This document shows positions 1-64,000 of a stretch of 64,000 bases of DNA, in pieces; the first letter of the stretch is position 1; every line of letters begins with the position of its first letter. The notes beneath the pieces were generated by a model. The model was not told where the DNA came from, ran no database searches, and worked only from the letters and a program-made list of their open reading frames with translations. The stretch spans positions 682,001-746,000 of the forward strand of contig NZ_CP120737.1 of the NCBI RefSeq assembly GCF_029581195.1, given 5' to 3'. Source of the stretch: Solwaraspora sp. WMMD791. Its GTDB lineage: Bacteria; Actinomycetota; Actinomycetes; Mycobacteriales; Micromonosporaceae. The translations under genes were made by a program, and so were the position numbers.

Positions 1-351
1 CTGAACGTCGCCCGCGAGATGGGGCTGAGCGTCCCCGACGACCTGTCGGTCATCGGGTTCGACAACATCCCGGAGTCCGCGCTGGTCAATCCGCCGCTGA
101 CCACGATCATGCAGCCGCTGCAGCGGATGGGCGCCGAAGCGTTGCGGCTGCTGGTGGACCTGATCGCCGGGGTGGAGCGCGACACCCACATCCGGCTGCC
201 CACCGAGCTCGTGGTGCGCGCCTCGTGCCGCCCCTACCGTCCGCCGGTCAGCGAGGGCTCCCCGGCCGCGCCGGCGGTGCCGGCCCCTGCGGTGTCCGCG
301 CCGGCGGTGCCGGCCCCGGCGGTGCCCGCGCCGGCGGTGCCCGCCTCTTGA
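1..351 (+). CDS. LacI-family transcriptional regulator, C-terminal fragment (5' end outside window)
   Basis: The reading frame is open from base 1, so only the last ~116 residues are present. They match the end of the periplasmic-binding-protein-like sensor domain of LacI/GalR regulators: VPDDLSVIGFDNIPES, then PPLTTIMQP and a stretch with GAEALRLLVDLIAG. The DNA-binding helix-turn-helix lies upstream of the window. Family members are sugar-responsive repressors; with a rhamnose operon starting 88 bp downstream and a LacI-type palindrome in between, this is probably the rhamnose-operon repressor (inference). Unusual: after the normal family end (about SCRPYRPP) there is a low-complexity tail of repeated PAVPA/PAVSA units reaching the stop codon, not expected in the fold and probably disordered. 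Confidence 0.85.
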   Translation: MNVAREMGLSVPDDLSVIGFDNIPESALVNPPLTTIMQPLQRMGAEALRLLVDLIAGVERDTHIRLPTELVVRASCRPYRPPVSEGSPAAPAVPAPAVSAPAVPAPAVPAPAVPAS

Positions 352-388
352 CCGCGCCGACGCCGCACTCGTAGCCTCGCGGGGTCAA

Positions 389-400
389 TGAAACGTTTCA
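389..400. promoter_or_regulatory. LacI-type operator palindrome
   Basis: TGAAACGTTTCA is a perfect 12-bp inverted repeat centred on CG, the classic core of LacI/GalR operators. It lies 40 bp upstream of the ATG of the aldolase/dehydrogenase gene and just downstream of the LacI-family gene. Binding there would block the rhamnose operon promoter; that the adjacent regulator is the binder is inference. Confidence 0.75.
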
Positions 401-439
401 CAGATCGCCGTTGGCTGGAGCATCCGCGGAAGGAATCTG

Positions 440-2473
440 ATGACCGATCCCCTGGTGCGGGACCTGCTGGCCCGCAGCAACCGGCTCGGTGCCGACCCGT
501 CCGTCACCAACTACGCCGGCGGCAACACGTCGGCCAAAGGCGCCCAGACCGATCCGGTGACCGGCGAGCCGACCGACCTGCTCTGGGTCAAGGGCTCCGG
601 CGGCGACCTCGGGACCCTCACCGAGCAGGGACTGTCCGTGCTGCGCCTCGACCGGCTGCGGTCCCTGATGGACGTCTACCCGGGAGTCGACCGGGAGGAC
701 GAGATGGTCGCCGCGTTGACGTACTGTCTGCACGGGCCGGGCGGCGCGGCGCCGTCGATCGACACCGCGATGCACGGCCTGGTCGACGCGGCTCACGTCG
801 ACCACCTGCATCCGGACGCGGCGATCGCGATCGCCACCGCCGCCGACGGACCGGCGCTGACCGAGACGATCTTCGGCGGCCGGGTCGTCTGGGTGCCGTG
901 GCGGCGGCCGGGCTTCCAACTCGGTCTCGACATCGCCACGGTACGGCGGACCCAGCCGCAGGCGATCGGCGTCATCCTCGGTGGACACGGCATCACCGCC
1001 TGGGGCGACACCAGCGACGAATGCGAGGCGCGCTCGCGGGAGATCATCTCCACCGCGGCCAGATACCTCGCCCGGCACGGCCGGCCCGAACCGTTCGGTG
1101 CCCTGCTCCACCCGCCGCTGCCGCTGGAGCAGCGTCGGACCCGGGCCGCCGCGCTCTTTCCCGTCCTGCGTCGGCTCGCCAGCACCGACCGGCGGCAGGT
1201 GGGTCACTACCTCGACGACGACGTGGTGCTGGACTTCGTCGGCCGGGAACGGATGCCGCACCTCGCGGCCCTGGGCACCTCCTGCCCGGACCACTTCCTG
1301 CGGACGAAGATCCGGCCGATGGTGCTCGACCTGGCACCGACGGCCGGGCTGGCGGAGACGACGGAGCGTTTGGCGCAGCTGCACGCCGACTACCGGGCGG
1401 ACTACCAGGCCTACTACGAGCGGTACGCCGGCCCGGACAGCCCCGCGATGCGCGGCGCCGACCCGGCCGTCGTCCTGGTACCGGGCGTGGGCATGTTCAG
1501 CTTCGGCGCGGACAAGCAGACCGCCCGCGTCGCCGGCGAGTTCTACGTCAACGCCATCGCCGTGATGCGCGGCGCCGAGGCGGTGTCGACGTACGCGCCG
1601 ATCGACGAGGCGGAGAAGTTCGGCATCGAGTACTGGGCGCTGGAGGAGGCCAAGCTGCGGCGCAGGCCGAAACCCCGGCCGCTGGCGACCCGGGTCGCGC
1701 TGGTCACCGGTGGCGGGTCGGGCATCGGCCGGGCGATCGCCCATCGGCTCGCCGCCGAGGGTGCCTGCGTCGCGGTCACCGACCGCGACGCCGCCGCCGC
1801 GCAGGCGGTGGCGGACGAGATCGGCGGCGGCCCGGACGTCGCTGTCGCCGTACCGCTGGACGTCACCGACGAGGCGCAGGTCGACGATGCGGTGCGGGCC
1901 ACCGTACTGGCCTTCGGCGGCATCGACCTGGTGGTCAACAACGCCGGACTGTCACTGTCGAAGCCGCTGATGGAGACCACCGCCGAGGACTGGGACGTCC
2001 AGCACGACGTGATGGCCAAGGGCTCCTTCCTGGTGTCCAGGGAGACCGCCCGGGTGCTCGTCGCCCAGCGGATGGGCGGCGACATCGTCTACATCGCCAG
2101 CAAGAACGCGGTCTTCGCCGGCCCGAACAACATCGCCTACGGCGCGGCAAAAGCCGACCAGGCCCATCAGGTCCGGCTGCTCGCGGCGGAACTCGGCGCG
2201 CACGGCATCCGGGTCAACGGCGTCAACCCCGACGGCGTCGTGCGCGGTTCCGGGATCTTCGCCGGCGGCTGGGGTGCCGACCGGGCGGCGGTGTACGGCG
2301 TACCGCTGGAGCGGCTCGGCGAGTTCTACGCCCAGCGCACCCTGCTCAAACGGGAGGTCGGGCCGGAGCACGTGGCCAACGCCGTCGTCGCGCTCACCGC
2401 TGGTGACTTGTCGCACACCACCGGCCTGCTCGTGCCGGTCGACGCCGGCGTCACCGCCGCCTTCCTGCGATGA
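440..2473 (+). CDS. rhaEW: Bifunctional rhamnulose-1-phosphate aldolase / L-lactaldehyde dehydrogenase (RhaEW type)
   Basis: 677 aa with two domains. Residues ~1-400 are a class II aldolase/adducin-type domain, with TNYAGGNTSAKG near the N-terminus and a metal-ligand-like DHLHPDA stretch. Residues ~415-677 are a short-chain dehydrogenase with TGGGSGIG at ~421 and the catalytic YxxxK pair at Y567/K571. This fusion is known from bacterial rhamnose pathways: it splits L-rhamnulose-1-phosphate to DHAP plus L-lactaldehyde and oxidises the lactaldehyde. The start is supported by GGAAGGA 6 nt upstream. It overlaps the kinase gene by 4 bp (ATGA), so the two are co-translated. L-rhamnose isomerase and a sugar transporter are not in the window. 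Confidence 0.88.
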   Translation: MTDPLVRDLLARSNRLGADPSVTNYAGGNTSAKGAQTDPVTGEPTDLLWVKGSGGDLGTLTEQGLSVLRLDRLRSLMDVYPGVDREDEMVAALTYCLHGPGGAAPSIDTAMHGLVDAAHVDHLHPDAAIAIATAADGPALTETIFGGRVVWVPWRRPGFQLGLDIATVRRTQPQAIGVILGGHGITAWGDTSDECEARSREIISTAARYLARHGRPEPFGALLHPPLPLEQRRTRAAALFPVLRRLASTDRRQVGHYLDDDVVLDFVGRERMPHLAALGTSCPDHFLRTKIRPMVLDLAPTAGLAETTERLAQLHADYRADYQAYYERYAGPDSPAMRGADPAVVLVPGVGMFSFGADKQTARVAGEFYVNAIAVMRGAEAVSTYAPIDEAEKFGIEYWALEEAKLRRRPKPRPLATRVALVTGGGSGIGRAIAHRLAAEGACVAVTDRDAAAAQAVADEIGGGPDVAVAVPLDVTDEAQVDDAVRATVLAFGGIDLVVNNAGLSLSKPLMETTAEDWDVQHDVMAKGSFLVSRETARVLVAQRMGGDIVYIASKNAVFAGPNNIAYGAAKADQAHQVRLLAAELGAHGIRVNGVNPDGVVRGSGIFAGGWGADRAAVYGVPLERLGEFYAQRTLLKREVGPEHVANAVVALTAGDLSHTTGLLVPVDAGVTAAFLR

Positions 2474-3900
2474 CCCCGCGCGCGACGCGTCCGGTCAGCG
2501 TCGCCGCCGCCGACCTGGGTGCCTCCAGCGGCCGGGTGCTGCGCGGCGAGATCGGCCCTGACCAGCTGCGGCTGACCGTGGCGCACCGGTTCGCCAACGA
2601 GCCGGTACGCGTCGCGGGAACCCTGCACTGGGACATCCTGGCGCTGTTCCGTGACGTGCTGGTCGGGCTGCGGGCCGCCGGCCCGGTCACCAGCATCGGC
2701 GTCGACTCCTGGGCGGTGGACTACGCTCTGCTCGACGCAGACGGCGCGTTGCTCGGCAATCCGGTGCACTACCGAGACGGGCGCACCGACGGCGTACCGC
2801 AGCGGCTGGCCCGCCGGCTCGGGGCCCGTCGCCTCTACACCACCACCGGGCTGGCCCAGCAGCCCTTCAACACCCTCTGCCAGCTCGTGGCGGCCGCCGA
2901 CGCACCACAGCTCGCCGCCGCCCACCGACTGCTGATGATCCCGGACCTGATCACCTACTGGCTGACCGGGCGGGTCGGCGTCGAGGCCACCAACGCCTCG
3001 ACCACCCAGCTGTACGACCTGCGTACCGGCACCTGGGCGGTCGAGCTGATGGCCGAGGCCGGCATTCCGGCACGCCTGTTCCCGCCGCTGTGGCGGCCCG
3101 GCGCCCGGATCGGTCCCACCCTGGCGGAGCTGGACCTGCCCGGTGCGCCGCACGTGGTGGCGGTCGGCTCCCACGACACGGCGTCCGCAGTCGTCGCGGT
3201 GCCCGCCACCAGCGAAAACTACGCCTACATCTCCTGCGGCACCTGGTCGCTCGTGGGGGTCGAGCTGGACCAGCCGGTGCTGACCGAGGCCAGCCGCCGG
3301 GCGAAGTTCAGCAACGAGGGCGGTGTCGACGGCACCATCCGCTATCTGCGCAACGTGACGGGCCTGTGGCCGCTGCAGGAGTGCCTGCGCGGCTGGGACA
3401 ACCCCGAGCTGCCCGCGCTGCTCGCCGCAGCCGCCGCCGAGCCCGCCTTCCGTAGCGTGGTCGACATCGACGATCCGGTGTTCCTGCCACCAGGGGACAT
3501 GCCGGCGCGGGTCGCCGAGGCGTGCCGTCGGTCCGAGCAGCCGGTGCCGCGGTCACCGGCTGCTGTCGTCCGCTGCGTCCTGGACAGTCTGGCGCTGGCG
3601 CACCGCCGCGCGGTCCACCAGGCGCAGGAGCTGTCCGGCCGGCGTGTGGACGTCGTACACATCGTCGGCGGTGGTGCGCGCAACGCGCTGTTGTGCCAGC
3701 TCACCGCCGACGCCTGCGGGCTACCGGTGCTGGCCGGCCCGGTGGAGGCCACCGCGATCGGCAACCTGCTGGTCCAGGCCCGCGCCGCCGGGGCGGTCGC
3801 CGGCGACCTGGCCGCGTTGCGCCGGCTGGTCCGCGACACCCAGCGGATCACGCGGTACCGGCCCCGGGACGGATCTGTACCGAGTCGGCTGATTCGATAG
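2470..3900 (+). CDS. rhaB: Rhamnulokinase (FGGY family)
   Basis: 476 aa, the usual size for FGGY sugar kinases. It begins VSVAAADLGASSGRVLRGE, the N-terminal ATPase motif of RhaB proteins, and carries SIGVDSWAVDYAL (substrate side), a central YISCGTWSLVGVE stretch and a C-terminal HIVGGGARNALLCQ nucleotide-binding segment followed by GPVEATAIGN. This set is characteristic of rhamnulokinase rather than xylulokinase or gluconokinase. The enzyme phosphorylates L-rhamnulose to give the substrate of the fused aldolase encoded just upstream. It is the last gene of the operon visible here; a 191-bp gap follows. Confidence 0.9.
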   Translation: MTPRATRPVSVAAADLGASSGRVLRGEIGPDQLRLTVAHRFANEPVRVAGTLHWDILALFRDVLVGLRAAGPVTSIGVDSWAVDYALLDADGALLGNPVHYRDGRTDGVPQRLARRLGARRLYTTTGLAQQPFNTLCQLVAAADAPQLAAAHRLLMIPDLITYWLTGRVGVEATNASTTQLYDLRTGTWAVELMAEAGIPARLFPPLWRPGARIGPTLAELDLPGAPHVVAVGSHDTASAVVAVPATSENYAYISCGTWSLVGVELDQPVLTEASRRAKFSNEGGVDGTIRYLRNVTGLWPLQECLRGWDNPELPALLAAAAAEPAFRSVVDIDDPVFLPPGDMPARVAEACRRSEQPVPRSPAAVVRCVLDSLALAHRRAVHQAQELSGRRVDVVHIVGGGARNALLCQLTADACGLPVLAGPVEATAIGNLLVQARAAGAVAGDLAALRRLVRDTQRITRYRPRDGSVPSRLIR

Positions 3901-4091
3901 ACTGACCGGCGATCGTGGTGTCGGCCTCGGCGGGCCGGTGCCGGTGTCGACCCCCTGCGGCTGCGTTCCGGTCCTCGGCGAGCCGGGTGCGCGCCGTCAC
4001 CGCCAGCAAGGAGCCCCTTCGTGCCAGCAATCCGCCGATCCCGCGACCGCCGCGACCGTGCCGACGGTCACCTGCCGGGAGGTGCCGCGCG

Positions 4092-4817
4092 ATGAGCAAC
4101 CGGACCCGACCCCGGCGCCCCGCCGCGTCCCGCACCGCCGGCGCATCGAAGTCCCGACCGGTCACGGCATCGACGTCCCGCCAACTCGCCGTGCCGGCCC
4201 GGCGCATCGCTCCCGTGGTGATCGCGTTCGCGCTCGGCGCCCTGCTGGCCGGACCGATCGCCGCCGTGACCGCCGACAGCGGGCCGCCGACCGACGATCC
4301 GGTCGCGGTGCTGAGGGCGCAGGAGGCCGAACGCAACGCGGCGCAGATCGTCGAGCTGACCTCGTTGGCCCGGCAGATCCAGGGGAGTCTCGTTCCGGTG
4401 CTCGACGGGCTGGCCGAGGCGGTGCCCCCGGGGGCACCGCCAGGTCCGACCGCTACTCGGTCCGATGTGGAAGCATGGCAGGTGGTCACCGGCGACACGG
4501 TCGCGGTGTTCGCCAACCCGCCGTCCGGCGGCACCGGGGTCAACATCGCCCGCTCCGGCCTGGCCGCCTCGGTGCGCGCCCTCGACGCCGCCGTCGACAC
4601 CTACGCGGCCGCGCTGGCCGGGCCACCGGACACCCGGGGGACCCTGCTGGAGCTCGCCGGCCGCCAGCGCGACATCGCCGTCGCCACCTGGTCGAGCGCG
4701 GCCACCCAGCTCGACGTACTCAACGTCGACGCCGGCAACGGCCACGTGCACATCTTCCTGCCGTCGGCGCCCGGGCAGGGCGCGTTGACCGCCGACGGCG
4801 CACCCGAGGGAGAGTGA
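4092..4817 (+). CDS. Hypothetical membrane-anchored protein
   Basis: 241 aa; not recognised. The ATG is chosen because GGGAGGT lies about 9 nt upstream; longer in-frame extensions have low-complexity sequence and no better ribosome site. A basic N-terminus (~35 residues, R/S/T-rich) precedes one hydrophobic segment (VVIAFALGALLAGPIAAV, ~residues 38-57), after which the chain is mostly Ala-rich and helical, e.g. AVLRAQEAERNAAQIVELTS, as in an extracytoplasmic helical domain on a single anchor. Near the end is GNGHVHIFLP. It lies alone between the rhamnose operon and the large carboxylase, same strand. A secreted or anchored cell-envelope role is possible but nothing assigns a function. Confidence 0.7.
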   Translation: MSNRTRPRRPAASRTAGASKSRPVTASTSRQLAVPARRIAPVVIAFALGALLAGPIAAVTADSGPPTDDPVAVLRAQEAERNAAQIVELTSLARQIQGSLVPVLDGLAEAVPPGAPPGPTATRSDVEAWQVVTGDTVAVFANPPSGGTGVNIARSGLAASVRALDAAVDTYAAALAGPPDTRGTLLELAGRQRDIAVATWSSAATQLDVLNVDAGNGHVHIFLPSAPGQGALTADGAPEGE

Positions 4818-4935
4818 CGTGGCCAGGACATCGCGCTTGCCCCTATGGTGTTTCCGGCCGGCAGGCGCGATGGTGGTCCTGTCGGGAGTCGCATCCGCGA
4901 CGCGTGGATCGTAGGCCTACCGGAGGGTCGATCGG

Positions 4936-7900
4936 GTGTTCAGCCGTATTGCCATCGTCAACCGTGGAGAAGCCGCGATGCGACTCATCCACGCTGTCCG
5001 GGAGTTGGCCGCCGAGACCGGGGCGAGAATCGAGACAGTCGCTCTGTACACCGATGTCGACCGTACCGCGACCTTCGTCCGCGAAGCGGACATCGCCTAT
5101 GATCTCGGGCCGGCGTCCGCCCGTCCGTACCTCGATCTGACGGTCCTGGAGCGCGCCCTCGTGGCGACCGGGGCCGACGCCGCGTGGGTCGGCTGGGGGT
5201 TCGTCGCCGAGTCCCCGGCGTTCGCAGAGCTGTGCGAGAAGACCGGTGTCACCTTCATCGGGCCGAGCGCCCACGCCATGCGCCAGCTCGGCGACAAGAT
5301 CGGTGCGAAGCTGATCGCCGAGGAGGTCGGCGTGCCGGTCGCGCCGTGGAGCCGGGGTGCGGTCGAGACCCTGGAGGCCGCGCTGACGGCGGCGAGTGAC
5401 ATCGGCTACCCGTTGATGCTGAAGGCGACCGCCGGCGGCGGCGGTCGCGGCATCCGGGTGGTCACCAACGAGGCCGAACTCGCCGACGCCTTCGAACGCA
5501 CCAGCCAGGAGGCGGCCCGGGCGTTCGGCAGCGGTGTCGTGTTCCTGGAACGACTGGTCACCGGTGCCCGACACGTGGAGGTCCAGGTGATCGCCGACGG
5601 CCAGGGCACCGCCTGGGCGCTCGGGGTCCGCGACTGCTCGGTACAGCGGCGCAACCAGAAGGTCATCGAGGAGTCGGCGTCGCCGGTGCTCGACCCGGCG
5701 CAGGCCGCCGACCTCAAGGCGTCGGCCGAACGGCTGGCCGTCGCGGTCGGTTACCGGGGTGCGGCGACCGTGGAGTTCCTCTACCACCCGGGTGACCGCA
5801 TGTTCGCGTTCCTCGAGGTCAACACCCGGCTGCAGGTCGAGCACCCGATCACCGAGGCGACCACCGGGTTCGACCTGGTCAAGGCGCAGCTGCACGTGGC
5901 GTCTGGCGGACGTCTCGAAGGTGAGCCGCCGCCCGAGCGCGGGCACGCCGTCGAGGCCCGGCTCAACGCCGAGGACCCCGACCGCGACTTCGCGCCGTCA
6001 CCCGGCCGGATAGCCCGGCTGGACCTGCCCTCCGGGCCGGGTATCCGGGTCGACACCGGGGTCAGTGAGGGCGACACCATCCCCGCAGCCTTCGACTCCA
6101 TGATCGCCAAGATCATCGCGTACGGACGGGACCGCGACGAGGCACTCGGCCGGCTGCGTCGCGCGATGGCGAACACCACCGTGATCATCGAAGGTGGTGC
6201 GACGAACAAGAGCTTCGTGCTCGACCTGCTCGACCAGCCCGAGGTGATCGACGCCAGCGCCGACACCGGCTGGATCGACCGGGTCCGCGGCGCGGGCCGG
6301 CTCGTCTCGCACCGGCACGTCGCCGTCGCGCTCGCCGCCGCTGCGATCGAGGGCTACGAGGCCGACGAACGGGTCGAACGGCAGCGCCTGCTGTCCACCG
6401 CGTCCGGCGGCCGCCCCCAGGTGCAGCACGCCAGCGGTCGACCGGTCGACCTCAAACTACGGGGCGTCGGCTACCGGGTGCGGGTGGCCCGCACCGGCGC
6501 GTACCGGTTCCGCGTCGGTATCGAAGCCGGCGACGCCGTGCACAGCGCCGACGTCGAGCTGGACCGCTTCGACCGGCACACCGGGCAGATCGTGGTCAAC
6601 GGCAGCCGCCACCGCCTGGCCACCGGCACCCACGGGCCGATTCACCTGGTCGAGGTCGACGGGGTCACCCACCGGGTCAGCCGCGACGAGGGTGGGGTCC
6701 TGCGCGCACCGATGCCCGCGCTGGTCGTCGCCACCCCGGTGCAGGTCGGTGCCGAGATCGAGCCAGGTGCGCCGGTGCTGGTCCTGGAAGCCATGAAGAT
6801 GGAGACGGTCCTGCGGGCGCCGTTCAAGGCCGTACTGAAGGAACTGGCCGTCTCGGTAGGCAACCAGGTCGAGGCCGGCGCGCCGCTGCTGCGCCTGGAA
6901 CCGGTGGCCGACGACGACGCCACGGCGGCCGGCCCGGCCGCCGCCCCCGTCGAACTGGACATGCCCGTCGCGCCCGAGGCGACCCCGGCGCAGGAGCGTG
7001 CCCGGCGCGGCCAGGAGGACCTGCGTGGTCTGCTGCTCGGCTTCGACGTCGACCCGCACGACGACCGCCGGGTGCTCGAGGACTACCTCGTGGCGCGCCA
7101 GGTCGCCGCCGACGAGGGTGAACGGCCGCTGGCCGCCGAGATCGACCTGATCGAGGTCTTCGCCGACCTCGCCGAGTTGAGCCGTAACCGGCCGACCGAC
7201 GGCGACGGTGCCGACGGCCACGTGCACAGCGACCGTGAGTACTTCCACACCTACCTGCAGAGCCTCGACGTCGAACGGGCCGGTCTGCCGGACGCCTTCC
7301 AGACCAAGCTGGCCAAGGCCCTGGGCCACTACGGTGTCACCGACCTGGAGCGCTCCGCCGATCTCGAAGCCGCCGTCTTCCGGATCTTCCTCGCACTGCA
7401 GCGGGCCGCTGCCGATGCCGGGGTCGTCGCCACCCTGCTGCGGGCGTGGCTGCGGGAGCCACCGCCCGGCCAACTGCTGCACGAGCCCGCCGGTCTCGCG
7501 CTGGAGCGGCTGGTGGCCGCCACCCAGGTCCGCTTTCCCGTCATCGCCGACCTTGCCCGTGGGGTGGTGTTCGCCTGGTTCGCTCAGCCCCTGCTGCGGC
7601 GCAACCGGGCCCGCGTCTATGCCAAGGTCCGCGCGCACCTGCGTCACCTGGACGCCCACCCGGACGCCCCGGACCGCGCCGCGCGCATCGCCGAGATGGT
7701 ACGCAGTACGGAACCGCTGGTCCGGCTGCTCGGTCAACGGATCGTCCGGGACCACCTCGACAACGCGGTCATGCTGGAGGTGCTGACCCGGCGCTACTAC
7801 GGCAACAAGGGCGTCGCCGCGATCCACGCGCACCAGGTCGCCGGGTGCACGTTCGTGGTCGCCGAACGTGCCGACTCGAGTGTGGTCACCGCCGCCGTGG

Positions 7901-10398
7901 GCATCGACACGCTCGGCGCCGCGCTCAGTGGGCTCGCCCAGTTGGCCACCGGGCAGGAATCCATCGACGCCGACATCTATCTCGCCTGGGAGAACCAGCC
8001 TGAGGACTTCGACGCCATGGCGGCGGCGCTGCTCGATGTCGTCGCGGCGCAGCCGTTGCCGCCCCAGATCCGTCGAGTGACCACCACCATCGCCGGTCGC
8101 GCCGGCGCGGTCATGCACCACCACTTCACGTTCCGCCCGTCGAGCCGGGGCATGGTCGAGGAACGGCTGATCCGTGGCCTGCACCCGTACATCGCCCAGC
8201 GGATGCAGCTGGAGCGGCTGCGCAAGTTCGACCTGACCCGGCTTCCGTCGTCGGACGAGGAGGTCTACCTCTTCCGGTGCGTCGCCCGGGAGAACTCCTC
8301 CGACGAGCGTCTCGTCGCGTTCGCCCAGGTGCGTGACCTGACCCAGCTGCGTGACCACGATGGACGTCTGGTCTCGCTGCCGACCACCGAGGACACCGTC
8401 GCGGCCTGCCTCGACTCGATCCGCCGGGTCCAGTCGCGGCGACCGTCGAAGACCCGCTTCACCACCAACCGGATCGTCATCTACGTCTGGCCGCCAAACG
8501 ACCTGACCCGTGAGGAGATGGAGATGATCGCCGGGCGGGTACGCCCGACGACCACCGGGGCGGGGCTGGAGGAGATCCTGTTCATCGGGCGCCAGCGTGA
8601 CCGGGCGACCGGCGAGCTGGTGAAGATCGCGGTACGGATCTCCTTCGACGCCACCGGCGGCGGCGCCGAACTGACCGTCGGTGAGCCGCCGGTCGAGCCG
8701 GTCGAGCCGCTGGACGACTACCGGTTGAAGGTGCTGCGGGCGAGCAGCCGCAACACGGTCTACCCGTACGAGCTGACCGGTCGTCTCGGTGACTTCGTCG
8801 AGTACGACCTCGACGATGCTCACACGCTGGTGCCGGTCGACCGGCCGAAGGGGCGCAACCGCGCGGCGATCGTCGCCGGGGTGGTCACCACCGTGACTTC
8901 CCGGCACCCGCAGGGCATCACCCGGGTCGTGCTGCTCGGTGATCCCACCAAGTCGCTCGGTGCCCTGTCGGAGCCGGAGTGCCGTCGGATCATCGCGGCC
9001 CTGGACCTGGCCGAGCGGATGCAGGTGCCGCTGGAGTGGTACGCGCTGTCCGCCGGGGCCCGCATCTCGATGGAGTCGGGCACCGAGAACATGGACTGGG
9101 TCGCCGCCGCGCTCAAGCGGATCGTCGAGTTCACCCAGGCCGGCGGCGAGATCAACATCGTGGTCGCGGGTATCAACGTCGGAGCCCAGCCGTACTGGAA
9201 CGCCGAGGCGACGATGCTCATGCACACCAAGGGCATCCTGGTGATGACGCCGGACTCGGCGATGGTGCTCACCGGCAAGCAGTCGCTGGACTTCTCTGGT
9301 GGCGTCTCCGCCGAGGACAACTTCGGCATCGGCGGCTACGACCGGGTGATGGGCCCGAACGGGCAGGCACAGTACTGGGCGCCTAACCTGACCGCCGCGC
9401 GGGACGTGCTGCTGGCCCATTACGACCACACGTACGTCGTGCCGGGGGAGTCGCGACCCCGGCGCGCGGCCACCACCGACCCCGTCGACCGGGACATCTC
9501 CACCTTCCCGCACACGGTGGCCGGCAGTGACTTCACCACAGTCGGCGAGATCTTCTCCGCCGCCGCCAACCCCGATCGCAAGAAGCCGTTCGACATCCGG
9601 ACCGTGATGCGGGCACTGGCCGACCAGGACCACCCGGTGCTGGAACGCTGGGCGGGGATGGCCGACGCCGACACCGCCGTGGTGCAGGACGTCCATCTCG
9701 GTGGCGTACCGGTATGTCTGCTCGGCATCGAGTCACGTACGGTGCCCCGGCGTGGTTTCCCGCCCACCGACGGTCCGGACACCTACACCGCCGGCACGCT
9801 GTTCCCGCAGTCGTCGAAGAAGGCCGCGCGGGCGATCAACGCGGCCAGTGGCAACCGACCACTGGTGGTGCTGGCCAACCTGTCCGGCTTCGACGGCTCG
9901 CCCGAGTCGATGCGCAAGCTGCAACTCGAGTACGGTGCCGAGATCGGCCGGGCGATCGTCAACTTCCGAGGGCCGATCGTGTTCTGCGTGATCTCGCGGT
10001 ACCACGGTGGCGCCTTCGTGGTCTTCTCGAAGGCGTTGAACCCCAACATGACGGTGCTCGCGCTGGAAGGTTCGTTCGCCTCGGTCCTCGGTGGTGCCCC
10101 CGCCGCCGCCGTCGTGTTCTCCGGCGAGGTGGACGCCCGAACGGCCCGCGACCCCCGGGTGCGTGACCTGGAGGCCCGGGTGGCCGCCGCGTCCGGCACC
10201 GACCGCGCCGCGCTGACCGCCGAGCTCGACGAGTTCCGTTCGTCGGTACGGGCGGAGAAGCTGGGCGAGGTGGCCACGGAGTTCGACCGGATCCACAACA
10301 TCGCCCGCGCCGTCGAGGTCGGCTCGGTGGACGCCGTCATCAGCGCCGCCGAGCTGCGTCCGCGCATCATCGCCACCATCGAGGCCCACCTGGGCTGA
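4936..10398 (+). CDS. Single-chain biotin-dependent acyl-CoA carboxylase (BC-BCCP-central-CT)
   Basis: 1820 aa; starts at GTG with CGGAGGG upstream. Order: biotin carboxylase/ATP-grasp at ~1-450 (FSRIAIVNRGEAAMR, glycine loop KATAGGGGRGIRVV, FLEVNTRLQVEHPITE); biotin carrier at ~585-665 with the acceptor Lys621 in EAMKM; a long helical middle (~680-1300) resembling the central region of eukaryotic acetyl-CoA carboxylases; carboxyltransferase at ~1310-1815 (SAGARISMESGTENMDW, then MLMHTKGILVMTPDSAMVLTG). Actinobacteria normally make acyl-CoA carboxylase from separate alpha and beta chains, so this is the unusual eukaryote-like single-chain form, also seen annotated in other actinomycetes. Acetyl-, propionyl- or longer acyl-CoA could be the substrate. 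It is monocistronic, with a strong hairpin after its stop. Confidence 0.9.
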   Translation: MFSRIAIVNRGEAAMRLIHAVRELAAETGARIETVALYTDVDRTATFVREADIAYDLGPASARPYLDLTVLERALVATGADAAWVGWGFVAESPAFAELCEKTGVTFIGPSAHAMRQLGDKIGAKLIAEEVGVPVAPWSRGAVETLEAALTAASDIGYPLMLKATAGGGGRGIRVVTNEAELADAFERTSQEAARAFGSGVVFLERLVTGARHVEVQVIADGQGTAWALGVRDCSVQRRNQKVIEESASPVLDPAQAADLKASAERLAVAVGYRGAATVEFLYHPGDRMFAFLEVNTRLQVEHPITEATTGFDLVKAQLHVASGGRLEGEPPPERGHAVEARLNAEDPDRDFAPSPGRIARLDLPSGPGIRVDTGVSEGDTIPAAFDSMIAKIIAYGRDRDEALGRLRRAMANTTVIIEGGATNKSFVLDLLDQPEVIDASADTGWIDRVRGAGRLVSHRHVAVALAAAAIEGYEADERVERQRLLSTASGGRPQVQHASGRPVDLKLRGVGYRVRVARTGAYRFRVGIEAGDAVHSADVELDRFDRHTGQIVVNGSRHRLATGTHGPIHLVEVDGVTHRVSRDEGGVLRAPMPALVVATPVQVGAEIEPGAPVLVLEAMKMETVLRAPFKAVLKELAVSVGNQVEAGAPLLRLEPVADDDATAAGPAAAPVELDMPVAPEATPAQERARRGQEDLRGLLLGFDVDPHDDRRVLEDYLVARQVAADEGERPLAAEIDLIEVFADLAELSRNRPTDGDGADGHVHSDREYFHTYLQSLDVERAGLPDAFQTKLAKALGHYGVTDLERSADLEAAVFRIFLALQRAAADAGVVATLLRAWLREPPPGQLLHEPAGLALERLVAATQVRFPVIADLARGVVFAWFAQPLLRRNRARVYAKVRAHLRHLDAHPDAPDRAARIAEMVRSTEPLVRLLGQRIVRDHLDNAVMLEVLTRRYYGNKGVAAIHAHQVAGCTFVVAERADSSVVTAAVGIDTLGAALSGLAQLATGQESIDADIYLAWENQPEDFDAMAAALLDVVAAQPLPPQIRRVTTTIAGRAGAVMHHHFTFRPSSRGMVEERLIRGLHPYIAQRMQLERLRKFDLTRLPSSDEEVYLFRCVARENSSDERLVAFAQVRDLTQLRDHDGRLVSLPTTEDTVAACLDSIRRVQSRRPSKTRFTTNRIVIYVWPPNDLTREEMEMIAGRVRPTTTGAGLEEILFIGRQRDRATGELVKIAVRISFDATGGGAELTVGEPPVEPVEPLDDYRLKVLRASSRNTVYPYELTGRLGDFVEYDLDDAHTLVPVDRPKGRNRAAIVAGVVTTVTSRHPQGITRVVLLGDPTKSLGALSEPECRRIIAALDLAERMQVPLEWYALSAGARISMESGTENMDWVAAALKRIVEFTQAGGEINIVVAGINVGAQPYWNAEATMLMHTKGILVMTPDSAMVLTGKQSLDFSGGVSAEDNFGIGGYDRVMGPNGQAQYWAPNLTAARDVLLAHYDHTYVVPGESRPRRAATTDPVDRDISTFPHTVAGSDFTTVGEIFSAAANPDRKKPFDIRTVMRALADQDHPVLERWAGMADADTAVVQDVHLGGVPVCLLGIESRTVPRRGFPPTDGPDTYTAGTLFPQSSKKAARAINAASGNRPLVVLANLSGFDGSPESMRKLQLEYGAEIGRAIVNFRGPIVFCVISRYHGGAFVVFSKALNPNMTVLALEGSFASVLGGAPAAAVVFSGEVDARTARDPRVRDLEARVAAASGTDRAALTAELDEFRSSVRAEKLGEVATEFDRIHNIARAVEVGSVDAVISAAELRPRIIATIEAHLG

Positions 10399-10446
10399 GT
10401 GCGGTGGCCCGCCGGGTCGCGGGTCGACCGGCGCGCCGGCCGACCA

Positions 10447-10494
10447 CGGCCGTCCGGTTCCGACAGCCACGTTGCTGCCGGAACCGGACGGCCG
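10447..10494 (+). terminator. Strong hairpin downstream of the acyl-CoA carboxylase
   Basis: CGGCCGTCCGGTTCC (10447-10461) pairs perfectly with GGAACCGGACGGCCG (10480-10494): a 15-bp stem with an 18-nt loop that itself holds a CAGC/GCTG mini-stem. It starts 48 bp after the carboxylase stop. No U-tract follows, as is usual in actinomycetes; probably a terminator. Confidence 0.7.
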
Positions 10495-10581
10495 CGCCGA
10501 CCAGATGCAGCCGGACGGCCGCGCTGCGGACCGTCGCCTACCTGTTCATCGCTGCGCCGCCTACAGCGGAAGGACCAGTTC

Positions 10582-11091
10582 TTGCCGGCACCGAACCGGT
10601 ACCCGATACCGGCGCCGCCCCCCGCGCGGCTGAGCATCCTGGCGCGCCCGCGCGGCGGCGACTGGCTCGACGACGAGCTGAGCGCCGCCCGGACCGCCGG
10701 CGTCGACGTACTGGTCAGCCTGCTCACCTCGGCCGAGCGTGACGAACTCGACCTGGCCGACGAGCCCGCTGCGGCGATCCGGGCCGGACTCGAGTTCCAC
10801 GCGTTCGAGATCGCCGACCTCGGCGTGCCGGACCCCCACGCCATCCGGCCGCTGCTCGACCTGCTCGCGACCGAGCTTCGTGCCGGCCGGCACGTCGCGG
10901 TGCACTGCCGCGCCGGCATCGGCCGGTCCTCGTTGATCACCGTCGCCCTGCTGACCCGGCTCGGCGTCGATACCGAGCAGGCCTGGAACGTGATCGCCCA
11001 CGCCCGGGGAGTGCCCGTGCCCGAGACCGCGCAGCAGCGACGCTGGCCGTCGGCCGACCGGCACGCTGGTCGCGGTCAGATCGGGAACTGA
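10582..11091 (+). CDS. Tyrosine / dual-specificity protein phosphatase family protein
   Basis: 169 aa from a TTG start preceded by GCGGAAGGA with 7-nt spacing; no ATG or GTG gives a better N-terminus. The C(x)5R signature of cysteine phosphatases is present in VHCRAGIGRSS, with the preceding acid in a loop around EIADLGVPD. The size and single compact domain resemble small DSP-like phosphatases that hydrolyse phosphotyrosine or other phospho-monoesters. Its target is unknown. The gene follows the carboxylase terminator, so it likely has its own promoter, and its last 16 bp overlap the convergent acyltransferase gene. Confidence 0.8.
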   Translation: MPAPNRYPIPAPPPARLSILARPRGGDWLDDELSAARTAGVDVLVSLLTSAERDELDLADEPAAAIRAGLEFHAFEIADLGVPDPHAIRPLLDLLATELRAGRHVAVHCRAGIGRSSLITVALLTRLGVDTEQAWNVIAHARGVPVPETAQQRRWPSADRHAGRGQIGN

Positions 11092-12020
11092 CCGCGACGC
11101 CAGTGCCAGTGCCGGCCGGCGGTGAGATGGTCGAGCACCGCGCGTTGCAGCACGGTGCGGCGCGGCAGCGCGTCCAGCGGCGTGGTCAGCGTACGGAACA
11201 CGAACCGCAGCACCTCGACGTCGGCGTCCGGCCCATCGGACTCCGCGTAGGGCTCCAGCTCGAACCGGCGCTGGAATCTGACGATGTTCGAATCCGCCGG
11301 CAGGTACTCCCGCAGTTGCGGGTCGAGCAGCCACGACCCGCAGGCGAACGCGGTGTACCGCTCGTCGGGGAAGTGGCGGGGAAAGAACACCCGCGCCGCG
11401 TCGAGCGACGTGTCGACGGCCGCCGGAGTCAACGGCCCCGCGTCGGGGACGTGCAGGTCGATGACAGTGTCGCCCCGCTGGTGCTGCAGCCGGCCCAGCT
11501 CGTAGAGGCCGCCGCGGGCGTGCAACGTCAGCCAGGCCTGCATGACCGGCCAGCCCTCGCCGTGCATCCGCCGGTCGATCGTCAGGTTGCGGCCCAGGTC
11601 CGCCAGGGTCACCCAGGACACGTCATCGGCGATGCCGTGGTCGCGGTGGTACGCCCGGACCACGTCGACCATCGCCAGGTACGCGTAGACGTAGAGATGC
11701 CGCCAGGCGGGTCCCCGCTCGCGCGGCAGCTCCGGCCCGGGTGGCAGCCAGCCGTAGCCACCGAGGTCGGCCCGGACCAGGGCGGTCGACCGGTCGAGCA
11801 GCCAGCGCAGCTCGGGGGTCCACAGTGCGGAGTCAGGATCGGGCCAACCGGCCACGATCTCGGCGGCGTCGTCCGGCCGTACCGTGAGCCGGTCGAGGAC
11901 CACGGCCGCGTCGGCTCTGGCCGGCAGGGGCACCGACGGCCGGTCGCCGGCGAGCCGGTGTACGCGGTCGACCTCCGCGACGGGCACCCCGAGCCGATTG
12001 GCGATATCGTCCAGATCCAC
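11076..12020 (-). CDS. GNAT-like N-acyltransferase domain protein
   Basis: 314 aa. The GTG start at 12020 gives MDLDDIANRLGVPVAEVDRV, a plausible N-terminal helical domain; the longer in-frame extension upstream is antisense to the TetR gene. The body has YVYAYLAMVDVVRAYHRDHG, then VTLADLGRNLTIDRRMHG, and a C-terminal part with VIDLHVPDAGPLTPAAVDTS and ACGSWLLDPQLREYLP. These fit the two-part 'N-acyltransferase N-terminal plus GNAT-like C-terminal' proteins of actinomycetes and firmicutes, whose substrates are unknown. It is divergent from the TetR gene and convergent with the phosphatase gene, with a 16-bp overlap. Confidence 0.7.
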   Translation of the reverse strand: MDLDDIANRLGVPVAEVDRVHRLAGDRPSVPLPARADAAVVLDRLTVRPDDAAEIVAGWPDPDSALWTPELRWLLDRSTALVRADLGGYGWLPPGPELPRERGPAWRHLYVYAYLAMVDVVRAYHRDHGIADDVSWVTLADLGRNLTIDRRMHGEGWPVMQAWLTLHARGGLYELGRLQHQRGDTVIDLHVPDAGPLTPAAVDTSLDAARVFFPRHFPDERYTAFACGSWLLDPQLREYLPADSNIVRFQRRFELEPYAESDGPDADVEVLRFVFRTLTTPLDALPRRTVLQRAVLDHLTAGRHWHWRRGQFPI

Positions 12021-12148
12021 GGTGCCGACGCTACCGGTGAACGGGTCGTCGGTGACAGGTCGGGTGACTGGCCCGGCCCCGTTCGACGCCGTACTCTGAC
12101 GCCCGGAGATCCCGGGACGTCCGATCGGGTAGGGTCTCCGCAACAAAC

Positions 12149-12166
12149 CTTCCGACTGGGCGGTAG
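12149..12166. promoter_or_regulatory. Degenerate copy of the 18-bp TetR-type operator upstream of the TetR gene
   Basis: CTTCCGACTGGGCGGTAG matches the idealised palindrome ATACCGACCGGTCGGTAT at 13 of 18 positions. It lies 44 bp upstream of the TetR start, where an autoregulatory site would be. It is weaker than the five sites further on. Confidence 0.45.
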
Positions 12167-12209
12167 GATTTCCTGGGCGCTGAGCAGAAGCGGGAAGCGG
12201 AGGCGACAG

Positions 12210-12845
12210 ATGGCTCGTGCGATATCCAACCGCCCGGGGGCGGCCCGACGCCGGCAACGCTGGGCTGACGGCTACGACCCGGAGAACACCCGCAAGTCGT
12301 TGATCACCAGCGCGTTGGAGCTGTTCGAGCGTCGTGGGTTCGACCGGACGTCGGTGCAGGAGATCGCCGACCAGGCTGGGCTCACGAAAGGTGCTTTCTA
12401 CCATCACTTCGAGAGCAAGGACGACCTGCTGCGGCACATCCAGGAGGAGTACCTGGAGGCGCAGCTGTCCGCGATCCAGCGGATCGAGTCGGACAACGAC
12501 GACCCGAAGGCGCGGGTAGCGGAGCTCATCCGGTTCAGTCTGACCAGCGTGGCCGAGTACCGCGCCCACGTGACGATCTTCTATCAGGAGCGGCGGTATC
12601 TCGCCGGTGACATGTTCGCCGAGGTCAGCCGCAAGCGTGACCTGGTGGAAACGGCCTTCGCCGCAATGATCCAGGACGGCATCGCCCGTGGGGTCTTCCG
12701 TACGGACGTGGACGCGCGGATCGTCACCTTCGGCCTCGTGGGCATGTGCGCCTGGGCGTACCAGTGGCTCAACGTCGACGGTCCGCTCAGCATCGACGAA
12801 GTCGCGCGCCAGTTCAGCGTGATGGTGCTCGACGGTCTCTGCTGA
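12210..12845 (+). CDS. TetR/AcrR-family transcriptional regulator, probable master regulator of the catabolic island
   Basis: 211 aa, ATG preceded by GCGGAGGCGACAG. An arginine-rich N-terminal arm leads into a classic TetR helix-turn-helix: ITSALELFERRGFDRTSVQE, then IADQAGLTKGAFYHHFESKD (~residues 30-70). The C-terminal ligand/dimer domain resembles that of TetR regulators of acyl-CoA and steroid catabolism (IFYQERRYLAGDMFAEVSRK). It is the only TetR gene in the window and sits at the edge of a ~29-kb catabolic gene set whose promoters share one TetR-style inverted repeat, so it is the obvious candidate binder. An acyl-CoA of the substrate is the likely inducer (inference from the family). 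Confidence 0.88.
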   Translation: MARAISNRPGAARRRQRWADGYDPENTRKSLITSALELFERRGFDRTSVQEIADQAGLTKGAFYHHFESKDDLLRHIQEEYLEAQLSAIQRIESDNDDPKARVAELIRFSLTSVAEYRAHVTIFYQERRYLAGDMFAEVSRKRDLVETAFAAMIQDGIARGVFRTDVDARIVTFGLVGMCAWAYQWLNVDGPLSIDEVARQFSVMVLDGLC

Positions 12846-12860
12846 GCCGGTCGAAAGCGG

Positions 12861-14009
12861 TCACCCGGCCAGCAGCGCGCGGGCCATCACGATCCGTTGC
12901 ACCTGGTTGGTGCCCTCGTAGATCTGGGTGATCTTCGCGTCGCGCATCATGCGTTCCACCGGGAAGTCACGGGTGTAGCCGTAGCCCCCGAGCAGCTGAA
13001 CGGCATCGGTGGTGATCTTCATGGCCGCGTCGGAGGCGAAGCACTTCGCGGCCGCGCCGAAGTAGGTGAGATCCGGCTCGTCGCGTTCGGACTTGCCGGC
13101 TGCCGCGTACGTCAGCTGCCGCGCGGCCTCCAGTGTCATACCCATGTCGGCGAGGATGAACTGGACGCCCTGGAAGTCGGCGATCGATCGGCCGAACTGC
13201 TGTCGCTGCCGGACGTAACCGAGTGCGAAGTCGAGAGCGCCCTGGGCGATACCCAGTGCCTGGGCGGCGATGGTGACGCGGGTGTGGTCCAGGGTCCGCA
13301 TCGCCGTCGCGAAGCCCGTTCCCGGTGCGCCGATGATCCGGTCGTCCGGGATGCGGACGTTGTCGAGATACACCTCGCGGGTCGGGGAGCCCTTGATGCC
13401 GAGCTTCCTCTCCGGTACGCCGAAGCTGACGCCCGGGTCGGATCTCTCCACGACGAACGCGGAGATCCCGCGTGCGCGTGCCGTCGGGTCGGTGACGGCG
13501 AAGACCGTGTAGTACTCGCTCAGTCCGGCGTTGGTGATCCAGCGCTTGACCCCGTTGAGCACCCAGGTGTCGCCGTCGCGCTCGGCGCGGGTCCGCATGC
13601 CTGCCGCGTCGCTGCCGGCGTCCGGCTCGGACAGACAATAGGAGAACATCGCCTCGCCACGGGCCACCGGCGGAAGGTACCGCTGTTTGAGGTGCTCGTC
13701 GGCGGCGAGCAGTAGCGGCATGGTGCCGAGCTTGTTGCCGGCCGGGATCAGCGAGGAGGTGGCGCAGGCCCGGGCGACCTCTTCGATGACGATCGCGGTG
13801 GCGAGTGCGTCCGCACCGGCCCCGCCGTACTGGACCGGGATGTGCGGGGCGTGGAAGTCGGCCGCCCGCAACGCGTCGTAGGAGGCCCCGGGGAATTCGG
13901 CCGTCTCGTCGGCGGCGGCTGCGTGCGGGGCGACCTTGTCGTCGCACACCGCGCGTACGGCGTCCCGTACGGCCCTGTGCTCCTCGGGCAGCTGGTAGGC
14001 CTCGAACAC
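12861..14009 (-). CDS. Acyl-CoA dehydrogenase
   Basis: 382 aa, standard length for a homotetrameric FAD-dependent acyl-CoA dehydrogenase. Visible motifs: FSYCLSEPDAGSDAAGMRT and WVLNGVKRWITNAG (FAD and substrate binding), a C-terminal QLLGGYGYTRDFPVERMMRD, and QIYEGTNQVQ containing the catalytic-base position Glu365. It introduces the alpha,beta double bond into an acyl-CoA. The gene is read away from a divergent MaoC gene; the 150-bp gap between them carries an operator copy at 14045-14062. Its 3' end lies 15 bp from the end of the convergent TetR gene. Confidence 0.92.
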   Translation of the reverse strand: MFEAYQLPEEHRAVRDAVRAVCDDKVAPHAAAADETAEFPGASYDALRAADFHAPHIPVQYGGAGADALATAIVIEEVARACATSSLIPAGNKLGTMPLLLAADEHLKQRYLPPVARGEAMFSYCLSEPDAGSDAAGMRTRAERDGDTWVLNGVKRWITNAGLSEYYTVFAVTDPTARARGISAFVVERSDPGVSFGVPERKLGIKGSPTREVYLDNVRIPDDRIIGAPGTGFATAMRTLDHTRVTIAAQALGIAQGALDFALGYVRQRQQFGRSIADFQGVQFILADMGMTLEAARQLTYAAAGKSERDEPDLTYFGAAAKCFASDAAMKITTDAVQLLGGYGYTRDFPVERMMRDAKITQIYEGTNQVQRIVMARALLAG

Positions 14010-14044
14010 CTGTGACCTCCTCGTCCGGCATCGGCACGGTCACA

Positions 14045-14062
14045 ATACCATCCGGTCGGAAT
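14045..14062. promoter_or_regulatory. TetR-type operator between acyl-CoA dehydrogenase and MaoC genes
   Basis: ATACCATCCGGTCGGAAT shares ATACC, five variable bases, then GTCGGAAT with the sites at 30159 and 34055. It lies 36 bp from the dehydrogenase start and ~98 bp from the MaoC start, so it could control both divergent transcripts. Confidence 0.7.
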
Positions 14063-14159
14063 GTTGGTATCCTCATGCTGGCCCGGTCGCCCACGGCGGG
14101 TGCGGTGTGTCGGCGTGGGTCCGTGGCCCCCGTCCGACGACCCGAGGAGTGACCTGACC

Positions 14160-14645
14160 ATGCGAACCGCGTCGCGTACGACCGTAGGTGTCCCGAGTGA
14201 TCTGCTCGACCTGGTCGGCGAAGAGCTGGGGGTCAGTGAAGCGCAGGTGGTGACCCAACGGCAGATCGACCAGTTCGCTGAGGTGACCGGGGACCACCAG
14301 TGGATCCATGTCGATGTCGAGCGGGCGCGGTCCGGGCCGTTCGGGACGACGATCGTGCACGGTTTCCTGACCCTGGCGCTCGTGCCGCGCCTGCTCGCGG
14401 ACATCCTCGAGGTGCGGAGCTTCTCGATGGGGGTCAACTACGGCCTGGACCGCGTCCGGTTCGTCGCACCGTTGCCACCCGACGTGCCGGTCCAGGGGGT
14501 CGCGACACTGGTGTCCGCGCGGGCGATCGACGCCGTACCCGGTGCCGGTGCCGGCGTGCAGGCCAAGGCCTCGGTGGCGGTCGAGTTCGTGGACGGCTCG
14601 ACACCCTGCTGCGTGGCGGAGATCCTGTTCCGGTACTACTCCTGA
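14160..14645 (+). CDS. MaoC-like (R)-specific enoyl-CoA hydratase
   Basis: 161 aa hot-dog-fold protein. The ATG at 14160 follows GAGGAGTGACCTGACC; upstream in-frame codons cross the operator. The hydratase motif FAEVTGDHQWIHVD carries the conserved Asp/His pair, and the central helix GPFGTTIVHGFLTLALVP is diagnostic of MaoC/PhaJ-type hydratases. It would hydrate the enoyl-CoA made by the divergently encoded dehydrogenase. It is a single gene; the next gene downstream is convergent. Confidence 0.88.
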   Translation: MRTASRTTVGVPSDLLDLVGEELGVSEAQVVTQRQIDQFAEVTGDHQWIHVDVERARSGPFGTTIVHGFLTLALVPRLLADILEVRSFSMGVNYGLDRVRFVAPLPPDVPVQGVATLVSARAIDAVPGAGAGVQAKASVAVEFVDGSTPCCVAEILFRYYS

Positions 14646-14688
14646 GCGGGTACCACGCGCGCGCCGCGCCGACGGCTGTTCCCGGCGG

Positions 14689-15204
14689 TCAATCGGGCGC
14701 AGCGCTCGACGGGTTGACGAACTGGCCCCGGTAGAACGACAACGCCGGGACGTTCGTAGGCTTCAGGTGCACGTGGTCGACATCGAGCAGGATGATCACG
14801 TGGTCGCCGCTGGTGATCACGTGATCGCGGCGTCCGGCGAGGATCGCCGGTGTGCCGGTCAGCACCGGGACGCCGTCCGGACCGGGTGCCCAGGAGACCC
14901 CCGCGAGTTTCTCGGTGCCGGTCAGTCCCGAGGTGGCGAACCGGCGCGCCACGTCCTCCTGGTCACGGCTGAGAATGTGGATGGCGATCCGCTCGGCGGC
15001 CACCAGGGTCGCGAAGCTCGACGAGGAGCTGGTCACACAGAACAGCACCTTCGCCGGCCGGAGCGAGACCGAGGTGAACGAATTGACGGTCAGCGCGGCC
15101 ACGTTGCCCTGCGCGGTGACGGCGGTGACGGCGGTGACGCCAGTGGGGAAGTGACCGCACACCTGGCGGAACTGGGTGGAGTCGAACAAGGGCTCGGCCG
15201 TCAT
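14689..15204 (-). CDS. Flavin reductase family protein (FMN-binding split barrel)
   Basis: 171 aa, the typical size of DIM6/NTAB-family NAD(P)H:flavin reductases of two-component monooxygenases. Motifs: FRQVCGHFPTGVTAVTAV at the N-terminus, AALTVNSFTSVSLRPAKVLF (flavin-binding barrel) and FVNPSS near the end. Such enzymes feed reduced FMN/FAD to partner oxygenases; four luciferase-like monooxygenases in the same island lack a reductase of their own, so this is their likely partner (inference). It is last in a minus-strand operon after a VOC gene and a crotonase gene. A 9-bp unit (GCGGTGACG, three copies at 15113-15139) encodes the TAV repeat. Confidence 0.87.
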   Translation of the reverse strand: MTAEPLFDSTQFRQVCGHFPTGVTAVTAVTAQGNVAALTVNSFTSVSLRPAKVLFCVTSSSSSFATLVAAERIAIHILSRDQEDVARRFATSGLTGTEKLAGVSWAPGPDGVPVLTGTPAILAGRRDHVITSGDHVIILLDVDHVHLKPTNVPALSFYRGQFVNPSSAAPD

Positions 15205-15208
15205 CGGG

Positions 15209-16018
15209 TCACCGCCTGGGGGAGGAGTCGTGCCCGGGGCGAAGGCCGCCGTCGAGCTGGATGAGGCAGAGCGTGTGACCGCCGGGATCCTTCACCAGGT
15301 GCAGCGGTCCGTACGGGCTCTCGACCGGGCCGACGGTCGGCGTCCCGCCGAGCGCGCAGACCTGGGACAGCGCCTGAGGAAGGCAGGCCACGGCGAAGTA
15401 GGTGATCCATTTCGCCGGGATCAGGTTCGGCCATTCGTTGTCGAGGGCGAGGACGCCGGCGACCGCGACGTCGTCGAGCATCAGCAGGGTGTACGGGCGG
15501 GCGGTGGGCGTGTCGCCGGTGCGGCGGGTGGCGTAGCCGAACAGGGACCGGTAGTAGGTCACCGACTCGGCTGGCTCCCCCGTGTCCAGCTCGTTCCAGC
15601 ACAGTGCGCCGACCGAGTTGAGCATCTGGACTCCGGAGCGTGACTCGCCCTGGTAGAGGCCGAACGCGGCACCGAACGGATCGATGACCACGGCACCCGT
15701 ACCGGCGGCCGGCAGGTAGCGCGGCCGGGTGACGAGCTCGCCGCCGAGCGCGACCGCCCGAGCGGCGGAGCGGCTCACGTCGTCGACCGCGAAGTAGACG
15801 ATCCAGCCCCGGGGCCGACCGCCGTGCAGGGCGGCGGCGTTCGAGATGCCGGCCACGTCGCGCCCGTCGATGCCGCACATCCGGTACGTGGTGGCCCCGA
15901 GCCGTTCGGAGCGGACCGTCCAGCCCAGCAGCGCGCGGTAGAAGGGTTCGACCCTGTCCGGATCGGGGGTGGACAACTCCACCCAGACGGCCTCGCCAGG
16001 CCGGAACCGTCGGTTCAT
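15209..16018 (-). CDS. Two-domain VOC (glyoxalase/bleomycin-resistance) family protein
   Basis: 269 aa made of two tandem vicinal-oxygen-chelate domains. The first starts GEAVWVELSTPDPDRVEPFY and ends VVIDPFGAAFGLYQ; the second starts around GALCWNELDTGEPAESVTYY and ends LHLVKDPGGHTLCLIQ. The fold supports isomerases, dioxygenases and simple ligand binders, and the specific activity is not readable. It overlaps the upstream crotonase gene by 4 bp and precedes the flavin reductase by 4 bp, so the three are translationally coupled. A role in ring cleavage or isomerisation in the same pathway is possible. Confidence 0.82.
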   Translation of the reverse strand: MNRRFRPGEAVWVELSTPDPDRVEPFYRALLGWTVRSERLGATTYRMCGIDGRDVAGISNAAALHGGRPRGWIVYFAVDDVSRSAARAVALGGELVTRPRYLPAAGTGAVVIDPFGAAFGLYQGESRSGVQMLNSVGALCWNELDTGEPAESVTYYRSLFGYATRRTGDTPTARPYTLLMLDDVAVAGVLALDNEWPNLIPAKWITYFAVACLPQALSQVCALGGTPTVGPVESPYGPLHLVKDPGGHTLCLIQLDGGLRPGHDSSPRR

Positions 16019-16764
16019 CCGGACGCTCCTCGGGTGGCGACTCCGGCGACGATGGTGTGGGCCGAGACGTCGTAGGCATGATCGGGACCGCCGGTGGCCA
16101 GGCTGGACTCGACGACCTCGACCACCGCCCGTAGCGTGCGGCCGGGTACGGCGAGCAACGACTCGACCAGGGCCTCGACCGCACGGTCGAGGTCGTCGTC
16201 GGCGACGACTCCGGCGACCAGTCCCCAGGCGAGCAGCTGGTCGGCCGTCGCCGTGGCGACTCCGGTCAGCAGGTGGTAGGCCAGTGAACGAGGGAGCGCC
16301 TGGGCGATGGTGTGGCCGACGCCAGCGGGGGCGAAACCGTAGCGGGCCTCAGGCAGCGACAGGCTGGCGCTGGCGGCGGCGATCGGCAGGTGCACGGCGT
16401 CGAGCAGGCCGGCGCCGAAGCCGATCACGCGTCCCCGTACCGGGGCGACGACCGGCACCGGAAGCCGCCGGATCCGCCGTAGCGCGGCGTCGCTGGCGCG
16501 CAGGCCGGCGGCGACCGCCTCGGGTGACCTGTCGGCCAGCCCGGCGAACGCCGAGGTGTCCCAGCCGCCGCAGAAGTGCCGTCCGGCCATCTCGAGATGG
16601 ACGACCGCGCAGGTATCGTCGCCCGCGGCGGCTTCCAGCGCGCGGACGAGTTCGCCCAACGTCGTGTCGTCGAGGCAGTTGCCGCGGGCCGCGTTGTCGT
16701 AGCGCACCTGGATGAGGCGTCCGTTGTGCCGTGGCGTGAGGGTGAGGTCCACCCGACGAATCAT
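16015..16764 (-). CDS. Enoyl-CoA hydratase/isomerase family protein (crotonase fold)
   Basis: 249 aa if started at the ATG at 16764 (MIRRVDLTLTPRHNGRLIQV). The oxyanion-hole segment HLEMAGRHFCGGWDTSAF and VPVVAPVRGRVIGFGAGLLD are typical crotonase features; the usual catalytic Glu positions are not clear, so hydratase versus isomerase or hydrolase is open. No ribosome site precedes the ATG, and the operator copy 16763-16780 overlaps the start codon, suggesting a leaderless mRNA or a start slightly downstream (GTG at 16752). It heads the crotonase-VOC-flavin reductase operon and is divergent from the ABC-importer operon. Confidence 0.82.
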   Translation of the reverse strand: MIRRVDLTLTPRHNGRLIQVRYDNAARGNCLDDTTLGELVRALEAAAGDDTCAVVHLEMAGRHFCGGWDTSAFAGLADRSPEAVAAGLRASDAALRRIRRLPVPVVAPVRGRVIGFGAGLLDAVHLPIAAASASLSLPEARYGFAPAGVGHTIAQALPRSLAYHLLTGVATATADQLLAWGLVAGVVADDDLDRAVEALVESLLAVPGRTLRAVVEVVESSLATGGPDHAYDVSAHTIVAGVATRGASG

Positions 16765-16780
16765 ACATACCGGTCGGTAT
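16763..16780. promoter_or_regulatory. TetR-type operator overlapping the crotonase start codon
   Basis: ATACATACCGGTCGGTAT contains the perfect arms CATACCG/CGGTATG (16766-16781, 2-bp centre). It covers the start region of the minus-strand crotonase gene and would block its transcription directly. Confidence 0.75.
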
Positions 16781-16857
16781 GAAAACAACGTCCCTGGTCG
16801 GCTGGGCTTTGTCACGCGAATGTCATAGTCGAGATACCCGGTGGAACCGTTGACTTG

Positions 16858-16875
16858 ATACCGGCTGGTCGGTAC
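16858..16875. promoter_or_regulatory. TetR-type operator upstream of the ABC-importer operon
   Basis: ATACCGGCTGGTCGGTAC has arms TACCG/CGGTA around a 6-bp centre. It is 70 bp upstream of the substrate-binding-protein start and would control the long plus-strand operon 16945-29131. Confidence 0.75.
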
Positions 16876-16944
16876 TTTGTGGCGAACGTCACCGGCACGT
16901 CACGCGGTGGCATGAACGGGTCCATCGCTGTGAAGGACACCCCG

Positions 16945-18468
16945 ATGATCATGAAATCCCCGCTCCTCCGGCGGTCCCTCGTGGCGGCCGCCACCATCAC
17001 CGTCGCGAGCGTCAGCCTCACCGCCTGCGGTGGCACTGATTCCACCGAGACCGGATCCTCCGGCCCGACTGTCATCCGCGCGCTGCTCGCGGCCCAGCCA
17101 GCCACCCTCGACCCGATCGTCGGGGCACGCTCCGCCCAGATCGTCTGGGCCACGATGCTCGAACCGTTGATCGACACCGACTCCGCCCTCGCCCCGACCG
17201 ACACCGGCCTCATCACCGACTGGGCCCGTACCGATGCGACGACCTGGACGTTCACGGTCCGCCCCGACATCAGCTTCAGCAACGGCGAGAAGGCCGACGC
17301 CGCCGCGGTCGCGAACACCATCACCCTCACCCGTGACACCGAGGCGTCACCGCTGAAGTCCTACTTCAGCAACGTCACCTCGATCGAGGCCACCGACGAC
17401 ACGACCGTCGTGCTCACCACCGGCACGCCGCAGTACAACATCCCCGATCTGCTCACCACGGTCTACCTGGTGCCGCCGGCCTACTACCAGGAGCAGGGAT
17501 CCGAGGGCTTCGCTGCCGCACCGGTCGGCACCGGGCCGTACGTGTGGGCCGGCGCCAACGCGGGCCGCGACATCTCGGTCACCGCGAACTCCGACTACTG
17601 GGGCGAGGCGCCGGTGAACGGCGGCATCACCTTCACCTGGGCCAACGAGGCCGCGCAACGTCTTGCGTTGATCCAGAGCAACAGTGTCGACATCGCCTTC
17701 GACCTCCCACCGGCCCAGGCGCAGACAGCCGAGGCGGCCGGCGTCGAGGTGGTCAGCACCGAGACCGCGATGAAGATCATCGCCTTCCTCGACTCGACCA
17801 AGGAACCGTTCGACGACCCACAGCTGCGCGAGGCCGCCGCCCTGGCCATCGACCGCGACGCGATCGTCAGCGGCATCTTCGACGGCCAGGCCGCCGCCGA
17901 CGCGGGCCTGCTCAACGTCCGGCCCGGCCAGCAACCGCAGGACAGTGTCACCGCCGATCCGGCGAGGGCCGAACAACTCGTCGGGGACGCGGCCCCGGCC
18001 GTGCAGATCACCTACCCGGCGGCGCAGTACACCAACATCGAAGAGGTCGCCCAGGCCGTCGGCGGCAGCCTCGAACAGGCAGGCTTCACCGTCACCTACG
18101 AACCGCTGGACTACGGAACATTGGTCCAACGGATCATCGGACGGCAGGTTCCCGGTATCGCCATCTTCGCCGGGGTTCCCAACGTCGCGGTGCCGGACTA
18201 CTTCGTCAGCGGTTTCATGAAGACCGCGTCGCTGACCGGCAACTGTCCCGACCCACAGATCGACCAACTCGCCCAGCAGGCCCTCGAACAGGACAGCGCC
18301 GAACAGGCCGCTCCCATCTACGAGCAGCTCAACACCATCGGTGTGGTCGAGAAGCACTGCTACGTCCCGCTCTACCGGCAGATCTTCAACTACGCGACCG
18401 GTCCCGGTGTCACCGGCGTCGAGTTCGGTCCGCTGAACACCGTGGACTTCACGAAGACGACCCGCTGA
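16945..18468 (+). CDS. ABC-transporter substrate-binding lipoprotein (peptide/nickel/opine family 5)
   Basis: 507 aa. The start chosen is the ATG preceded by GTGAAGGACACCCCG, giving a short basic N-terminus, a hydrophobic stretch and the lipobox SLTAC with lipidated Cys28. The mature protein has the family-5 hallmarks VIRALLAAQPATLDPIVGA, TTWTFTVRPDISFSNGEKA and GTGPYVW. Family members bind oligopeptides, but many actinobacterial ones carry other amphipathic ligands. With two ATPases and two permeases following, it completes a Dpp/Opp-type importer. It is the first gene of a co-directional run of 11 genes behind an operator, so the ligand is likely the substrate of the island (inference). Confidence 0.9.
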   Translation: MIMKSPLLRRSLVAAATITVASVSLTACGGTDSTETGSSGPTVIRALLAAQPATLDPIVGARSAQIVWATMLEPLIDTDSALAPTDTGLITDWARTDATTWTFTVRPDISFSNGEKADAAAVANTITLTRDTEASPLKSYFSNVTSIEATDDTTVVLTTGTPQYNIPDLLTTVYLVPPAYYQEQGSEGFAAAPVGTGPYVWAGANAGRDISVTANSDYWGEAPVNGGITFTWANEAAQRLALIQSNSVDIAFDLPPAQAQTAEAAGVEVVSTETAMKIIAFLDSTKEPFDDPQLREAAALAIDRDAIVSGIFDGQAAADAGLLNVRPGQQPQDSVTADPARAEQLVGDAAPAVQITYPAAQYTNIEEVAQAVGGSLEQAGFTVTYEPLDYGTLVQRIIGRQVPGIAIFAGVPNVAVPDYFVSGFMKTASLTGNCPDPQIDQLAQQALEQDSAEQAAPIYEQLNTIGVVEKHCYVPLYRQIFNYATGPGVTGVEFGPLNTVDFTKTTR

Positions 18469-18470
18469 CG

Positions 18471-19310
18471 ATGGCCGAGGTAGTGCAGGCGGGGGTGCCG
18501 GGTGACCGGCACCCCCGCACCCCGGACACCGACACCGCCGTACTGGTGGTCGACGACCTGGTGGTCGAACACCGCGACCGCCGCACGGGGACGGTCCTGC
18601 GCGCCGTCGACGGTGTGTCGTTGCGGATCGGCGCGGGCGAGAGCGTCGCCGTCGTCGGCGAGTCGGGATCCGGCAAGACGACCCTCGCGATGGCGGCGAC
18701 CGGGCTGGGCGCCCGTGGTGTCGGGGCCATCCGGCTGCTCGGGCACGAACTCTCCTCGACCGGTCGGGCGCAGCTGCGGCGGCTGCGACCGGAGGTGCAG
18801 GTGGTGTTCCAGGATCCGCACGGATCGCTCGACCCCCGGCAGTCGGTCCGCTCCGGGCTACGGGAACTCCGCAGGCTGCAACCCGAGCGCACCTCCTGGA
18901 TCACCGACACCGACCTGCTCGACCGGGTCCGGCTCGCGCCGCAGATCCTGGACCGCTTCCCGCACCAGCTCTCCGGTGGCCAGGCCCAGCGGGTCTGCAT
19001 CGCCCGGGCGCTGCTCATGCGGCCACGGCTGATCGTCGCCGACGAGCCGACCTCCGGACTCGACGTCTCGGTGCAGGCCGACGTGCTGGCGCTGCTGACC
19101 GAGATCCGCCGCAGCACCGGCGCGGCCCTGTTGATGATCAGTCATGATCTCGCCGTCGTCCGGTCCGTCTGCGATCTTGTGCACGTCATGTGCCACGGCC
19201 GCGTCGTCGAGTCCGGGCCCTGCGAGAAGGTCTTCGTCGCCCCCGAGCACGACTACACGCGCGAACTGCTCGCCGCGATGCCCGGCGCGCGCTGGAGGTC
19301 CCGCCGATGA
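18471..19310 (+). CDS. ABC-transporter ATP-binding protein (Dpp/Opp type)
   Basis: 279 aa. Walker A GESGSGKTT, signature LSGGQAQRV, Walker B LIVADEPTSGLD and the switch histidine in MISHDLAV are all intact. The C-terminus (CEKVFVAPEHDYTRELLAAMP) is the oligopeptide-transporter-type tail. It starts 2 bp after the binding-protein stop and overlaps the first permease by 4 bp. Together with the second ATPase at 21120 it forms the heterodimeric motor of the importer. Confidence 0.93.
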   Translation: MAEVVQAGVPGDRHPRTPDTDTAVLVVDDLVVEHRDRRTGTVLRAVDGVSLRIGAGESVAVVGESGSGKTTLAMAATGLGARGVGAIRLLGHELSSTGRAQLRRLRPEVQVVFQDPHGSLDPRQSVRSGLRELRRLQPERTSWITDTDLLDRVRLAPQILDRFPHQLSGGQAQRVCIARALLMRPRLIVADEPTSGLDVSVQADVLALLTEIRRSTGAALLMISHDLAVVRSVCDLVHVMCHGRVVESGPCEKVFVAPEHDYTRELLAAMPGARWRSRR

Positions 19311-20230
19311 AGACCACCACCGTACGGCGCGTCGGCAGCCGGCTCGCGTCACTGCTCGCCTCGCTGCTCATCGCGCTCAGCCTGGCCTTCGCACTCGGCC
19401 GGCTCTCCGGCGATCCGACCGTTGCCATTCTCGGCCCGATGGCCACCCCGGAGCAGCGTGACGCGCTGCGCCACGAACTCGGGCTCGACCTGCCGCTGGT
19501 CGTGCAGTACCTCGACTACCTCAAGGGCATTCTCACCGGTGACCTCGGTCAGTCGCTGCAGTTCTATCAGGCCAACACCGCGCTGATCGCCGACCGGCTG
19601 CCGTTCACCCTGCAACTGGTCGCCGCCGGCATGGCGCTCGCCGTACTCGTCGGCGTGCCGCTCGGAGTGCTGGCCGCGACCCGGGAGGGCACCTGGTGGG
19701 ACCGCGCCGCGTCCACTCTCGCCCTGCTCGGCCAGTCGGTGCCCGTCTTCTGGTTCGGCATGATGCTGGTGGCGCTGTTCGCCGTGAACCTCGGTTGGCT
19801 GCCCGCCGGCCAGTCCGGCACCGTGCGACATCTGGTCCTGCCCGCCGTCACCATGTCGGTGTACCCGATGGCGCAGATCGCCCGGCTCACCAGGGCGTCG
19901 ATGGCTGAGGCGCTGGCCGAGCCGTACATCGACTCCGCCCGTGCCCGAGGACTACGCGGGCGGCAGGTCGTCTGGCGGCACGCGTTCAAGAACGCCATGA
20001 TGCCGATCCTGACCATCGTCGTACTGCAGACCGGCATCCTGCTCTCCGGCGCGGTCGCGATCGAGTACGTCTACTCCTGGCCCGGTCTCGGTCAGCTCGC
20101 GCTGCAGGCCATCCAGTTCCGTGACTTTCCGCTCGTCCAGGCGATCGTCGTCTTCGGCGCCCTGACGTTCGTCCTGCTGAACCTGGTCGTCGACGTGATC
20201 CACTCCGCCGTCGACCCGAGGGTGAGGTGA
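19307..20230 (+). CDS. ABC-transporter permease (DppB type)
   Basis: 307 aa, about six membrane segments. An N-terminal TM1 (LASLLASLLIALSLAFALGR) is followed by the periplasmic PMATPEQRDALRHELGLDLP stretch typical of DppB, then the EAA-loop region SMAEALAEPYIDSARARGL, which contacts the ATPases. The ATG overlaps the preceding stop (ATGA). It pairs with the next permease to form the translocation pore. Confidence 0.93.
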   Translation: MKTTTVRRVGSRLASLLASLLIALSLAFALGRLSGDPTVAILGPMATPEQRDALRHELGLDLPLVVQYLDYLKGILTGDLGQSLQFYQANTALIADRLPFTLQLVAAGMALAVLVGVPLGVLAATREGTWWDRAASTLALLGQSVPVFWFGMMLVALFAVNLGWLPAGQSGTVRHLVLPAVTMSVYPMAQIARLTRASMAEALAEPYIDSARARGLRGRQVVWRHAFKNAMMPILTIVVLQTGILLSGAVAIEYVYSWPGLGQLALQAIQFRDFPLVQAIVVFGALTFVLLNLVVDVIHSAVDPRVR

Positions 20231-21123
20231 CGGCCGTGAGCAGATCGGATCTCCAACCGGTGCCGACGACGCAAGCGCCCCGACGCCCGGTACGGCGCGC
20301 CCGGACCTCGGTCTTCTGGCTCGCCCTGCCGCTCGTGGTGGTCGCCGGTCTGGTCCTGGTGCTGCCACTGACCGGGCTGCTGCCGGAGGCCGGGCAGGAT
20401 CTGGCCGCGACCCGACGGCCGCCCGCCTTCCTCGACGGCGGTTCCTGGGCACATCCGCTGGGCACCGACAAGCTCGGCCAGGACGTACTCACCCAGTTCG
20501 TCTCCGCAGGCCGGCTGACCATCCTGATCGGCCTGGTCGGCGCCCTGGTCGCGATCGGCCCCGGCACCCTGCTCGGCATGTTGGCCGGCTACTTCCGTGG
20601 CGGGGTCGACCGGGTCATCTCGGTGCTCATCGACGCCCAGCTGGCGCTGCCGTTCATCCTGGTCGCGCTCGCGATCATCTCGAACCGGGGCAGCTCCCTG
20701 CCGGTGCTGTTCCTGGTGCTGGCGCTGACCGGCTGGGCGGTCTGTGCCCGGGTCACCCGCTCAGCGACCCTGGCGATCCGGGAGCGTCAGTTCGTGACCG
20801 GTCTGCGCGCGGCCGGCGCGTCGGAGACGCTGATCGTCCTGCGGCACGTCCTGCCCAACCTCGCCGGTACGGTCGTCGCGCTCGGCACCCTTCAGGTCGG
20901 TACGGCGATCCTGGTCGAGAGCGCGTTGAGCTTCCTCGGTCTCGGCGTACCACCGCCGAGTGTCAGCTGGGGCTCCATGCTCGCCTCCGGTCAGGACGAG
21001 CTCAGCCAGGCCTGGTGGATCGCGCTGTTCCCCGGGCTCGCCATCACCCTGCTGGTGCTGCTGGTCAACCTGTTGGGCGACGCGCTGCTCACCCACCACG
21101 ACCCACGGAAGAGGCACCGATGA
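20227..21123 (+). CDS. ABC-transporter permease (DppC type)
   Basis: 298 aa from a GTG overlapping the upstream stop; a second GTG 9 bp on is possible. DppC features: a cytoplasmic N-terminus, TM1, then HPLGTDKLGQDVLTQFVSAG, the conserved periplasmic motif of this subfamily, an EAA loop around ERQFVTGLRAAGASE, and LSFLGLGVPPPSVSWGSML near the end. It completes the pore and overlaps the following ATPase gene by 4 bp. Confidence 0.93.
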   Translation: MTAVSRSDLQPVPTTQAPRRPVRRARTSVFWLALPLVVVAGLVLVLPLTGLLPEAGQDLAATRRPPAFLDGGSWAHPLGTDKLGQDVLTQFVSAGRLTILIGLVGALVAIGPGTLLGMLAGYFRGGVDRVISVLIDAQLALPFILVALAIISNRGSSLPVLFLVLALTGWAVCARVTRSATLAIRERQFVTGLRAAGASETLIVLRHVLPNLAGTVVALGTLQVGTAILVESALSFLGLGVPPPSVSWGSMLASGQDELSQAWWIALFPGLAITLLVLLVNLLGDALLTHHDPRKRHR

Positions 21124-21911
21124 CCGCGCTGCTGACCGTCGCGGGCCTGACCGTCGCCGCCCGTCTGACCGGGGACGACCTGCTGCTGCTCGACGACGTG
21201 CACCTCGACGTCGGTCGCGGTCAGATCGTCGGCGTCGTCGGCGAGTCCGGCAGCGGCAAGACCACCCTCGCCCGCACCGTCGTCGGGCTGCTCGAGCGCA
21301 ACGTCCAAGTGACGGGGGGCGCTGTCACGCTCGCCGGTGAGGTGGTCGTGGCGTCCGGGATCGACCGGACCGACCGGGTGCGGGGCCGTGCCATCGGCAT
21401 GGTCTTCCAGGACGCGTCACGTTCGCTGAACCCGCTGATGAAGATCCGCACCCAGCTCGCGGAGGTGCTGCGCCGGCACGTGGCGGGCATCAGCCGGGCG
21501 GAGGTCGAGCGGCGTTCGGTGGAGGTCCTGGGACAGATGCGCATCGGTGACCCGGCCCGGGTGCTGAACAGTTACCCGCACCAGCTCTCCGGCGGGCTGC
21601 GCCAACGGGTCGCGATCGGGCTGGCCGTCGTCACCCGTCCCTCGTTGGTGATCGCCGACGAATGCACCACCGCCCTCGACGTCACGACCCAGACCAAAGT
21701 GGTCAGCCTGTTCCGCACCCTGGTCGACGAACTCGGCATCGGGCTGCTCTTCGTCACCCACGACCTGATGCTCGCCAGTGACATCTGTGACCGGATCGCG
21801 GTGATGAGCGGCGGACGGGTCGTCGAACAGGGCGCCGCCCTGCAGGTGCTGGAGCAGCCGCAACAGGAGTACACGCGGCGACTGCTCGCCGCCATCCCCT
21901 CGTGGAGCTGA
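21120..21911 (+). CDS. ABC-transporter ATP-binding protein (DppD type)
   Basis: 263 aa. Walker A GESGSGKTT, signature LSGGLRQRV, Walker B VIADECTTALD and a switch histidine in FVTHDLML. The Walker B carries CTTALD where most homologues have PTSALD, a mild deviation with the catalytic Glu kept. Second ATPase of the importer, and its last gene; catabolic genes follow with a 14-bp gap. Confidence 0.92.
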   Translation: MTALLTVAGLTVAARLTGDDLLLLDDVHLDVGRGQIVGVVGESGSGKTTLARTVVGLLERNVQVTGGAVTLAGEVVVASGIDRTDRVRGRAIGMVFQDASRSLNPLMKIRTQLAEVLRRHVAGISRAEVERRSVEVLGQMRIGDPARVLNSYPHQLSGGLRQRVAIGLAVVTRPSLVIADECTTALDVTTQTKVVSLFRTLVDELGIGLLFVTHDLMLASDICDRIAVMSGGRVVEQGAALQVLEQPQQEYTRRLLAAIPSWS

Positions 21912-21925
21912 AGGAGAACCGCGAC

Positions 21926-23338
21926 ATGCCTGACCAGCCCGGTGTCGACGCGTACGCGGTACACCTGCCGGCGTTCACCCTGCACGACAACAGACTCGAC
22001 GCGGTCGACCCGCCGCGACCGGGCGGCCCGGTGCGCGGTGTCGCCGCCTTCGACGAGGACACCGTCACCATGGCCGTCGAGGCGTTGCGCCCCGTAGCCG
22101 CCGACCATCCGATCCGTGATCAGTTGCTGTTCGGGACCACCAGCGCACCGTACGAGGCGAAGACCTCGGCGGGGGTGGTGCACGCCGCGCTCGGACTCGA
22201 TCCGGCCGTCAGCGCGGTCGACCTGCGCGGCCACCGGTGCGGCGCGAGCGCTCTCGACCTCGTCGTCCGGTCCGGCGCGGCGGCGGTGACGGCCGACCTG
22301 CGGACCACCCGTCCCGGGGCACCCGACGAGCTGGCCCAAGGCGACGCCGCCGCGGCGTTCGTCGGGGGCGGTAACCGCGCCGCCACGCTGCTCGCCCGTA
22401 CCGGACACACCGCCGAGGTCCTGGAGCGGTGGCGGCTGCCCGGGGAGCGCCACGACCGGGTCTGGGACGAACGGTTCACCGCCGACGTCCTCGTCACCGC
22501 GGGCCTCGACACCGCCCGGCAGGCCATGGCCGCCGCGTCCCTGGACACCGTCGACGAGGTCGTCGTCTCCTCGTCCAACGCCCGGGCCGCCGCGGCGCTG
22601 CGGCGGGCACTGCGCGGCTCCGGGGTCGACCTGCGGACCGAACGGGCCACCGGGTTCACCGGTGCCGCCCACCCCGCCCTGCTCCTTGCCGCCGCACTCG
22701 ACGAGTCGTGGCCGGGCCGGACGATCCTGCTGCTGTCAGCCACCGAAGGCGCCGACGCGTTCGTCTGGCAGGCTGGTGCCGGGGTGCGGTCGGCGCGGGC
22801 CGGGCGCTCCGTCCGCGACCAGTTGGCCGCCCGCCGGCCCGTCGGCTACGGCCGTTACCTGCGCTGGCGGGGGCTGCTGGACGTGCAGGGCCCCGCGCGG
22901 CCGGCGTCTCCGGCACCGGCCTCCCCGGCGATGTTCCGCCGTGCCGGCTGGAAGTACCGGCTCGAGGCCAGCCAGTGCGACGCCTGCGGAAACCTCACCA
23001 GCCCACCGGGGAGGGTCTGCGCGTCCTGCGGCATCGCGTCGACGGGGCAGCCCACCGTGAAGGTCTCGCTGCGGGACAAGGTCGCCCGGGTCGTCTCCGC
23101 CACCAGGGACCACCTGACCACCATGCCGGAGCCGGAGGTCGTGATCGTCGTCGCCGACGTCGACGGCGGCGGCCGGTTGACCACGTACGCGACCGACGTC
23201 GTGCCGGGCGACGTGACGGTGGGCATGCCGATGACGCCCACGTTCCGGCGGCTCTGGACCACCGACTCGATCCACAACTACTTCTGGAAACTCCGGCCGA
23301 TTCCGGTGCCGGACCCGCCCGTGGAAGGACAGCACTGA
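21926..23338 (+). CDS. KAS-III/HMG-CoA-synthase-like protein fused to a C-terminal DUF35 Zn-ribbon/OB-fold domain
   Basis: 470 aa; ATG with AAGGAG 9 nt upstream. Residues ~1-335 look like a decarboxylase-free ketosynthase III/HMG-CoA-synthase fold, with a candidate nucleophile Cys in AVDLRGHRCGASALDLV. Residues ~340-470 are a DUF35 protein: zinc ribbon CDACGNLTSPPGRVCASCG at ~351-370 and an OB-fold ending KLRPIPVPDPP. DUF35 proteins are known scaffolds in archaeal thiolase/HMG-CoA-synthase complexes and in the ChsH2-Ltp2 retro-aldolase of sterol side-chain breakdown. Here the DUF35 part is fused to the synthase, and the thiolase gene follows with a 1-bp overlap, so a physical complex that makes or breaks a C-C bond in a CoA ester is likely (inference). 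Confidence 0.78.
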   Translation: MPDQPGVDAYAVHLPAFTLHDNRLDAVDPPRPGGPVRGVAAFDEDTVTMAVEALRPVAADHPIRDQLLFGTTSAPYEAKTSAGVVHAALGLDPAVSAVDLRGHRCGASALDLVVRSGAAAVTADLRTTRPGAPDELAQGDAAAAFVGGGNRAATLLARTGHTAEVLERWRLPGERHDRVWDERFTADVLVTAGLDTARQAMAAASLDTVDEVVVSSSNARAAAALRRALRGSGVDLRTERATGFTGAAHPALLLAAALDESWPGRTILLLSATEGADAFVWQAGAGVRSARAGRSVRDQLAARRPVGYGRYLRWRGLLDVQGPARPASPAPASPAMFRRAGWKYRLEASQCDACGNLTSPPGRVCASCGIASTGQPTVKVSLRDKVARVVSATRDHLTTMPEPEVVIVVADVDGGGRLTTYATDVVPGDVTVGMPMTPTFRRLWTTDSIHNYFWKLRPIPVPDPPVEGQH

Positions 23339-24522
23339 TGGCCAGCAGGCGTATGGCCCACGACGTCGCGATCGTGGCGATGGGCTGCACCCCGTTCCGC
23401 GACCACTGGCACCGTTCCGCCGACGACCTGCTGGTCGACGCGGTGCAGGAGTGCGTCGGCGCGCTGCCCGGCACCACCCTCGACGACGTCGACGCCTTCT
23501 GGGTCGGCACCCAGGGTTCCGGCATGTCCGGGCAGACGCTGGCCCGGCCGTTGCGGCTGGTCGGCAAACCGGTCACCCGCGTGGAGAACTACTGCGCCAC
23601 CGGCTCGGAGTCGCTGCGCAACGCGGCGTTCGCGGTCGCCTCCGGCGCGTACGACATGGTGATGGCCACCGGCGTCGAGAAGCTGAAGGACTCGTCGTAC
23701 TCCGGCCTGGCCGCCGTCTACCCACCCGCCGACGGCACCGACGTCGACTGGACCGCGCCCGCCGGCTTCTCCCTGCTCGCGCCCGCCTACCAGCAGGCGT
23801 ACGGGGTGGGCGCGCGGGACATGCGCGACGCCATGACGAAGGTCGCGACGAAGAACCACGCGAACGGCGCGTTGAACGAGCGTGCCCAGTTCCGTAAGGC
23901 GGTCTCCGCCGAGGCCGTCGAGAACGCGCCACGTATCGCCGGTCAGCTCGGCGTCATGGACTGCTCGGGCGTCTCCGACGGGGCCGCCGCAGCGATCCTG
24001 GTCCGCGCCGAGGACGCCCACCGGTACACCGACAAGCCGGTGTTCCTACGGGGGATGGGCTTCGTCGCCGGCTCGGGCGCGGGCCTGGCCACCGACGGCT
24101 ACGACTTCACCACCTTTCCCGAGGTGGTGCAGGCGGCACGACAGGCCTACGACCAGGCGGGTGTCACCGACCCGGCGACGGAGATCTCGCTGGCCGAGGT
24201 GCACGACTGCTTCACCCCGACCGAGGTGGTCCTGATGGAGGATCTGGGCTTCTCCGAACGCGGCAAGGCCTGGCGGGACATCCTCGACGGCCGGTACGAC
24301 CTCGGCGGCGCGTTGCCGGTCAACACCGACGGCGGTCTCAAGTCGTTCGGCCACCCGATCGGCGCCACCGGGCTGCGGATGATGTTCGAGTGTTTCACCC
24401 AGCTGCGGGGTGAGGCCGGCGCCCGCCAGGTGCCCGACGCCCGGTTGGCCCTCGCGCAGAACCTCGGCGGGCAGCCCGGTTCCTGCGTGGCGTTCGTCGC
24501 GGTGCTGGGGAGCCAGCGGTGA
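23338..24522 (+). CDS. Thiolase / SCP2-type acetyl-CoA acetyltransferase-like protein
   Basis: 394 aa. The nucleophile is Cys86 in NYCATGSESLRNA; the C-terminal half has AEVHDCFTPTEVVLMEDLGF and SFGHPIGATGLRMMFE, the HDCF and GHPIGATG motifs of the SCP2/lipid-transfer thiolase branch that includes Ltp2. Such enzymes either cleave beta-ketoacyl-CoA or act as retro-aldolases when bound to a DUF35 partner. The start codon shares one base with the stop of the DUF35-fusion gene, and the next gene overlaps by 4 bp, supporting stoichiometric co-expression. Confidence 0.88.
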   Translation: MASRRMAHDVAIVAMGCTPFRDHWHRSADDLLVDAVQECVGALPGTTLDDVDAFWVGTQGSGMSGQTLARPLRLVGKPVTRVENYCATGSESLRNAAFAVASGAYDMVMATGVEKLKDSSYSGLAAVYPPADGTDVDWTAPAGFSLLAPAYQQAYGVGARDMRDAMTKVATKNHANGALNERAQFRKAVSAEAVENAPRIAGQLGVMDCSGVSDGAAAAILVRAEDAHRYTDKPVFLRGMGFVAGSGAGLATDGYDFTTFPEVVQAARQAYDQAGVTDPATEISLAEVHDCFTPTEVVLMEDLGFSERGKAWRDILDGRYDLGGALPVNTDGGLKSFGHPIGATGLRMMFECFTQLRGEAGARQVPDARLALAQNLGGQPGSCVAFVAVLGSQR

Positions 24523-25439
24523 GCGCCGAGGTGCGCCTCGACGGGCAGGTCGTCGTCGTCACCGGTGCCGGCAACGGGATCGGCCGGGCGCACGCCCTGC
24601 TGCTGGCCGAACGCGGTGCCCGCGTCGTCGTCAACGACCTCGGCGGGGCGGTGGACGGTTCGGGCTCCTCGGGTGCGGCGCAGCGGGTGGTCGAGGAGAT
24701 CCGCGCCGCCGGCGGTGTCGCGGTCGCGTCGACCGACTCGGTCGCCACCGCCGCCGGCGGCGCCGACCTCGTGGCCCGGGCCGTCGACGAGTACGGGCGG
24801 ATCGACGCGGTGATCCACAACGCCGGCATCCTGCGGGACGGCACGCTGGCCAAGATGCGTGAGGAGGACGTCACCGCGGTCCTCGACGTGCACCTCGCCG
24901 GTGCGTTCCACGTGCTGCGGCCCGCGTGGGGGCAGATGGCCGAGCGGGGGTACGGGCGGATCGTGTTGACCAGTTCGTCGTCCGGGCTGTTCGGCAACTT
25001 CGGCCAGGCCAACTACGGGGCCGCCAAGGCCGGCCTGATCGGGCTGATGAACGTCCTCGCGCTGGAAGGGGCCCGCCGGGGCATCCTGGTGAACGCGATC
25101 GCACCGACCGCCGCGACCCGGATGACCGAGAACCTTCTCGGCGAGTTGACCGACCGGTTCGACCCCCGGCACGTCGCCGCAGTGGCGACCTACCTCGCTT
25201 CCGGGCAGTGCCAGCTCAACCGGCACATCCTCACCGTCGGCGGCGGCCGGGTCGGGCGGATCTTCCTCGGCGTCACCCCCGGTTGGTACGGCGGGGCCGA
25301 GCCGGTCTCGCCCGACGACATCAGCGCGTCGATCGACGAGATCTGCCGGCTCGACGATTTCATCGTCCCGGACAGCGGCGCCGACGAGGTCACGCTGATC
25401 CAGCGGGCCCTGTCCGGACCAGCCGGTCCAACCGCCTGA
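24519..25439 (+). CDS. Short-chain dehydrogenase (multifunctional-enzyme-2-like 3-hydroxyacyl-CoA dehydrogenase)
   Basis: 306 aa from GTG. NAD-binding TGAGNGIGRAHALLLAERGA, then the NDLGGAVDGSG segment characteristic of the peroxisomal MFE-2/17-beta-HSD-4 branch, NAGILRD and the catalytic YGAAK. It would oxidise a 3-hydroxyacyl-CoA (R-specific in this branch), matching the MaoC hydratase at 14160. The C-terminal ~40 residues (EPVSPDDISASIDEICRLDD onward) extend past the minimal SDR. The stop codon is the first triplet of a 21-bp tandem repeat. Confidence 0.9.
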   Translation: MSAEVRLDGQVVVVTGAGNGIGRAHALLLAERGARVVVNDLGGAVDGSGSSGAAQRVVEEIRAAGGVAVASTDSVATAAGGADLVARAVDEYGRIDAVIHNAGILRDGTLAKMREEDVTAVLDVHLAGAFHVLRPAWGQMAERGYGRIVLTSSSSGLFGNFGQANYGAAKAGLIGLMNVLALEGARRGILVNAIAPTAATRMTENLLGELTDRFDPRHVAAVATYLASGQCQLNRHILTVGGGRVGRIFLGVTPGWYGGAEPVSPDDISASIDEICRLDDFIVPDSGADEVTLIQRALSGPAGPTA

Positions 25440-25522
25440 GCCCGCGTCAAGCAAGCCTGAGCCCGCGTCAAGCAAGCCTGAGCCCGCGTCAAGCAAGCCC
25501 GAGCCCGAGCCCGCGTCAAGGA
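25437..25522. repeat. 21-bp tandem direct repeat at the SDR stop codon
   Basis: TGAGCCCGCGTCAAGCAAGCC occurs three times head to tail (25437-25457, 25458-25478, 25479-25499), followed by a partial fourth copy interrupted by a CGAGCC duplication. The period is a multiple of three and each unit begins with TGA in the SDR frame, so there are three in-frame stops. It fills the gap between the SDR and VOC genes. Confidence 0.93.
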
Positions 25523-25533
25523 AGGGAGCCACC

Positions 25534-26028
25534 ATGCCGGTGAGCGAAGTGCACCATGTGGCCGTGACCGTATCCGACGTCGACCGCGCCGCGGACTTCT
25601 ACGAGAAGGCGCTGGGCTACCGCCGGACACTGCGGGCCGACGTCGCCGGTCCCGGTATCGAGGTGTCGCTGGGCCTGCCCGCCGGCACCACCGGCCGGGT
25701 CCAGTACCTGCAGGGGCCGAGCCAGATCGGGCAGCTGGAGCTGATCGAGTGGAACGGCACCGCGACCCGGACGGCGACCGGTGGACATCTGGAACTGGGT
25801 ACCTTCCTGCTCAGCTTCGCGGTGCCGCTGGCGGAGATGGACGAGCTGTACGCCCGGCTGGTCGAGCTGGGCGCGCAGTGCCTGAGCCCACCGAACCAGG
25901 TCCTGCTCGACAACTACGGGCCGATCACCGCGTTCGCGGCCCGTGACCTCGACGGCAACCTGCTGGAGTTCGTGGCGCTGCCGTCGCGGGAGGAGATCCT
26001 GGCCCGGCGGCGGGAGGGCGGCAGCTGA
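25534..26028 (+). CDS. VOC family protein (methylmalonyl-CoA epimerase-like)
   Basis: 164 aa; ATG with GGAAGGGAGCCACC upstream. Single VOC unit pair: EVHHVAVTVSDVDRAADFYE with the metal-ligand His, GQLELIEWNG in the middle, and DLDGNLLEFVAL with the Glu ligand. The layout resembles methylmalonyl-CoA epimerase and related CoA-ester enzymes; a racemase of a branched acyl-CoA would fit the pathway but is not proven. Its TGA shares a base with the ATG of the next ligase gene. Confidence 0.82.
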   Translation: MPVSEVHHVAVTVSDVDRAADFYEKALGYRRTLRADVAGPGIEVSLGLPAGTTGRVQYLQGPSQIGQLELIEWNGTATRTATGGHLELGTFLLSFAVPLAEMDELYARLVELGAQCLSPPNQVLLDNYGPITAFAARDLDGNLLEFVALPSREEILARRREGGS

Positions 26029-27551
26029 TGGCGACCAGCAACTTCACTGAGACGCTGCGCCGGCAGGCGCTGCGCCGCGCCGACCGGGAGGCGCTGGTCG
26101 ACTCCGACGCCCGCTGGACGTACGCCGAACTGGACGCCGACGTCGACCGGCACGCGGCGGCACTGCGCGACGCCGGCATCGCCGACGGTGACCTGGTCGG
26201 GGTGCTCGGCCGTAACAGCGCCACGTACGTCATCGAGCTGCTGGCGCTGAGCCGCCTCGGTGCGATCTCGGTTCCGCTGAACTGGCGGCTGCACCCCCAC
26301 GAGCAGGCGTACGTCCTCGATCAGGCCGGCGTCACCGGCCTGATCTACGACGACGACTTCGCCGACGCCGCCGCCACCCTGCTGGCCACGACCGGCCTGC
26401 GGACCGCTGTGGCCAACGGCGCCCGGGTCGTCGCCGACGCCCGTCGACTGGTCGACCTGCTCGCCGCGCAACCGCCCGGCGTGCGGGTACCGGACGCCGA
26501 GAAGACCGCCGCCGACGTGCACCGGCTGCTCTACACCTCCGGCACCACCGCACGGCCCAAGGGCGTGATTCACACCTGCGGCAACCTGACGGCGAACCAC
26601 CTGGCGCAGGTGCTCGAACTGGAGCTCACCGCAGCCGACCGGATTCTCGTCTCGGCGCCGCTGTTCCACGTCAGCGGCCTGGAGGCACCGGGCCTGGCGA
26701 CCTTCGTGGCGGGCGCGACGATGGTGCTGACCCCGACGTTCAAGGCCGCTGACATCGCCCGGACCGTGGCCCGGGAGCGGATCACCGGCATGGTCCTGGC
26801 GGCGCAGATCCTCTTCGGGCTGCTCGACCGCGAGGACCAGTCGGACCTCGGGTCGCTGCGCTACCTGCTCTTCGCCGGGGTCGCGCCCAGCGTGCGGCGC
26901 GAGGTGAAACGCCGGCTGCCGCACGTCCGGCTGGTGGACACCTTCGGCATGACCGAGCTGTGCAACGGCGTCTGCTACCTGGACGCCGCCCACGAACAGA
27001 GCAAGGTCGGCGCGCTCGGCGCGCCGTTTCCCGGGGTGCACATCCGGATCGTCGACGAGCACTTCCAGCCGGTGCCACCCGGTGTCGAGGGGGAGATCAT
27101 CGTCCGGGGCGAGAAGATCTCGCCCGGCTACTGGAACGACGACGAGGCGAACCGGCGTACCCGCCGGGACGGTTGGTTCCTGACCGGTGACGTCGGGCGG
27201 ATCGACGCCGACGGCTACCTGTGGTTCGTCGACCGCCGCGCCGATCTGATCAAGTCCGGTGGGGAGAACATCGCCAGCGCCGAGGTCGAACGGGTCATCG
27301 CCGGGCATCCCGACGTCAGCGAGGTCGCCGTCGTCGGGGTGCCGGACCCGACCTGGGACGAGGTTCCGAAGGCGTACGTGATCCTGCGCGCCGACGCGAC
27401 CACCACGGCGGAGGGGATCCGCGAGCACTGCCGGGCCGAGCTGGCCCGGTACAAGGTGCCCAAGTACGTCCAGATCGTGACGTCGCTGCCGCGCAACGAC
27501 TCCGGCAAGGTGCTCAAGAAGCAGCTGCGGGAGACGGCGGTGACCGGATGA
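26028..27551 (+). CDS. Acyl-CoA synthetase (AMP-forming ligase) 1
   Basis: 507 aa, ANL superfamily. P-loop-like LLYTSGTTARPKGV, the A5 region around DTFGMTELCNGVCYLD, hinge region GWFLTGDVGRIDADGYLWF and the A10 catalytic Lys in NDSGKVLKKQL. It converts a carboxylic acid to its CoA thioester through an acyl-adenylate. One of four ligases in the island, which suggests successive acids or shortened intermediates need activating. Overlaps both neighbours by 1-4 bp. Confidence 0.9.
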   Translation: MATSNFTETLRRQALRRADREALVDSDARWTYAELDADVDRHAAALRDAGIADGDLVGVLGRNSATYVIELLALSRLGAISVPLNWRLHPHEQAYVLDQAGVTGLIYDDDFADAAATLLATTGLRTAVANGARVVADARRLVDLLAAQPPGVRVPDAEKTAADVHRLLYTSGTTARPKGVIHTCGNLTANHLAQVLELELTAADRILVSAPLFHVSGLEAPGLATFVAGATMVLTPTFKAADIARTVARERITGMVLAAQILFGLLDREDQSDLGSLRYLLFAGVAPSVRREVKRRLPHVRLVDTFGMTELCNGVCYLDAAHEQSKVGALGAPFPGVHIRIVDEHFQPVPPGVEGEIIVRGEKISPGYWNDDEANRRTRRDGWFLTGDVGRIDADGYLWFVDRRADLIKSGGENIASAEVERVIAGHPDVSEVAVVGVPDPTWDEVPKAYVILRADATTTAEGIREHCRAELARYKVPKYVQIVTSLPRNDSGKVLKKQLRETAVTG

Positions 27552-29131
27552 GTACGGCGAACGTCGCCGCGATGCTGACCGGCAACGCCCGGCGCTTCGC
27601 CGACGCCGACGCGCTGGTCTTCGAGGGCCGGCGGTGGACCCACCGCCAGCTCGCCGCCGACGTCGAGGCCCTGGCTGCGGGGCTGGCCGCCGAAGGGATC
27701 CGCCGCGACGCCCGGGTGGCGATCATCTCGAACAACGTGCCCGAGTTCCTGCTGCTGTCGCTGGCGTTGTCGAAGCTCGGTGCGGTCTTCGTGCCTTTGA
27801 ACTACCGGCTCACCGCGGGGGAGCTGGCCCACCTGCTGCGGCACGCGCGGGTCCGGGCGGTCGCGACGGTCCCGGAGTTCGCCGCGCTGACCGACGCCGC
27901 CGTGACGGAGGCCGCGCTGACCGGGGCGGGCGCGGGTCCGGCGGCCGCCGTACGCCGGTTCGCGTTGGAACCGATCGACGACGGCTGGCTCGACCTGCGG
28001 GCGGTGATCGAGTCCCACCGGGGTGCCCGGGTCGCCGACGTCGATCTCGACGATGCGGCCCTGCACCGGATCGTCTACACCTCCGGCACGACCGGGCTGC
28101 CCAAGGGGGTGCTGCTCACCCACGGCAACGTGAACATGAACATGCACGCCCAGATCGTCGAGCTCGGGCTGCGGCCGGGTGACCGGATCCTCAACTTCGC
28201 GCCGCTGTACCACGTCGGCGGCACCGACCTGCCGGGCTTCGGCATCTGGCATGTGGGCGGCACGATGGTGCTGCAACGGCGGTTCGACCCGGCGGCGGTG
28301 CTGCGGACGATCGAGACCGAGCGGATCACCGGAATGGTGATGGCGGCGACGATGCTCGACATGGTCCGGCGTGCGGCCGACGTCGTCGCCGCTGACCTGA
28401 CGTCGGTGCGGTGGGTCATCTATTCGCAGGTCACGTCGGCGCTGTTCGCCGTGGCGCGGGAGCTCTTTCCGGACGCCCGGCTGATCGAGGGCTACGGACT
28501 CACCGAGACGTGCAGCGCTCTGACGTACCTCGACGAGGCGCACATGCGGTCCAAGCAGGGGTCGGTCGGCCTGCCCGTGCCGTGGGTCCAGGTACGGGTG
28601 GTCGACGCGGACGGCAACGACGTGCTGGTCGGTGACGACGGCGAGGTGATCGCGCGCGGCCCGAAGGTGAGCCCCGGCTACCTCGACGATCCGCAGGCGA
28701 CCAGGGCCGCGTGGCGCGACGGCTGGTTCCACACCGGCGACGTCGGTCGGTTCGACGCCGACGGCTACCTGTACATCCGGGACCGGCTCAAGGACATGAT
28801 CCGCAGCGGTGGGGAGAACATGTCCAGCGCCGAGATCGAGAACGTGCTGGCCGACCACCCGCTGGTGCTGGCCGCGTCGGTGGTGGCGGCGCCGCATCCG
28901 GTGTGGCTGGAGGTGCCGGTGGCGTTCGTGATCGGCCGACCCGGCCTGGAACCCGAGTCGCTTGTCGCACACGCGCGGCAGCGTCTCGGCGGCTTCAAGG
29001 TCCCGAAGGAGATCTACGTCGTGGACGAGTTTCCGACGAATCCGTCCGGCAAGGTGTTGAAGCGGAGTCTGCGGGAGTTGCGGTCGTCGGCGCGCCCGGA
29101 CTGGACGTACGACCGGCCGCGACGCGACTGA
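27548..29131 (+). CDS. Acyl-CoA synthetase (AMP-forming ligase) 2
   Basis: 527 aa, starting at the ATG in GGATGAG that overlaps the previous stop. Motifs: IVYTSGTTGLPKGV, EGYGLTETCSALTYLDE, GWFHTGDVGRFDADGYL and NPSGKVLKRSL with the A10 Lys. It is clearly related to the preceding ligase (shared TCSALTYLDEAH / LCNGVCYLDAAH region), suggesting an old tandem duplication that has diverged. It is the last gene of the long operon starting at 16945; a convergent MBL-fold gene ends 3 bp after it. Confidence 0.9.
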   Translation: MSTANVAAMLTGNARRFADADALVFEGRRWTHRQLAADVEALAAGLAAEGIRRDARVAIISNNVPEFLLLSLALSKLGAVFVPLNYRLTAGELAHLLRHARVRAVATVPEFAALTDAAVTEAALTGAGAGPAAAVRRFALEPIDDGWLDLRAVIESHRGARVADVDLDDAALHRIVYTSGTTGLPKGVLLTHGNVNMNMHAQIVELGLRPGDRILNFAPLYHVGGTDLPGFGIWHVGGTMVLQRRFDPAAVLRTIETERITGMVMAATMLDMVRRAADVVAADLTSVRWVIYSQVTSALFAVARELFPDARLIEGYGLTETCSALTYLDEAHMRSKQGSVGLPVPWVQVRVVDADGNDVLVGDDGEVIARGPKVSPGYLDDPQATRAAWRDGWFHTGDVGRFDADGYLYIRDRLKDMIRSGGENMSSAEIENVLADHPLVLAASVVAAPHPVWLEVPVAFVIGRPGLEPESLVAHARQRLGGFKVPKEIYVVDEFPTNPSGKVLKRSLRELRSSARPDWTYDRPRRD

Positions 29132-29134
29132 CGA

Positions 29135-30124
29135 CTACCGGTGGACGCCCGCCGTGTGCCGCAGCAGGGCATGGGTATGGACGAGGGAGAACCGTCGGGT
29201 GCCCCGGCCGAGTTCGTCCCAGGGCCTGCGCCATCGCATCCGCCGGGCAATGTCCCAGGCGGTGACCTGCCCGTCGGTCCCGGCCAGGGCGTTCACGGTG
29301 GCGACCTCGGCACGGTGGAAGGCGGTCAGCTCGTCGGCGCGGGCCGCGACGTCGCGGTACGGGAACTGGTGGGCCGGGCAGGCGATCGTCGCGCCGAGAT
29401 CGCGGATGCGTGCCAGGGTCCGGAACAGGTCGGCCGCCGGGTCGTCGTCGGCGCGGCTGACGATCGCGAGCTGGGTGGGGCCTTCGGGCATCATCGTGTC
29501 GCCGGTGAAGACCAGGCCGCGGGTGTCGACGTAGACCAGGTGCCCGTAGGTGTGGCCCGGGGCCGGTACGGCGCGGATGGTCACGTCACCGAACCGGAAC
29601 TCGGTCTCGTCGGCCACGGCCAGGTCGATCCGCAGGTCCTCGTGGTGCGCGGTGACCGCCACCGCGTCGGCGTACATCGCCTCGACGACGTCGGGCGGGG
29701 CGCCGGTCGTCGTGAGGGCGGTGCGCAGCTGGGTGAGGAAGCCGCCCCTGCTGCGGCGCATGGTGGCGAAGTCGTCGGCCTGCCCCATGACCAGCCGGGC
29801 GCCGGACCGGGCGCGGACCCGGGCGGCGAAGCCGATGTGGTCCGGGTGGTTGTGGGTGAGCAGGACGGTGGAGATCGTCTCGACCCGGCGGCCGATCGCG
29901 GCGACCGATCCGGTGAACGACTCCCAGCAGCTCGGGTGGTCGTAGCCGGCGTCGATGAGGACCGGGCCGTCGCTGGTGTCGACCAGGAAGACGGTGACGT
30001 AACGCAGTGCGCTGCCGCGCAGCGGGACCGGGATCGCCCAGACCCCGTCGGTGACCTCGGTCGGGGCCGGGATCTGACGGGCGTGATAGCTGGCGGCGTG
30101 CGCGTCGTTCACGGGTCTGGACAT
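29135..30124 (-). CDS. MBL-fold metallo-hydrolase
   Basis: 329 aa. The metal-binding motif HxHxDH is present in THNHPDHIG, with DAGYDHPSCW before it, a later metal His in VPAPGHTYGH and the bridging Asp in VFTGDTMMPEG. The fold covers thioesterases, lactonases and glyoxalase II-like hydrolases; lactone or thioester hydrolysis would fit a pathway with four flavin monooxygenases able to make lactones (inference). Divergent from ligase 3, with an operator copy in the 69-bp gap, and convergent with ligase 2. Confidence 0.87.
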   Translation of the reverse strand: MSRPVNDAHAASYHARQIPAPTEVTDGVWAIPVPLRGSALRYVTVFLVDTSDGPVLIDAGYDHPSCWESFTGSVAAIGRRVETISTVLLTHNHPDHIGFAARVRARSGARLVMGQADDFATMRRSRGGFLTQLRTALTTTGAPPDVVEAMYADAVAVTAHHEDLRIDLAVADETEFRFGDVTIRAVPAPGHTYGHLVYVDTRGLVFTGDTMMPEGPTQLAIVSRADDDPAADLFRTLARIRDLGATIACPAHQFPYRDVAARADELTAFHRAEVATVNALAGTDGQVTAWDIARRMRWRRPWDELGRGTRRFSLVHTHALLRHTAGVHR

Positions 30125-30158
30125 CGTCAGACGCCTCCCTTACTGTGGAAACAACAAC

Positions 30159-30176
30159 ATACCGGATGGTCGGAAT
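30159..30176. promoter_or_regulatory. TetR-type operator between the MBL-fold gene and ligase 3
   Basis: ATACCGGATGGTCGGAAT lies 34 bp from the minus-strand MBL-fold start and 17 bp from the plus-strand ligase start, so one bound dimer could block both divergent transcripts. Confidence 0.78.
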
Positions 30177-30193
30177 TTAACTCAAGGAGTCCG

Positions 30194-31741
30194 ATGAGCG
30201 ACGAGCGGACCGGCTTCCGGCTCTGGGCGGCCGCCGAGCCGGACCTGTGCGCGATCGTGACTGCCGACGATCGGCAGATCTCCTACGGCGAGCTGTACGC
30301 CGAGGTGAACCGGATCTCGCACGGCCTACGCACCCGTGCGGGCCTGCGTGCCGGTGACACGGTCGCGGCGGTGATGACCAACAGCGCCGGCATGGTCGCG
30401 CTCTACCTGGCGGCGATGCAGTCGGGGCTCTACCTGGTGACGCTCAACTATCACCTGACCGAGCCCGAGATCGCCTACATCCTCGCCGACAGCGGCGCCA
30501 AGGTCGTCGTCTGCTCCGCGCGGGTCGAGCCGGTCGTCGCCGCCGCGGCCGCTGACGTACCCGGGATCCAGGTGTTCGTCGACGGGTCCCCGACCACCGG
30601 CCGCGTCCGTCCATTGTCGCAGCTTACCGACGGCATGCCGACGGTGAGCCCGGAGCAGACCCCGGCCGGTTCGCTGATGATGTACACCTCGGGCACCACC
30701 GGCCGCCCGAAGGGGGTGAAGCGGCCGCTGGCCGGCGTTGACGCCGACACCGGTGCGTCGACCTACCGGTGGCTGTTCCAGGAGTTCGGGATGGAACGCC
30801 CCGCGTTCGGGTCCTGGCTCGTGTCGGCTCCGCTGTACCACTCCGCGAACATCACCCCCGCGATGGGTGCCCTGCACGCCGGCGGCACGATGGTGCTGAT
30901 GGACGGCTGGACGCCGGAGGGTTTCCTGCGTCGGGTCCACGACCGGCGGGTCACCGGCACCAGCATGGTGCCGACCCACTTCTACCGGCTGCTGCAACTG
31001 CCCCAACCGGTTCGCGACAGCTACGACATCTCCTCGCTGCGCTACGTCCTGCACGGCGCCGCGCCGTGCCCGCGCGACGTCAAACAGCGCATCCTCGACT
31101 GGTTCGGCCCGGTCGTCTACGAGTACTACGGTTCGACCGAGGTCGGCACCACCATCGCGCGCCCGCACGAGTGGCTCGCCCACCCGGGCACGGTCGGTCG
31201 CCCGGCCTCCATCTCGACGCTGCGGATCCTCGACGAACTCGGCAACGAGGTGCCGGTCGGCCAGACCGGCATCGTGTACATGCGCCAGGGCTCCGACCAG
31301 GTCGAGTACCACAACGACCCCGACAAGACCGACGGCGCGCGCCGCGATGGCCTGATGACCGTCTGGGACGTCGGCCACGTCGACGCCGACGGCTTCCTGT
31401 ACATCACCGGCCGGGCCGCCGAACTGATCCTGGTCGGTGGGGTCAACGTCTACCCGGCCGAGATCGAGGCCGCGTTGCTCGGACACGACTGGATCGCCGA
31501 CGCCGGAGTCGTCGGCGTACCCGATCCGGAGTTCGGCGAGGTGCCGCAGGCGCACGTCGTGCTGACCGAGACCGCGCCCGACGCCGAAACGGCGGTCGCG
31601 CAGATCCGTACCTATCTCGCCGGACGGCTGGCGAAGCCGAAACGTCCGCGATCGTACGTCGTCCGCGAGGCGTTGCCCCGCGACCCCAACGGCAAGCTCT
31701 ACAAGGCGCGGCTCACCCGTGCCCCGGAGGTGTCGGCGTGA
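30194..31741 (+). CDS. Acyl-CoA synthetase (AMP-forming ligase) 3
   Basis: 515 aa; ATG with AAGGAG upstream, just past the operator. P-loop MMYTSGTTGRPKGV, YEYYGSTEVGTTIARPHEW and A10 Lys in DPNGKLYKARL. At the usual TGD hinge it reads MTVWDVGHVDADGFLY, keeping the Asp but with W for G. YYGSTE-type ligases include FadD17/FadD3-like enzymes acting on bulky polycyclic acids, which hints at a bulky substrate (inference). First gene of an operon with two acyl-CoA dehydrogenases. Confidence 0.9.
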   Translation: MSDERTGFRLWAAAEPDLCAIVTADDRQISYGELYAEVNRISHGLRTRAGLRAGDTVAAVMTNSAGMVALYLAAMQSGLYLVTLNYHLTEPEIAYILADSGAKVVVCSARVEPVVAAAAADVPGIQVFVDGSPTTGRVRPLSQLTDGMPTVSPEQTPAGSLMMYTSGTTGRPKGVKRPLAGVDADTGASTYRWLFQEFGMERPAFGSWLVSAPLYHSANITPAMGALHAGGTMVLMDGWTPEGFLRRVHDRRVTGTSMVPTHFYRLLQLPQPVRDSYDISSLRYVLHGAAPCPRDVKQRILDWFGPVVYEYYGSTEVGTTIARPHEWLAHPGTVGRPASISTLRILDELGNEVPVGQTGIVYMRQGSDQVEYHNDPDKTDGARRDGLMTVWDVGHVDADGFLYITGRAAELILVGGVNVYPAEIEAALLGHDWIADAGVVGVPDPEFGEVPQAHVVLTETAPDAETAVAQIRTYLAGRLAKPKRPRSYVVREALPRDPNGKLYKARLTRAPEVSA

Positions 31742-31780
31742 CCGCGAGGTGTGAGGTACCCGACGACAGGGGAGCCCGGC

Positions 31781-32932
31781 GTGGACTTCGATGACAGCGA
31801 CAGCGACCTCGCGTTCCGGCGTGAGGCCGGCGACTGGCTCGACCGGGCGTTGCGCGACGTGCCCGATCAGGAGGAGCTGTCCCAGACCGAGCGTGAGCAC
31901 TGGTCACGGGTGTGGCAGGAGCGGCTCTGCGCCGGCAACTGGGCCGGGTTGTCCTGGCCGGTCGAGCACGGCGGCCGGGGAATGGACTCGTTGGCGCAGG
32001 CGATCTTCAACGAGGAGGCTGCGGTCCGGGGCGCGCCGTACCCGCTCAACGGGGTCGGCATGATGCTGGCCGGTCCGACGATCATCACGCACGGCAGCGA
32101 CGAGCAGCAGGGCCGGTACCTGCCGGGCATCCTGCGCGGCGAGGAGTACTGGTGCCAGGGCTTCAGCGAGCCCGGCTCCGGTTCCGACCTGGCGAGTCTG
32201 CGTACGGCCGCGACCCGGGTCGACGGCGGCTGGCTGATCAACGGCACCAAGGTCTGGACCTCCAACGCGCACAACGCCTCCCGGTGTCTGTTGCTGGCGC
32301 GGACCGATCCTGAGGCGGCCCGGCACCGGGGCATCACCTACTTCCTGGCCCCGATGGACCGGTTCACCGTCCGACCACTGGTGATGATCAACGGGGACAC
32401 CGAGTTCAACGAGATGTTCCTCGACGACGTGTTCGTCCCCGATTCCGACGTGCTCGGCGGGGTCGGCAACGGCTGGAAGGTCGCCCTCACCACGCTTGCC
32501 TTCGAACGCGGCAGCATGGCGCTGAACCTGTGGGTGTGGGCCCGCCAGGCGGTGGACCGGGTCGTCGATCTGGCGATCGCGCGGGGACTGGCCGACGACA
32601 GCGCCTTCGTCGACACGGTCGGCGCCCTGCAGTGCGACGCGGAGGCGGTCCGGATCGGGTCGATGCGGATGCTGGCGGAGAGTCGTGCCGGCGGCGTCCC
32701 CGGACCGGAGACGTCGGCGTTGAAGAGCTTGTGGGCCGGCGTGGTCCAGAACGCGAACCGGCTCGCGGTGCAGCTCGACGAGGCCGGCGGGGTACTTCTC
32801 GACGGTGCCGGGGCCGCCGCCCGGATGCACCGCTATCTGCGTGCCCGCGCACACACGATCGAGGGCGGCACGGAGGAAGTCCAGAAGTCGATTCTCGCGG
32901 AGCGGGTGCTGAACCTGCCCCGCTCACGTTGA
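31781..32932 (+). CDS. Acyl-CoA dehydrogenase, subunit A of a probable heteromeric enzyme
   Basis: 383 aa from GTG at 31781, preceded by AGGGGAG; a GTG 30 bp upstream lacks a ribosome site. FAD-site motifs WCQGFSEPGSGSDLASLRTA and WLINGTKVWTSNAHNAS; C-terminal HTIEGGTEEVQKSILAERVL. Its general look is of FadE26/FadE29-like steroid and branched-chain dehydrogenases, which work as alpha2beta2 with a smaller divergent partner. The next gene, 13 bp on, is exactly such a smaller dehydrogenase. Confidence 0.88.
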   Translation: MDFDDSDSDLAFRREAGDWLDRALRDVPDQEELSQTEREHWSRVWQERLCAGNWAGLSWPVEHGGRGMDSLAQAIFNEEAAVRGAPYPLNGVGMMLAGPTIITHGSDEQQGRYLPGILRGEEYWCQGFSEPGSGSDLASLRTAATRVDGGWLINGTKVWTSNAHNASRCLLLARTDPEAARHRGITYFLAPMDRFTVRPLVMINGDTEFNEMFLDDVFVPDSDVLGGVGNGWKVALTTLAFERGSMALNLWVWARQAVDRVVDLAIARGLADDSAFVDTVGALQCDAEAVRIGSMRMLAESRAGGVPGPETSALKSLWAGVVQNANRLAVQLDEAGGVLLDGAGAAARMHRYLRARAHTIEGGTEEVQKSILAERVLNLPRSR

Positions 32933-32945
32933 GCGGAGTGGCCAC

Positions 32946-34007
32946 GTGCACGCGACATTCACCCAGGAGCAGCAGGAGATCGGCGAGGCCGTCGCGGCCC
33001 TCGCCAAGGCGCAGGCCGGCACGGCGCGCGCGGCGCTGTCGACCGGTTGGCGGCCCTGCGCCGCCGATGGGCCGCTGCTGCGCGACTTCGGGCTGCTCGG
33101 CGTGCCCGAGTCCGCCGGTGGTGTCGGGTCGGCTCTGATCGATCTGCTCGTCGCCGTCGAGGTGCTCGGTGAGCACCTGGTCCCGAGCCGGTTCGCGGCC
33201 CACGCGGGCGCCGTACAGCTGCTCTGCGGCGCCGACCGGCCCACGGCGCCGCTGCCCGACGGGATCCTCGACGGCAGCCGGGTGCTCACCCCGGCGGTCG
33301 ACGTGCCGTCCATGGCTGGCTGGCCGGACCGGTCGGTGACGGATCCGCTGGTGCGGACCCTGGTGCCGTACGCCGCCCAGGCGGACGGGTTCGTCGTCGC
33401 AGGTCCCGACGGGATCTGGGTCGCGGACGCTGCCGCGTTCACCGAGGAGGCCTGGGTCACCGAACGGCGGTCGTTCGACCCGTCGGTGCCGCTGTCGGAC
33501 GTGTCGCTGTCCACACCACAGCGGGTCGATCCGGTCGGCACCGGGTTGTGGCGGGCGACGCTGGTGGTCGCCGCCGAGTTGTGCGGCGTCGCGCAGGGCG
33601 CGATCGAGCTGGCCGCCGAGCAGGCCCGTACCCGGGTGCAGTTCGGCCGGGTGATCGGATCGTTCCAGGGGGTCGCGTTCCAGCTGGCCGAGGCCGCCAC
33701 CGCGCGCAAGGCGGCGTGGGACCTGACGCTCTACGCCGCCTGGGCCGTCGACAACCGCCGCCCGGACGCCGGGATCCAGGTGCACGCCGCCAAGGCCGCC
33801 GCGGGGAAGGCCGCGGTCTTCGCCGCCGAGCGGGCCATCCAGGTGTACGGCGGGATGGGCATCACCATGGAAGCGGATCCGCATCTGTTCCTGCGTCGGG
33901 CGTTGGTGCTCGACGCCCGGGCCGGCCGTGGCCGGTGGCACCGTCACCGGGCCGGCGCGCTACGGATCGAAGCGCGCCGGGCGGGCCCGGGACAATCCAC
34001 GGACTAA
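32946..34007 (+). CDS. Acyl-CoA dehydrogenase, subunit B of a probable heteromeric enzyme
   Basis: 353 aa from GTG; shorter than the usual ~380. The N-terminal domain is reduced and the FAD-binding SEPxxGSD-type motif of the middle domain is not recognisable, but the C-terminal domain is kept: AQGAIELAAEQARTRVQFGR, IGSFQGVAFQLAE and VYGGMGITMEADPHLFLRR with a conserved Glu. This asymmetry between adjacent dehydrogenase genes is the pattern of alpha2beta2 acyl-CoA dehydrogenases of cholesterol side-chain breakdown (ChsE1-ChsE2 and relatives), where each partner supplies part of the FAD site. Confidence 0.85.
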   Translation: MHATFTQEQQEIGEAVAALAKAQAGTARAALSTGWRPCAADGPLLRDFGLLGVPESAGGVGSALIDLLVAVEVLGEHLVPSRFAAHAGAVQLLCGADRPTAPLPDGILDGSRVLTPAVDVPSMAGWPDRSVTDPLVRTLVPYAAQADGFVVAGPDGIWVADAAAFTEEAWVTERRSFDPSVPLSDVSLSTPQRVDPVGTGLWRATLVVAAELCGVAQGAIELAAEQARTRVQFGRVIGSFQGVAFQLAEAATARKAAWDLTLYAAWAVDNRRPDAGIQVHAAKAAAGKAAVFAAERAIQVYGGMGITMEADPHLFLRRALVLDARAGRGRWHRHRAGALRIEARRAGPGQSTD

Positions 34008-34054
34008 CGCGCTGACCTGCGCAGACCTTGCAGTGCCAGTAACGCAGCGGTAAC

Positions 34055-34072
34055 ATACCGGCTGGTCGGAAT
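34055..34072. promoter_or_regulatory. TetR-type operator upstream of the monooxygenase operon
   Basis: ATACCGGCTGGTCGGAAT, the copy closest to the consensus, ends 15 bp before the first monooxygenase start and just upstream of its GAGGAG ribosome site. It separates the ligase 3/dehydrogenase operon from the monooxygenase operon. Confidence 0.78.
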
Positions 34073-34087
34073 AAACGAGGAGTGGTC

Positions 34088-35215
34088 GTGAAGTTCGGAA
34101 TCATGAACCTGTTCCCGGTGGCCGACGGGGCATCGGACCATCAGGTGCTACGAGAGACTCTCGACGAGATCCAGCTGGCCGACGAACTCGGCTTCGACTC
34201 GATCTGGCTGGCCGAGCACCACTTCTCGAAGTACGGCATCCTCGGCAGCCCGGTCAACTTCGGCATGGCCGTCGCCGAGCGGACCAAACGAATCACGATC
34301 GGCACGGCCGTGCTGGTGCTTCCACTGCACCACCCGCTGCGGCTGGCCGAGGACATCGCCGCGCTCGACGTGCTCAGCGGCGGTCGGGTGACCATCGGGG
34401 TCGGCCGCGGCTACCAGCCGGCCGAGTTCGCCGGCTTCGGGATCGCCCTGGCCGAGTCGAAGCAGCGCTACCAGGAGACTCTGGACGTGCTGCGGTTGGC
34501 GCTGACCCAGGAGAAGTTCTCCTACCACGGCGAGATCTACCACTTCGACGACGTCACGACCTACCCCCGGCCGTTCACCCCCGGCGGTCCGCCGATCCTG
34601 CAGGGGACGGTCTCCCCGGACAGCTTCCGGGAGCGCGGTGCGGTCGGCGAGTCGATCATCACCTCACCGAACTTCACGCCGTTGGGCATCATGCAGAAGA
34701 ACTTCAGCCTCTACCGGCAGAGCATGCAGGCCAACGGGTTCGACATCGCCGCCTACGAACTGCCCTTCATGCAACAGGTGTGGTGCGGCGACGGCGAGGA
34801 CGGCCTGCGTGAAGCCGCCTCGGCCGCGATGAACTACTACAAGTCAGTCGGAAAGGTGATCCCGGGTTCGGAGGAGGCCATCGAGCAGGAACGGTCCTAC
34901 TACGCGGCGGTCGCCAAGAACATCGAACTGCTGACCCTGGAGCAGACCCTGACCCACGGCGGCAACTTCGGCTCGGCGCAGCGCGTCATCGAGACCATCG
35001 AGATGCTGCGCGAGCAGCTCGGCATCAACCACTACATCAGCTGGCTGCGGATCCCGTCGCTCGACCGGCGGAGCGCGCTGAAGTCCATGGAGGAGTTCGC
35101 CACCAAGGTGATCCCGCACTTCCGCGCGGCGGACCAGGCGGTCCGCCGGACCGACGGCCACGACCGGGCCGACGACGTGCTGACGACCACCGCCCCCCAG
35201 GCGGTCGTCGGATGA
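34088..35215 (+). CDS. Luciferase-like (LLM) flavin-dependent monooxygenase 1
   Basis: 375 aa from the GTG at 34088 (MKFGIMNLFPV), spaced 5-6 nt from GAGGAG. TIM-barrel LLM features: ELGFDSIWLAEHHFSKYGIL, LVLPLHHPLRLAEDIAALDV and SGGRVTIGVGRGYQPAEFAG. Enzymes of this class use reduced FMN from a separate reductase for hydroxylation, Baeyer-Villiger oxidation or desulfonation; the flavin reductase at 14689 is a candidate supplier. It is the longest and most distinct of the four LLM proteins. Overlaps the next gene by 4 bp and heads an eight-gene run ending at 41126. Confidence 0.9.
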   Translation: MKFGIMNLFPVADGASDHQVLRETLDEIQLADELGFDSIWLAEHHFSKYGILGSPVNFGMAVAERTKRITIGTAVLVLPLHHPLRLAEDIAALDVLSGGRVTIGVGRGYQPAEFAGFGIALAESKQRYQETLDVLRLALTQEKFSYHGEIYHFDDVTTYPRPFTPGGPPILQGTVSPDSFRERGAVGESIITSPNFTPLGIMQKNFSLYRQSMQANGFDIAAYELPFMQQVWCGDGEDGLREAASAAMNYYKSVGKVIPGSEEAIEQERSYYAAVAKNIELLTLEQTLTHGGNFGSAQRVIETIEMLREQLGINHYISWLRIPSLDRRSALKSMEEFATKVIPHFRAADQAVRRTDGHDRADDVLTTTAPQAVVG

Positions 35216-36219
35216 GGGTCAGCTGTTTCCTCAGCGCCCAGTTCGATCCGTCGACCAACGCCTCCGACGGCATCGATCAGGTGCTGGACCAGGCCGCCGC
35301 CGCCGAGGCGGCCGGCTTCCACGCCGTCTACCTCGGCCACCACTTCCTCGCCAGGTCGGCGTTCGTCCAGCCGGTGCCGCTGGCCGGCTACCTCGCCCGG
35401 GCGACCACCCGGGTACGCATCGGCTTCGGCGTACTGCTGGCACCGTTGCTGAACCCGGTCGCGCTCGCCGAGGACCTCGCCTCCCTCGACGTGCTCTGCC
35501 GGGGACGGTTGACCGTGGGCATCGGCGCCGGCTACCGCAAACGGGAGACCGCCGCGTTCGGCGTGGAGTGGACCGACCGGCTGCGTCGACTGCGTGAGTA
35601 CGTCCCGATCCTGCGGTCGCTGTGGAACGGCGAGACGATCGACATCTCCGGCAGCTGGGGCGAGGCCCCCGGCGCGTCGCTGGCGCTGCGCCCGGTGCAG
35701 CCCGGCGGCCCGCCGCTGTGGATCGGCGCGTTCGCCGAGTCGGCGGTCCGCCGCGCCGCCCGACTGGACGCGCCGTGGCTCATTGGGCCCAAGGGCACCG
35801 ACGCGGAGCTGGCCCGGCTGCTCGGCGTCTACCGGGGCGAGCTCGCCGACCGTGGCTTCACCCTCGATCGTGAGTACCCGATGAGCCGGGAGGCGTTCAT
35901 CGGCGACAGCTACGCCGCCGCGGTCAAGGCCGTCCGACCGCACCTGCAGCGTCAGTACGCCGGTTACCGGTCCTGGGACGACGCCCAGTCCCTGGACATC
36001 GACCGGTACCTGGCGCAGGACTGCCTGGTCGGCTCGGCTGACGAGATCGTCGACAAGCTCCGGCGCTGGGAGGCCGAACTCGGCATCACCGAGGTCTCGC
36101 TGCGGCACCAGTTCGTCGGCGCCAGCCAGGCCGAGGCGATGGAGCAGCTCGCCCGCTTCGGCGCGGAGGTCATTCCCCGGCTCGCCACCTCGACGACGAC
36201 CCCTGAGGCGGTCCGATGA
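35212..36219 (+). CDS. Luciferase-like (LLM) flavin-dependent monooxygenase 2
   Basis: 335 aa. MRVSCFLSAQFDPSTNASDG at the start, then YLGHHFLARSAFVQPVPLAG, LLAPLLNPVALAEDLASLDV and RGRLTVGIGAGYRKRETAAF with the family glycine-rich flavin/phosphate loop. Substrate unreadable. Sandwiched by 4-bp overlaps between LLM 1 and ligase 4. Confidence 0.9.
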   Translation: MRVSCFLSAQFDPSTNASDGIDQVLDQAAAAEAAGFHAVYLGHHFLARSAFVQPVPLAGYLARATTRVRIGFGVLLAPLLNPVALAEDLASLDVLCRGRLTVGIGAGYRKRETAAFGVEWTDRLRRLREYVPILRSLWNGETIDISGSWGEAPGASLALRPVQPGGPPLWIGAFAESAVRRAARLDAPWLIGPKGTDAELARLLGVYRGELADRGFTLDREYPMSREAFIGDSYAAAVKAVRPHLQRQYAGYRSWDDAQSLDIDRYLAQDCLVGSADEIVDKLRRWEAELGITEVSLRHQFVGASQAEAMEQLARFGAEVIPRLATSTTTPEAVR

Positions 36220-37826
36220 GCGACAGCGCCACGAGCACCCCGTCGAACGCCGACAATCTGGCCCGCGTTCTGCAACGCCGCCGCGCCGACCGTGCCGACG
36301 TCGTCGGGCTGTACGGCGAGGACGGTCGGTCGTGGACGTTCGACGAGATCGACCTGCTCGCCGGCGGGGTGGCCGTCGCGTTGCGTGACGAAGGCGTGGG
36401 TGCGGGCGACCGGGTCGCCTGCTACCTGACCAACGGCCCGGACATCGTCTTCTTCCTCTTCGGTTGCTGGAAGATCGGCGCGGTCCCGGTCACCGTCAGC
36501 AGTCTGTACAACGCCACCGAGCTCGCCGAGTCGCTGGCCAAGACCAGCCCTCGGCTGCTGCTCGTCGACGGACGCAGCCCGGACGTGGTCGCCGAACTCG
36601 TCGGCACCGGGGCCGGCACGAGGGTCCCGGTCCGCCGCGTCGGGGAACTGCCCTCCGCGCCCGACGACGTCGCGGGGCCGGACGTCCCGCCGCTGACGTG
36701 GTATCGGCAGGTCCGGGTACCTGCGGTCGACGTCGACCCGCAGGCCGAAGCCTGTGTGCTGTTCACCGGCGGGACCACCGGCCGGCCGAAGGCGGTCAGC
36801 GTCACCCACGGCGGGACCCGCGACTCGCTCATGCGGCTGGCCCGCGTCGCCACCGGCACCGACGCCGAAGGCACCGCCGCGCGGGACGCCAGGCCGAACC
36901 TCATCGCCCTACCGCTGTTCCACAGCGGCGGCCAGCACTCGCTGCTGTTCGCGTTCTTCGTCGGGCGTCCGGCGGTGGTCTGGGAGAGGTTCGGCGTCGA
37001 CCGGCTCGCCGACCTGATGGACCGGTTCCGGTTCGACAACTTCTTCTTCCTGCCCACGATGGTCTACGACATCGTGCACGCCGAACGGGACCTGCCGTTC
37101 GACGGGGTCAAGTCCGTCCTGGTGGCCGGTCAGGCCATCTCGTGGTCGTTGCGCCGCGCCTTCGAGGAGCGGTACCAGGTGCCGATCCTGGTCAACTACG
37201 GATCGACCGAAGCCGGGCACATCGCCGGCTGGACCGGCCGGGACATGAGGGCCGGCCGCTGGAAGCCCGGCTCCGCCGGGCGGGTCTACCCGGGGGTGGA
37301 GCTGGAGATCCGGGACGAGACCGGTGCCGCACTGCCGGGCGGGCGACCGGGCGAGGTGGTGGTCCGCTCCGCGTTGACCAGGGGCTACGTCGACGACGAC
37401 GCCGCCTCCCGCGAGCTGGTCCGGGACGGCTGGGTGCACACCGGCGACATCGGCTACGTCGACGACGATGGGGTGCTGTTCCTGGTCGGCCGGAAGCGGG
37501 ACATGATCAAATGCGGCGGCTTCCAGGTCTGGCCCGAGGAGATCGAGGACGAGCTGCGCCGGCATCCGCTGGTCGACGACGTACGGGTGCTCGGCCGGCC
37601 GGACGACCGGCTCGGCGAGATACCGGTCGCCCTCGTGGTGCGCAGGCCCGACGACACGGTGACCGACAGCGAACTCTCCCAGCGTCTCGTCGCGCACGCC
37701 CGGGACCGGCTCGCCCACTTCAAGACGCCCCGGCGGATCGAGTTCGTCGCCGCACTGGAACGCAGCGCCACCGGCAAGATCAGCCGGGCTGCGCCGGCCA
37801 CGACGCGGGCGGGTGCGTCCGGATGA
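36216..37826 (+). CDS. Acyl-CoA synthetase (AMP-forming ligase) 4
   Basis: 536 aa. P-loop region VLFTGGTTGRPKAVS, an unusual GGTTG in place of SGTTG, as also seen in some FadD-like enzymes; VNYGSTEAGHIAGWTGRDM, GWVHTGDIGYVDDDGVLF and the A10 Lys in SATGKISR. After the A10 motif only ~13 residues follow. Sitting among monooxygenases, it may activate an acid made after the oxygenation steps. 4-bp overlaps on both sides. Confidence 0.88.
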   Translation: MSDSATSTPSNADNLARVLQRRRADRADVVGLYGEDGRSWTFDEIDLLAGGVAVALRDEGVGAGDRVACYLTNGPDIVFFLFGCWKIGAVPVTVSSLYNATELAESLAKTSPRLLLVDGRSPDVVAELVGTGAGTRVPVRRVGELPSAPDDVAGPDVPPLTWYRQVRVPAVDVDPQAEACVLFTGGTTGRPKAVSVTHGGTRDSLMRLARVATGTDAEGTAARDARPNLIALPLFHSGGQHSLLFAFFVGRPAVVWERFGVDRLADLMDRFRFDNFFFLPTMVYDIVHAERDLPFDGVKSVLVAGQAISWSLRRAFEERYQVPILVNYGSTEAGHIAGWTGRDMRAGRWKPGSAGRVYPGVELEIRDETGAALPGGRPGEVVVRSALTRGYVDDDAASRELVRDGWVHTGDIGYVDDDGVLFLVGRKRDMIKCGGFQVWPEEIEDELRRHPLVDDVRVLGRPDDRLGEIPVALVVRRPDDTVTDSELSQRLVAHARDRLAHFKTPRRIEFVAALERSATGKISRAAPATTRAGASG

Positions 37827-38815
37827 AGTTCGGCATCATGGCCTCGCACCAGTACCCGCACGGCGACGACCTCGGCGCGCACCTCGCCGAGCTGTTCGGC
37901 ACCGTCGAACTCGCCGCGGAACTGGGCTACGACTCGGTGTGGACGATCAACCACTTCCAGTCGAACCTGGCCACCCCGCAGCCGATCTCCATGCTCGCCA
38001 GCCTCATTCCGCGCTCCGGCGACATGCTGCTCGGCACCGGCATCCTGCTGCTGCCGATGTTCCACCCCGTACACGTCGCGGAGGAGTTCGCGACCCTCGA
38101 CCACCTCTCCGGCGGACGGGTGGTCCTCGGCGTCGGCGCCGGCTACCGGGAGAACGAGCTCGCCGCGTTCGGGATCGACCCGCAGACCCGGTTCCGGCGC
38201 TTCGACGAGAGTATCCGGCTGATCCGCGCGCTGTGGACCGGACGACCGGTCACCCAGGACGGCGAGTTCTACCCGCAGACCGACGCCACGATCGGCGTCG
38301 CGCCGCTGACCCCGGGCGGTCCGCCGATCTGGATCGGCGCCGGTGGCAGGAGAGCGGTACGCCGGGCCGCCCGTCTCGGCGACGCCTGGTACGCGCCGGG
38401 CAACTCGCCGAGCCGGCGCTTCCTGCCCGAGCATCGGGCCGTCTACGAGGAGGCGCTGGCCGAGTACGGCCGGGATCCGACGACGGTGCAGCGTCCGGTC
38501 GGGGTCGAGCTGTACTGCGCGCCGAGCACCGAGCAGGCCGTCGCCGAGGCGCTGCCGCACGCCCGGCGGGAGTACGCCACCTACGCCGAGTACCCGGCGC
38601 TGCGCTGGCAGCGGGACCGCTTCGACGAACTGGTCCGCAACACGCTGCTGCTGGGTTCGCCGGAGCTGCTCATCGAACGGATCTCCGCCCTGCGTGACCT
38701 GGGGTTCGACCACGTCATCTTCCGCCCCGGGTGGCTCGGCATGCCGACCGGGAAACTGCGCGCCTCGCTGCGGCTGTTCGCCGCCGAGGTGATGCCCGCC
38801 TTCCGTACCAGCTGA
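37823..38815 (+). CDS. Luciferase-like (LLM) flavin-dependent monooxygenase 3
   Basis: 330 aa, MKFGIMASHQYPHGDDLG. It and LLM 4 share the pattern K-F-G-I-x-x-x-H-Q-Y, ATPQPxxML/LLSxL and GHPVHxAEEx-type loops, so they form a close subfamily within this operon. Here: ELGYDSVWTINHFQSNLATP, LLLPMFHPVHVAEEFATLDH and SGGRVVLGVGAGYRENELAA. It overlaps ligase 4 by 4 bp; a 14-bp gap follows before the crotonase gene. Confidence 0.9.
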   Translation: MKFGIMASHQYPHGDDLGAHLAELFGTVELAAELGYDSVWTINHFQSNLATPQPISMLASLIPRSGDMLLGTGILLLPMFHPVHVAEEFATLDHLSGGRVVLGVGAGYRENELAAFGIDPQTRFRRFDESIRLIRALWTGRPVTQDGEFYPQTDATIGVAPLTPGGPPIWIGAGGRRAVRRAARLGDAWYAPGNSPSRRFLPEHRAVYEEALAEYGRDPTTVQRPVGVELYCAPSTEQAVAEALPHARREYATYAEYPALRWQRDRFDELVRNTLLLGSPELLIERISALRDLGFDHVIFRPGWLGMPTGKLRASLRLFAAEVMPAFRTS

Positions 38816-38829
38816 CCTAAGGAACCGCC

Positions 38830-39801
38830 ATGAAGAAGACCGAAGCCGAACTTCTGGAACACCAGTGGGACGTCGAGAACATGGAGGTCGACCCCGAGGT
38901 CCTGGCGAAGTACGTCCGGTACGACGTCGACGAGCAGCGATCGGTCGCCACCATCACCTTCGACCGTCCCGAGCGGCTCAACGCCATTCCGGTGGCCGCC
39001 TTCGAGCGCGTCGGCGACCTGGTCCGCGAGGCCGAGACCGACGACCGGGTCAAGGTCATCGTGTTCAAGGGCGAAGGCGAACACTTCGGCACCGGCGCCG
39101 ACGCCGCCGAACTCGGGCACTACATCGGCTACCGAACCGGTACGGACTCCGCGTCACGACGGCGGCCGGCGCAGCGGCAGCGCATCCTGCCCGACCGCAA
39201 CGTGCTCAGCTCCGGATTCACCCGCCCGATCATCGAGTCGCTCAAGGCGACCATCTGCCAGGTGCAGGGGTACTGCTACGGCGGCCACTTCCAGATCGCG
39301 CTGTCGGCGGACATCGTCATCGCCAGCCCCGACGCCCGGTTCACCCATCCGGCGTTCCGCTACCTCGGTCCCGCCCCGCAGGACATGTACCACTGGATCG
39401 AGAAGGTCGGCCTGACCACGATGAAGGACGTCATGCTGACCATGCGGGCCATCGGCGCCGAGGAGGGTGAACGCAAAGGCCTGGTCACCAAGGTGGTCGA
39501 ACGTGACGAGCTGCAGCGTTGGGTCGACGACTACGCCGACGCGATCGCGGTCATGCCGCTGGACTCGCTGATGATGGGCAAGTCGATGATGCAGCTGGTC
39601 ATGGAGGCCCGGGGCAAGGGCCTCGGCGCGATGACCGGCTGGGTCGGGCATGGCTGGGCGACCAACGTCAGCTTCGACGAAGGGGACTGGAACTTCCTCA
39701 AGGAGCGCCGGGAGAAGGGCATCGGCCAGGCGCTGGCCGACCGCGACCGGCTGGTCGCACCGTACTTCCGGCTCAGCGGCACCCGGTCACGCGAGAAGTA
39801 G
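38830..39801 (+). CDS. Enoyl-CoA hydratase/isomerase family protein, long form
   Basis: 323 aa, ~60 longer than a typical crotonase. Core motifs: ATITFDRPERLNAIPVAAFE, KGEGEHFGTGADAAELGHYI (oxyanion hole) and CQVQGYCYGGHFQIALSADI. Extras are a 30-residue acidic N-terminus (MKKTEAELLEHQWDVENMEV) and a basic insertion at ~105-125 (DSASRRRPAQRQRILPDRN). Crotonase-fold enzymes also include ring-cleaving C-C hydrolases such as 6-oxocamphor hydrolase, and the elongated form next to monooxygenases makes a ring-opening role possible (inference). Ribosome site AAGGAACC. Confidence 0.85.
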   Translation: MKKTEAELLEHQWDVENMEVDPEVLAKYVRYDVDEQRSVATITFDRPERLNAIPVAAFERVGDLVREAETDDRVKVIVFKGEGEHFGTGADAAELGHYIGYRTGTDSASRRRPAQRQRILPDRNVLSSGFTRPIIESLKATICQVQGYCYGGHFQIALSADIVIASPDARFTHPAFRYLGPAPQDMYHWIEKVGLTTMKDVMLTMRAIGAEEGERKGLVTKVVERDELQRWVDDYADAIAVMPLDSLMMGKSMMQLVMEARGKGLGAMTGWVGHGWATNVSFDEGDWNFLKERREKGIGQALADRDRLVAPYFRLSGTRSREK

Positions 39802-39810
39802 GGCGCGGTC

Positions 39811-40794
39811 GTGAAGTTCGGCATCCTCCTCGATCACCAGTACGAGCTCGGCGACGATCTGCAGCGGCGGATCGGGGAGACGATCGAGTACGTCCAGCAC
39901 ATCCGCGACCTCGGCTACGACTCGGTGTTCGGCATCCACCACTATCTGTCGTCGCTGGCCACACCGCAGCCGATGCCGCTGCTGAGCCGGCTCGTCGAAC
40001 ATTCCGGCAGTATGCAGATCGGTACCGGCATCCTCATCCTGCCCCTCGGACATCCGGTGCACTGGGCCGAGGAGATCGCCACGATCGACCAGATGTCCGG
40101 CGGCCGGTTCGTCCTGGGCATCGGCTCCGGCTACCGCGACGCCGAGTTCTCCTCCTTCGGTGTCGACCGGCGTACCCGGGTGTCACGGATGAACGAGGCG
40201 TTGGCGGTGATGCAGCAGTTGTGGACCGGTGAGCCCGTCCACCACGAGGGACGGCACTTCACCCTGGACGGGGTGCGGTGCAGCGTACTGCCGCGACAGC
40301 GGCCGCACCCGCCGGTCTGGGTCGGCGCCAACGGCCCGACCGGCATCGCCCGGATCGCCCGTCAGGGCCTGCCGTGGCTCGCCCCGTCCAACGTGCGTCG
40401 CAACTGGGCCGTCGGAAACCTGACCGAATACCGGCAGCTGCGCACGGCGGCCGGCTTCAGCGAGCAGGACGCGGTGTTCCCGATCCACCGGGACCTGTGC
40501 GTCGCGGACTCCGCCGACGCCGCGCACGCGATCGCCGGCGACGCGGTCCGCCGGTCCTACGGCGAGTACGTCCAGTACGGCATGGACTTCTTCGAGTCCC
40601 AGTGGGAGGCGATCAAGGAGAAGGCGCTCTTCTTCGGCTCTCCCGACGACATCGCCGCGAAGATCTCCGATTTCGCCGCCGCCGGCTTCAACCACTTCGT
40701 CTTCCGCGCCCAGTGGCTCGGCTTGCCGATCGAGCGGTCCGTCGAGATCGTCGAACGGTTCGCCCGCGAGGTCATGCCGAGGTTCCGGCGATGA
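39811..40794 (+). CDS. Luciferase-like (LLM) flavin-dependent monooxygenase 4
   Basis: 327 aa from GTG, 9 bp after the crotonase stop. MKFGILLDHQYELGDDLQRR, FGIHHYLSSLATPQPMPLLS, LILPLGHPVHWAEEIATIDQ and SGGRFVLGIGSGYRDAEFSS. Sister of LLM 3, most simply explained by duplication. Ends with a 4-bp overlap onto a small VOC gene. Confidence 0.9.
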   Translation: MKFGILLDHQYELGDDLQRRIGETIEYVQHIRDLGYDSVFGIHHYLSSLATPQPMPLLSRLVEHSGSMQIGTGILILPLGHPVHWAEEIATIDQMSGGRFVLGIGSGYRDAEFSSFGVDRRTRVSRMNEALAVMQQLWTGEPVHHEGRHFTLDGVRCSVLPRQRPHPPVWVGANGPTGIARIARQGLPWLAPSNVRRNWAVGNLTEYRQLRTAAGFSEQDAVFPIHRDLCVADSADAAHAIAGDAVRRSYGEYVQYGMDFFESQWEAIKEKALFFGSPDDIAAKISDFAAAGFNHFVFRAQWLGLPIERSVEIVERFAREVMPRFRR

Positions 40795-41126
40795 GGATCG
40801 GCCACGTGATCGTTCCGGCCGGGGAGCTGGCCGCCCAGGTCGATTTCTACACCCGGCTCGGGCTGACGGTGCGGTTCCGCGACGGCGACCGGTACGTCGC
40901 GCTCACCGACGGGACGGTGACCATCGGCCTGGCCGACGGATCACAGCAGCCCGTCGCCGGCCGCACCCTGCTCAGCATCGAAGTCGACGACCTCGACCGC
41001 TGCGTCGCCGAGTTGGCTGCGGCCGGCGCGTCCGTCGGGGAGCCTGTGCCGGGCCCGCATGAGCGGCGGTCGGTGGTCGTCGACCCGGGCGGCGTCCCGG
41101 TCGTCGTCTACGAACGACGGGCCTGA
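40791..41126 (+). CDS. Small VOC family protein
   Basis: 111 aa, one VOC module pair: MRIGHVIVPAGELAAQVDFY at the start, LLSIEVDDLDRCVAELAAAG in the middle and VVVDPGGVPVVVYERRA at the end. The usual C-terminal metal Glu appears replaced by Val (VVVYE), so a binding role rather than catalysis is possible. Last gene of the plus-strand monooxygenase operon. Confidence 0.78.
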   Translation: MRIGHVIVPAGELAAQVDFYTRLGLTVRFRDGDRYVALTDGTVTIGLADGSQQPVAGRTLLSIEVDDLDRCVAELAAAGASVGEPVPGPHERRSVVVDPGGVPVVVYERRA

Positions 41127-41131
41127 CCCGA

Positions 41132-41913
41132 CTACCGCGACCGGGGGCCGGGGCGACACCCCACACCGTCGAGGAAGTCCAGCAGGGTGTCCGCGACCAC
41201 GGATGCCTGGAAGGTGGCCAGATGATCGGCGCCGGGCACGCTCTCCAACCGGACCGGGTAGCCGCGCTCGTGCAGCAGGGCCGCGAAGTCCGTCGCGATG
41301 AACGGCGGCACCAGGGCGTCGGCGTCGCCGTGCACGATCAGGGTGTCGATCCGCTTGCCACGACCGCCGAGGTACGTCTCGGTGGCCGCCCGGGCGTACA
41401 GCTCGGGGTTCTCCTCGGCGGTGGCACCCATTATCGTCCAGGCATACTCACCAACCAGCGTCAGGTCGTAGATTCCGGACAGGCCGACCCACCCGTCGAC
41501 CCGGGCCCGCGGGTGCCGGCACTGCGGTGTGCGGAACTCGGCGGCACCGAACGCGGCGAGTGAGCTGAGGTGGGCCCCCGCCGAGTGTCCGACCAGGACC
41601 ACCGGTCCGGGGCGGTACCCGGCGCGGCGGACCGCCGCGACCGAGGCGTCCACCGCGCAGGTGATGTCCTGGGCCGGCACCGGGAACCGGGCAGCCTCGG
41701 TGCCCACCCGGTAGGTGATGTTGCTGACCGCCATGCCGTCGGCGGGTCTGCTTCCACCCCGGGCAGGTACTCCCAGGTCGTGGCGTCGGCGCTGGTCGTC
41801 GCTGTGGGCCAGATGTCGGCCCGCGCTGGCGCGGCGGGCAGCATCGGCATGGCCAGCGCGAGGACGAGCCCGACGGCGGCGCGGGTACGCCGAGATCGAA
41901 GGCGAAGTGACAC
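41132..41913 (-). pseudogene. Secreted alpha/beta-hydrolase, disrupted (internal deletion with frameshift)
   Basis: A GTG at 41913 with GAGGAG upstream opens a clear signal peptide (VGLVLALAMPMLPAAPARAD) followed by a mature start ending ...YLPGVEADPP. From 41734 the homology moves to another frame: MAVSNITYRVGTEAARFPVP, then VLVGHSAGAHLSS (nucleophile Ser), TLIVHGDADALVPP (Asp) and GADHLATF (His). The offset between the two frames is 179 bp, not a multiple of three. The part that should lie between them, with the HGG oxyanion-hole motif and first strands, is missing. A mutated gene explains this best; translating only the 200-aa C-terminal part would give a protein with the triad but no oxyanion hole or export signal. 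Confidence 0.72.
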
Positions 41914-42030
41914 TGTCGACTCCTCACGGTAGGAAGAGGTCCACCCTCGCGTCCGCGGGCCGGTCGAGGAAGACGGTGTGGATACTGGTGCTGCGAGTAC
42001 CACGCTGAGCCCGGTGGACAGGAGGGATCC

Positions 42031-42855
42031 GTGCCCGAGTCGCAGGGCCGTACCAGCGCGAGCCAGCGCCGGGCGCTGGCGGAGTTCCTTCGCGCACGTC
42101 GGGCCGGGCTCAGCCCCGCCGATCTGGGCCTGGCCGAAGGCGGCCCCCGACGTGCCGCAGGACTCCGCCGCGAGGAGGTCGCCGTCGTCGCGGGGGTCAG
42201 CGTCACCTGGTACACCTGGTTGGAACAGGCCCGCCCGATCAACCCGTCGGAGGACGTACTGCGGGCGCTGGCCCGGACGCTGCGGCTGGGTCCGGACGAG
42301 ACCGCGCACCTGCTCGCCCTCGCCGGCCCGACACCGCGCGCGCCGGCTCCCGCCGAGCCCTCACCGGCGCTGCAGGATCTCGTCGACGGACAGCATCCCG
42401 CTCCCGCCATCCTGACCGACCGCAGATGGGACCTGATCGCCTGGAACCACGCGGCCGAGGCACTCTGGCGGTACTCCACCGTCCCGGCGGACGAACCCAA
42501 CGTCGCGGTGTTGACGTTCCACCCGGTCATCCGGGCCCGGCTGGTCAACTGGTCCGCCCACGCGAGGCGGGTGGTCGCCGAGGTCCGCGCCGACAGCGCC
42601 GGGCTCACCGACGATCCACGCTTCGCCCTGGTCCTCGACCGGCTGCGCGCCCACCCCGAGGTGGACCGGTGGTGGTCCGCCGCTGAGGTGCGTAGCCGGG
42701 TGGGCGCCAGCAAAGTGTTCGACCATCCTCAGGCCGGGCTCCTGCGCCTCGAGGAGGTGGTGCTGCGGCCGGCCGGCGCACCCGACCTCCAACTGACGGT
42801 CCTCGTCCCGGTCCGTGGCAGCGACACCGCGCAACGGATCGGTACGCTGCTGTGA
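42031..42855 (+). CDS. XRE-family regulator with MmyB/MltR-like ligand-binding domain
   Basis: 274 aa from GTG with GGAGGGATCC upstream. Residues ~10-80 hold the XRE helix-turn-helix (LRREEVAVVAGVSVTWYTWL, then EQARPINPSEDVLRALARTL); residues ~105-270 are the PAS-like domain of MmyB/MltR regulators, including ILTDRRWDLIAWNHAAEALW, which in some members binds a fatty acid. This is one of the commonest actinomycete regulator types. Divergent from the broken hydrolase (117-bp gap), so it may once have controlled it. Confidence 0.88.
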   Translation: MPESQGRTSASQRRALAEFLRARRAGLSPADLGLAEGGPRRAAGLRREEVAVVAGVSVTWYTWLEQARPINPSEDVLRALARTLRLGPDETAHLLALAGPTPRAPAPAEPSPALQDLVDGQHPAPAILTDRRWDLIAWNHAAEALWRYSTVPADEPNVAVLTFHPVIRARLVNWSAHARRVVAEVRADSAGLTDDPRFALVLDRLRAHPEVDRWWSAAEVRSRVGASKVFDHPQAGLLRLEEVVLRPAGAPDLQLTVLVPVRGSDTAQRIGTLL

Positions 42856-42924
42856 CCGCCCTCCGTCGGCTGGTCCGCGCCGAGTCCGGGCCCGCTGGCC
42901 CCGGCGGCGAGGCAGTGCCGACCG

Positions 42925-43911
42925 GTGCAATCTGGTGAGGTGAACGCCGAGGAACCCGCCGACGACCTTCGACCTCCCCGTGCCCAGGTCGGCTCCAGCC
43001 CGCAGCATCTGCTGGCGACCCTGCTCGGTGAGTATCTCGACTCCGCGGACGCCGACCTGCCGTCGACGGCGGTCATCGCGATCCTGGGCGAGTTCGGAGT
43101 CAGCGAACCAAGTGCCCGTGCGGCGCTGTCCCGGCTGGTCAAGCGCGGTCTGATCGCGACCCGGGGGCGCGGTCGGCCGCCGGTCTACCACCTCACGCCC
43201 GCCGCGATCGCCCGGCACCGCCAGCGGATGCGGCACTTCCTGAACTTCGGTGCCCAGCCACCGCGGTGGACCGGTGAGTGGGTGCTGGTGTCGTACTCGA
43301 TCCCGAGTTCCGGGCAGGCCGCGCGGCACGCGGTCCGCCGATCGTTGAGCGCGCTGCGCTTCGTAGGTCTGTACGACAGCGCCTGGATCCGGCCGGGAAC
43401 CGACGTGGCGCCGGTGCGGCAGGTGCTGAACGAGCTGCTGCACCAGGTGGCGGGTGCCCGCTGGTCGGTCATGCACGTTCGGTTCGACGAGGAGGCCGGA
43501 CCGCACGGCCCGGCCAGCGCCTACGACCTGACCGGACTTTCCGCCGCGTACGCCCGCTTCATCGCGCGGTACGGGCCGTTGCGGACCGCCGTACGCAACG
43601 GGGAGGTGGACGCTGCCGGGGCGCTGGTGGCCCGGACCTCGGCCATGGATTCCTGGCGGTGGTTCCCGGACACCGACCCGGACCTGCCGGCTCACCTGTT
43701 ACCACAGCCCTGGCCCCGGCAGCAGGCCAGGGACATCTTCCTGGACATCCACTGCGCGCTCGGTGCGCTTGCGCAGGCCCGCCTCGTCGAGGTGGCGACA
43801 CCGTACTGGCCGGACGCCGCCGCGTGGATCACCCACTTCCAGGCGTCGCCTGATCCCACATGCCCCGAACCGACCGGTGGCGCACGGGCCGCCCCGCCTT
43901 CGTCAGGTTGA
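42925..43911 (+). CDS. PaaX-family transcriptional regulator
   Basis: 328 aa (GTG at 42925; GTG at 42940 is a possible alternative). N-terminal winged helix: QHLLATLLGEYLDSADADLP, then FGVSEPSARAALSRLVKRGL; central PaaX domain WVLVSYSIPSS, YDSAWIRPG, and a C-terminal domain with RYGPLRT and AWITHFQ. PaaX proteins repress phenylacetyl-CoA and other CoA-dependent catabolic genes, with acyl-CoA as inducer. None of the paa genes is nearby; the catabolic island to the left is a possible target but its operators look TetR-type. Confidence 0.87.
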   Translation: MQSGEVNAEEPADDLRPPRAQVGSSPQHLLATLLGEYLDSADADLPSTAVIAILGEFGVSEPSARAALSRLVKRGLIATRGRGRPPVYHLTPAAIARHRQRMRHFLNFGAQPPRWTGEWVLVSYSIPSSGQAARHAVRRSLSALRFVGLYDSAWIRPGTDVAPVRQVLNELLHQVAGARWSVMHVRFDEEAGPHGPASAYDLTGLSAAYARFIARYGPLRTAVRNGEVDAAGALVARTSAMDSWRWFPDTDPDLPAHLLPQPWPRQQARDIFLDIHCALGALAQARLVEVATPYWPDAAAWITHFQASPDPTCPEPTGGARAAPPSSG

Positions 43912-43944
43912 CCGCGACCGTGGCCGGTCAGGGCAGACAATCCA

Positions 43945-43973
43945 TTGACACATTTCGTTGCGACGGTAATAGT
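43945..43973 (+). promoter_or_regulatory. Probable vegetative promoter of the CBM2 esterase gene
   Basis: TTGACA at 43945-43950 and TAATAG at 43967-43972 are 16 bp apart, in a locally AT-richer patch 83 bp before the esterase ATG. Good match to a sigma-70/HrdB-type promoter. Confidence 0.55.
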
Positions 43974-44055
43974 AACTGCACAGCTCCCATCGGAGCGCTG
44001 TGGGGACCGAGGCCGGGCGGTCCACGCGCCCGTCGCGACACCCGCTGGAGGGCAC

Positions 44056-45276
44056 ATGCGAAGAAGATCGATGATCTGCGCCGGCCTGGTCGCCGTCGTG
44101 GTCCCGGCCACCGCGGTGATCGTGGCGCTCGGCGCGCCACCGGCCAGCGCCGCGATCGGTGGCTCCGGTCCCTATCCCGCCGACTACGAGACCGCGGCCA
44201 GCCTGGCCAACCACACCATCTTCCGACCTCAGACCCTGCCGGCCGAGCGCCTTCCGATCCTTGCCTGGGGCAACGGCGGCTGCTCGGCCAACGGCCTGTC
44301 GCAGGGCAACTTCCTCCGCGAGATCGCCTCCCACGGCTTCCTCGCCATCGCCAACGGCGCGCCGAACGGGTCCGGCTCCACCACTTCGCAGATGCTCACC
44401 CAGTCCATCGACTGGGCCGTAGCGGAGAACTCCCGACCGGGCAGCAAGTACTACAACAAGCTCGACACGACCAGGGTCGCCGTGGCCGGCTTCTCCTGCG
44501 GTGGCCTGGAGGCCTACGCCGTCTCGAACGACCCGCGCGTCACCACGACCGGCATCTTCAGCAGCGGACTGTTGAACGACGCCGACGACTACCAGCTCAG
44601 GAGACTGACCAAGCCGATCGCCTACTTCATCGGTGGGCCCAGCGACATCGCGTACCCGAACGCCATCGACGACTGGGGCAAACTGCCGGCCGGGCTGCCC
44701 GCCTTCATGGGCAACCTGAACGTCGGGCACGGCGGCACCTACGACCAGCCCAACGGCGGCGAGTTCGGTCGGGTGGCGGTGCTCTACCTCAAGTGGCGGC
44801 TGAAGGGCGACACCGCCGCCGGTGCCAACTTCGTCGGCACCGACTGCGGGCTGTGCCGCAGCCAGTGGAGCGTTCAGCAGAAGAACCTGACGCTCGACGG
44901 CGACCCGCCGCCGACCACCCCGCCGCCGACCAGCCCGCCGCCGACCACCCCGCCACCGACCACCCCGCCACCCGGCGGGACGCCGGCGTGCACCGCCGCC
45001 TACACGGTGCAGGACCAGTGGAACAGCGGGTTCGTCGCGACGGTCACCGTGACCGCCGCCAGCACCCCGCTGACCAGTTGGCGGGTCACGCTCAACCTGC
45101 CGAGTGGAGCGTCGGTCAGTTCGATGTGGAACGGCGTCGCCAGCGGCACCAGCGGCACGGTCACCGTCACGAACCAGAGCTACAACGGTCGGCTGGCCGC
45201 CGGCCAGAGCACCAGTTTCGGATTCCAGGGCACCGGAAACGGCAGCGGCGCCACCGCCACCTGCACCGGAAACTGA
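44056..45276 (+). CDS. Secreted esterase/alpha-beta hydrolase with C-terminal cellulose-binding module (CBM2)
   Basis: 406 aa. The ATG at 44056 follows GGAGGG and begins a signal peptide (basic MRRRSM, hydrophobic core, cleavage near PPASAA, ~residue 32). The catalytic domain (~33-280) has the nucleophile Ser147 in VAVAGFSCGG and an N-terminal PILAWGNGGCSANGLS like poly- and dienelactone-type hydrolases. A PPPTTPPPTS-type linker (~283-311) leads to a ~95-residue CBM2 starting CTAAYTVQDQWNSGF, with paired Cys and conserved Trp (TSWRVTLNLP). It is an exported plant-biomass esterase of unknown bond preference. Own promoter upstream, strong terminator downstream. Confidence 0.88.
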   Translation: MRRRSMICAGLVAVVVPATAVIVALGAPPASAAIGGSGPYPADYETAASLANHTIFRPQTLPAERLPILAWGNGGCSANGLSQGNFLREIASHGFLAIANGAPNGSGSTTSQMLTQSIDWAVAENSRPGSKYYNKLDTTRVAVAGFSCGGLEAYAVSNDPRVTTTGIFSSGLLNDADDYQLRRLTKPIAYFIGGPSDIAYPNAIDDWGKLPAGLPAFMGNLNVGHGGTYDQPNGGEFGRVAVLYLKWRLKGDTAAGANFVGTDCGLCRSQWSVQQKNLTLDGDPPPTTPPPTSPPPTTPPPTTPPPGGTPACTAAYTVQDQWNSGFVATVTVTAASTPLTSWRVTLNLPSGASVSSMWNGVASGTSGTVTVTNQSYNGRLAAGQSTSFGFQGTGNGSGATATCTGN

Positions 45277-45311
45277 CTCCCGGCAACCTGAGTGTCCCAC
45301 CGTCGCGTCGC

Positions 45312-45341
45312 GTCGGGCCGGTGTCGGGGCACCGGCCCGAC
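45312..45341 (+). terminator. Terminator hairpin after the CBM2 esterase
   Basis: GTCGGGCCGGTG (45312-45323) pairs perfectly with CACCGGCCCGAC (45330-45341): 12-bp GC-rich stem, 6-nt loop, 36 bp past the stop codon. No T-run. Confidence 0.72.
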
Positions 45342-45519
45342 ACGGCTGCGCCGCTCATGGTGCAGCCCGGTCGTAGGACCAATGGCCCGGCCCGGCTGTG
45401 ACCTTCGCCAGCGGCGGCCGGCGCAATCCTGTCGGAGAGTAGCCCTGTCAGTGACAGTACGGTGGCGCCGGCGATGACCAGCCGCGCCACCGTCGGGTGG
45501 CGACCACGGGAGTTCGACA

Positions 45520-46290
45520 GTGGGCAAGCAGAGCCGGGACAGGGCGCGCGCGCTGCGCGAGGCGCAGGCCGCGATCGCCGCACAGCGCGGTCGCAGGCGG
45601 CGGTGGGCGTACTCGGTCGGCGGTGTCGTGATCGCCGCGCTGGTCGTCGCGATCGCGGTGGCGGTCGTCGACGCGATGGGCCGGGAGCCGGGCCGCGTCG
45701 CGGCGGGTGCAGATGCCTCGCAGCGGCCGTCGTCGGCCACCGCGGCCGGTTCGCTGACCATCGGAGACCCGATGGCCGAGGTGGAACTCGAGGTCTTCCT
45801 CGACTACATGTGCCCCTTCTGCGGTCGGTTCGAACGGGCCAACGGCGACGACGTCGCCCGGCTGGTCGCCCAGGGCACCGTTCGCCTGCAGTTGTACCCG
45901 CTGTCGTTCCTCGACGAGGCGTCCGCCGGCGGCGAATACTCCACCCGGGCCGCGAACGCGGTGGCGACCGTCGCGGACCGGGCACCCGACCAACTGCTCG
46001 CGTTCCACCAGGCGCTGTTCGAGCAGCAGCCCGCCGAGGGCACCGAAGGACTGTCCGACGACGCCATCGCCACGCTGGCCCGGGACGCCGGCGTCCCGGA
46101 TGCCGTCGTGGCCACCTTCGACGACCGACGGTTCGAATCGTGGATCGCCGCGGCCACCGAGCAGGCTTTCGCCAGCGGTATCTCCGGCACTCCGACCGTG
46201 CGCATCGACGGCACCACGTTCACCGGCGACCTGTACACCGCCGGACCGCTGACCCGGGCCCTCACCGCGGCCGCGGCGGGGCCGCAGTGA
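45520..46290 (+). CDS. Membrane-anchored DsbA-like thioredoxin-fold oxidoreductase
   Basis: 256 aa from GTG. A highly basic start (GKQSRDRARALREAQ...), one TM (WAYSVGGVVIAALVVAIAVAV, ~29-50), then an extracytoplasmic thioredoxin domain with the redox centre CPFC at 98-101 and the cis-Pro in SGTPTVRIDG. It introduces disulfides into exported proteins. The next gene, overlapping by 4 bp, encodes the VKOR-type reoxidant, forming a DsbA-VKOR pair as in mycobacteria. Confidence 0.92.
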   Translation: MGKQSRDRARALREAQAAIAAQRGRRRRWAYSVGGVVIAALVVAIAVAVVDAMGREPGRVAAGADASQRPSSATAAGSLTIGDPMAEVELEVFLDYMCPFCGRFERANGDDVARLVAQGTVRLQLYPLSFLDEASAGGEYSTRAANAVATVADRAPDQLLAFHQALFEQQPAEGTEGLSDDAIATLARDAGVPDAVVATFDDRRFESWIAAATEQAFASGISGTPTVRIDGTTFTGDLYTAGPLTRALTAAAAGPQ

Positions 46291-46907
46291 CCGCGACGCT
46301 GACCCGGCTGCGTGCGGTACGGCACTCCAACGGCTGGATCTACGGCACGATGCTGTTCTCGGCGTGCCTGAGCCTGCTCGCCTCGTTCGTGCTGTCGGTC
46401 GACGCGGTGCGCCTGGCCGCCGACCCGGCCGCGAACCTCACCTGCAACATCAACGCGGTGTTGAGCTGCGGCACGGTGGGCGGCTCCTGGCAGGCACAAC
46501 TGTTCGGCTTCCCGAACGCCTTTCTCGGGCTGGTCGCGGAACCGGTGGTGATCACCATCTCGGTCGCCGCGCTGGGCGGGGTCCGGTTCCCCCGGTGGTT
46601 CATGTTCGCGGCACAGGTCGTCTACACCCTGGGAGTGATCTTCGCCTACTGGCTGTTCTACCAGTCGATGTTCGTCATTGGCGCGCTCTGCCCGTGGTGC
46701 CTGCTGGTGACCGTCTCCACCACCCTGGTGTTCGCCACCCTGACCCACGTCAACATCCGCGACGGCAATCTCTTCCTGCCACCGCGCCCGCACCGCTCGG
46801 CCCGGCAGTTCGTCGACGCCGACCTGGACGTCATCGTGGTGACGATCTGGATGCTGGTGCTGATCCTGGCCGTGGTGTCGAAGTACGGTGCCGCGCTGCT
46901 GTCCTGA
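46287..46907 (+). CDS. Vitamin K epoxide reductase (VKOR) family protein
   Basis: 206 aa from GTG overlapping the upstream stop. Five hydrophobic segments; loop cysteines C53 and C61 in CNINAVLSC and the quinone-side pair CPWC at 135-138, all four required for electron relay. It takes electrons from the DsbA-like partner and passes them to the quinone pool. Convergent with the spermidine-synthase-like gene, 6 bp apart. Confidence 0.93.
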   Translation: MTATLTRLRAVRHSNGWIYGTMLFSACLSLLASFVLSVDAVRLAADPAANLTCNINAVLSCGTVGGSWQAQLFGFPNAFLGLVAEPVVITISVAALGGVRFPRWFMFAAQVVYTLGVIFAYWLFYQSMFVIGALCPWCLLVTVSTTLVFATLTHVNIRDGNLFLPPRPHRSARQFVDADLDVIVVTIWMLVLILAVVSKYGAALLS

Positions 46908-46913
46908 CCACGT

Positions 46914-47744
46914 TCACCGCTGCGGGTCGTCGGCGCGGGGCCGGGCACCGGCGACGAACCGGTCCAGCGCCGGCCCGTGCAGCACACGGCCCGGTACGGG
47001 GTCCCGTGACGTCCGGGCCGCCAGGAGCGCCACCGGCAGCCGGTCCGGGCGCCGCGTCGCGGCGAGCACCACGTTGCCGTACCGCCGACCGCGCAGCATC
47101 CGCCGGTCGGCGACGACGCAGACGTCGGCGAAGACCGTCCGCAGGGTGGCCACCTGCACCCGGGTGCCGACCAGCGGCGGCAGGTCGGTGACGTTGACCA
47201 GGTAGATTCCGTCCTGTCGTAGCACCCGGGCCACCTCGGTGGCGAAACCGATCGTGGCGACGTGCGGTGGCATCCGCGCTGCCTGGTAGATGTCGGCGAG
47301 CACCAGGTCGTAGCAGTCGGCGGGCGCGGCGGTGACCGCCGCCCGTGCGTCGGCCACGTGGACCTCGACGCCGGCCGGTCGGGGCGGCAGGTCCCGGTCC
47401 ACCAGCGCGACCACCGCCGGATCCCGTTCCACCACCACCTGCGTCGATCCCGGCCGGGTCGCGGCGAGGTAGCGGGGCAGCGTCAGCGCGCCGCCGCCGA
47501 GGTGCAGTACGTCCAGCCGGGTGCCGGCGGGCGCGGCGAGATCGGCTACGGCGGCCATCCGACGGACGTACTCGAAGTGCAGGTACGTGGGGTCGGCGAC
47601 ATCCACGTACGACTGGTCTACTCCGCCGGCGAGCAGCGTACGCCCGGTGGGCCGGGCCGGGTCGGCGGCCAGCTCGAGCTGGTCGTCCGGTGTCCGCATG
47701 ACCAGCAGGCTAGCTTTCCCGGCCGGACTCAGGTGGTCGTCCAT
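46914..47744 (-). CDS. Spermidine-synthase-like methyltransferase-fold protein
   Basis: 276 aa from the ATG at 47744; in-frame sequence further upstream looks non-coding. Rossmann fold with the glycine loop DVLHLGGGALTLPRYL, acidic VVERDPAVVALVDRD, and VHVADARAAV, then YDLVLADIYQ. Many actinobacteria carry such short spermidine-synthase-like proteins with no partner decarboxylase; polyamine synthesis is not assured. No operon partner. Confidence 0.82.
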   Translation of the reverse strand: MDDHLSPAGKASLLVMRTPDDQLELAADPARPTGRTLLAGGVDQSYVDVADPTYLHFEYVRRMAAVADLAAPAGTRLDVLHLGGGALTLPRYLAATRPGSTQVVVERDPAVVALVDRDLPPRPAGVEVHVADARAAVTAAPADCYDLVLADIYQAARMPPHVATIGFATEVARVLRQDGIYLVNVTDLPPLVGTRVQVATLRTVFADVCVVADRRMLRGRRYGNVVLAATRRPDRLPVALLAARTSRDPVPGRVLHGPALDRFVAGARPRADDPQR

Positions 47745-48202
47745 GCGCGTTACTGTGCCAGCGCCAGCCGTCGTGTCGACTGCGGGGCGGTGCCGGTGAC
47801 CGTCGGGTACTCGTCGGTGAAGCTGGGGCAGTCCGGCTCGGCGTGCCGCTGGGTCAGCATGCTGTGTCCGACCAGGGTGAGCATCGGCTGCGAGGCGTAC
47901 GTTCCTCGATCGAGTACGATATGGACGGACTTTCGGCCCGAGCGTGGTGGCGAACGTCGACAACAGCTCGGCCTGGGACGCGTAGGGGCGAGGCTGGACG
48001 TCGATGCCACCCGTGGCATCGGAGCCGCACCTCACTGGATGGCCAGAATTGAGGCCGAGCCGCAGTTACGCCCCCAGTTGAGTGGAAAACCAGACCGGCC
48101 ACTCCAACTACTCCGACTCGCCTGAAACGGCCAAATGGCAACCTTTCCGGAGATGGTCGAACCGCCTGCGGCAAAGTAGTGGTAGTCGATTCTTCCCAGG
48201 CA
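47745..48202. other. Gene-free interval, possible remains of a decayed minus-strand gene
   Basis: No convincing coding frame over ~460 bp, and the second half (48050-48200) is clearly poorer in GC than its surroundings. On the minus strand, two frames hold short protein-like stretches (PYASQAELLSTFATTLG near 47975 and GTYASQPMLTLVGHSMLTQR near 47870) that read as parts of one shifted sequence, ending at a stop near 47750. Weak evidence for a decayed gene at the junction between general genes and the biosynthetic cluster. Confidence 0.35.
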
Positions 48203-48231
48203 TTGACATCGATTGTTCGTCCCGGCAGGCT
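48203..48231 (+). promoter_or_regulatory. Candidate promoter of the glycosyltransferase/Rieske operon
   Basis: TTGACA at 48203-48208, 17 bp, then CAGGCT at 48226-48231, a pattern common for actinomycete housekeeping promoters, ~72 bp before the glycosyltransferase ATG. Confidence 0.45.
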
Positions 48232-48302
48232 TTGTGAAGCTGATCATGTGGCACCTTGTCGCCCCCCGTCGCTCCCGTTGCCCCCGTCGAATCGGAGATT
48301 TG

Positions 48303-49469
48303 ATGCGCGTCGCCCTTGTCACCACGACTCAGCATGGTCACCTGAACCCCTATGTTCCGGTGGTCAATGCGCTCCGAGCTGCCGGCGGTGAGGTGACGCT
48401 GCTGCTGTTGTCGGCGGACGGCGGCGAGCTCGACCAGCAGCGTCGCCGCGCTGTCGGCACAGCGCACGTCCAGCTGATCGGGCAGGTCGAGATGGCACCG
48501 TGGAGTGGTGATCCGGCGAAGATCGGCCCGATGCTGCAGGCGTCGCCGGTGGCCGGTCAGACGGCTGACGCGATCGAAACGACCGCCCCGGACTTCGTGC
48601 TCCTCGATTCGCTGCCGGTCACGGCGTCGGCCATGGTCGGCGCGCAGCGCTCCGGTGTGCCGTACGGGATGATCTGGGCCAACCTGGGCGGGGTGTGCCC
48701 GCGCGAGCACCGACGGGGTCGCTGGCCGTACGACGAGCAGGTCGGCGACTATCTGACCCGGCACGGGGTGGCGTGGTCGACCCGGACCCATTCGGCGCGG
48801 TCGCCGATTCTCAATCTGATGCCGACGATTCCCGCGCTCGTCGGCGACGACGCGGTCACCGACGACGGCGTACAGCTCGTCGGCCTGCCCGGTGCGGCCG
48901 GGATCCGTGGCGACGAGGTCACCTTCGCGGAGCTGGACCGGCTCGACCCGGACCGTCCCGTGGTGTACGTCTCCTTCGGCACGATCTTCTACCGGCGGCC
49001 GGACCTGCTGCGCACGGTGATCACCGGAGCGGCGGCGACCGGTGCGCAGGTGATCGCTGCCGTCGGGGACCTGGCCGCTGAGCTCGCCCTGCCGGACGAC
49101 GTGCTCACCGCCCCGTACCTGCCGCAACGTGAGGTGCTCGAGCGCGCCGACGTGTTCGTCACCCACGGTGGGTACAACTCCGTGGCGGAGTCGATCCGGG
49201 CGGCGACGCCGATGCTGGTGATCCCGCTGGCGGTGGATCAGCCGATCCAGGCGTACTTCGTGGCCAGCGCGGGCTTCGGGACGGCGCTGGAGCCGGCCGA
49301 CGTGACCGCGCGGGCGGTCGCGGACGCGGTCGGCGATCTGCTTGATCCCGCCCGGCACTACCGGGCCCGGCTGCGCGCCGCGCAGCCGCAGTGCGGCGAT
49401 TCCGCCGTACGCACGGCGGAGTTGGTCCTCGGCACGGTCGAAGCGCTACAGCGAAGGGAGGAGCAGTGA
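48303..49469 (+). CDS. MGT-type (GT1 family) glycosyltransferase
   Basis: 388 aa from the ATG with CGGAG upstream. N-terminal acceptor domain opening MRVALVTTTQHGHLNPYVPV, and a C-terminal nucleotide-sugar domain with VYVSFGTIFYRRPDLLRTV, LPQREVLERADVFVTHGGYN and VIPLAVDQPIQAY, the GT-B signature of natural-product and macrolide glycosyltransferases. It would attach a sugar to a small molecule, possibly the product of the nearby assembly line. No deoxysugar genes are in the window, so the sugar could be a common one or be made elsewhere. Overlaps the Rieske gene by 4 bp. Confidence 0.87.
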   Translation: MRVALVTTTQHGHLNPYVPVVNALRAAGGEVTLLLLSADGGELDQQRRRAVGTAHVQLIGQVEMAPWSGDPAKIGPMLQASPVAGQTADAIETTAPDFVLLDSLPVTASAMVGAQRSGVPYGMIWANLGGVCPREHRRGRWPYDEQVGDYLTRHGVAWSTRTHSARSPILNLMPTIPALVGDDAVTDDGVQLVGLPGAAGIRGDEVTFAELDRLDPDRPVVYVSFGTIFYRRPDLLRTVITGAAATGAQVIAAVGDLAAELALPDDVLTAPYLPQREVLERADVFVTHGGYNSVAESIRAATPMLVIPLAVDQPIQAYFVASAGFGTALEPADVTARAVADAVGDLLDPARHYRARLRAAQPQCGDSAVRTAELVLGTVEALQRREEQ

Positions 49470-50776
49470 CGATCGAACTGCAGCGGCCGGTGGTCGACCC
49501 GATCGTCGTCGACGACCGCGAGCGTATGTCGTTCCGGGTGGATCGTCGTGCCTACACCGACGACGACCTGGCCGCGCTCGAAACGGCCAGGATCTTCGAT
49601 CGCTGTTGGCTGTACGTCGGGCACGAATCGGAGGTTCCGGGTCCGGGCTCCTACGTGGCTCGCGATGTCGGCGGGCGTCCGGTGGTGATGGCGCGCGGTT
49701 CCGACGGACTGATCCGGGTGTTCGCCAACAGCTGCACCCACCGGGGGGCACTGATCTGTTCGCAGTCGGCGGGGCAGACAAGATCGTTCCGGTGCCCGTA
49801 TCACGACTGGACTTTTTCCAACGAGGGTGACCTGGTCGGGGTCCCGATCCCGGACGGGTACGGGCCCGGTTTCCGCAAAGCGGACTTCGGTCTGGCACAG
49901 CATCGCAGTGACAGTTACCGCGGTTTCGTGTTCGTCACCTTCGATCAGCGGCAGCCGCTCACCTTGACCGAATACCTGGCGGGTGCGGCCGAGTACCTCG
50001 ACCTTCTCGACGACCAGTCCGAGGTCGGAATGGAGGTGATCCAAGGTGCGCAACTGCACGGGGCGCGGGCCAACTGGAAGCTCATGATGGAGAACAGCGT
50101 CGACATCTACCATTTCCGGGCCCTGCACAAGCGGTACGTCGGCTACATGGAGTCGCTCGGGTCGGTGCCACCACGACGACGAGGCGGTTTCGGCCGCGCC
50201 CTCGGCCTTGGACATGGCGCCAACGAGCTGCCGCCGGCGGCAGCCCGCCCGCTCGCGTACTGGACGCCGATGTTCAGTCCCGAGGTCCGGCCACGGATCG
50301 AGGCGACGGCCGCCCGGTTCGTCGACCGGTTCGGCGCCCAACGCGCCGAACGCATCACCAGCACCAACCGGGCGGTGCTGATCTTTCCCAACCTGATGAT
50401 CATCGACGCGATCGCCATCACGATCCGCAAGATCGATCCGGTCGGCGCCGGCCGGATGGCCATCACCTCGGTCGCCCTGGCCCCGAAGGACGAGGATCCG
50501 CAGATCAGGGAACTCCGTAAGAGCCACTACCTGACGTTCCTCGGCCCTGCCGGCTTCGCCACCCCCGACGACATCGAGATCATCGAATCCTGCCAGCGAG
50601 GCTATCTCAACCGTACGGTCCGCTACTCGGACCTGTCCCGAGGCATGAACAAGGCGGTCCCGGAGACGACCGACGAGCTCCCCGCCCGCGAGTTCTGGCG
50701 GCAGTGGGACCGGCTGATGCACGGCGACGCCGGGCACCTCGAGATCGCTCACCCGGCCGAGACGCAAGGGGCGTGA
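49466..50776 (+). CDS. Rieske aromatic-ring-hydroxylating oxygenase, alpha subunit
   Basis: 436 aa from GTG with GGGAGGAGCA upstream. Rieske cluster ligands C90/H92 and C110/H113 (SCTHRGALIC ... CPYHDW); the catalytic domain has the bridging Asp and iron His residues in ENSVDIYHFRALHKRY. The usual size and layout of a ring-hydroxylating oxygenase large subunit. It needs electrons from a ferredoxin/reductase not found in the window. Coupled with a beta subunit, and translated with a glycosyltransferase, it is plausibly a tailoring hydroxylase of the cluster; degradation of an aromatic compound is the alternative. Confidence 0.92.
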   Translation: MTIELQRPVVDPIVVDDRERMSFRVDRRAYTDDDLAALETARIFDRCWLYVGHESEVPGPGSYVARDVGGRPVVMARGSDGLIRVFANSCTHRGALICSQSAGQTRSFRCPYHDWTFSNEGDLVGVPIPDGYGPGFRKADFGLAQHRSDSYRGFVFVTFDQRQPLTLTEYLAGAAEYLDLLDDQSEVGMEVIQGAQLHGARANWKLMMENSVDIYHFRALHKRYVGYMESLGSVPPRRRGGFGRALGLGHGANELPPAAARPLAYWTPMFSPEVRPRIEATAARFVDRFGAQRAERITSTNRAVLIFPNLMIIDAIAITIRKIDPVGAGRMAITSVALAPKDEDPQIRELRKSHYLTFLGPAGFATPDDIEIIESCQRGYLNRTVRYSDLSRGMNKAVPETTDELPAREFWRQWDRLMHGDAGHLEIAHPAETQGA

Positions 50777-51294
50777 CCACAGTGACCACCGAGCTGACGG
50801 TCGACGACACGGTCCAGATGCGGATGTGGCATCGGGTGAGCCAGTTCCTCTTCCGCGAGGCGCGGCTGCTCGACGAGTGGCGCCTGCGCGAGTGGTACGA
50901 CGAGATGCTCACCGACGACGTCCGCTACCGCGTGCCGGCCACCGACGTACGGGGCGGGCCGGTCGACGCGCTCGCGCTCGTCGACGACGACGCCGCCCGA
51001 CTGCGCCAGCGGATCGAACAACTCCTCAACGGTGAGGTGTGGTGCGAGAATCCCCGGTCCCGCACGAACCGGATCATCAGCAACGTGGAGATCCTGACCG
51101 ACCAGGGCAGCCACCTCGAGGTGACGGCGAACCTCGTCGTGTACCGGTTCGGGCACGGGCGATCGGACGCCTACGTCGGAAAGTACCGGTCCGAACTCGT
51201 CGTCGAGGAGGAGTCCTTCCGGATCCGCCGACGGCTCGTGGTGCTCGACCACGAGACGTTGTACGACCACGGCAAGCTCAGCATCATCCTGTGA
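50773..51294 (+). CDS. Ring-hydroxylating oxygenase, beta subunit
   Basis: 173 aa from the GTG overlapping the alpha-subunit stop (a GTG at 50782 is possible). Cystatin/NTF2-like small-subunit pattern: VSQFLFREARLLDEWRLREW, YDEMLTDDVRYRVPATD, then SRTNRIISNVEI and FRIRRRLVVLDHETL. It stacks on the alpha subunits and has no redox centre. Stop is followed by a long hairpin. Confidence 0.92.
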   Translation: MTTVTTELTVDDTVQMRMWHRVSQFLFREARLLDEWRLREWYDEMLTDDVRYRVPATDVRGGPVDALALVDDDAARLRQRIEQLLNGEVWCENPRSRTNRIISNVEILTDQGSHLEVTANLVVYRFGHGRSDAYVGKYRSELVVEEESFRIRRRLVVLDHETLYDHGKLSIIL

Positions 51295-51303
51295 CCGTCC
51301 GGT

Positions 51304-51347
51304 GACGACGGTCGGGGCCGGCGGTACCCGGCCCGGCCGCCGTCGTC
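51304..51347 (+). terminator. Two-part stem-loop between the Rieske beta subunit and the CMD-family gene
   Basis: Outer arms GACGACGG (51304-51311)/CCGTCGTC (51340-51347) enclose inner arms GGGCCGG (51315-51321)/CCGGCCC (51328-51334) with a 6-nt loop. Starts 10 bp after the beta-subunit stop; a terminator or an mRNA-stabilising attenuator within the cluster. Confidence 0.62.
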
Positions 51348-51372
51348 CGGGCCTACACCGAGGAGCTGATCG

Positions 51373-51765
51373 ATGAACCAGCCGTCCGCCCGACGCGAGC
51401 GGGGCGAGGCCATGTTCCATCAGGTATTCGGCCGCGAACCGCGCCCAGGTTCCTATCCGGAGTTCCTGCAGATCACCGTCGACCACTTGTTCGGCGAGAT
51501 CTGGACCCGCCCGCACCTGAGCGTCGAGGAGCGTGAACTGGTCGCGCTGACCGCGGTCACCCTGGCACGGACCGACTGGGAGTTGCGTGGACACATCGGC
51601 GCTGCCCTGCACCTCGGGATGACGCGGGAGAAGATCGTCGAAGTCATCATCCAACTCGCCTACTACGGCGGCTGGCCGGTCGCCAACAACGGCCTGCGCG
51701 TCGCCCAGGAGGTCTTCGCCGAGTTGGACGGCGCCACCGACAGGGACGCCGACCATGACCAATGA
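51373..51765 (+). CDS. Carboxymuconolactone decarboxylase (AhpD-like) family protein
   Basis: 130 aa; ATG with GAGGAGCTGATCG upstream. Typical CMD features: RERGEAMFHQVFGREPRPGS at the start, SVEERELVALTAVTLARTDW and GMTREKIVEVIIQLAYYGGW. The CxxC of peroxidase-active AhpD proteins is absent, so it belongs to the gamma-carboxymuconolactone decarboxylase-like side. These proteins decarboxylate lactones or act on quinone-like substrates in polyketide pathways. Overlaps the next gene by 11 bp. Confidence 0.85.
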   Translation: MNQPSARRERGEAMFHQVFGREPRPGSYPEFLQITVDHLFGEIWTRPHLSVEERELVALTAVTLARTDWELRGHIGAALHLGMTREKIVEVIIQLAYYGGWPVANNGLRVAQEVFAELDGATDRDADHDQ

Positions 51766-52300
51766 ACCGTCCCCCCTCGACCCGGCGGAGAAGGTCGACC
51801 TGTGGCGCCAGCGGTTCTTCGAAGCCCAGGCCGCCGCCGAGGAGTTCATCCTGGCCGAGTACGGCGACGACGGGTTGGCGGCGTGGATCCAGGCGAACTC
51901 CCGCATCACCGCCGACCTGCTGCAATCGCAACGGCCCGCCGGGGTGTCCGCCACCGATCACTTCATGATCCGGCTGCATCGTCAGCTGCAGCTGTACGAC
52001 TCGGCGGTGACCAGCGAGCCCGAGCCCTCGGGCATCGTTCTGCGCAACGCCGACTGTGGAATCCTGCGCTACCGCAAGCGGGCCGCCCGCGCCGGCGTCG
52101 TCCTGACGTTCTCGTCACCGTGCCCGTACTGCCAGCAGCTCAACACCGCGATCGCCGCCCGGTACGTGGAACCGGAGGTGACGGTGTCGTGCGAACAGGC
52201 CGGTGACGGATGCACCTGGCGGGCGGAGTCCCCGAACTCCCCGGGTCAGGGGGAGGACGGCCCGGCCGGGTCACCGCACCGGGGCCGGACCGGTGCCTGA
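51755..52300 (+). CDS. Unrecognised Cys-containing protein in the biosynthetic cluster
   Basis: 181 aa, not assigned to a family. A helical N-terminal half (KVDLWRQRFFEAQAAAEEFI, then HFMIRLHRQLQLYD) precedes a C-terminal half with six Cys: NADCG, SPCPYCQQLN, VTVSCEQ and GDGCTW. The Cys spacing could make a metal- or disulfide-stabilised site; the last ~20 residues are disordered-looking. Overlaps the CMD-like gene by 11 bp, so co-translated with it, and its last 55 bp overlap the convergent FMN reductase gene. A function tied to the CMD-like enzyme or Rieske system is only a guess. Confidence 0.68.
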   Translation: MTNEPSPLDPAEKVDLWRQRFFEAQAAAEEFILAEYGDDGLAAWIQANSRITADLLQSQRPAGVSATDHFMIRLHRQLQLYDSAVTSEPEPSGIVLRNADCGILRYRKRAARAGVVLTFSSPCPYCQQLNTAIAARYVEPEVTVSCEQAGDGCTWRAESPNSPGQGEDGPAGSPHRGRTGA

Positions 52301-52899
52301 ACCACCGGCAGCACGGTGCGGCCGGCCGCCGGTGACCGGCGTGCGTCGAGCGTCATGCCGACCTGCCGGCCCACGGCCACACACAGGTCGACCGCGGCGG
52401 TGCGGGTCAGGTCCGCATGCTCGTTCTGGGTGAAGCACGCCGACGCCACGTTCCTGTTCCGCAGCCGTAGGTACCACGGGAACAACGAGCCCAGTGCCGG
52501 CTCGGTCAGCATCGTGCGCGAGTGCACGATCGTCCCCACCAGCAGGTTGCCGAACGGGCGGTGCTCGGCGTTCATGAAGCTCTTCAACCGCTCCTGGAAG
52601 ATCTTCAGCACCGCCGGCACGTTCCCCGCGTACACCGGCATGGCGAGCAGCATCGCCTGCGCACCTGCGGCGAGCTCCACGACCTGCTCGAAGTCGTCGT
52701 CGAGCGTGCACCGGCCCACCTCGGGATCCAGGCAGGTGTCCTCGCCCTCGCACATGGCGATGCGGTGGTCGATCAACCGGATGCGCTGGATCCGCGCGTC
52801 GCGCACCTCCCGGACGACGCCGGTGACCGCCGCCTCGAGCAGCGCGTCGGTCAGCGACGGAAGCCGCTTCTGTGTGCAGGACAAGGCGACGATCTTCAC
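52246..52899 (-). CDS. NADPH-dependent FMN reductase / flavodoxin-like protein
   Basis: 217 aa from GTG at 52899 with GAGGAGG upstream. It begins MKIVALSCTQKRLPSLTDAL (phosphate-binding loop of the flavodoxin-like fold), has a Cys-rich stretch MCEGEDTCLDPEVGRC as in the NADPH:FMN reductase/iron-sulfur flavoprotein group, and AMLLAMPVYAGNVPAVLKIF for FMN binding. Its start overlaps the stop of the condensation gene, so it is part of the megasynthase operon. It is the natural supplier of reduced FMN to the luciferase-like domain of the megasynthase (inference from co-transcription and chemistry). Confidence 0.85.
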   Translation of the reverse strand: MKIVALSCTQKRLPSLTDALLEAAVTGVVREVRDARIQRIRLIDHRIAMCEGEDTCLDPEVGRCTLDDDFEQVVELAAGAQAMLLAMPVYAGNVPAVLKIFQERLKSFMNAEHRPFGNLLVGTIVHSRTMLTEPALGSLFPWYLRLRNRNVASACFTQNEHADLTRTAAVDLCVAVGRQVGMTLDARRSPAAGRTVLPVVQAPVRPRCGDPAGPSSP

Positions 52900-54401
52900 A
52901 CCAGTGACCTCCTCAGCTCGGCGAGCGGACGGTGCGCGCCGCCGCACGCCGTGGCCAGCAGGTCGACGTACCCGGTCATCCAGCGGCGGGCGGTGCCGTC
53001 GGCGAGCCGGTCCACCGGGTACTCCAGATAGCCGTCGATCCCGCCCGGGCCGGGCACCAGGGCGATCACCAGCACCGACCGGGCCGCACCGGTCGGCAGG
53101 TCGTGGACCCGTACGGTCAGCCCGGGCAGTGCGACGTCCGTGTCGAGAGTGTTCTGGAACGCGAAGCTCACCCCCATCGCGCTCGGCGCGGAGCCGGCTG
53201 CCGGCACGGGAACCTGCCGGTAGATCCAGGCCGTGGGCAGCAGGTTGTCGATGCCGGCGAACAGGCCGTCGGCGGCCTGACCGACCAGTTGGGCGAACGT
53301 CACGGCGGCGGCCGTACGGATCCGCACCGGCAACGCCGTCGCCAGCACCGTGACGGTGTCCTCGTACGCCTGTGGTGACCGGTTGGCGTACGGCATCGAC
53401 AGGGTGACGTCGGGCTGCCCGCTGAGCCGGGCGAGCAGGAGCGCCAACGCTGCCGCGGTCACCGCGGTCACCGTGACGCCCCGCTCGCGGGCGAGCGCCT
53501 CGACGGCGAGTCGCACCGGCCGGGGGATCTCGAACCGGCAGGTGGCGGCCTGCCCACTCGGCTGTCGCGGTGCGGGGCGGTCGAACGGCAGCTCCAGCGC
53601 CAGCGGCCCGTCGCCGAGGTGCTCGGCCCAGTAGGCGAGCCGTCGACGCCGGGTCGACTCGTCCCACTGGCCCTGCTGCCAACGTGCGTAGTCGGTGCAC
53701 TGGGCGGTGGCGGGTGGGCCGAAGTCCGGCGAGCCGTGGTCGCGCGCGGTGCGGTACCCGACCGCCAGCTCGCGCAGCAGCACGGTGACCGCCCGGCCGT
53801 CGCAGGCGACGTGGTGCAGGACCAGGACCAGCCAGGACTCGCCCGGCGCGAGCCGGATCAGGGTGTACCGTACCGGTGCCTCGTGCGCCAACGTGAACGC
53901 CGACGCCACCAACTCCTGGCAGACCGCCCCGGCCCGGCACCGCGCCGTGTCCGGCGCCAGCGCGGTCAGCTCCACGACGGGCAGCGGAACCGACCGGTGG
54001 GCGAGGATCCGCTGGGTCCAGATACCGCCGTCGCAGGTCAGCCGGGTGCGTAGCGCGTGGTGCCGGGCGACGAGGCCGTCGAGTGCGGCGTCCAGCGCGG
54101 CGACATCGAGGTCACCGAGCAACTCCACCCGCAGCCCGACGTTCCAGCTGGCGGGGTGCGCGCTGCGCCCGGCGACCTCCATCACCCGCTCCTGCTGGGC
54201 CGACAGCGGCGCCCGCGTCACCTCGCGTTCGTCCGCCGGTGCGGCGAGCCAGCGCAACAGCTCGCCTTTGTACGACCGCAGCGCGGTGACCAGCTCCGCA
54301 CCCATCGCGGCGGCCGGGGCGTCGTAGTGCAGGACGTCGCCGGTGCCGGTGAGCCGCACGTCGTGTACGGCGAGGTACTCCAGCAGTTCGTCGAAGGTCA
54401 C
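52896..54401 (-). CDS. Stand-alone NRPS condensation protein with N-terminal TubC docking domain
   Basis: 501 aa from GTG overlapping the megasynthase stop. Residues ~2-52 (MTFDELLEYLAVHDVRLTGT, then ELVTALRSYKGELLRWL) match the TubC-type docking domain that receives an upstream NRPS subunit. Residues ~63-490 are a condensation domain with the catalytic HHxxxDG intact (LHHVACDG; H196, H197, D201, G202). No adenylation, carrier or thioesterase domain follows. It is expected to dock on the PCP end of the 3001-aa protein and join the chain to a free amine, another carrier-bound unit or water, so it may act in release. Which of these is unknown. Confidence 0.87.
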   Translation of the reverse strand: MTFDELLEYLAVHDVRLTGTGDVLHYDAPAAAMGAELVTALRSYKGELLRWLAAPADEREVTRAPLSAQQERVMEVAGRSAHPASWNVGLRVELLGDLDVAALDAALDGLVARHHALRTRLTCDGGIWTQRILAHRSVPLPVVELTALAPDTARCRAGAVCQELVASAFTLAHEAPVRYTLIRLAPGESWLVLVLHHVACDGRAVTVLLRELAVGYRTARDHGSPDFGPPATAQCTDYARWQQGQWDESTRRRRLAYWAEHLGDGPLALELPFDRPAPRQPSGQAATCRFEIPRPVRLAVEALARERGVTVTAVTAAALALLLARLSGQPDVTLSMPYANRSPQAYEDTVTVLATALPVRIRTAAAVTFAQLVGQAADGLFAGIDNLLPTAWIYRQVPVPAAGSAPSAMGVSFAFQNTLDTDVALPGLTVRVHDLPTGAARSVLVIALVPGPGGIDGYLEYPVDRLADGTARRWMTGYVDLLATACGGAHRPLAELRRSLV

Positions 54402-57400
54402 AGCGCGCCCCGTACCCGGTGGGTGGAGTCGTCGTCGACGGCGGCACGTACGAGGGCCGGCAGCGCGGCCGTGACGGTGCCGCGAAGTCGGCCGACCATC
54501 GCGGCGATGGTCGGCGCGCGGAAGAACTCCAACGCCGGATAGTCCACCGCCATGGCCTCGCGTACCCGGTTGAGCAGGCGCATCGCGTTGATCGAGTGTC
54601 CGCCGAGGGTGAAGAAGGACACCTCGTGGTCGATGCGGCGGGGATCCTGGTCGAGCTCGGCGGCCCACAGCGCCCGTACCGTCTCGGCCAGCGCGTCACC
54701 GGCCGGTTCGCCTGCGGCTGCCGGCGGGGCTGGCGGCGGTGGTGTCGGCTGCGGCGTCAGTGGCGCGGGCATGCCGGTGCGGATCGTCGGTTCCGGCAGC
54801 CCGGCGTGGTCGACCTTGTTGTTGCCGGTCTGCGGCAGCGCGGACAGTACCGCCCATGTCCGGGGAATCAGCACGTCGGGCAGTTGGCGGGCCAGCGCGG
54901 CGACGAGCCGGTCGGCCAACCCGTCGTGAGCCACGCCCGGCGCGGGCACGACGTACCCGGCGAGGTATGCCTCGTCGTGCCGGTCCCGCCGGGCCACCAC
55001 GACGCCGTCGGCCACCAGGTCCAGCCCGCGCAGCACCGCCGACGTCTCGCCTGGTTCGACCCGGTTCCCCCTGATCTTGACCTGGTCGTCGGTGCGTCCG
55101 AGGAACACCAGCGCTCCATCGGCGGTCCACCGCACCAGGTCACCGGTGCGGTAGCAGCGGGAACCGGGGCCGCCAGCCGGGTCGTCGACGAACCGCTGCG
55201 CGGTCAGTTCGGGCCGGTTCAGGTAGCCGCGACCCACCCCGGCGCCGCCGATGAACAGCTCACCGACGGCACCGACCGGGGCCAGGTTGCCCCACTCGTC
55301 GCGGACCTCGACGCGGACGTTGTCCAATGGCCGGCCGATCGGAATCGGTCCGTCGGCCCCGGCCGACGCCTGCGCCACCACCTCGGACGTGGCGATGACC
55401 GTCGTCTCGGTCGGTCCGTACACGTTGCGCACGACGTACGGCACCCCGGGCTGTGGGCGTACCCGCAGCTGCTGGCCGCCGACGGTGAGGTGGCGCAGCC
55501 GGGGCTGGGCCGCGACGGGCAGCGAGAGCAGGCCTTCCCCGATCGGCGTGGGCAGCATCGCGACGCTGACCCCGGCGGTACGTAGCCAGCGCGCCAGCGC
55601 CATCGAGTCCAGCCGTACGGCGTCGTCGGCGATCGTCAGGCTCGCGCCGACCTGCAGCATCGGCCAGATCTCCAGCATCGAGGCGTCGAAGCTCTGCCCA
55701 CACACCACGGCGCCACGGTCGTCGGCGGTCAGCGCCAGCTCGTCGCGGTACCACCGGCACAGGTTCGACACGCCGCGGTGAGTGATCACCACCCCCTTGG
55801 GCCGGCCGGTCGAGCCGGAGGTGTACATGAGATAGCAGGCCGCGTCCGGATCGTCCGCCACGCGGCCAGGGTCGCCGTACCCGTCGCCGGATTCGTCGAC
55901 CCGCAGCAGGTGCACCCCGTCGGGCAGGTCCGGTGCCGCGTCAGCTCCGGTGGCCAGCACCACCCGGACGGCGCTGTCCGAGACCATGAAGCGCACCTGC
56001 CGGCCGTCGAGGGACGGATCCAACGGCAGGTACGCGGCACCGGCGCGCAGCACCGCCAGGGCGGCCACGATGAACTCCGGCGACCGGGGCAGCCACAGCG
56101 CCACGATGTCGCCCACGGCGACGCCGTGCCGGGCCAGCCGGTGCGCCAGCACGCTGGCCTGCTCGTCGAGTTGCCGGTAGGTCAGCACTGTGCCGCCGCC
56201 GATCACCGCGACCGCCTGTGGGGTGCGGACCGCCCACTGCCGCACCGCGTCGTGCACGCCGCCGGGCGGCAGGTCGCGGTGCCGTCCTACGCTCCGGGTA
56301 GCCAGGAAGTCCCGGTCGGTGTCGAGGACGCCGGCCAGCACCGAGATCCGCGCGTCGGGCTGCTCGACGGCGGCGGCCAGGGTCGCGACCAGGTACGACA
56401 GCAGTCGTTCGGCGCTGTCCGCCGCGAACACGTCGGTGCTGTACTCCAGCCGGCAGTCGATGCCGTCGGGGTGGTTGGTGACGTAGAGCGCCAGGTCGGT
56501 CACCGCCCGTTCGGCCCGGTGTGCCAGGGTGCGGGCGGTCACCTGGGGCAGGTCGAGCGGGAGCGGGTCGCCGCTGTTGTCGAACTCCACGATGGTCTGG
56601 AAGACCGGGGTCCGGCTGGGGTCACGGTCCGGGCTCACCGCACCGACGACGGCGTCGAACGGTACGTGGGCGTGGCTGTACGCGTCCAGGGCGGTGTCGC
56701 GGACCTGCGTGAGCAGGTCGGCGAAGGTCGGATCGCCGGACAGGTCCAGTCGCAGGGCGACCGTGTTGAGGAAGAACCCGACCACGTTCTCGGCACCGGA
56801 GGGCCGGACCGACACCGGCGTCCCCACGATCAGCTGGTCGCTGCGGGTGAACCGGCGCAGGGTGGCCGCGTACCCGGCGAGCATCGTCATGAACAGGGTG
56901 CTCCGGTGTGCGCCGCTGAGCCGGCTCAGCAGCCCGGACAGGCGCGGGTCGAGCCGGCGGCGGACCGACGCGCCGGCGCCGGACCGTACCGGCGGTCGCG
57001 GCCGGTCGGTCGGCAGGTCCAGCACCGGCAGCTCCCCGGCCAGCCGCTCCCGCCAGTAGGCCAGGCCGGCCTGCTCGTCGCGTGGACCGCCGTCGGCGTC
57101 CGCTTCCCGACGGGCCAGGTCCAGGCAGTCCACGGTGAGTTCCGGCAGCTCGGCGGGTCGGCCGTCGAGCGCGGCCCGGTACGACGCGGACAGGTCCCGG
57201 GCAAGCACCGTCATCGAGGCCGCGTCGACCACGATGTGGTGCAGCGACAGCACGAGCACGTGCCGCTCGGGCGACCAGCGCAGCAACCGGGTCACCAGCA
57301 GCGGGCCACGGGCGAGGTCGAACACCCGGCGGACCTCGTCGGCCAGCACCTGACGGACGGCCTCGTCCTCGTCACGGCCGTTGTGTTCCTCGACGGTGAG

Positions 57401-60400
57401 CTCCACCACGCCCGAGCCACGCACGACCTGGACCGGTTCGCCGTCGCGTTGCGGGAACACGGTACGCAGCGCCGGATGCCGGGCCACCAGCTGGTCCAGT
57501 GCGGCCCGCAGCGCCGGCACGTCCAGTGGCCCGTCGAGCCGTACGGCGATGGGCTCGTTGTAGGTGCCCTGGCCCGGATGCAACCGTTCGAGGAACCACA
57601 TCCGCGCCTGCCCGCGTGACACCGGCCCGGACCGGTCCGGGAGGACATCGCGGGCGGCCGGGGCGGCACGGGCCGCCGCCTGGCCGACCGAGATCTGGTA
57701 GCTGGCGCGTAGCCGGTCCAGATACGGCAGGCCCGCCCGTACCTGTTCGGGGGAGGCACCGAAGTCGACCAACGCGGCCACCTCGTCGACCCCGGCGGCG
57801 GTCAGCGCCTCGATCAGCCGGGCGCCGTCGTCCGGCGAACCGATCAGCGCCCGCGCCTCGCAGTACCGGTCGTAGGCGCGCCGGAACACGTAGTCCAGGT
57901 CGTCGGCGTCGGCGTTGTCGAGGTCCACCCGGAGTCCGAGGCTGTTGGTCAGCTGCCCGAACAGCGACAACGAGGACCGCAGGTACGCCTGCAACGGCGC
58001 GAACGCCTCGGCCCGCGCTCGGGCCGAGTCCGCACCGAGGTAGGTGTGCACGAGGACGACCACCCGGCCACCGTCCGGGTCGAGCCCGTGCGCGGCGCGG
58101 GTCTTACGGTAGCGCCGGATGTTGTCGGCCAGCTGCTCCACCGACTGGCTCATCAGGTTGGTGACCACGCCGAGGTCGTGTTCGGCGGCCCGCTGGTACG
58201 ACTCCGGGTTGCCCACCACGGCGACGAACATCGGCGGCGTCGCCTGCACGGGGCGGGGCAGGGTGCGGACCTCGACCGGTTCGCCGGTGCCGCTGCGGCG
58301 TTCGACCGCCTCCCCGCGCCACAGTCGGCGTACCTGGTCGAGGTGGCGGTACATCACGTCGCGGTGGGTGCCGAAGTGCTCGGGCGCGAGGACGAAGTCG
58401 CCCGCGTGCCAGCCGGGCGCGCAGCCGATACCGACCCGGCCACCGGAGAGCCGGTCGACCATCGCCCATTCCTCGGTGACCCGGATCGGATCGTGCAGCG
58501 GCAGGACCACCGATCCGGCGTGCAACCGGATCCGACTCGTCTCGCGGGCCAGCGCCGCGGCCAGCACCACCGGGTTGGGGAACACCCCACCGAAGGAGTG
58601 GAAGTGACGCTCGGGTATCCACAGCGCGTGGAATCCGTGCTGGTCGGCGAAGCGGGCCGTGTCGACGATCAGCTCGTACGGGTCGGCGGCCTCCGAGCCC
58701 GGCGGATAGTCCCCGAAGAAGTACACACTGAAGTCCGGTGCCCGGAGCGCGGTACCACTCGCCGATTCGGGGCCGCCCGCCGCGACGACACTCGTCGTCG
58801 GTTCGGTTCGCGCCGTCGGCCCGGGTAGGGAGGTGCCTGCCGATCTCGGCGCGGGTACGGCGGCACCGGGCGGGCGGGGGAGCAGCCCGTCGGCGCGCAT
58901 CTGACGCAGCGAGTCGCGCACCGCCTCGATCACCGTGTCGACGTCGTCGTCGGTGTGCGCGGTGGAGAGGAAGAAGTTGCGCCACTCCCAGACGTACACG
59001 CCCTTGAGCAGCAGGTGGTGGTAGAGAAGCTCGAGGTCGGCGTGGTGTTCGAAGCGGAACTGCGAGCCGACGTGGCCGAGCCGCAGCGGGTACTCCTCCT
59101 CGGTGAAGAAGGAGTTCAGTGTGTTGACGAGCCGGTCGGTCCGGGCGTTGAGCTCCTGCTGCAGTCGTGGGCTGTGCGCGGTCAACCGGGTCAGCACCGC
59201 GCGGGCGGCGGCCATGGACACCGGGTGCTGGATGTAGGTGCCGCCGAAGAAGGTCGTCTCCCGCTGCGGTCGGCTGTCGTCGCCGTAGCGCCAGAAGCCG
59301 CCGTCGACGCCGTCCATGATGTCGGCGCGTCCGGCGATCGCCCCGATCGGGAAGCCGCCACCGAGCAGCTTGCCGTACGTGGCGAGGTCCGGCGTCACGC
59401 CGAACAGGCCCTGGGCGCCACGCGGATGGGGTCGGAACCCGGTCAGCATCTCGTCGAACATCAGCACGATGCCGTACCGCTGGGTGATGTCGCGGAGTCG
59501 GCGCAGGAACTCCGTCGGCTGCAGCGACGGGTGCCGGCTCTGCACCGGCTCGACCACGACGGCGGCGAGCCGTTCGCCGAGCGCCTCGATCACCTGCAGG
59601 CTCTCCGGTACGCCGTAGTCGAGCACGACCAGGTCCGCGACGGCACTGGCCGGGATGCCGGTGCTGACCGCGACAGTGCTCCGGTCCGCTCCGGTCCCGA
59701 CCGAGCGGCCGAGCACGTTGTCGGCATGCCCGTGGTACGACCCGTGGAACGTGACGATCGTGTCGCGTCCGGTGGCGGCCCTGGCGAGTCGGATCGCGGC
59801 CGAGTTGGCCTCGGTGCCGGAGTTGGCGAACGCCACGCGCGGCATCCCGGTCAGCTCGCTCAACAGCCGCGCGGCCTCACCCGTGTCGACGCTGCGGGGT
59901 CCGAGCTGGATCCCCCGGGACAGGTGTTCGCGGACCGCGTCGGCGACGAAGTCCGGCTCGTGGCCGAACAGGAGTACCCCGAAGCCCATCGTGATGTCGA
60001 TGTACCGGTTGCCGTCCACGTCCTCCAGCCACGCGCCCTTGGCGCGCTGGCCGGCGATCGGGTACAGCATCTCCTTCGTGGCGCTGCGGAAGCCGACCAC
60101 CGCCCGGCTGTCGGCCAGCACACCGCGGTAGCGCTGGGCGATCTCCTTGGACCGCCGGGTCTTTGCCACGAACCGTTGCCGCAGGTCGTCGAGGTGGGCC
60201 TGAGCGCGGTCGCCGGCGAGGGCCCCGACCTGACCGGCGTCGTGCGCCACGACCACCCTGGGCCCGTGCACGTCGACGCTGGGCGCCGCCGCCTGTCGCG
60301 GTGGTGGTGCCGGTGGCGACGTCGGTGCCGGTGGGTCAGCCGCAGCTGGTTCGGCGGCCGGGGCCCGACGGGACAGGATCAGGCGGGACAGCTTGCCCGC

Positions 60401-63400
60401 GGTGTCGGCTTCCTCGAACAGTTCGCGCATGGCGAGCCGGATACCGAACTCGCCCTCGAACTCCCGCAGCGCGTTGATCATGGCGAGTGAGTCGGCACCC
60501 ATCTCGACGAACGGGCGGTCGACGACGATGTCGTCCGACGCGCAGCCGAGGTGCCGGGCAATGATCTCGCGTACCCGCTCGACCACCGGCGCGAGGTCCG
60601 GCGCGGTCGGTCCGTCGGAGATCGCGGAGCCAGCGTCGCGGGCGGTGTCAGTGTCGACCATCGACCCTCCAGGTTCGGTTCGTGCCAGCGGCGGTCCGGT
60701 CCAGTGGATCCGTCGCTGGAACGGGTAGGCGGGCAGCGGTATCCTGCGTGCGCGCCCGGCGCCGAGCAGCGCTTCCCAGTCCAGGTCGACCCCGTGTGCG
60801 TACAGCTGGGCGCAGCTGTCGAGGTGCTGGTCGAGCTCCGCGCCCCGGCGCTGCGCGGCGAGCACCGGCGATCCGGGCAGGGCGCGGCGCAGCAACCCGA
60901 CCAGGCCCGGATGCGGCCCGACCTCCAGCACCGGCACACCGGTCGGTGCCCCAGGGTCCGACCCGTCGGCTGCCGCGGCGGCGACCGCGGCCGTGACCAG
61001 GTCGAACCGGACCGGTAGCCGGGTCTGCCGCACCAGGTACGCCGGATCCGGCCGGTGCCCCACCGGCAGCACGGCTCCGTCCACGCTGCTGACCAGCGGC
61101 GTCTGCAAGGGTCGCCACCCGACCGCCTCAGCCGCCTCACCCAGCCGGTGCAGGATCGGGTCGAGCAGCGCCGAGTGGAAGGCGCGGTCGACGGCGAGTC
61201 GCTGCCAGCGCCACCCGAGGCGGTCCAGCAGCGTGCACGCGGCGTCGATCGCCTCGACCGGCCCGGCGACGACCTGCTGCTCGGGCGCGTTGGTCGCGGC
61301 CAGGTCGAGCCGTCCATCGGTGGCGAGCAGTTCGTCGACCGCGGCACGGCTGGCGAAGACCGCGACCATCCCCCCGGGCGCGGTGTGCTCGCGCATCAAC
61401 CGTCCGCGCAACCCGGTCAGCCGCAGGCCGTCCTCGACCGACAGCGCACCGGCCGCCGCCAGGGCAGCGTACTCGCCGATGCTGTGGCCGGCGACGAGCC
61501 GCGGCGCCACCCCGAGCGTGTGCCACAGCCGGGTCAGCGCGGCCTGGAACGCGAACAGCGCCGGCTGCGCCACGTCGGCCGGCCAGATCCGGTCGTCGCC
61601 GTCGGCGGCGGTGGCGAGCAGTGGCGTCAGCACCGACGGCCCGCCGGTGCGGCGCTGGTACGCCTCGCAGGCGTCGAGCACCTCCCGTACCTGCGGGTAC
61701 TTCCGGTAGAGCGGAGCTGCCATGCCGGCGTACGAGGTGCCCTGCCCGCCGTAGACCAGGACCGGGGCCACCGGGCCCGGTGCCGACCCGGCCGCCACCC
61801 GCGCCGGACGGTGCCGCTGCGGTGCGGCGAGGTGGTCGTCCAGCGCCTGTGCGAGCGCCGTCGGCGTCGCGCCGGTCACGACGAGCCGGTGCGGCAGGTG
61901 CGGCCGGCCGAGCGCGGCGGTGGTGGCGAGGTCGGCCGGATCGAGCTCGGGATCGGCCAGCAGGTGGTCGCGCAGCCGCCGGGCGAGTGTGTGCAGGCTG
62001 TCCGGGTGGTGCGCCGACAGCGGCACCGCCACCGGTTCTGCCGGTGGCGGTGGCGGTGTCCCTGCCGGTGGTGGTGCCTCCAGGATAAGGTGGACGTTGG
62101 TGCCGCCGACCGCCAGCGCGGTCACCCCCGCCCGACGCGGGCCTGGCAGGTCGGGCCAGTCACGCACTGCGGTCGGGATGACGAAGGGGCTGGCCGCCAG
62201 GTCCAACGCCGGGTTGGGGCGCTCGAACCCGACCAACGGCGGAATCTGCCCGTGCTGCAGCACCAGCACCGCCTTGATCAGGCCGGCCAGACCGGCGCAG
62301 GCGTCCAGGTGCCCGATGGCCGGCTTCGCCGAACCGATCGCGCAGTAGCCGGTCCGGTCGGTGTGCCGGCGGTAGGCCGAGGTCATGGCGTCGAACTCGA
62401 TCGGGTCACCCTTGTAGGTGCCGGTGCCGTGGGCCTCCAGGTAGCCGATCGTCTCGGGGGAGACCCCGGCGACGTCGAACGCGCGCAGGATGGCGTCGCG
62501 CTGCCCGGCGGCGCTCGGTGCGGCGTAGCTGGTCTTCGTGGCACCGTCGTTGTTGACGCCGCCGCCCAGGATCACCGCGTGGATGGTGTCGCCGTCGGCG
62601 ACCGCCCGGTCGTACCGCTTGAGCAGCACCGCCGCGACCCCGTTGCCGCCGACGGTGCCGTCGGACGACGCGTCGAACGCCCGACACCGGCCGGACCGCG
62701 ACAGGATGGTGCCCTTTACGTGGCGGTAGCCCAGGATCTGCGGGGTGTGCACCGCCGAGGCGCCGGCCAGGGCCAGGTCGGCGTCGCCGGCGAGCAACGC
62801 CTGTCCGGCCAGGTGCACCGCCACCAGGGCCGTCGAGCAGCCACTCTGTACGGTGACCGCCGGACCGGTCAGGCCGAGCCGGTACGCGACCCGGGTGGCG
62901 GCGAAGTCGTTGAAGTTGCCCAGGGCCACCTGGAACGCCGGGCCGAAGTCACCGTCCCAGCGGGCGGTCGGCAGGTTGTTGCGCAGGTACGTGTTCAGCG
63001 GATACAGGTGGTATCCGACCCCGGCGAAGATGCCCACCCTCGCGTCGGGTCGCGCGCCCGCGTATCCGCCGTTCTCCAGCGCGTGGTAGCAGGTCTGCAG
63101 GAACAGCCGGTGCTGCGGATCGACGGTGCGCGCCTCCTGCGCGCTCATCCCGAAGAACTCCGCGTCGAACGAGTCGATGTCGTCGAGCACGCCGCTGACG
63201 GCGACGAAGTCCGGTGACTCACGCAGCTCGGCCGGCACCCCGGCGCTGGCCAGCTCGGTCGGGCTGAACCGCCGTACGCTGGTCACGCCGTCGCGGATGT
63301 TGCGCCAGTACGCCTGCGGCGTGTCCGCGCCAGGTAGCCGTAACGCCATACCGATGATGGCGATCCGTCGGTCGTCGGCGCCCCCGCGCGTCGGCATGCT

Positions 63401-63403
63401 CAT
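54398..63403 (-). CDS. Hybrid PKS-NRPS megasynthase, KS-AT-ACP-AMT-LLM-C-A-PCP
   Basis: 3001 aa from the ATG at 63403, which overlaps the MFS gene stop (ATGA). Order: KS ~12-440 (Cys189 in SGCSTAL, His325 in EAHGTGT, His365); AT ~545-880 (Ser641 in GHSIGEY; AFHS motif, so malonyl-CoA); ACP ~935-1012 (Ser972); class-III PLP aminotransferase ~1090-1505 (Lys1345 in ATYGKLLGG), as in mycosubtilin and microcystin systems; luciferase-like FMN monooxygenase ~1555-1905 of the MupA/Atu3671 kind; condensation ~1925-2370 (LHHIVVDAA); adenylation ~2385-2840 (MYTSGSTGRPKG); PCP ~2900-2970 (Ser2937 in GGHSI). No KR, DH or TE. A beta-ketoacyl unit should be transaminated to a beta-amine, oxidised, then joined to an amino acid. 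The A-domain pocket reads D-A-L-M-L-V-V-V-I-K by eye, hydrophobic and not assigned. Confidence 0.93.
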   Translation of the reverse strand: MSMPTRGGADDRRIAIIGMALRLPGADTPQAYWRNIRDGVTSVRRFSPTELASAGVPAELRESPDFVAVSGVLDDIDSFDAEFFGMSAQEARTVDPQHRLFLQTCYHALENGGYAGARPDARVGIFAGVGYHLYPLNTYLRNNLPTARWDGDFGPAFQVALGNFNDFAATRVAYRLGLTGPAVTVQSGCSTALVAVHLAGQALLAGDADLALAGASAVHTPQILGYRHVKGTILSRSGRCRAFDASSDGTVGGNGVAAVLLKRYDRAVADGDTIHAVILGGGVNNDGATKTSYAAPSAAGQRDAILRAFDVAGVSPETIGYLEAHGTGTYKGDPIEFDAMTSAYRRHTDRTGYCAIGSAKPAIGHLDACAGLAGLIKAVLVLQHGQIPPLVGFERPNPALDLAASPFVIPTAVRDWPDLPGPRRAGVTALAVGGTNVHLILEAPPPAGTPPPPPAEPVAVPLSAHHPDSLHTLARRLRDHLLADPELDPADLATTAALGRPHLPHRLVVTGATPTALAQALDDHLAAPQRHRPARVAAGSAPGPVAPVLVYGGQGTSYAGMAAPLYRKYPQVREVLDACEAYQRRTGGPSVLTPLLATAADGDDRIWPADVAQPALFAFQAALTRLWHTLGVAPRLVAGHSIGEYAALAAAGALSVEDGLRLTGLRGRLMREHTAPGGMVAVFASRAAVDELLATDGRLDLAATNAPEQQVVAGPVEAIDAACTLLDRLGWRWQRLAVDRAFHSALLDPILHRLGEAAEAVGWRPLQTPLVSSVDGAVLPVGHRPDPAYLVRQTRLPVRFDLVTAAVAAAAADGSDPGAPTGVPVLEVGPHPGLVGLLRRALPGSPVLAAQRRGAELDQHLDSCAQLYAHGVDLDWEALLGAGRARRIPLPAYPFQRRIHWTGPPLARTEPGGSMVDTDTARDAGSAISDGPTAPDLAPVVERVREIIARHLGCASDDIVVDRPFVEMGADSLAMINALREFEGEFGIRLAMRELFEEADTAGKLSRLILSRRAPAAEPAAADPPAPTSPPAPPPRQAAAPSVDVHGPRVVVAHDAGQVGALAGDRAQAHLDDLRQRFVAKTRRSKEIAQRYRGVLADSRAVVGFRSATKEMLYPIAGQRAKGAWLEDVDGNRYIDITMGFGVLLFGHEPDFVADAVREHLSRGIQLGPRSVDTGEAARLLSELTGMPRVAFANSGTEANSAAIRLARAATGRDTIVTFHGSYHGHADNVLGRSVGTGADRSTVAVSTGIPASAVADLVVLDYGVPESLQVIEALGERLAAVVVEPVQSRHPSLQPTEFLRRLRDITQRYGIVLMFDEMLTGFRPHPRGAQGLFGVTPDLATYGKLLGGGFPIGAIAGRADIMDGVDGGFWRYGDDSRPQRETTFFGGTYIQHPVSMAAARAVLTRLTAHSPRLQQELNARTDRLVNTLNSFFTEEEYPLRLGHVGSQFRFEHHADLELLYHHLLLKGVYVWEWRNFFLSTAHTDDDVDTVIEAVRDSLRQMRADGLLPRPPGAAVPAPRSAGTSLPGPTARTEPTTSVVAAGGPESASGTALRAPDFSVYFFGDYPPGSEAADPYELIVDTARFADQHGFHALWIPERHFHSFGGVFPNPVVLAAALARETSRIRLHAGSVVLPLHDPIRVTEEWAMVDRLSGGRVGIGCAPGWHAGDFVLAPEHFGTHRDVMYRHLDQVRRLWRGEAVERRSGTGEPVEVRTLPRPVQATPPMFVAVVGNPESYQRAAEHDLGVVTNLMSQSVEQLADNIRRYRKTRAAHGLDPDGGRVVVLVHTYLGADSARARAEAFAPLQAYLRSSLSLFGQLTNSLGLRVDLDNADADDLDYVFRRAYDRYCEARALIGSPDDGARLIEALTAAGVDEVAALVDFGASPEQVRAGLPYLDRLRASYQISVGQAAARAAPAARDVLPDRSGPVSRGQARMWFLERLHPGQGTYNEPIAVRLDGPLDVPALRAALDQLVARHPALRTVFPQRDGEPVQVVRGSGVVELTVEEHNGRDEDEAVRQVLADEVRRVFDLARGPLLVTRLLRWSPERHVLVLSLHHIVVDAASMTVLARDLSASYRAALDGRPAELPELTVDCLDLARREADADGGPRDEQAGLAYWRERLAGELPVLDLPTDRPRPPVRSGAGASVRRRLDPRLSGLLSRLSGAHRSTLFMTMLAGYAATLRRFTRSDQLIVGTPVSVRPSGAENVVGFFLNTVALRLDLSGDPTFADLLTQVRDTALDAYSHAHVPFDAVVGAVSPDRDPSRTPVFQTIVEFDNSGDPLPLDLPQVTARTLAHRAERAVTDLALYVTNHPDGIDCRLEYSTDVFAADSAERLLSYLVATLAAAVEQPDARISVLAGVLDTDRDFLATRSVGRHRDLPPGGVHDAVRQWAVRTPQAVAVIGGGTVLTYRQLDEQASVLAHRLARHGVAVGDIVALWLPRSPEFIVAALAVLRAGAAYLPLDPSLDGRQVRFMVSDSAVRVVLATGADAAPDLPDGVHLLRVDESGDGYGDPGRVADDPDAACYLMYTSGSTGRPKGVVITHRGVSNLCRWYRDELALTADDRGAVVCGQSFDASMLEIWPMLQVGASLTIADDAVRLDSMALARWLRTAGVSVAMLPTPIGEGLLSLPVAAQPRLRHLTVGGQQLRVRPQPGVPYVVRNVYGPTETTVIATSEVVAQASAGADGPIPIGRPLDNVRVEVRDEWGNLAPVGAVGELFIGGAGVGRGYLNRPELTAQRFVDDPAGGPGSRCYRTGDLVRWTADGALVFLGRTDDQVKIRGNRVEPGETSAVLRGLDLVADGVVVARRDRHDEAYLAGYVVPAPGVAHDGLADRLVAALARQLPDVLIPRTWAVLSALPQTGNNKVDHAGLPEPTIRTGMPAPLTPQPTPPPPAPPAAAGEPAGDALAETVRALWAAELDQDPRRIDHEVSFFTLGGHSINAMRLLNRVREAMAVDYPALEFFRAPTIAAMVGRLRGTVTAALPALVRAAVDDDSTHRVRGAL

Positions 63404-64000
63404 GCCGGTGCCCGCCGGCGGGTCCACAGCACGGCCAGGAACGCCGTTGCCAACAGCACCGCCACTCCGTGGAACACGGTGACCACGGTCAACGGGCTGA
63501 GCCGCTCCAGCAGAAAGGAGCAGGCGACCATGCCGACGCCGAAGCCGAGGTTCTCCGCGGTGGCCGAGAACCCGAAGACGTACCCGCGCTGATCGTCCGG
63601 TGCGGCCTGGAGCCGGGTGGTGTAGGCGATCTCGGTGAAGCCGTCGGCGATGCCGGCGGCCAGGGCGGCCAGGGCGGCCAGCGGGAGCGGCGGCGCGGTG
63701 AAGGCGAGGATGAACGCCACCGACATGATCGCCGCGCCGGCGGCGAACGCGCGCTCGTTGATGGTCCGACCGGTGCGCCTGGCCCAGCGGGCGACCGCGC
63801 GTTGCGCGATGATGTTGCCGATCGCCCAGATGGCCCAGAACTGCGACATGAACGCGGCTGGATGCTGTGGGTCGAGCAGAGTGGACAGCACCGGTAGGCC
63901 GACGTTGTGCGAGGCCGAGCCGAACGCGTCGACGGCGCGCAGGCTGACCAGTGCGAGCAGGATCGGGGTCAGCCGAAGGTAGCGCAGGGCCGTCAGCTGC
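63400..64000 (-). CDS. MFS transporter, C-terminal part (5' end outside window)
   Basis: The frame is open to the window edge, giving the last ~200 residues: about five to six membrane segments, e.g. FAAGAAIMSVAFILAFTAPP and VVTVFHGVAVLLATAFLAVL, with WARRTGRTINERAF as a basic cytoplasmic loop and ALAAGIADGFTEIAYTTRLQ. The second half of a 12-TM major facilitator. Its stop overlaps the megasynthase ATG, so it is the first visible gene of the biosynthetic operon and likely exports or confers resistance to the product. Confidence 0.85.
   Translation of the reverse strand, partial: QLTALRYLRLTPILLALVSLRAVDAFGSASHNVGLPVLSTLLDPQHPAAFMSQFWAIWAIGNIIAQRAVARWARRTGRTINERAFAAGAAIMSVAFILAFTAPPLPLAALAALAAGIADGFTEIAYTTRLQAAPDDQRGYVFGFSATAENLGFGVGMVACSFLLERLSPLTVVTVFHGVAVLLATAFLAVLWTRRRAPA

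Follow-up and report, generated by a model that had tools for sequence, protein, structure and literature searches.

What does an assembly line make when an aminotransferase (AMT) is followed directly by a luciferase-like monooxygenase (LLM), and which of the two acts first? The question is raised by a PKS-NRPS megasynthase of Solwaraspora sp. WMMD791 (GCF_029581195.1), encoded in the 64,000-nt stretch analysed here (the window; NZ_CP120737.1, forward strand, positions 682,001-746,000). Frames lacking a family match or conservation were not used as a basis for interpretation.

The megasynthase and its operon

The megasynthase gene lies on the minus strand (54398..63403). ORF analysis gives a real open frame with a GTG start that spans 54398..63427; the ATG at 63403 shares four bases (ATGA) with the stop codon of the MFS gene lying upstream, an overlap that supports the start at 63403, a length of 3001 aa and the extent given in a first-pass annotation. 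Matches above the curated Pfam cut-offs (ketoacyl-synt N/C, Acyl_transf_1, two PP-binding domains, Aminotran_3, Bac_luciferase, Condensation, AMP-binding, and AMP-binding_C), with NCBIfam and the motifs, confirm the previously proposed order KS-AT-ACP-AMT-LLM-C-A-PCP within one protein; the second PP-binding domain was placed by its GGHSINAM motif.

The catalytic motifs that were checked are intact. The KS (62225..63370) has its active Cys in QSGCSTAL, together with HGTGT and GHLDACAG; the AT (60878..61759) contains GHSIGEYAAL and AFHS, the latter of which we take to be a malonyl-type signature; and the ACP (60377..60580) carries GADSLAM. The C domain (56309..57625) has HHIVVDAAS, and the PCP occupies 54494..54694 (ends approximate, placed around its motif). 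KR, DH, ER, and TE are absent among the 12 Pfam families found in the megasynthase. The malonyl-type AT and missing KR of the first reading stand. The A domain (54815..56242) has the nine-residue pocket code DALMTGVVI, which presumably resembles a Tyr code; no confident amino acid was obtained for it, and none of five code starts tried occurs in the main text of one A-domain-code paper. The codes differ elsewhere among related synthases.

The class III AMT (58883..60130) has its best match among solved structures in mycosubtilin synthase (6kfm; 423 bits, whole domain). Its PLP lysine, residue 1353 in the GTG-start frame and exactly the Lys1345 named earlier when counted from the ATG, aligns with TYGK of the solved mycosubtilin AMT. 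The LLM (57707..58732) scores 453.8 bits against TIGR04020, the model for FMN-dependent LLMs of the MupA/Atu3671 family (cut-off 244.45), and among solved structures is closest to PuwE (6ket; 395 bits over 344 residues). By itself the luciferase-like fold is widespread, with 20 PF00296 matches across the Solwaraspora genome; TIGR04020, run as a control on 14 well-known genomes, gave matches in 10 and exceeded its cut-off in none. The profile scores, together with seven relatives that keep the domain order at 75-90% identity, exclude a chance match.

Four minus-strand genes stand in a row, joined by three 4-base overlaps: a predicted MFS exporter (63400..64000, continuing to 64692 right of the window); the megasynthase; a stand-alone condensation protein (52896..54401; GTGA overlap with the megasynthase stop); and an NADPH-dependent FMN reductase (52246..52899; GTGA overlap with the C gene). 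The stand-alone C protein has a TubC_N docking domain (29 bits; Pfam cut-off 26) and an intact HHVACDG. We infer that the four genes form an operon and are co-transcribed. Four luciferase-like genes at 34-41 kb were rejected as part of the same pathway because they lie on the other strand among genes for acyl-CoA ligases, acyl-CoA dehydrogenases, and an enoyl-CoA hydratase; one, from a genome-wide profile search, lies at 37823-38713, and one of the four is matched at 96% in the G005 region that was fetched.

Predicted pathway and order of oxidation and amination

We hold with fair confidence that the operon encodes a PuwE/microginin-type PKS-NRPS that works in a single pass, with oxidation followed by amination and a terminal C that releases the product. 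The KS would accept an acyl starter supplied in trans, followed by one malonyl extension. The LLM would hydroxylate the beta-keto thioester at carbon 2 while it is bound to the ACP, using FMNH2 from a flavin reductase, for which the operon's own FMN reductase is the best candidate; the AMT would then exchange the beta-ketone for an amine to give a 2-hydroxy-3-amino acyl unit. C-A-PCP would couple this unit to one, probably hydrophobic, amino acid. The separate TubC_N-C protein would then dock and end the chain, with a small amine or second nucleophile as the most likely acceptor, and export would fall to the MFS protein. The product is very probably a small peptide with a hydroxy-amino acid at its start, and a bestatin- or microginin-like compound is plausible. 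The proposal that one acyl unit is beta-aminated and oxidised on-line and joined to one amino acid is supported, as is the option of hydroxylation at the neighbouring carbon.

The first-pass annotation had placed amination before oxidation; the order is probably the reverse, with the LLM first and the AMT second. MupA, which belongs by name to the same NCBIfam family, hydroxylated only a beta-keto thioester and did not convert the beta-hydroxy analogue (PMC10952193), so oxidation probably precedes amination. The LLM is also retained without an AMT in 7 of 80 genome-contig loci. In one near-twin pair, G143 and G149, the sequences are 80-82% identical on both sides, and G143 lacks the AMT and keeps the LLM; among four genomes searched, an AMT homologue (E<=1e-60) is present in G149 and absent from G143, G041, and G013. 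The pair does not differ cleanly by one domain, since G149 has an A-KR-PCP loading region that is likewise missing from G143, and beside the PERHF motif G143 has Ala where G149 has Asp. The LLM tree requires six AMT changes, at least four of them forced by starred branches, and no LLM alignment column cleanly separates domains with an AMT from those without. The AMT-less close relatives, G143 included, suggest that the LLM acts first.

The opposite order, with the AMT acting first to give a beta-amino acyl-ACP that the LLM would hydroxylate at carbon 2, is unlikely. Such a sequence of steps would follow the domain order along the chain, where the AMT precedes the LLM (48 of 80 loci, by an adjacency rule that counts only AMT-then-LLM order; in one cyanobacterial line, L133, an LLM stands before the KS), and the available portions of the PuwE and floridanemamide texts do not fix the reaction order; however, a beta-amino thioester would lack an activated alpha carbon, the beta-hydroxy substrate was left unconverted by MupA, and LLM domains persist in lines lacking any AMT. 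Against the main reading, a review gives the microsclerodermin monooxygenase another role, the oxidation of a beta-hydroxyl to the ketone. The order of oxidation and amination can be put to a direct test with the G149/G143 pair and with this small operon, which has an FMN reductase of its own.

Fabrubactin, which is tied to Atu3671, the other namesake of TIGR04020, has N-hydroxyl groups, and N-hydroxylation of the new beta-amine was the first option raised for the window LLM; no LLM is mentioned in the available part of one fabrubactin paper. We regard this reaction as very improbable and reject it, because LLMs of this family also occur in comparable assembly lines that have no AMT; MupA, moreover, is a carbon hydroxylase (PMC10952193), and the puwainaphycin unit has a carbon-2 hydroxyl in the available text (PMC4219810). 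The expected chemistry is instead carbon-2 hydroxylation and beta-amination. There is little to recommend a cryptic or decayed cluster with no product: a literature search tied no product to the actinomycete cassette, but the motifs are intact, three 4-base overlaps join the genes, and four of the six other genomes from the genus carry the same synthase at 84-90% identity.

Distribution of the cassette and a bestatin producer

Members of the Actinomycetota repeatedly carry the cassette of MFS exporter, megasynthase, and terminal C. Of 48 AMT-LLM loci, 38 have a terminal C at the end of the line, and most of the ten that do not are short contigs; among the 51 entries judged, this C is fused to the PCP in 27 and separate in 24. 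The FMN reductase is not a fixed part, since it is shared by one of 11 relatives' regions (G006) and matched none of the 80 genome-contig loci at E<=1e-8, many of which are short, with at most 10 kb on each side of the match. Core status was rejected for it and for a Rieske oxygenase pair, a glycosyltransferase, and a gene that we take to be carboxymuconolactone-decarboxylase-like, all shared only by G006 among the 11 regions; Rieske, small-subunit, and decarboxylase-like queries likewise matched none of the 80 loci under the same threshold and flank lengths. A conserved flanking gene was sought, and the most shared one occurs in only 8 of 55 entries.

Bestatin is a drug example among the 2-hydroxy-3-amino acyl peptides that inhibit aminopeptidases, as far as the available source text goes. 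The locus is of interest in that some peptides of this kind have such activity and a bestatin producer, Streptomyces olivoreticuli ATCC 31159, carries a related line, MFS-KS-AT-ACP-AMT-LLM-C-A-PCP-C (L082). Its AMT and LLM are 77% and 64% identical, respectively, to those of the window synthase. The line is broken ahead of the AMT, with everything from there to the terminal C in one frame (9734-16921), and its terminal C is fused, whereas the window C is separate. The L082 LLM is the only TIGR04020 match above cut-off in the ATCC 31159 genome, and a literature search found no bestatin cluster. A bolder proposal, which we put forward tentatively and think rather doubtful as a whole, is that the three-part cassette is the general means by which actinomycetes build aminopeptidase inhibitors like bestatin and amastatin: L082 would be the bestatin synthetase (phenylacetyl starter, malonyl, and Leu), the window cluster would make an undescribed relative with another starter and amino acid, and natural AMT gain or loss would switch the line from 2-hydroxy-3-keto to 2-hydroxy-3-amino products or back, hydroxylation being the first step in every case.

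Comparison with known assembly lines

Mycosubtilin synthase subunit A (AMT 6kfm/6kfr) has an AMT homologous to that of the window across the whole domain, with the PLP Lys aligned. Presumably no LLM follows it. The iturin family lacks the 2-hydroxyl, according to the available text of PMC4219810. MupA of the mupirocin PKS shares the TIGR04020 family by name, its link to the window LLM running through the family model alone; it acts in trans as a separate enzyme of a trans-AT PKS, needs its ACP and an FMN reductase, and works at a step without an AMT (PMC10952193), whereas the window LLM is in-line.

At the line's end, the window C resembles Kj12C, the terminal C of a rhabdopeptide synthetase (PMC6195595), in being stand-alone with a TubC-type N-terminal docking domain, and it has the intact HHxxxDG of this RXP type. 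Kj12C hands the peptide mostly to phenylethylamine (PMC6195595); for the window C the nucleophile is only presumed to be a small amine or other second nucleophile.

Microginin synthetase (mic), as far as it is described in the available text of PMC12250027, likewise combines malonyl extension with amination to give a 2-hydroxy-3-aminodecanoic acid (Ahda) unit, and the microginins are short Ahda peptides that inhibit aminopeptidases. It differs in taking a fatty-acid starter through a ligase and in having two to six further NRPS modules; that text names no monooxygenase, and the likeness is one of description. The floridanemamide and tychonamide pathways, in the available accounts, also have AM and OX domains alongside a 3-amino-2-hydroxy motif.

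The closest parallel is PuwE of the puwainaphycin pathway in Cylindrospermum alatosporum, where, in the available text, a PKS module, aminotransferase, monooxygenase, and single NRPS module follow one another in one protein, and 3-amino-2-hydroxy acyl units are the proposed output (PMC4219810). According to the same text, a fatty-acyl ligase and an ACP, both separate from PuwE, load the starter, and further NRPS modules lengthen the chain (PMC4219810), whereas the window operon has no loading enzyme and its line ends in the stand-alone C. A loading module, ligase, and extra ACP, seen in puwainaphycin and not required by the module, are absent from the four-gene operon; AMP-binding ligases lie about 14-26 kb to its left, in a separate plus-strand gene group. 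The window synthase shares the one-protein domain order, a PuwE/TIGR04020 monooxygenase, and a class III mycosubtilin-type AMT with its PLP lysine. The order KS-AT-ACP-AMT-LLM-C also occurs in five cyanobacterial loci fetched for comparison. The first-pass view that AMT and LLM were known separately, and that the pair might be undescribed, therefore gives way, with PuwE as far as the available text describes it (PMC4219810) and these five loci already joining both. The AMT-LLM architecture is not new; a PuwE-type module, described in cyanobacteria, is extended here to a compact cassette that recurs in actinomycetes.

The megasynthase operon and its flanks

The megasynthase is encoded in a single minus-strand frame that runs from 63427 (GTG) or 63403 (ATG) down to 54398; the ATG is the better start because it overlaps (ATGA) the stop of the upstream MFS exporter gene. 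Pfam matches cover KS, AT, PP-binding, Aminotran_3, Bac_luciferase, Condensation, AMP-binding, AMP-binding_C, and a second PP-binding stretch, and the luciferase-like monooxygenase (LLM) part matches NCBIfam TIGR04020 (MupA/Atu3671 family) at 453.8 bits (cut-off 244.45). In a 14-genome control this model found matches in ten genomes, none of them above cut-off. Motif inspection found the KS Cys, AT Ser and AFHS, ACP and PCP Ser, aminotransferase (AMT) TYGK, LLM PERHF, and C-domain HHxxxD intact. The single-frame order KS-AT-ACP-AMT-LLM-C-A-PCP read in the first-pass annotation is thereby confirmed, as is its AMT lysine: the PLP lysine is residue 1345, numbered from the ATG.

The host genome is complete (6.93 Mb, a single contig, with the window at 682001-746000), and sequence to the right of the window was also analyzed. 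The megasynthase gene takes second place in a row of four minus-strand genes joined by three 4-base overlaps (ATGA, GTGA, and GTGA). It is preceded by the MFS exporter (63400-64692, minus strand) and followed by a separate condensation protein that carries a TubC_N docking domain (52896-54401, minus strand), its HHxxxD motif also intact in translation, and an NADPH-dependent FMN reductase (52246-52899, minus strand). No loading module, ligase, or thioesterase is found among these four genes. To the right of the MFS gene lies a frame on the plus strand; its protein has WYL and HTH domain matches. The left flank holds plus-strand genes oriented toward the operon, including (49391-52300, plus strand) a Rieske oxygenase large subunit, assigned by family match, and a putative small subunit and two small genes, assigned by position and size; among the regions of 11 relatives, this group is shared only with the nearest relative (G006). 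Farther left, four PF00296 luciferase-like stretches (34082-40794, plus strand; starting at 34082, 35212, 37823, and 39811) are accompanied, at 24.5-39.8 kb, by acyl-CoA ligases, acyl-CoA dehydrogenases, an enoyl-CoA hydratase, and an SDR. Together they have the look of a group of catabolic genes that is distinct from the megasynthase.

Conservation of the AMT-LLM line

The actinomycete setting of the AMT-LLM megasynthase is conserved. An 816-residue AMT-LLM query, searched against 151 genomes (our own and 150 relatives), found the pair in one frame in at least ten (G000, G001, G004, G005, G006, G016, G042, G053, G072, and G149), the query being covered almost in full by one match or two adjacent ones; in G045 a partial AMT match adjoins the LLM. 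Five of the seven same-genus genomes, our own included, carry the pair, the best matches in G002 and G003 being far weaker, and in a phylum sample it occurs at E ≤ 1e-150 in three of 396 genomes, our own among them.

A scan of named-genome contigs confirmed 106 loci, of which the best 80 were kept: AMT is followed directly by LLM in 48, AMT occurs without LLM in 25 (two of which, L094 and L096, end at a contig boundary), and LLM occurs without AMT in seven. Within these 48 AMT-LLM loci from the best 80, MFS, KS, AT, ACP, AMT, LLM, C, A, and PCP are all matched in 32, and a terminal C ends the line in 38; the other ten comprise seven contigs of about 4-10 kb (L061, L062, L077, L078, L088, L091, and L093) and three loci in which the line continues otherwise (L075, L083, and L089). 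The terminal C is fused to the PCP in 27 and separate in 24 of 51 judgeable entries, which include relatives' regions and later-fetched loci. The frequent terminal C, fused or separate, supports placing the window's stand-alone C protein last in its line. Flanking genes other than MFS, megasynthase, and C are not widely shared; the most frequent is in 8 of 55 entries.

Order and site of oxidation

Atu3671, the second namesake of TIGR04020, belongs to the fabrubactin pathway; the excerpted text of one paper naming fabrubactin (PMC11837247) makes no mention of an LLM. MupA, the mupirocin-pathway hydroxylase, is described in excerpts of PMC10952193 as hydroxylating only a beta-keto thioester, on its own ACP, with the beta-hydroxy analogue unconverted and with added flavin reductase required in the assay. 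If the window's LLM, which shares the family name, is MupA-like in its action, it would have to work before the AMT takes away the ketone.

Assembly lines that lack an AMT lend this order separate support. Seven Streptomyces loci (L110, L113, L115, L125, L126, L128, and L129) read KS-AT-ACP-LLM-C-A-PCP-C, with no AMT homologue within the locus. Their A domains have pocket codes such as DVQFFAQII, which is close to a proline pattern, and these sister cassettes are predicted to yield 2-hydroxy-3-keto acyl products. The G149 and G143 synthases, from one genus within the same taxonomic order as the host, share 82% identity across 1113 aligned positions before the AMT site and 80% across 1866 after it; the site itself holds about 522 residues, with an AMT, in G149 versus about 67 in G143. 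At E ≤ 1e-60, a search of four genomes found an AMT homologue in G149 and none in G143, G041, or G013. Two further differences qualify this comparison: the G149 synthase also has an A-KR-PCP loading region, absent from the G143 protein, and just after PERHF it has Asp versus Ala in G143. On an LLM tree (90 rows, four duplicates having been dropped from 94; a quick method with SH-aLRT only and some long branches), AMT presence requires six changes, at least four of them imposed by starred branches; shuffling gives a mean near 23. No column of the LLM alignment fully separates domains with and without AMT.

In these comparisons the AMT shows up as an optional insert adjoining the LLM, which counts against N-hydroxylation and for hydroxylation of the keto intermediate at carbon 2. 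The first-pass interpretation survives in part: its option of hydroxylation at the neighboring carbon is favored, its order of amination followed by oxidation is probably reversed, and N-hydroxylation of the new beta-amine by the LLM is argued against by the tree and by the seven Streptomyces lines and G143, which keep an LLM without an AMT. The proposal that oxidation precedes amination can be put to the test.

Starter supply and known systems

An A-KR-PCP loading region lies upstream of the KS in G149 (L159), L063, L064, L065, and L069, and resembles the loading of alpha-keto acids that PMC13252402 describes for Athmu residues. In the bestatin producer Streptomyces olivoreticuli ATCC 31159, a thiamine-diphosphate enzyme upstream of the cassette (L082:1891-3765, minus strand) could supply a phenylacetyl starter, although the set of flanking genes common to at least five entries does not include it.

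Other LLM placements were also seen. Two cyanobacterial loci have KS-AT-ACP-LLM with no AMT (L132, Scytonematopsis) and an LLM ahead of the KS with the AMT after the ACP (L133, Chamaesiphon). At L137, L138, and L139, from genomes of S. rimosus, S. griseofuscus, and Kitasatospora, a TIGR04020 LLM lies inside an A domain (A-LLM-A); similar insertions occur in myxothiazol and melithiazol synthesis.

The best solved match to the window LLM is the puwainaphycin synthetase PuwE (6ket; 395 bits over 344 residues, runner-up 93 bits), which has the same domain order; that to the AMT is mycosubtilin synthase (6kfm, 423 bits). Among 243 genomes from the order of one cyanobacterial relative, AMT and LLM are adjacent in one frame in at least five (G628, G669, G675, G764, and G765), all reading KS-AT-ACP-AMT-LLM-C, with A next in four; no A domain was detected after the C in G669 (L165). 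With these matches and the published precedents, the pair and its domain order were already known, and the first-pass suggestion of novelty fails. Microginin is covered by one review (PMC12250027). For microsclerodermin, excerpts of another (PMC6163206) draw AMT and MOX together and propose that the MOX converts a beta-hydroxyl to a ketone, which is then aminated; that is a different reaction from the one favored here, yet oxidation likewise precedes amination.
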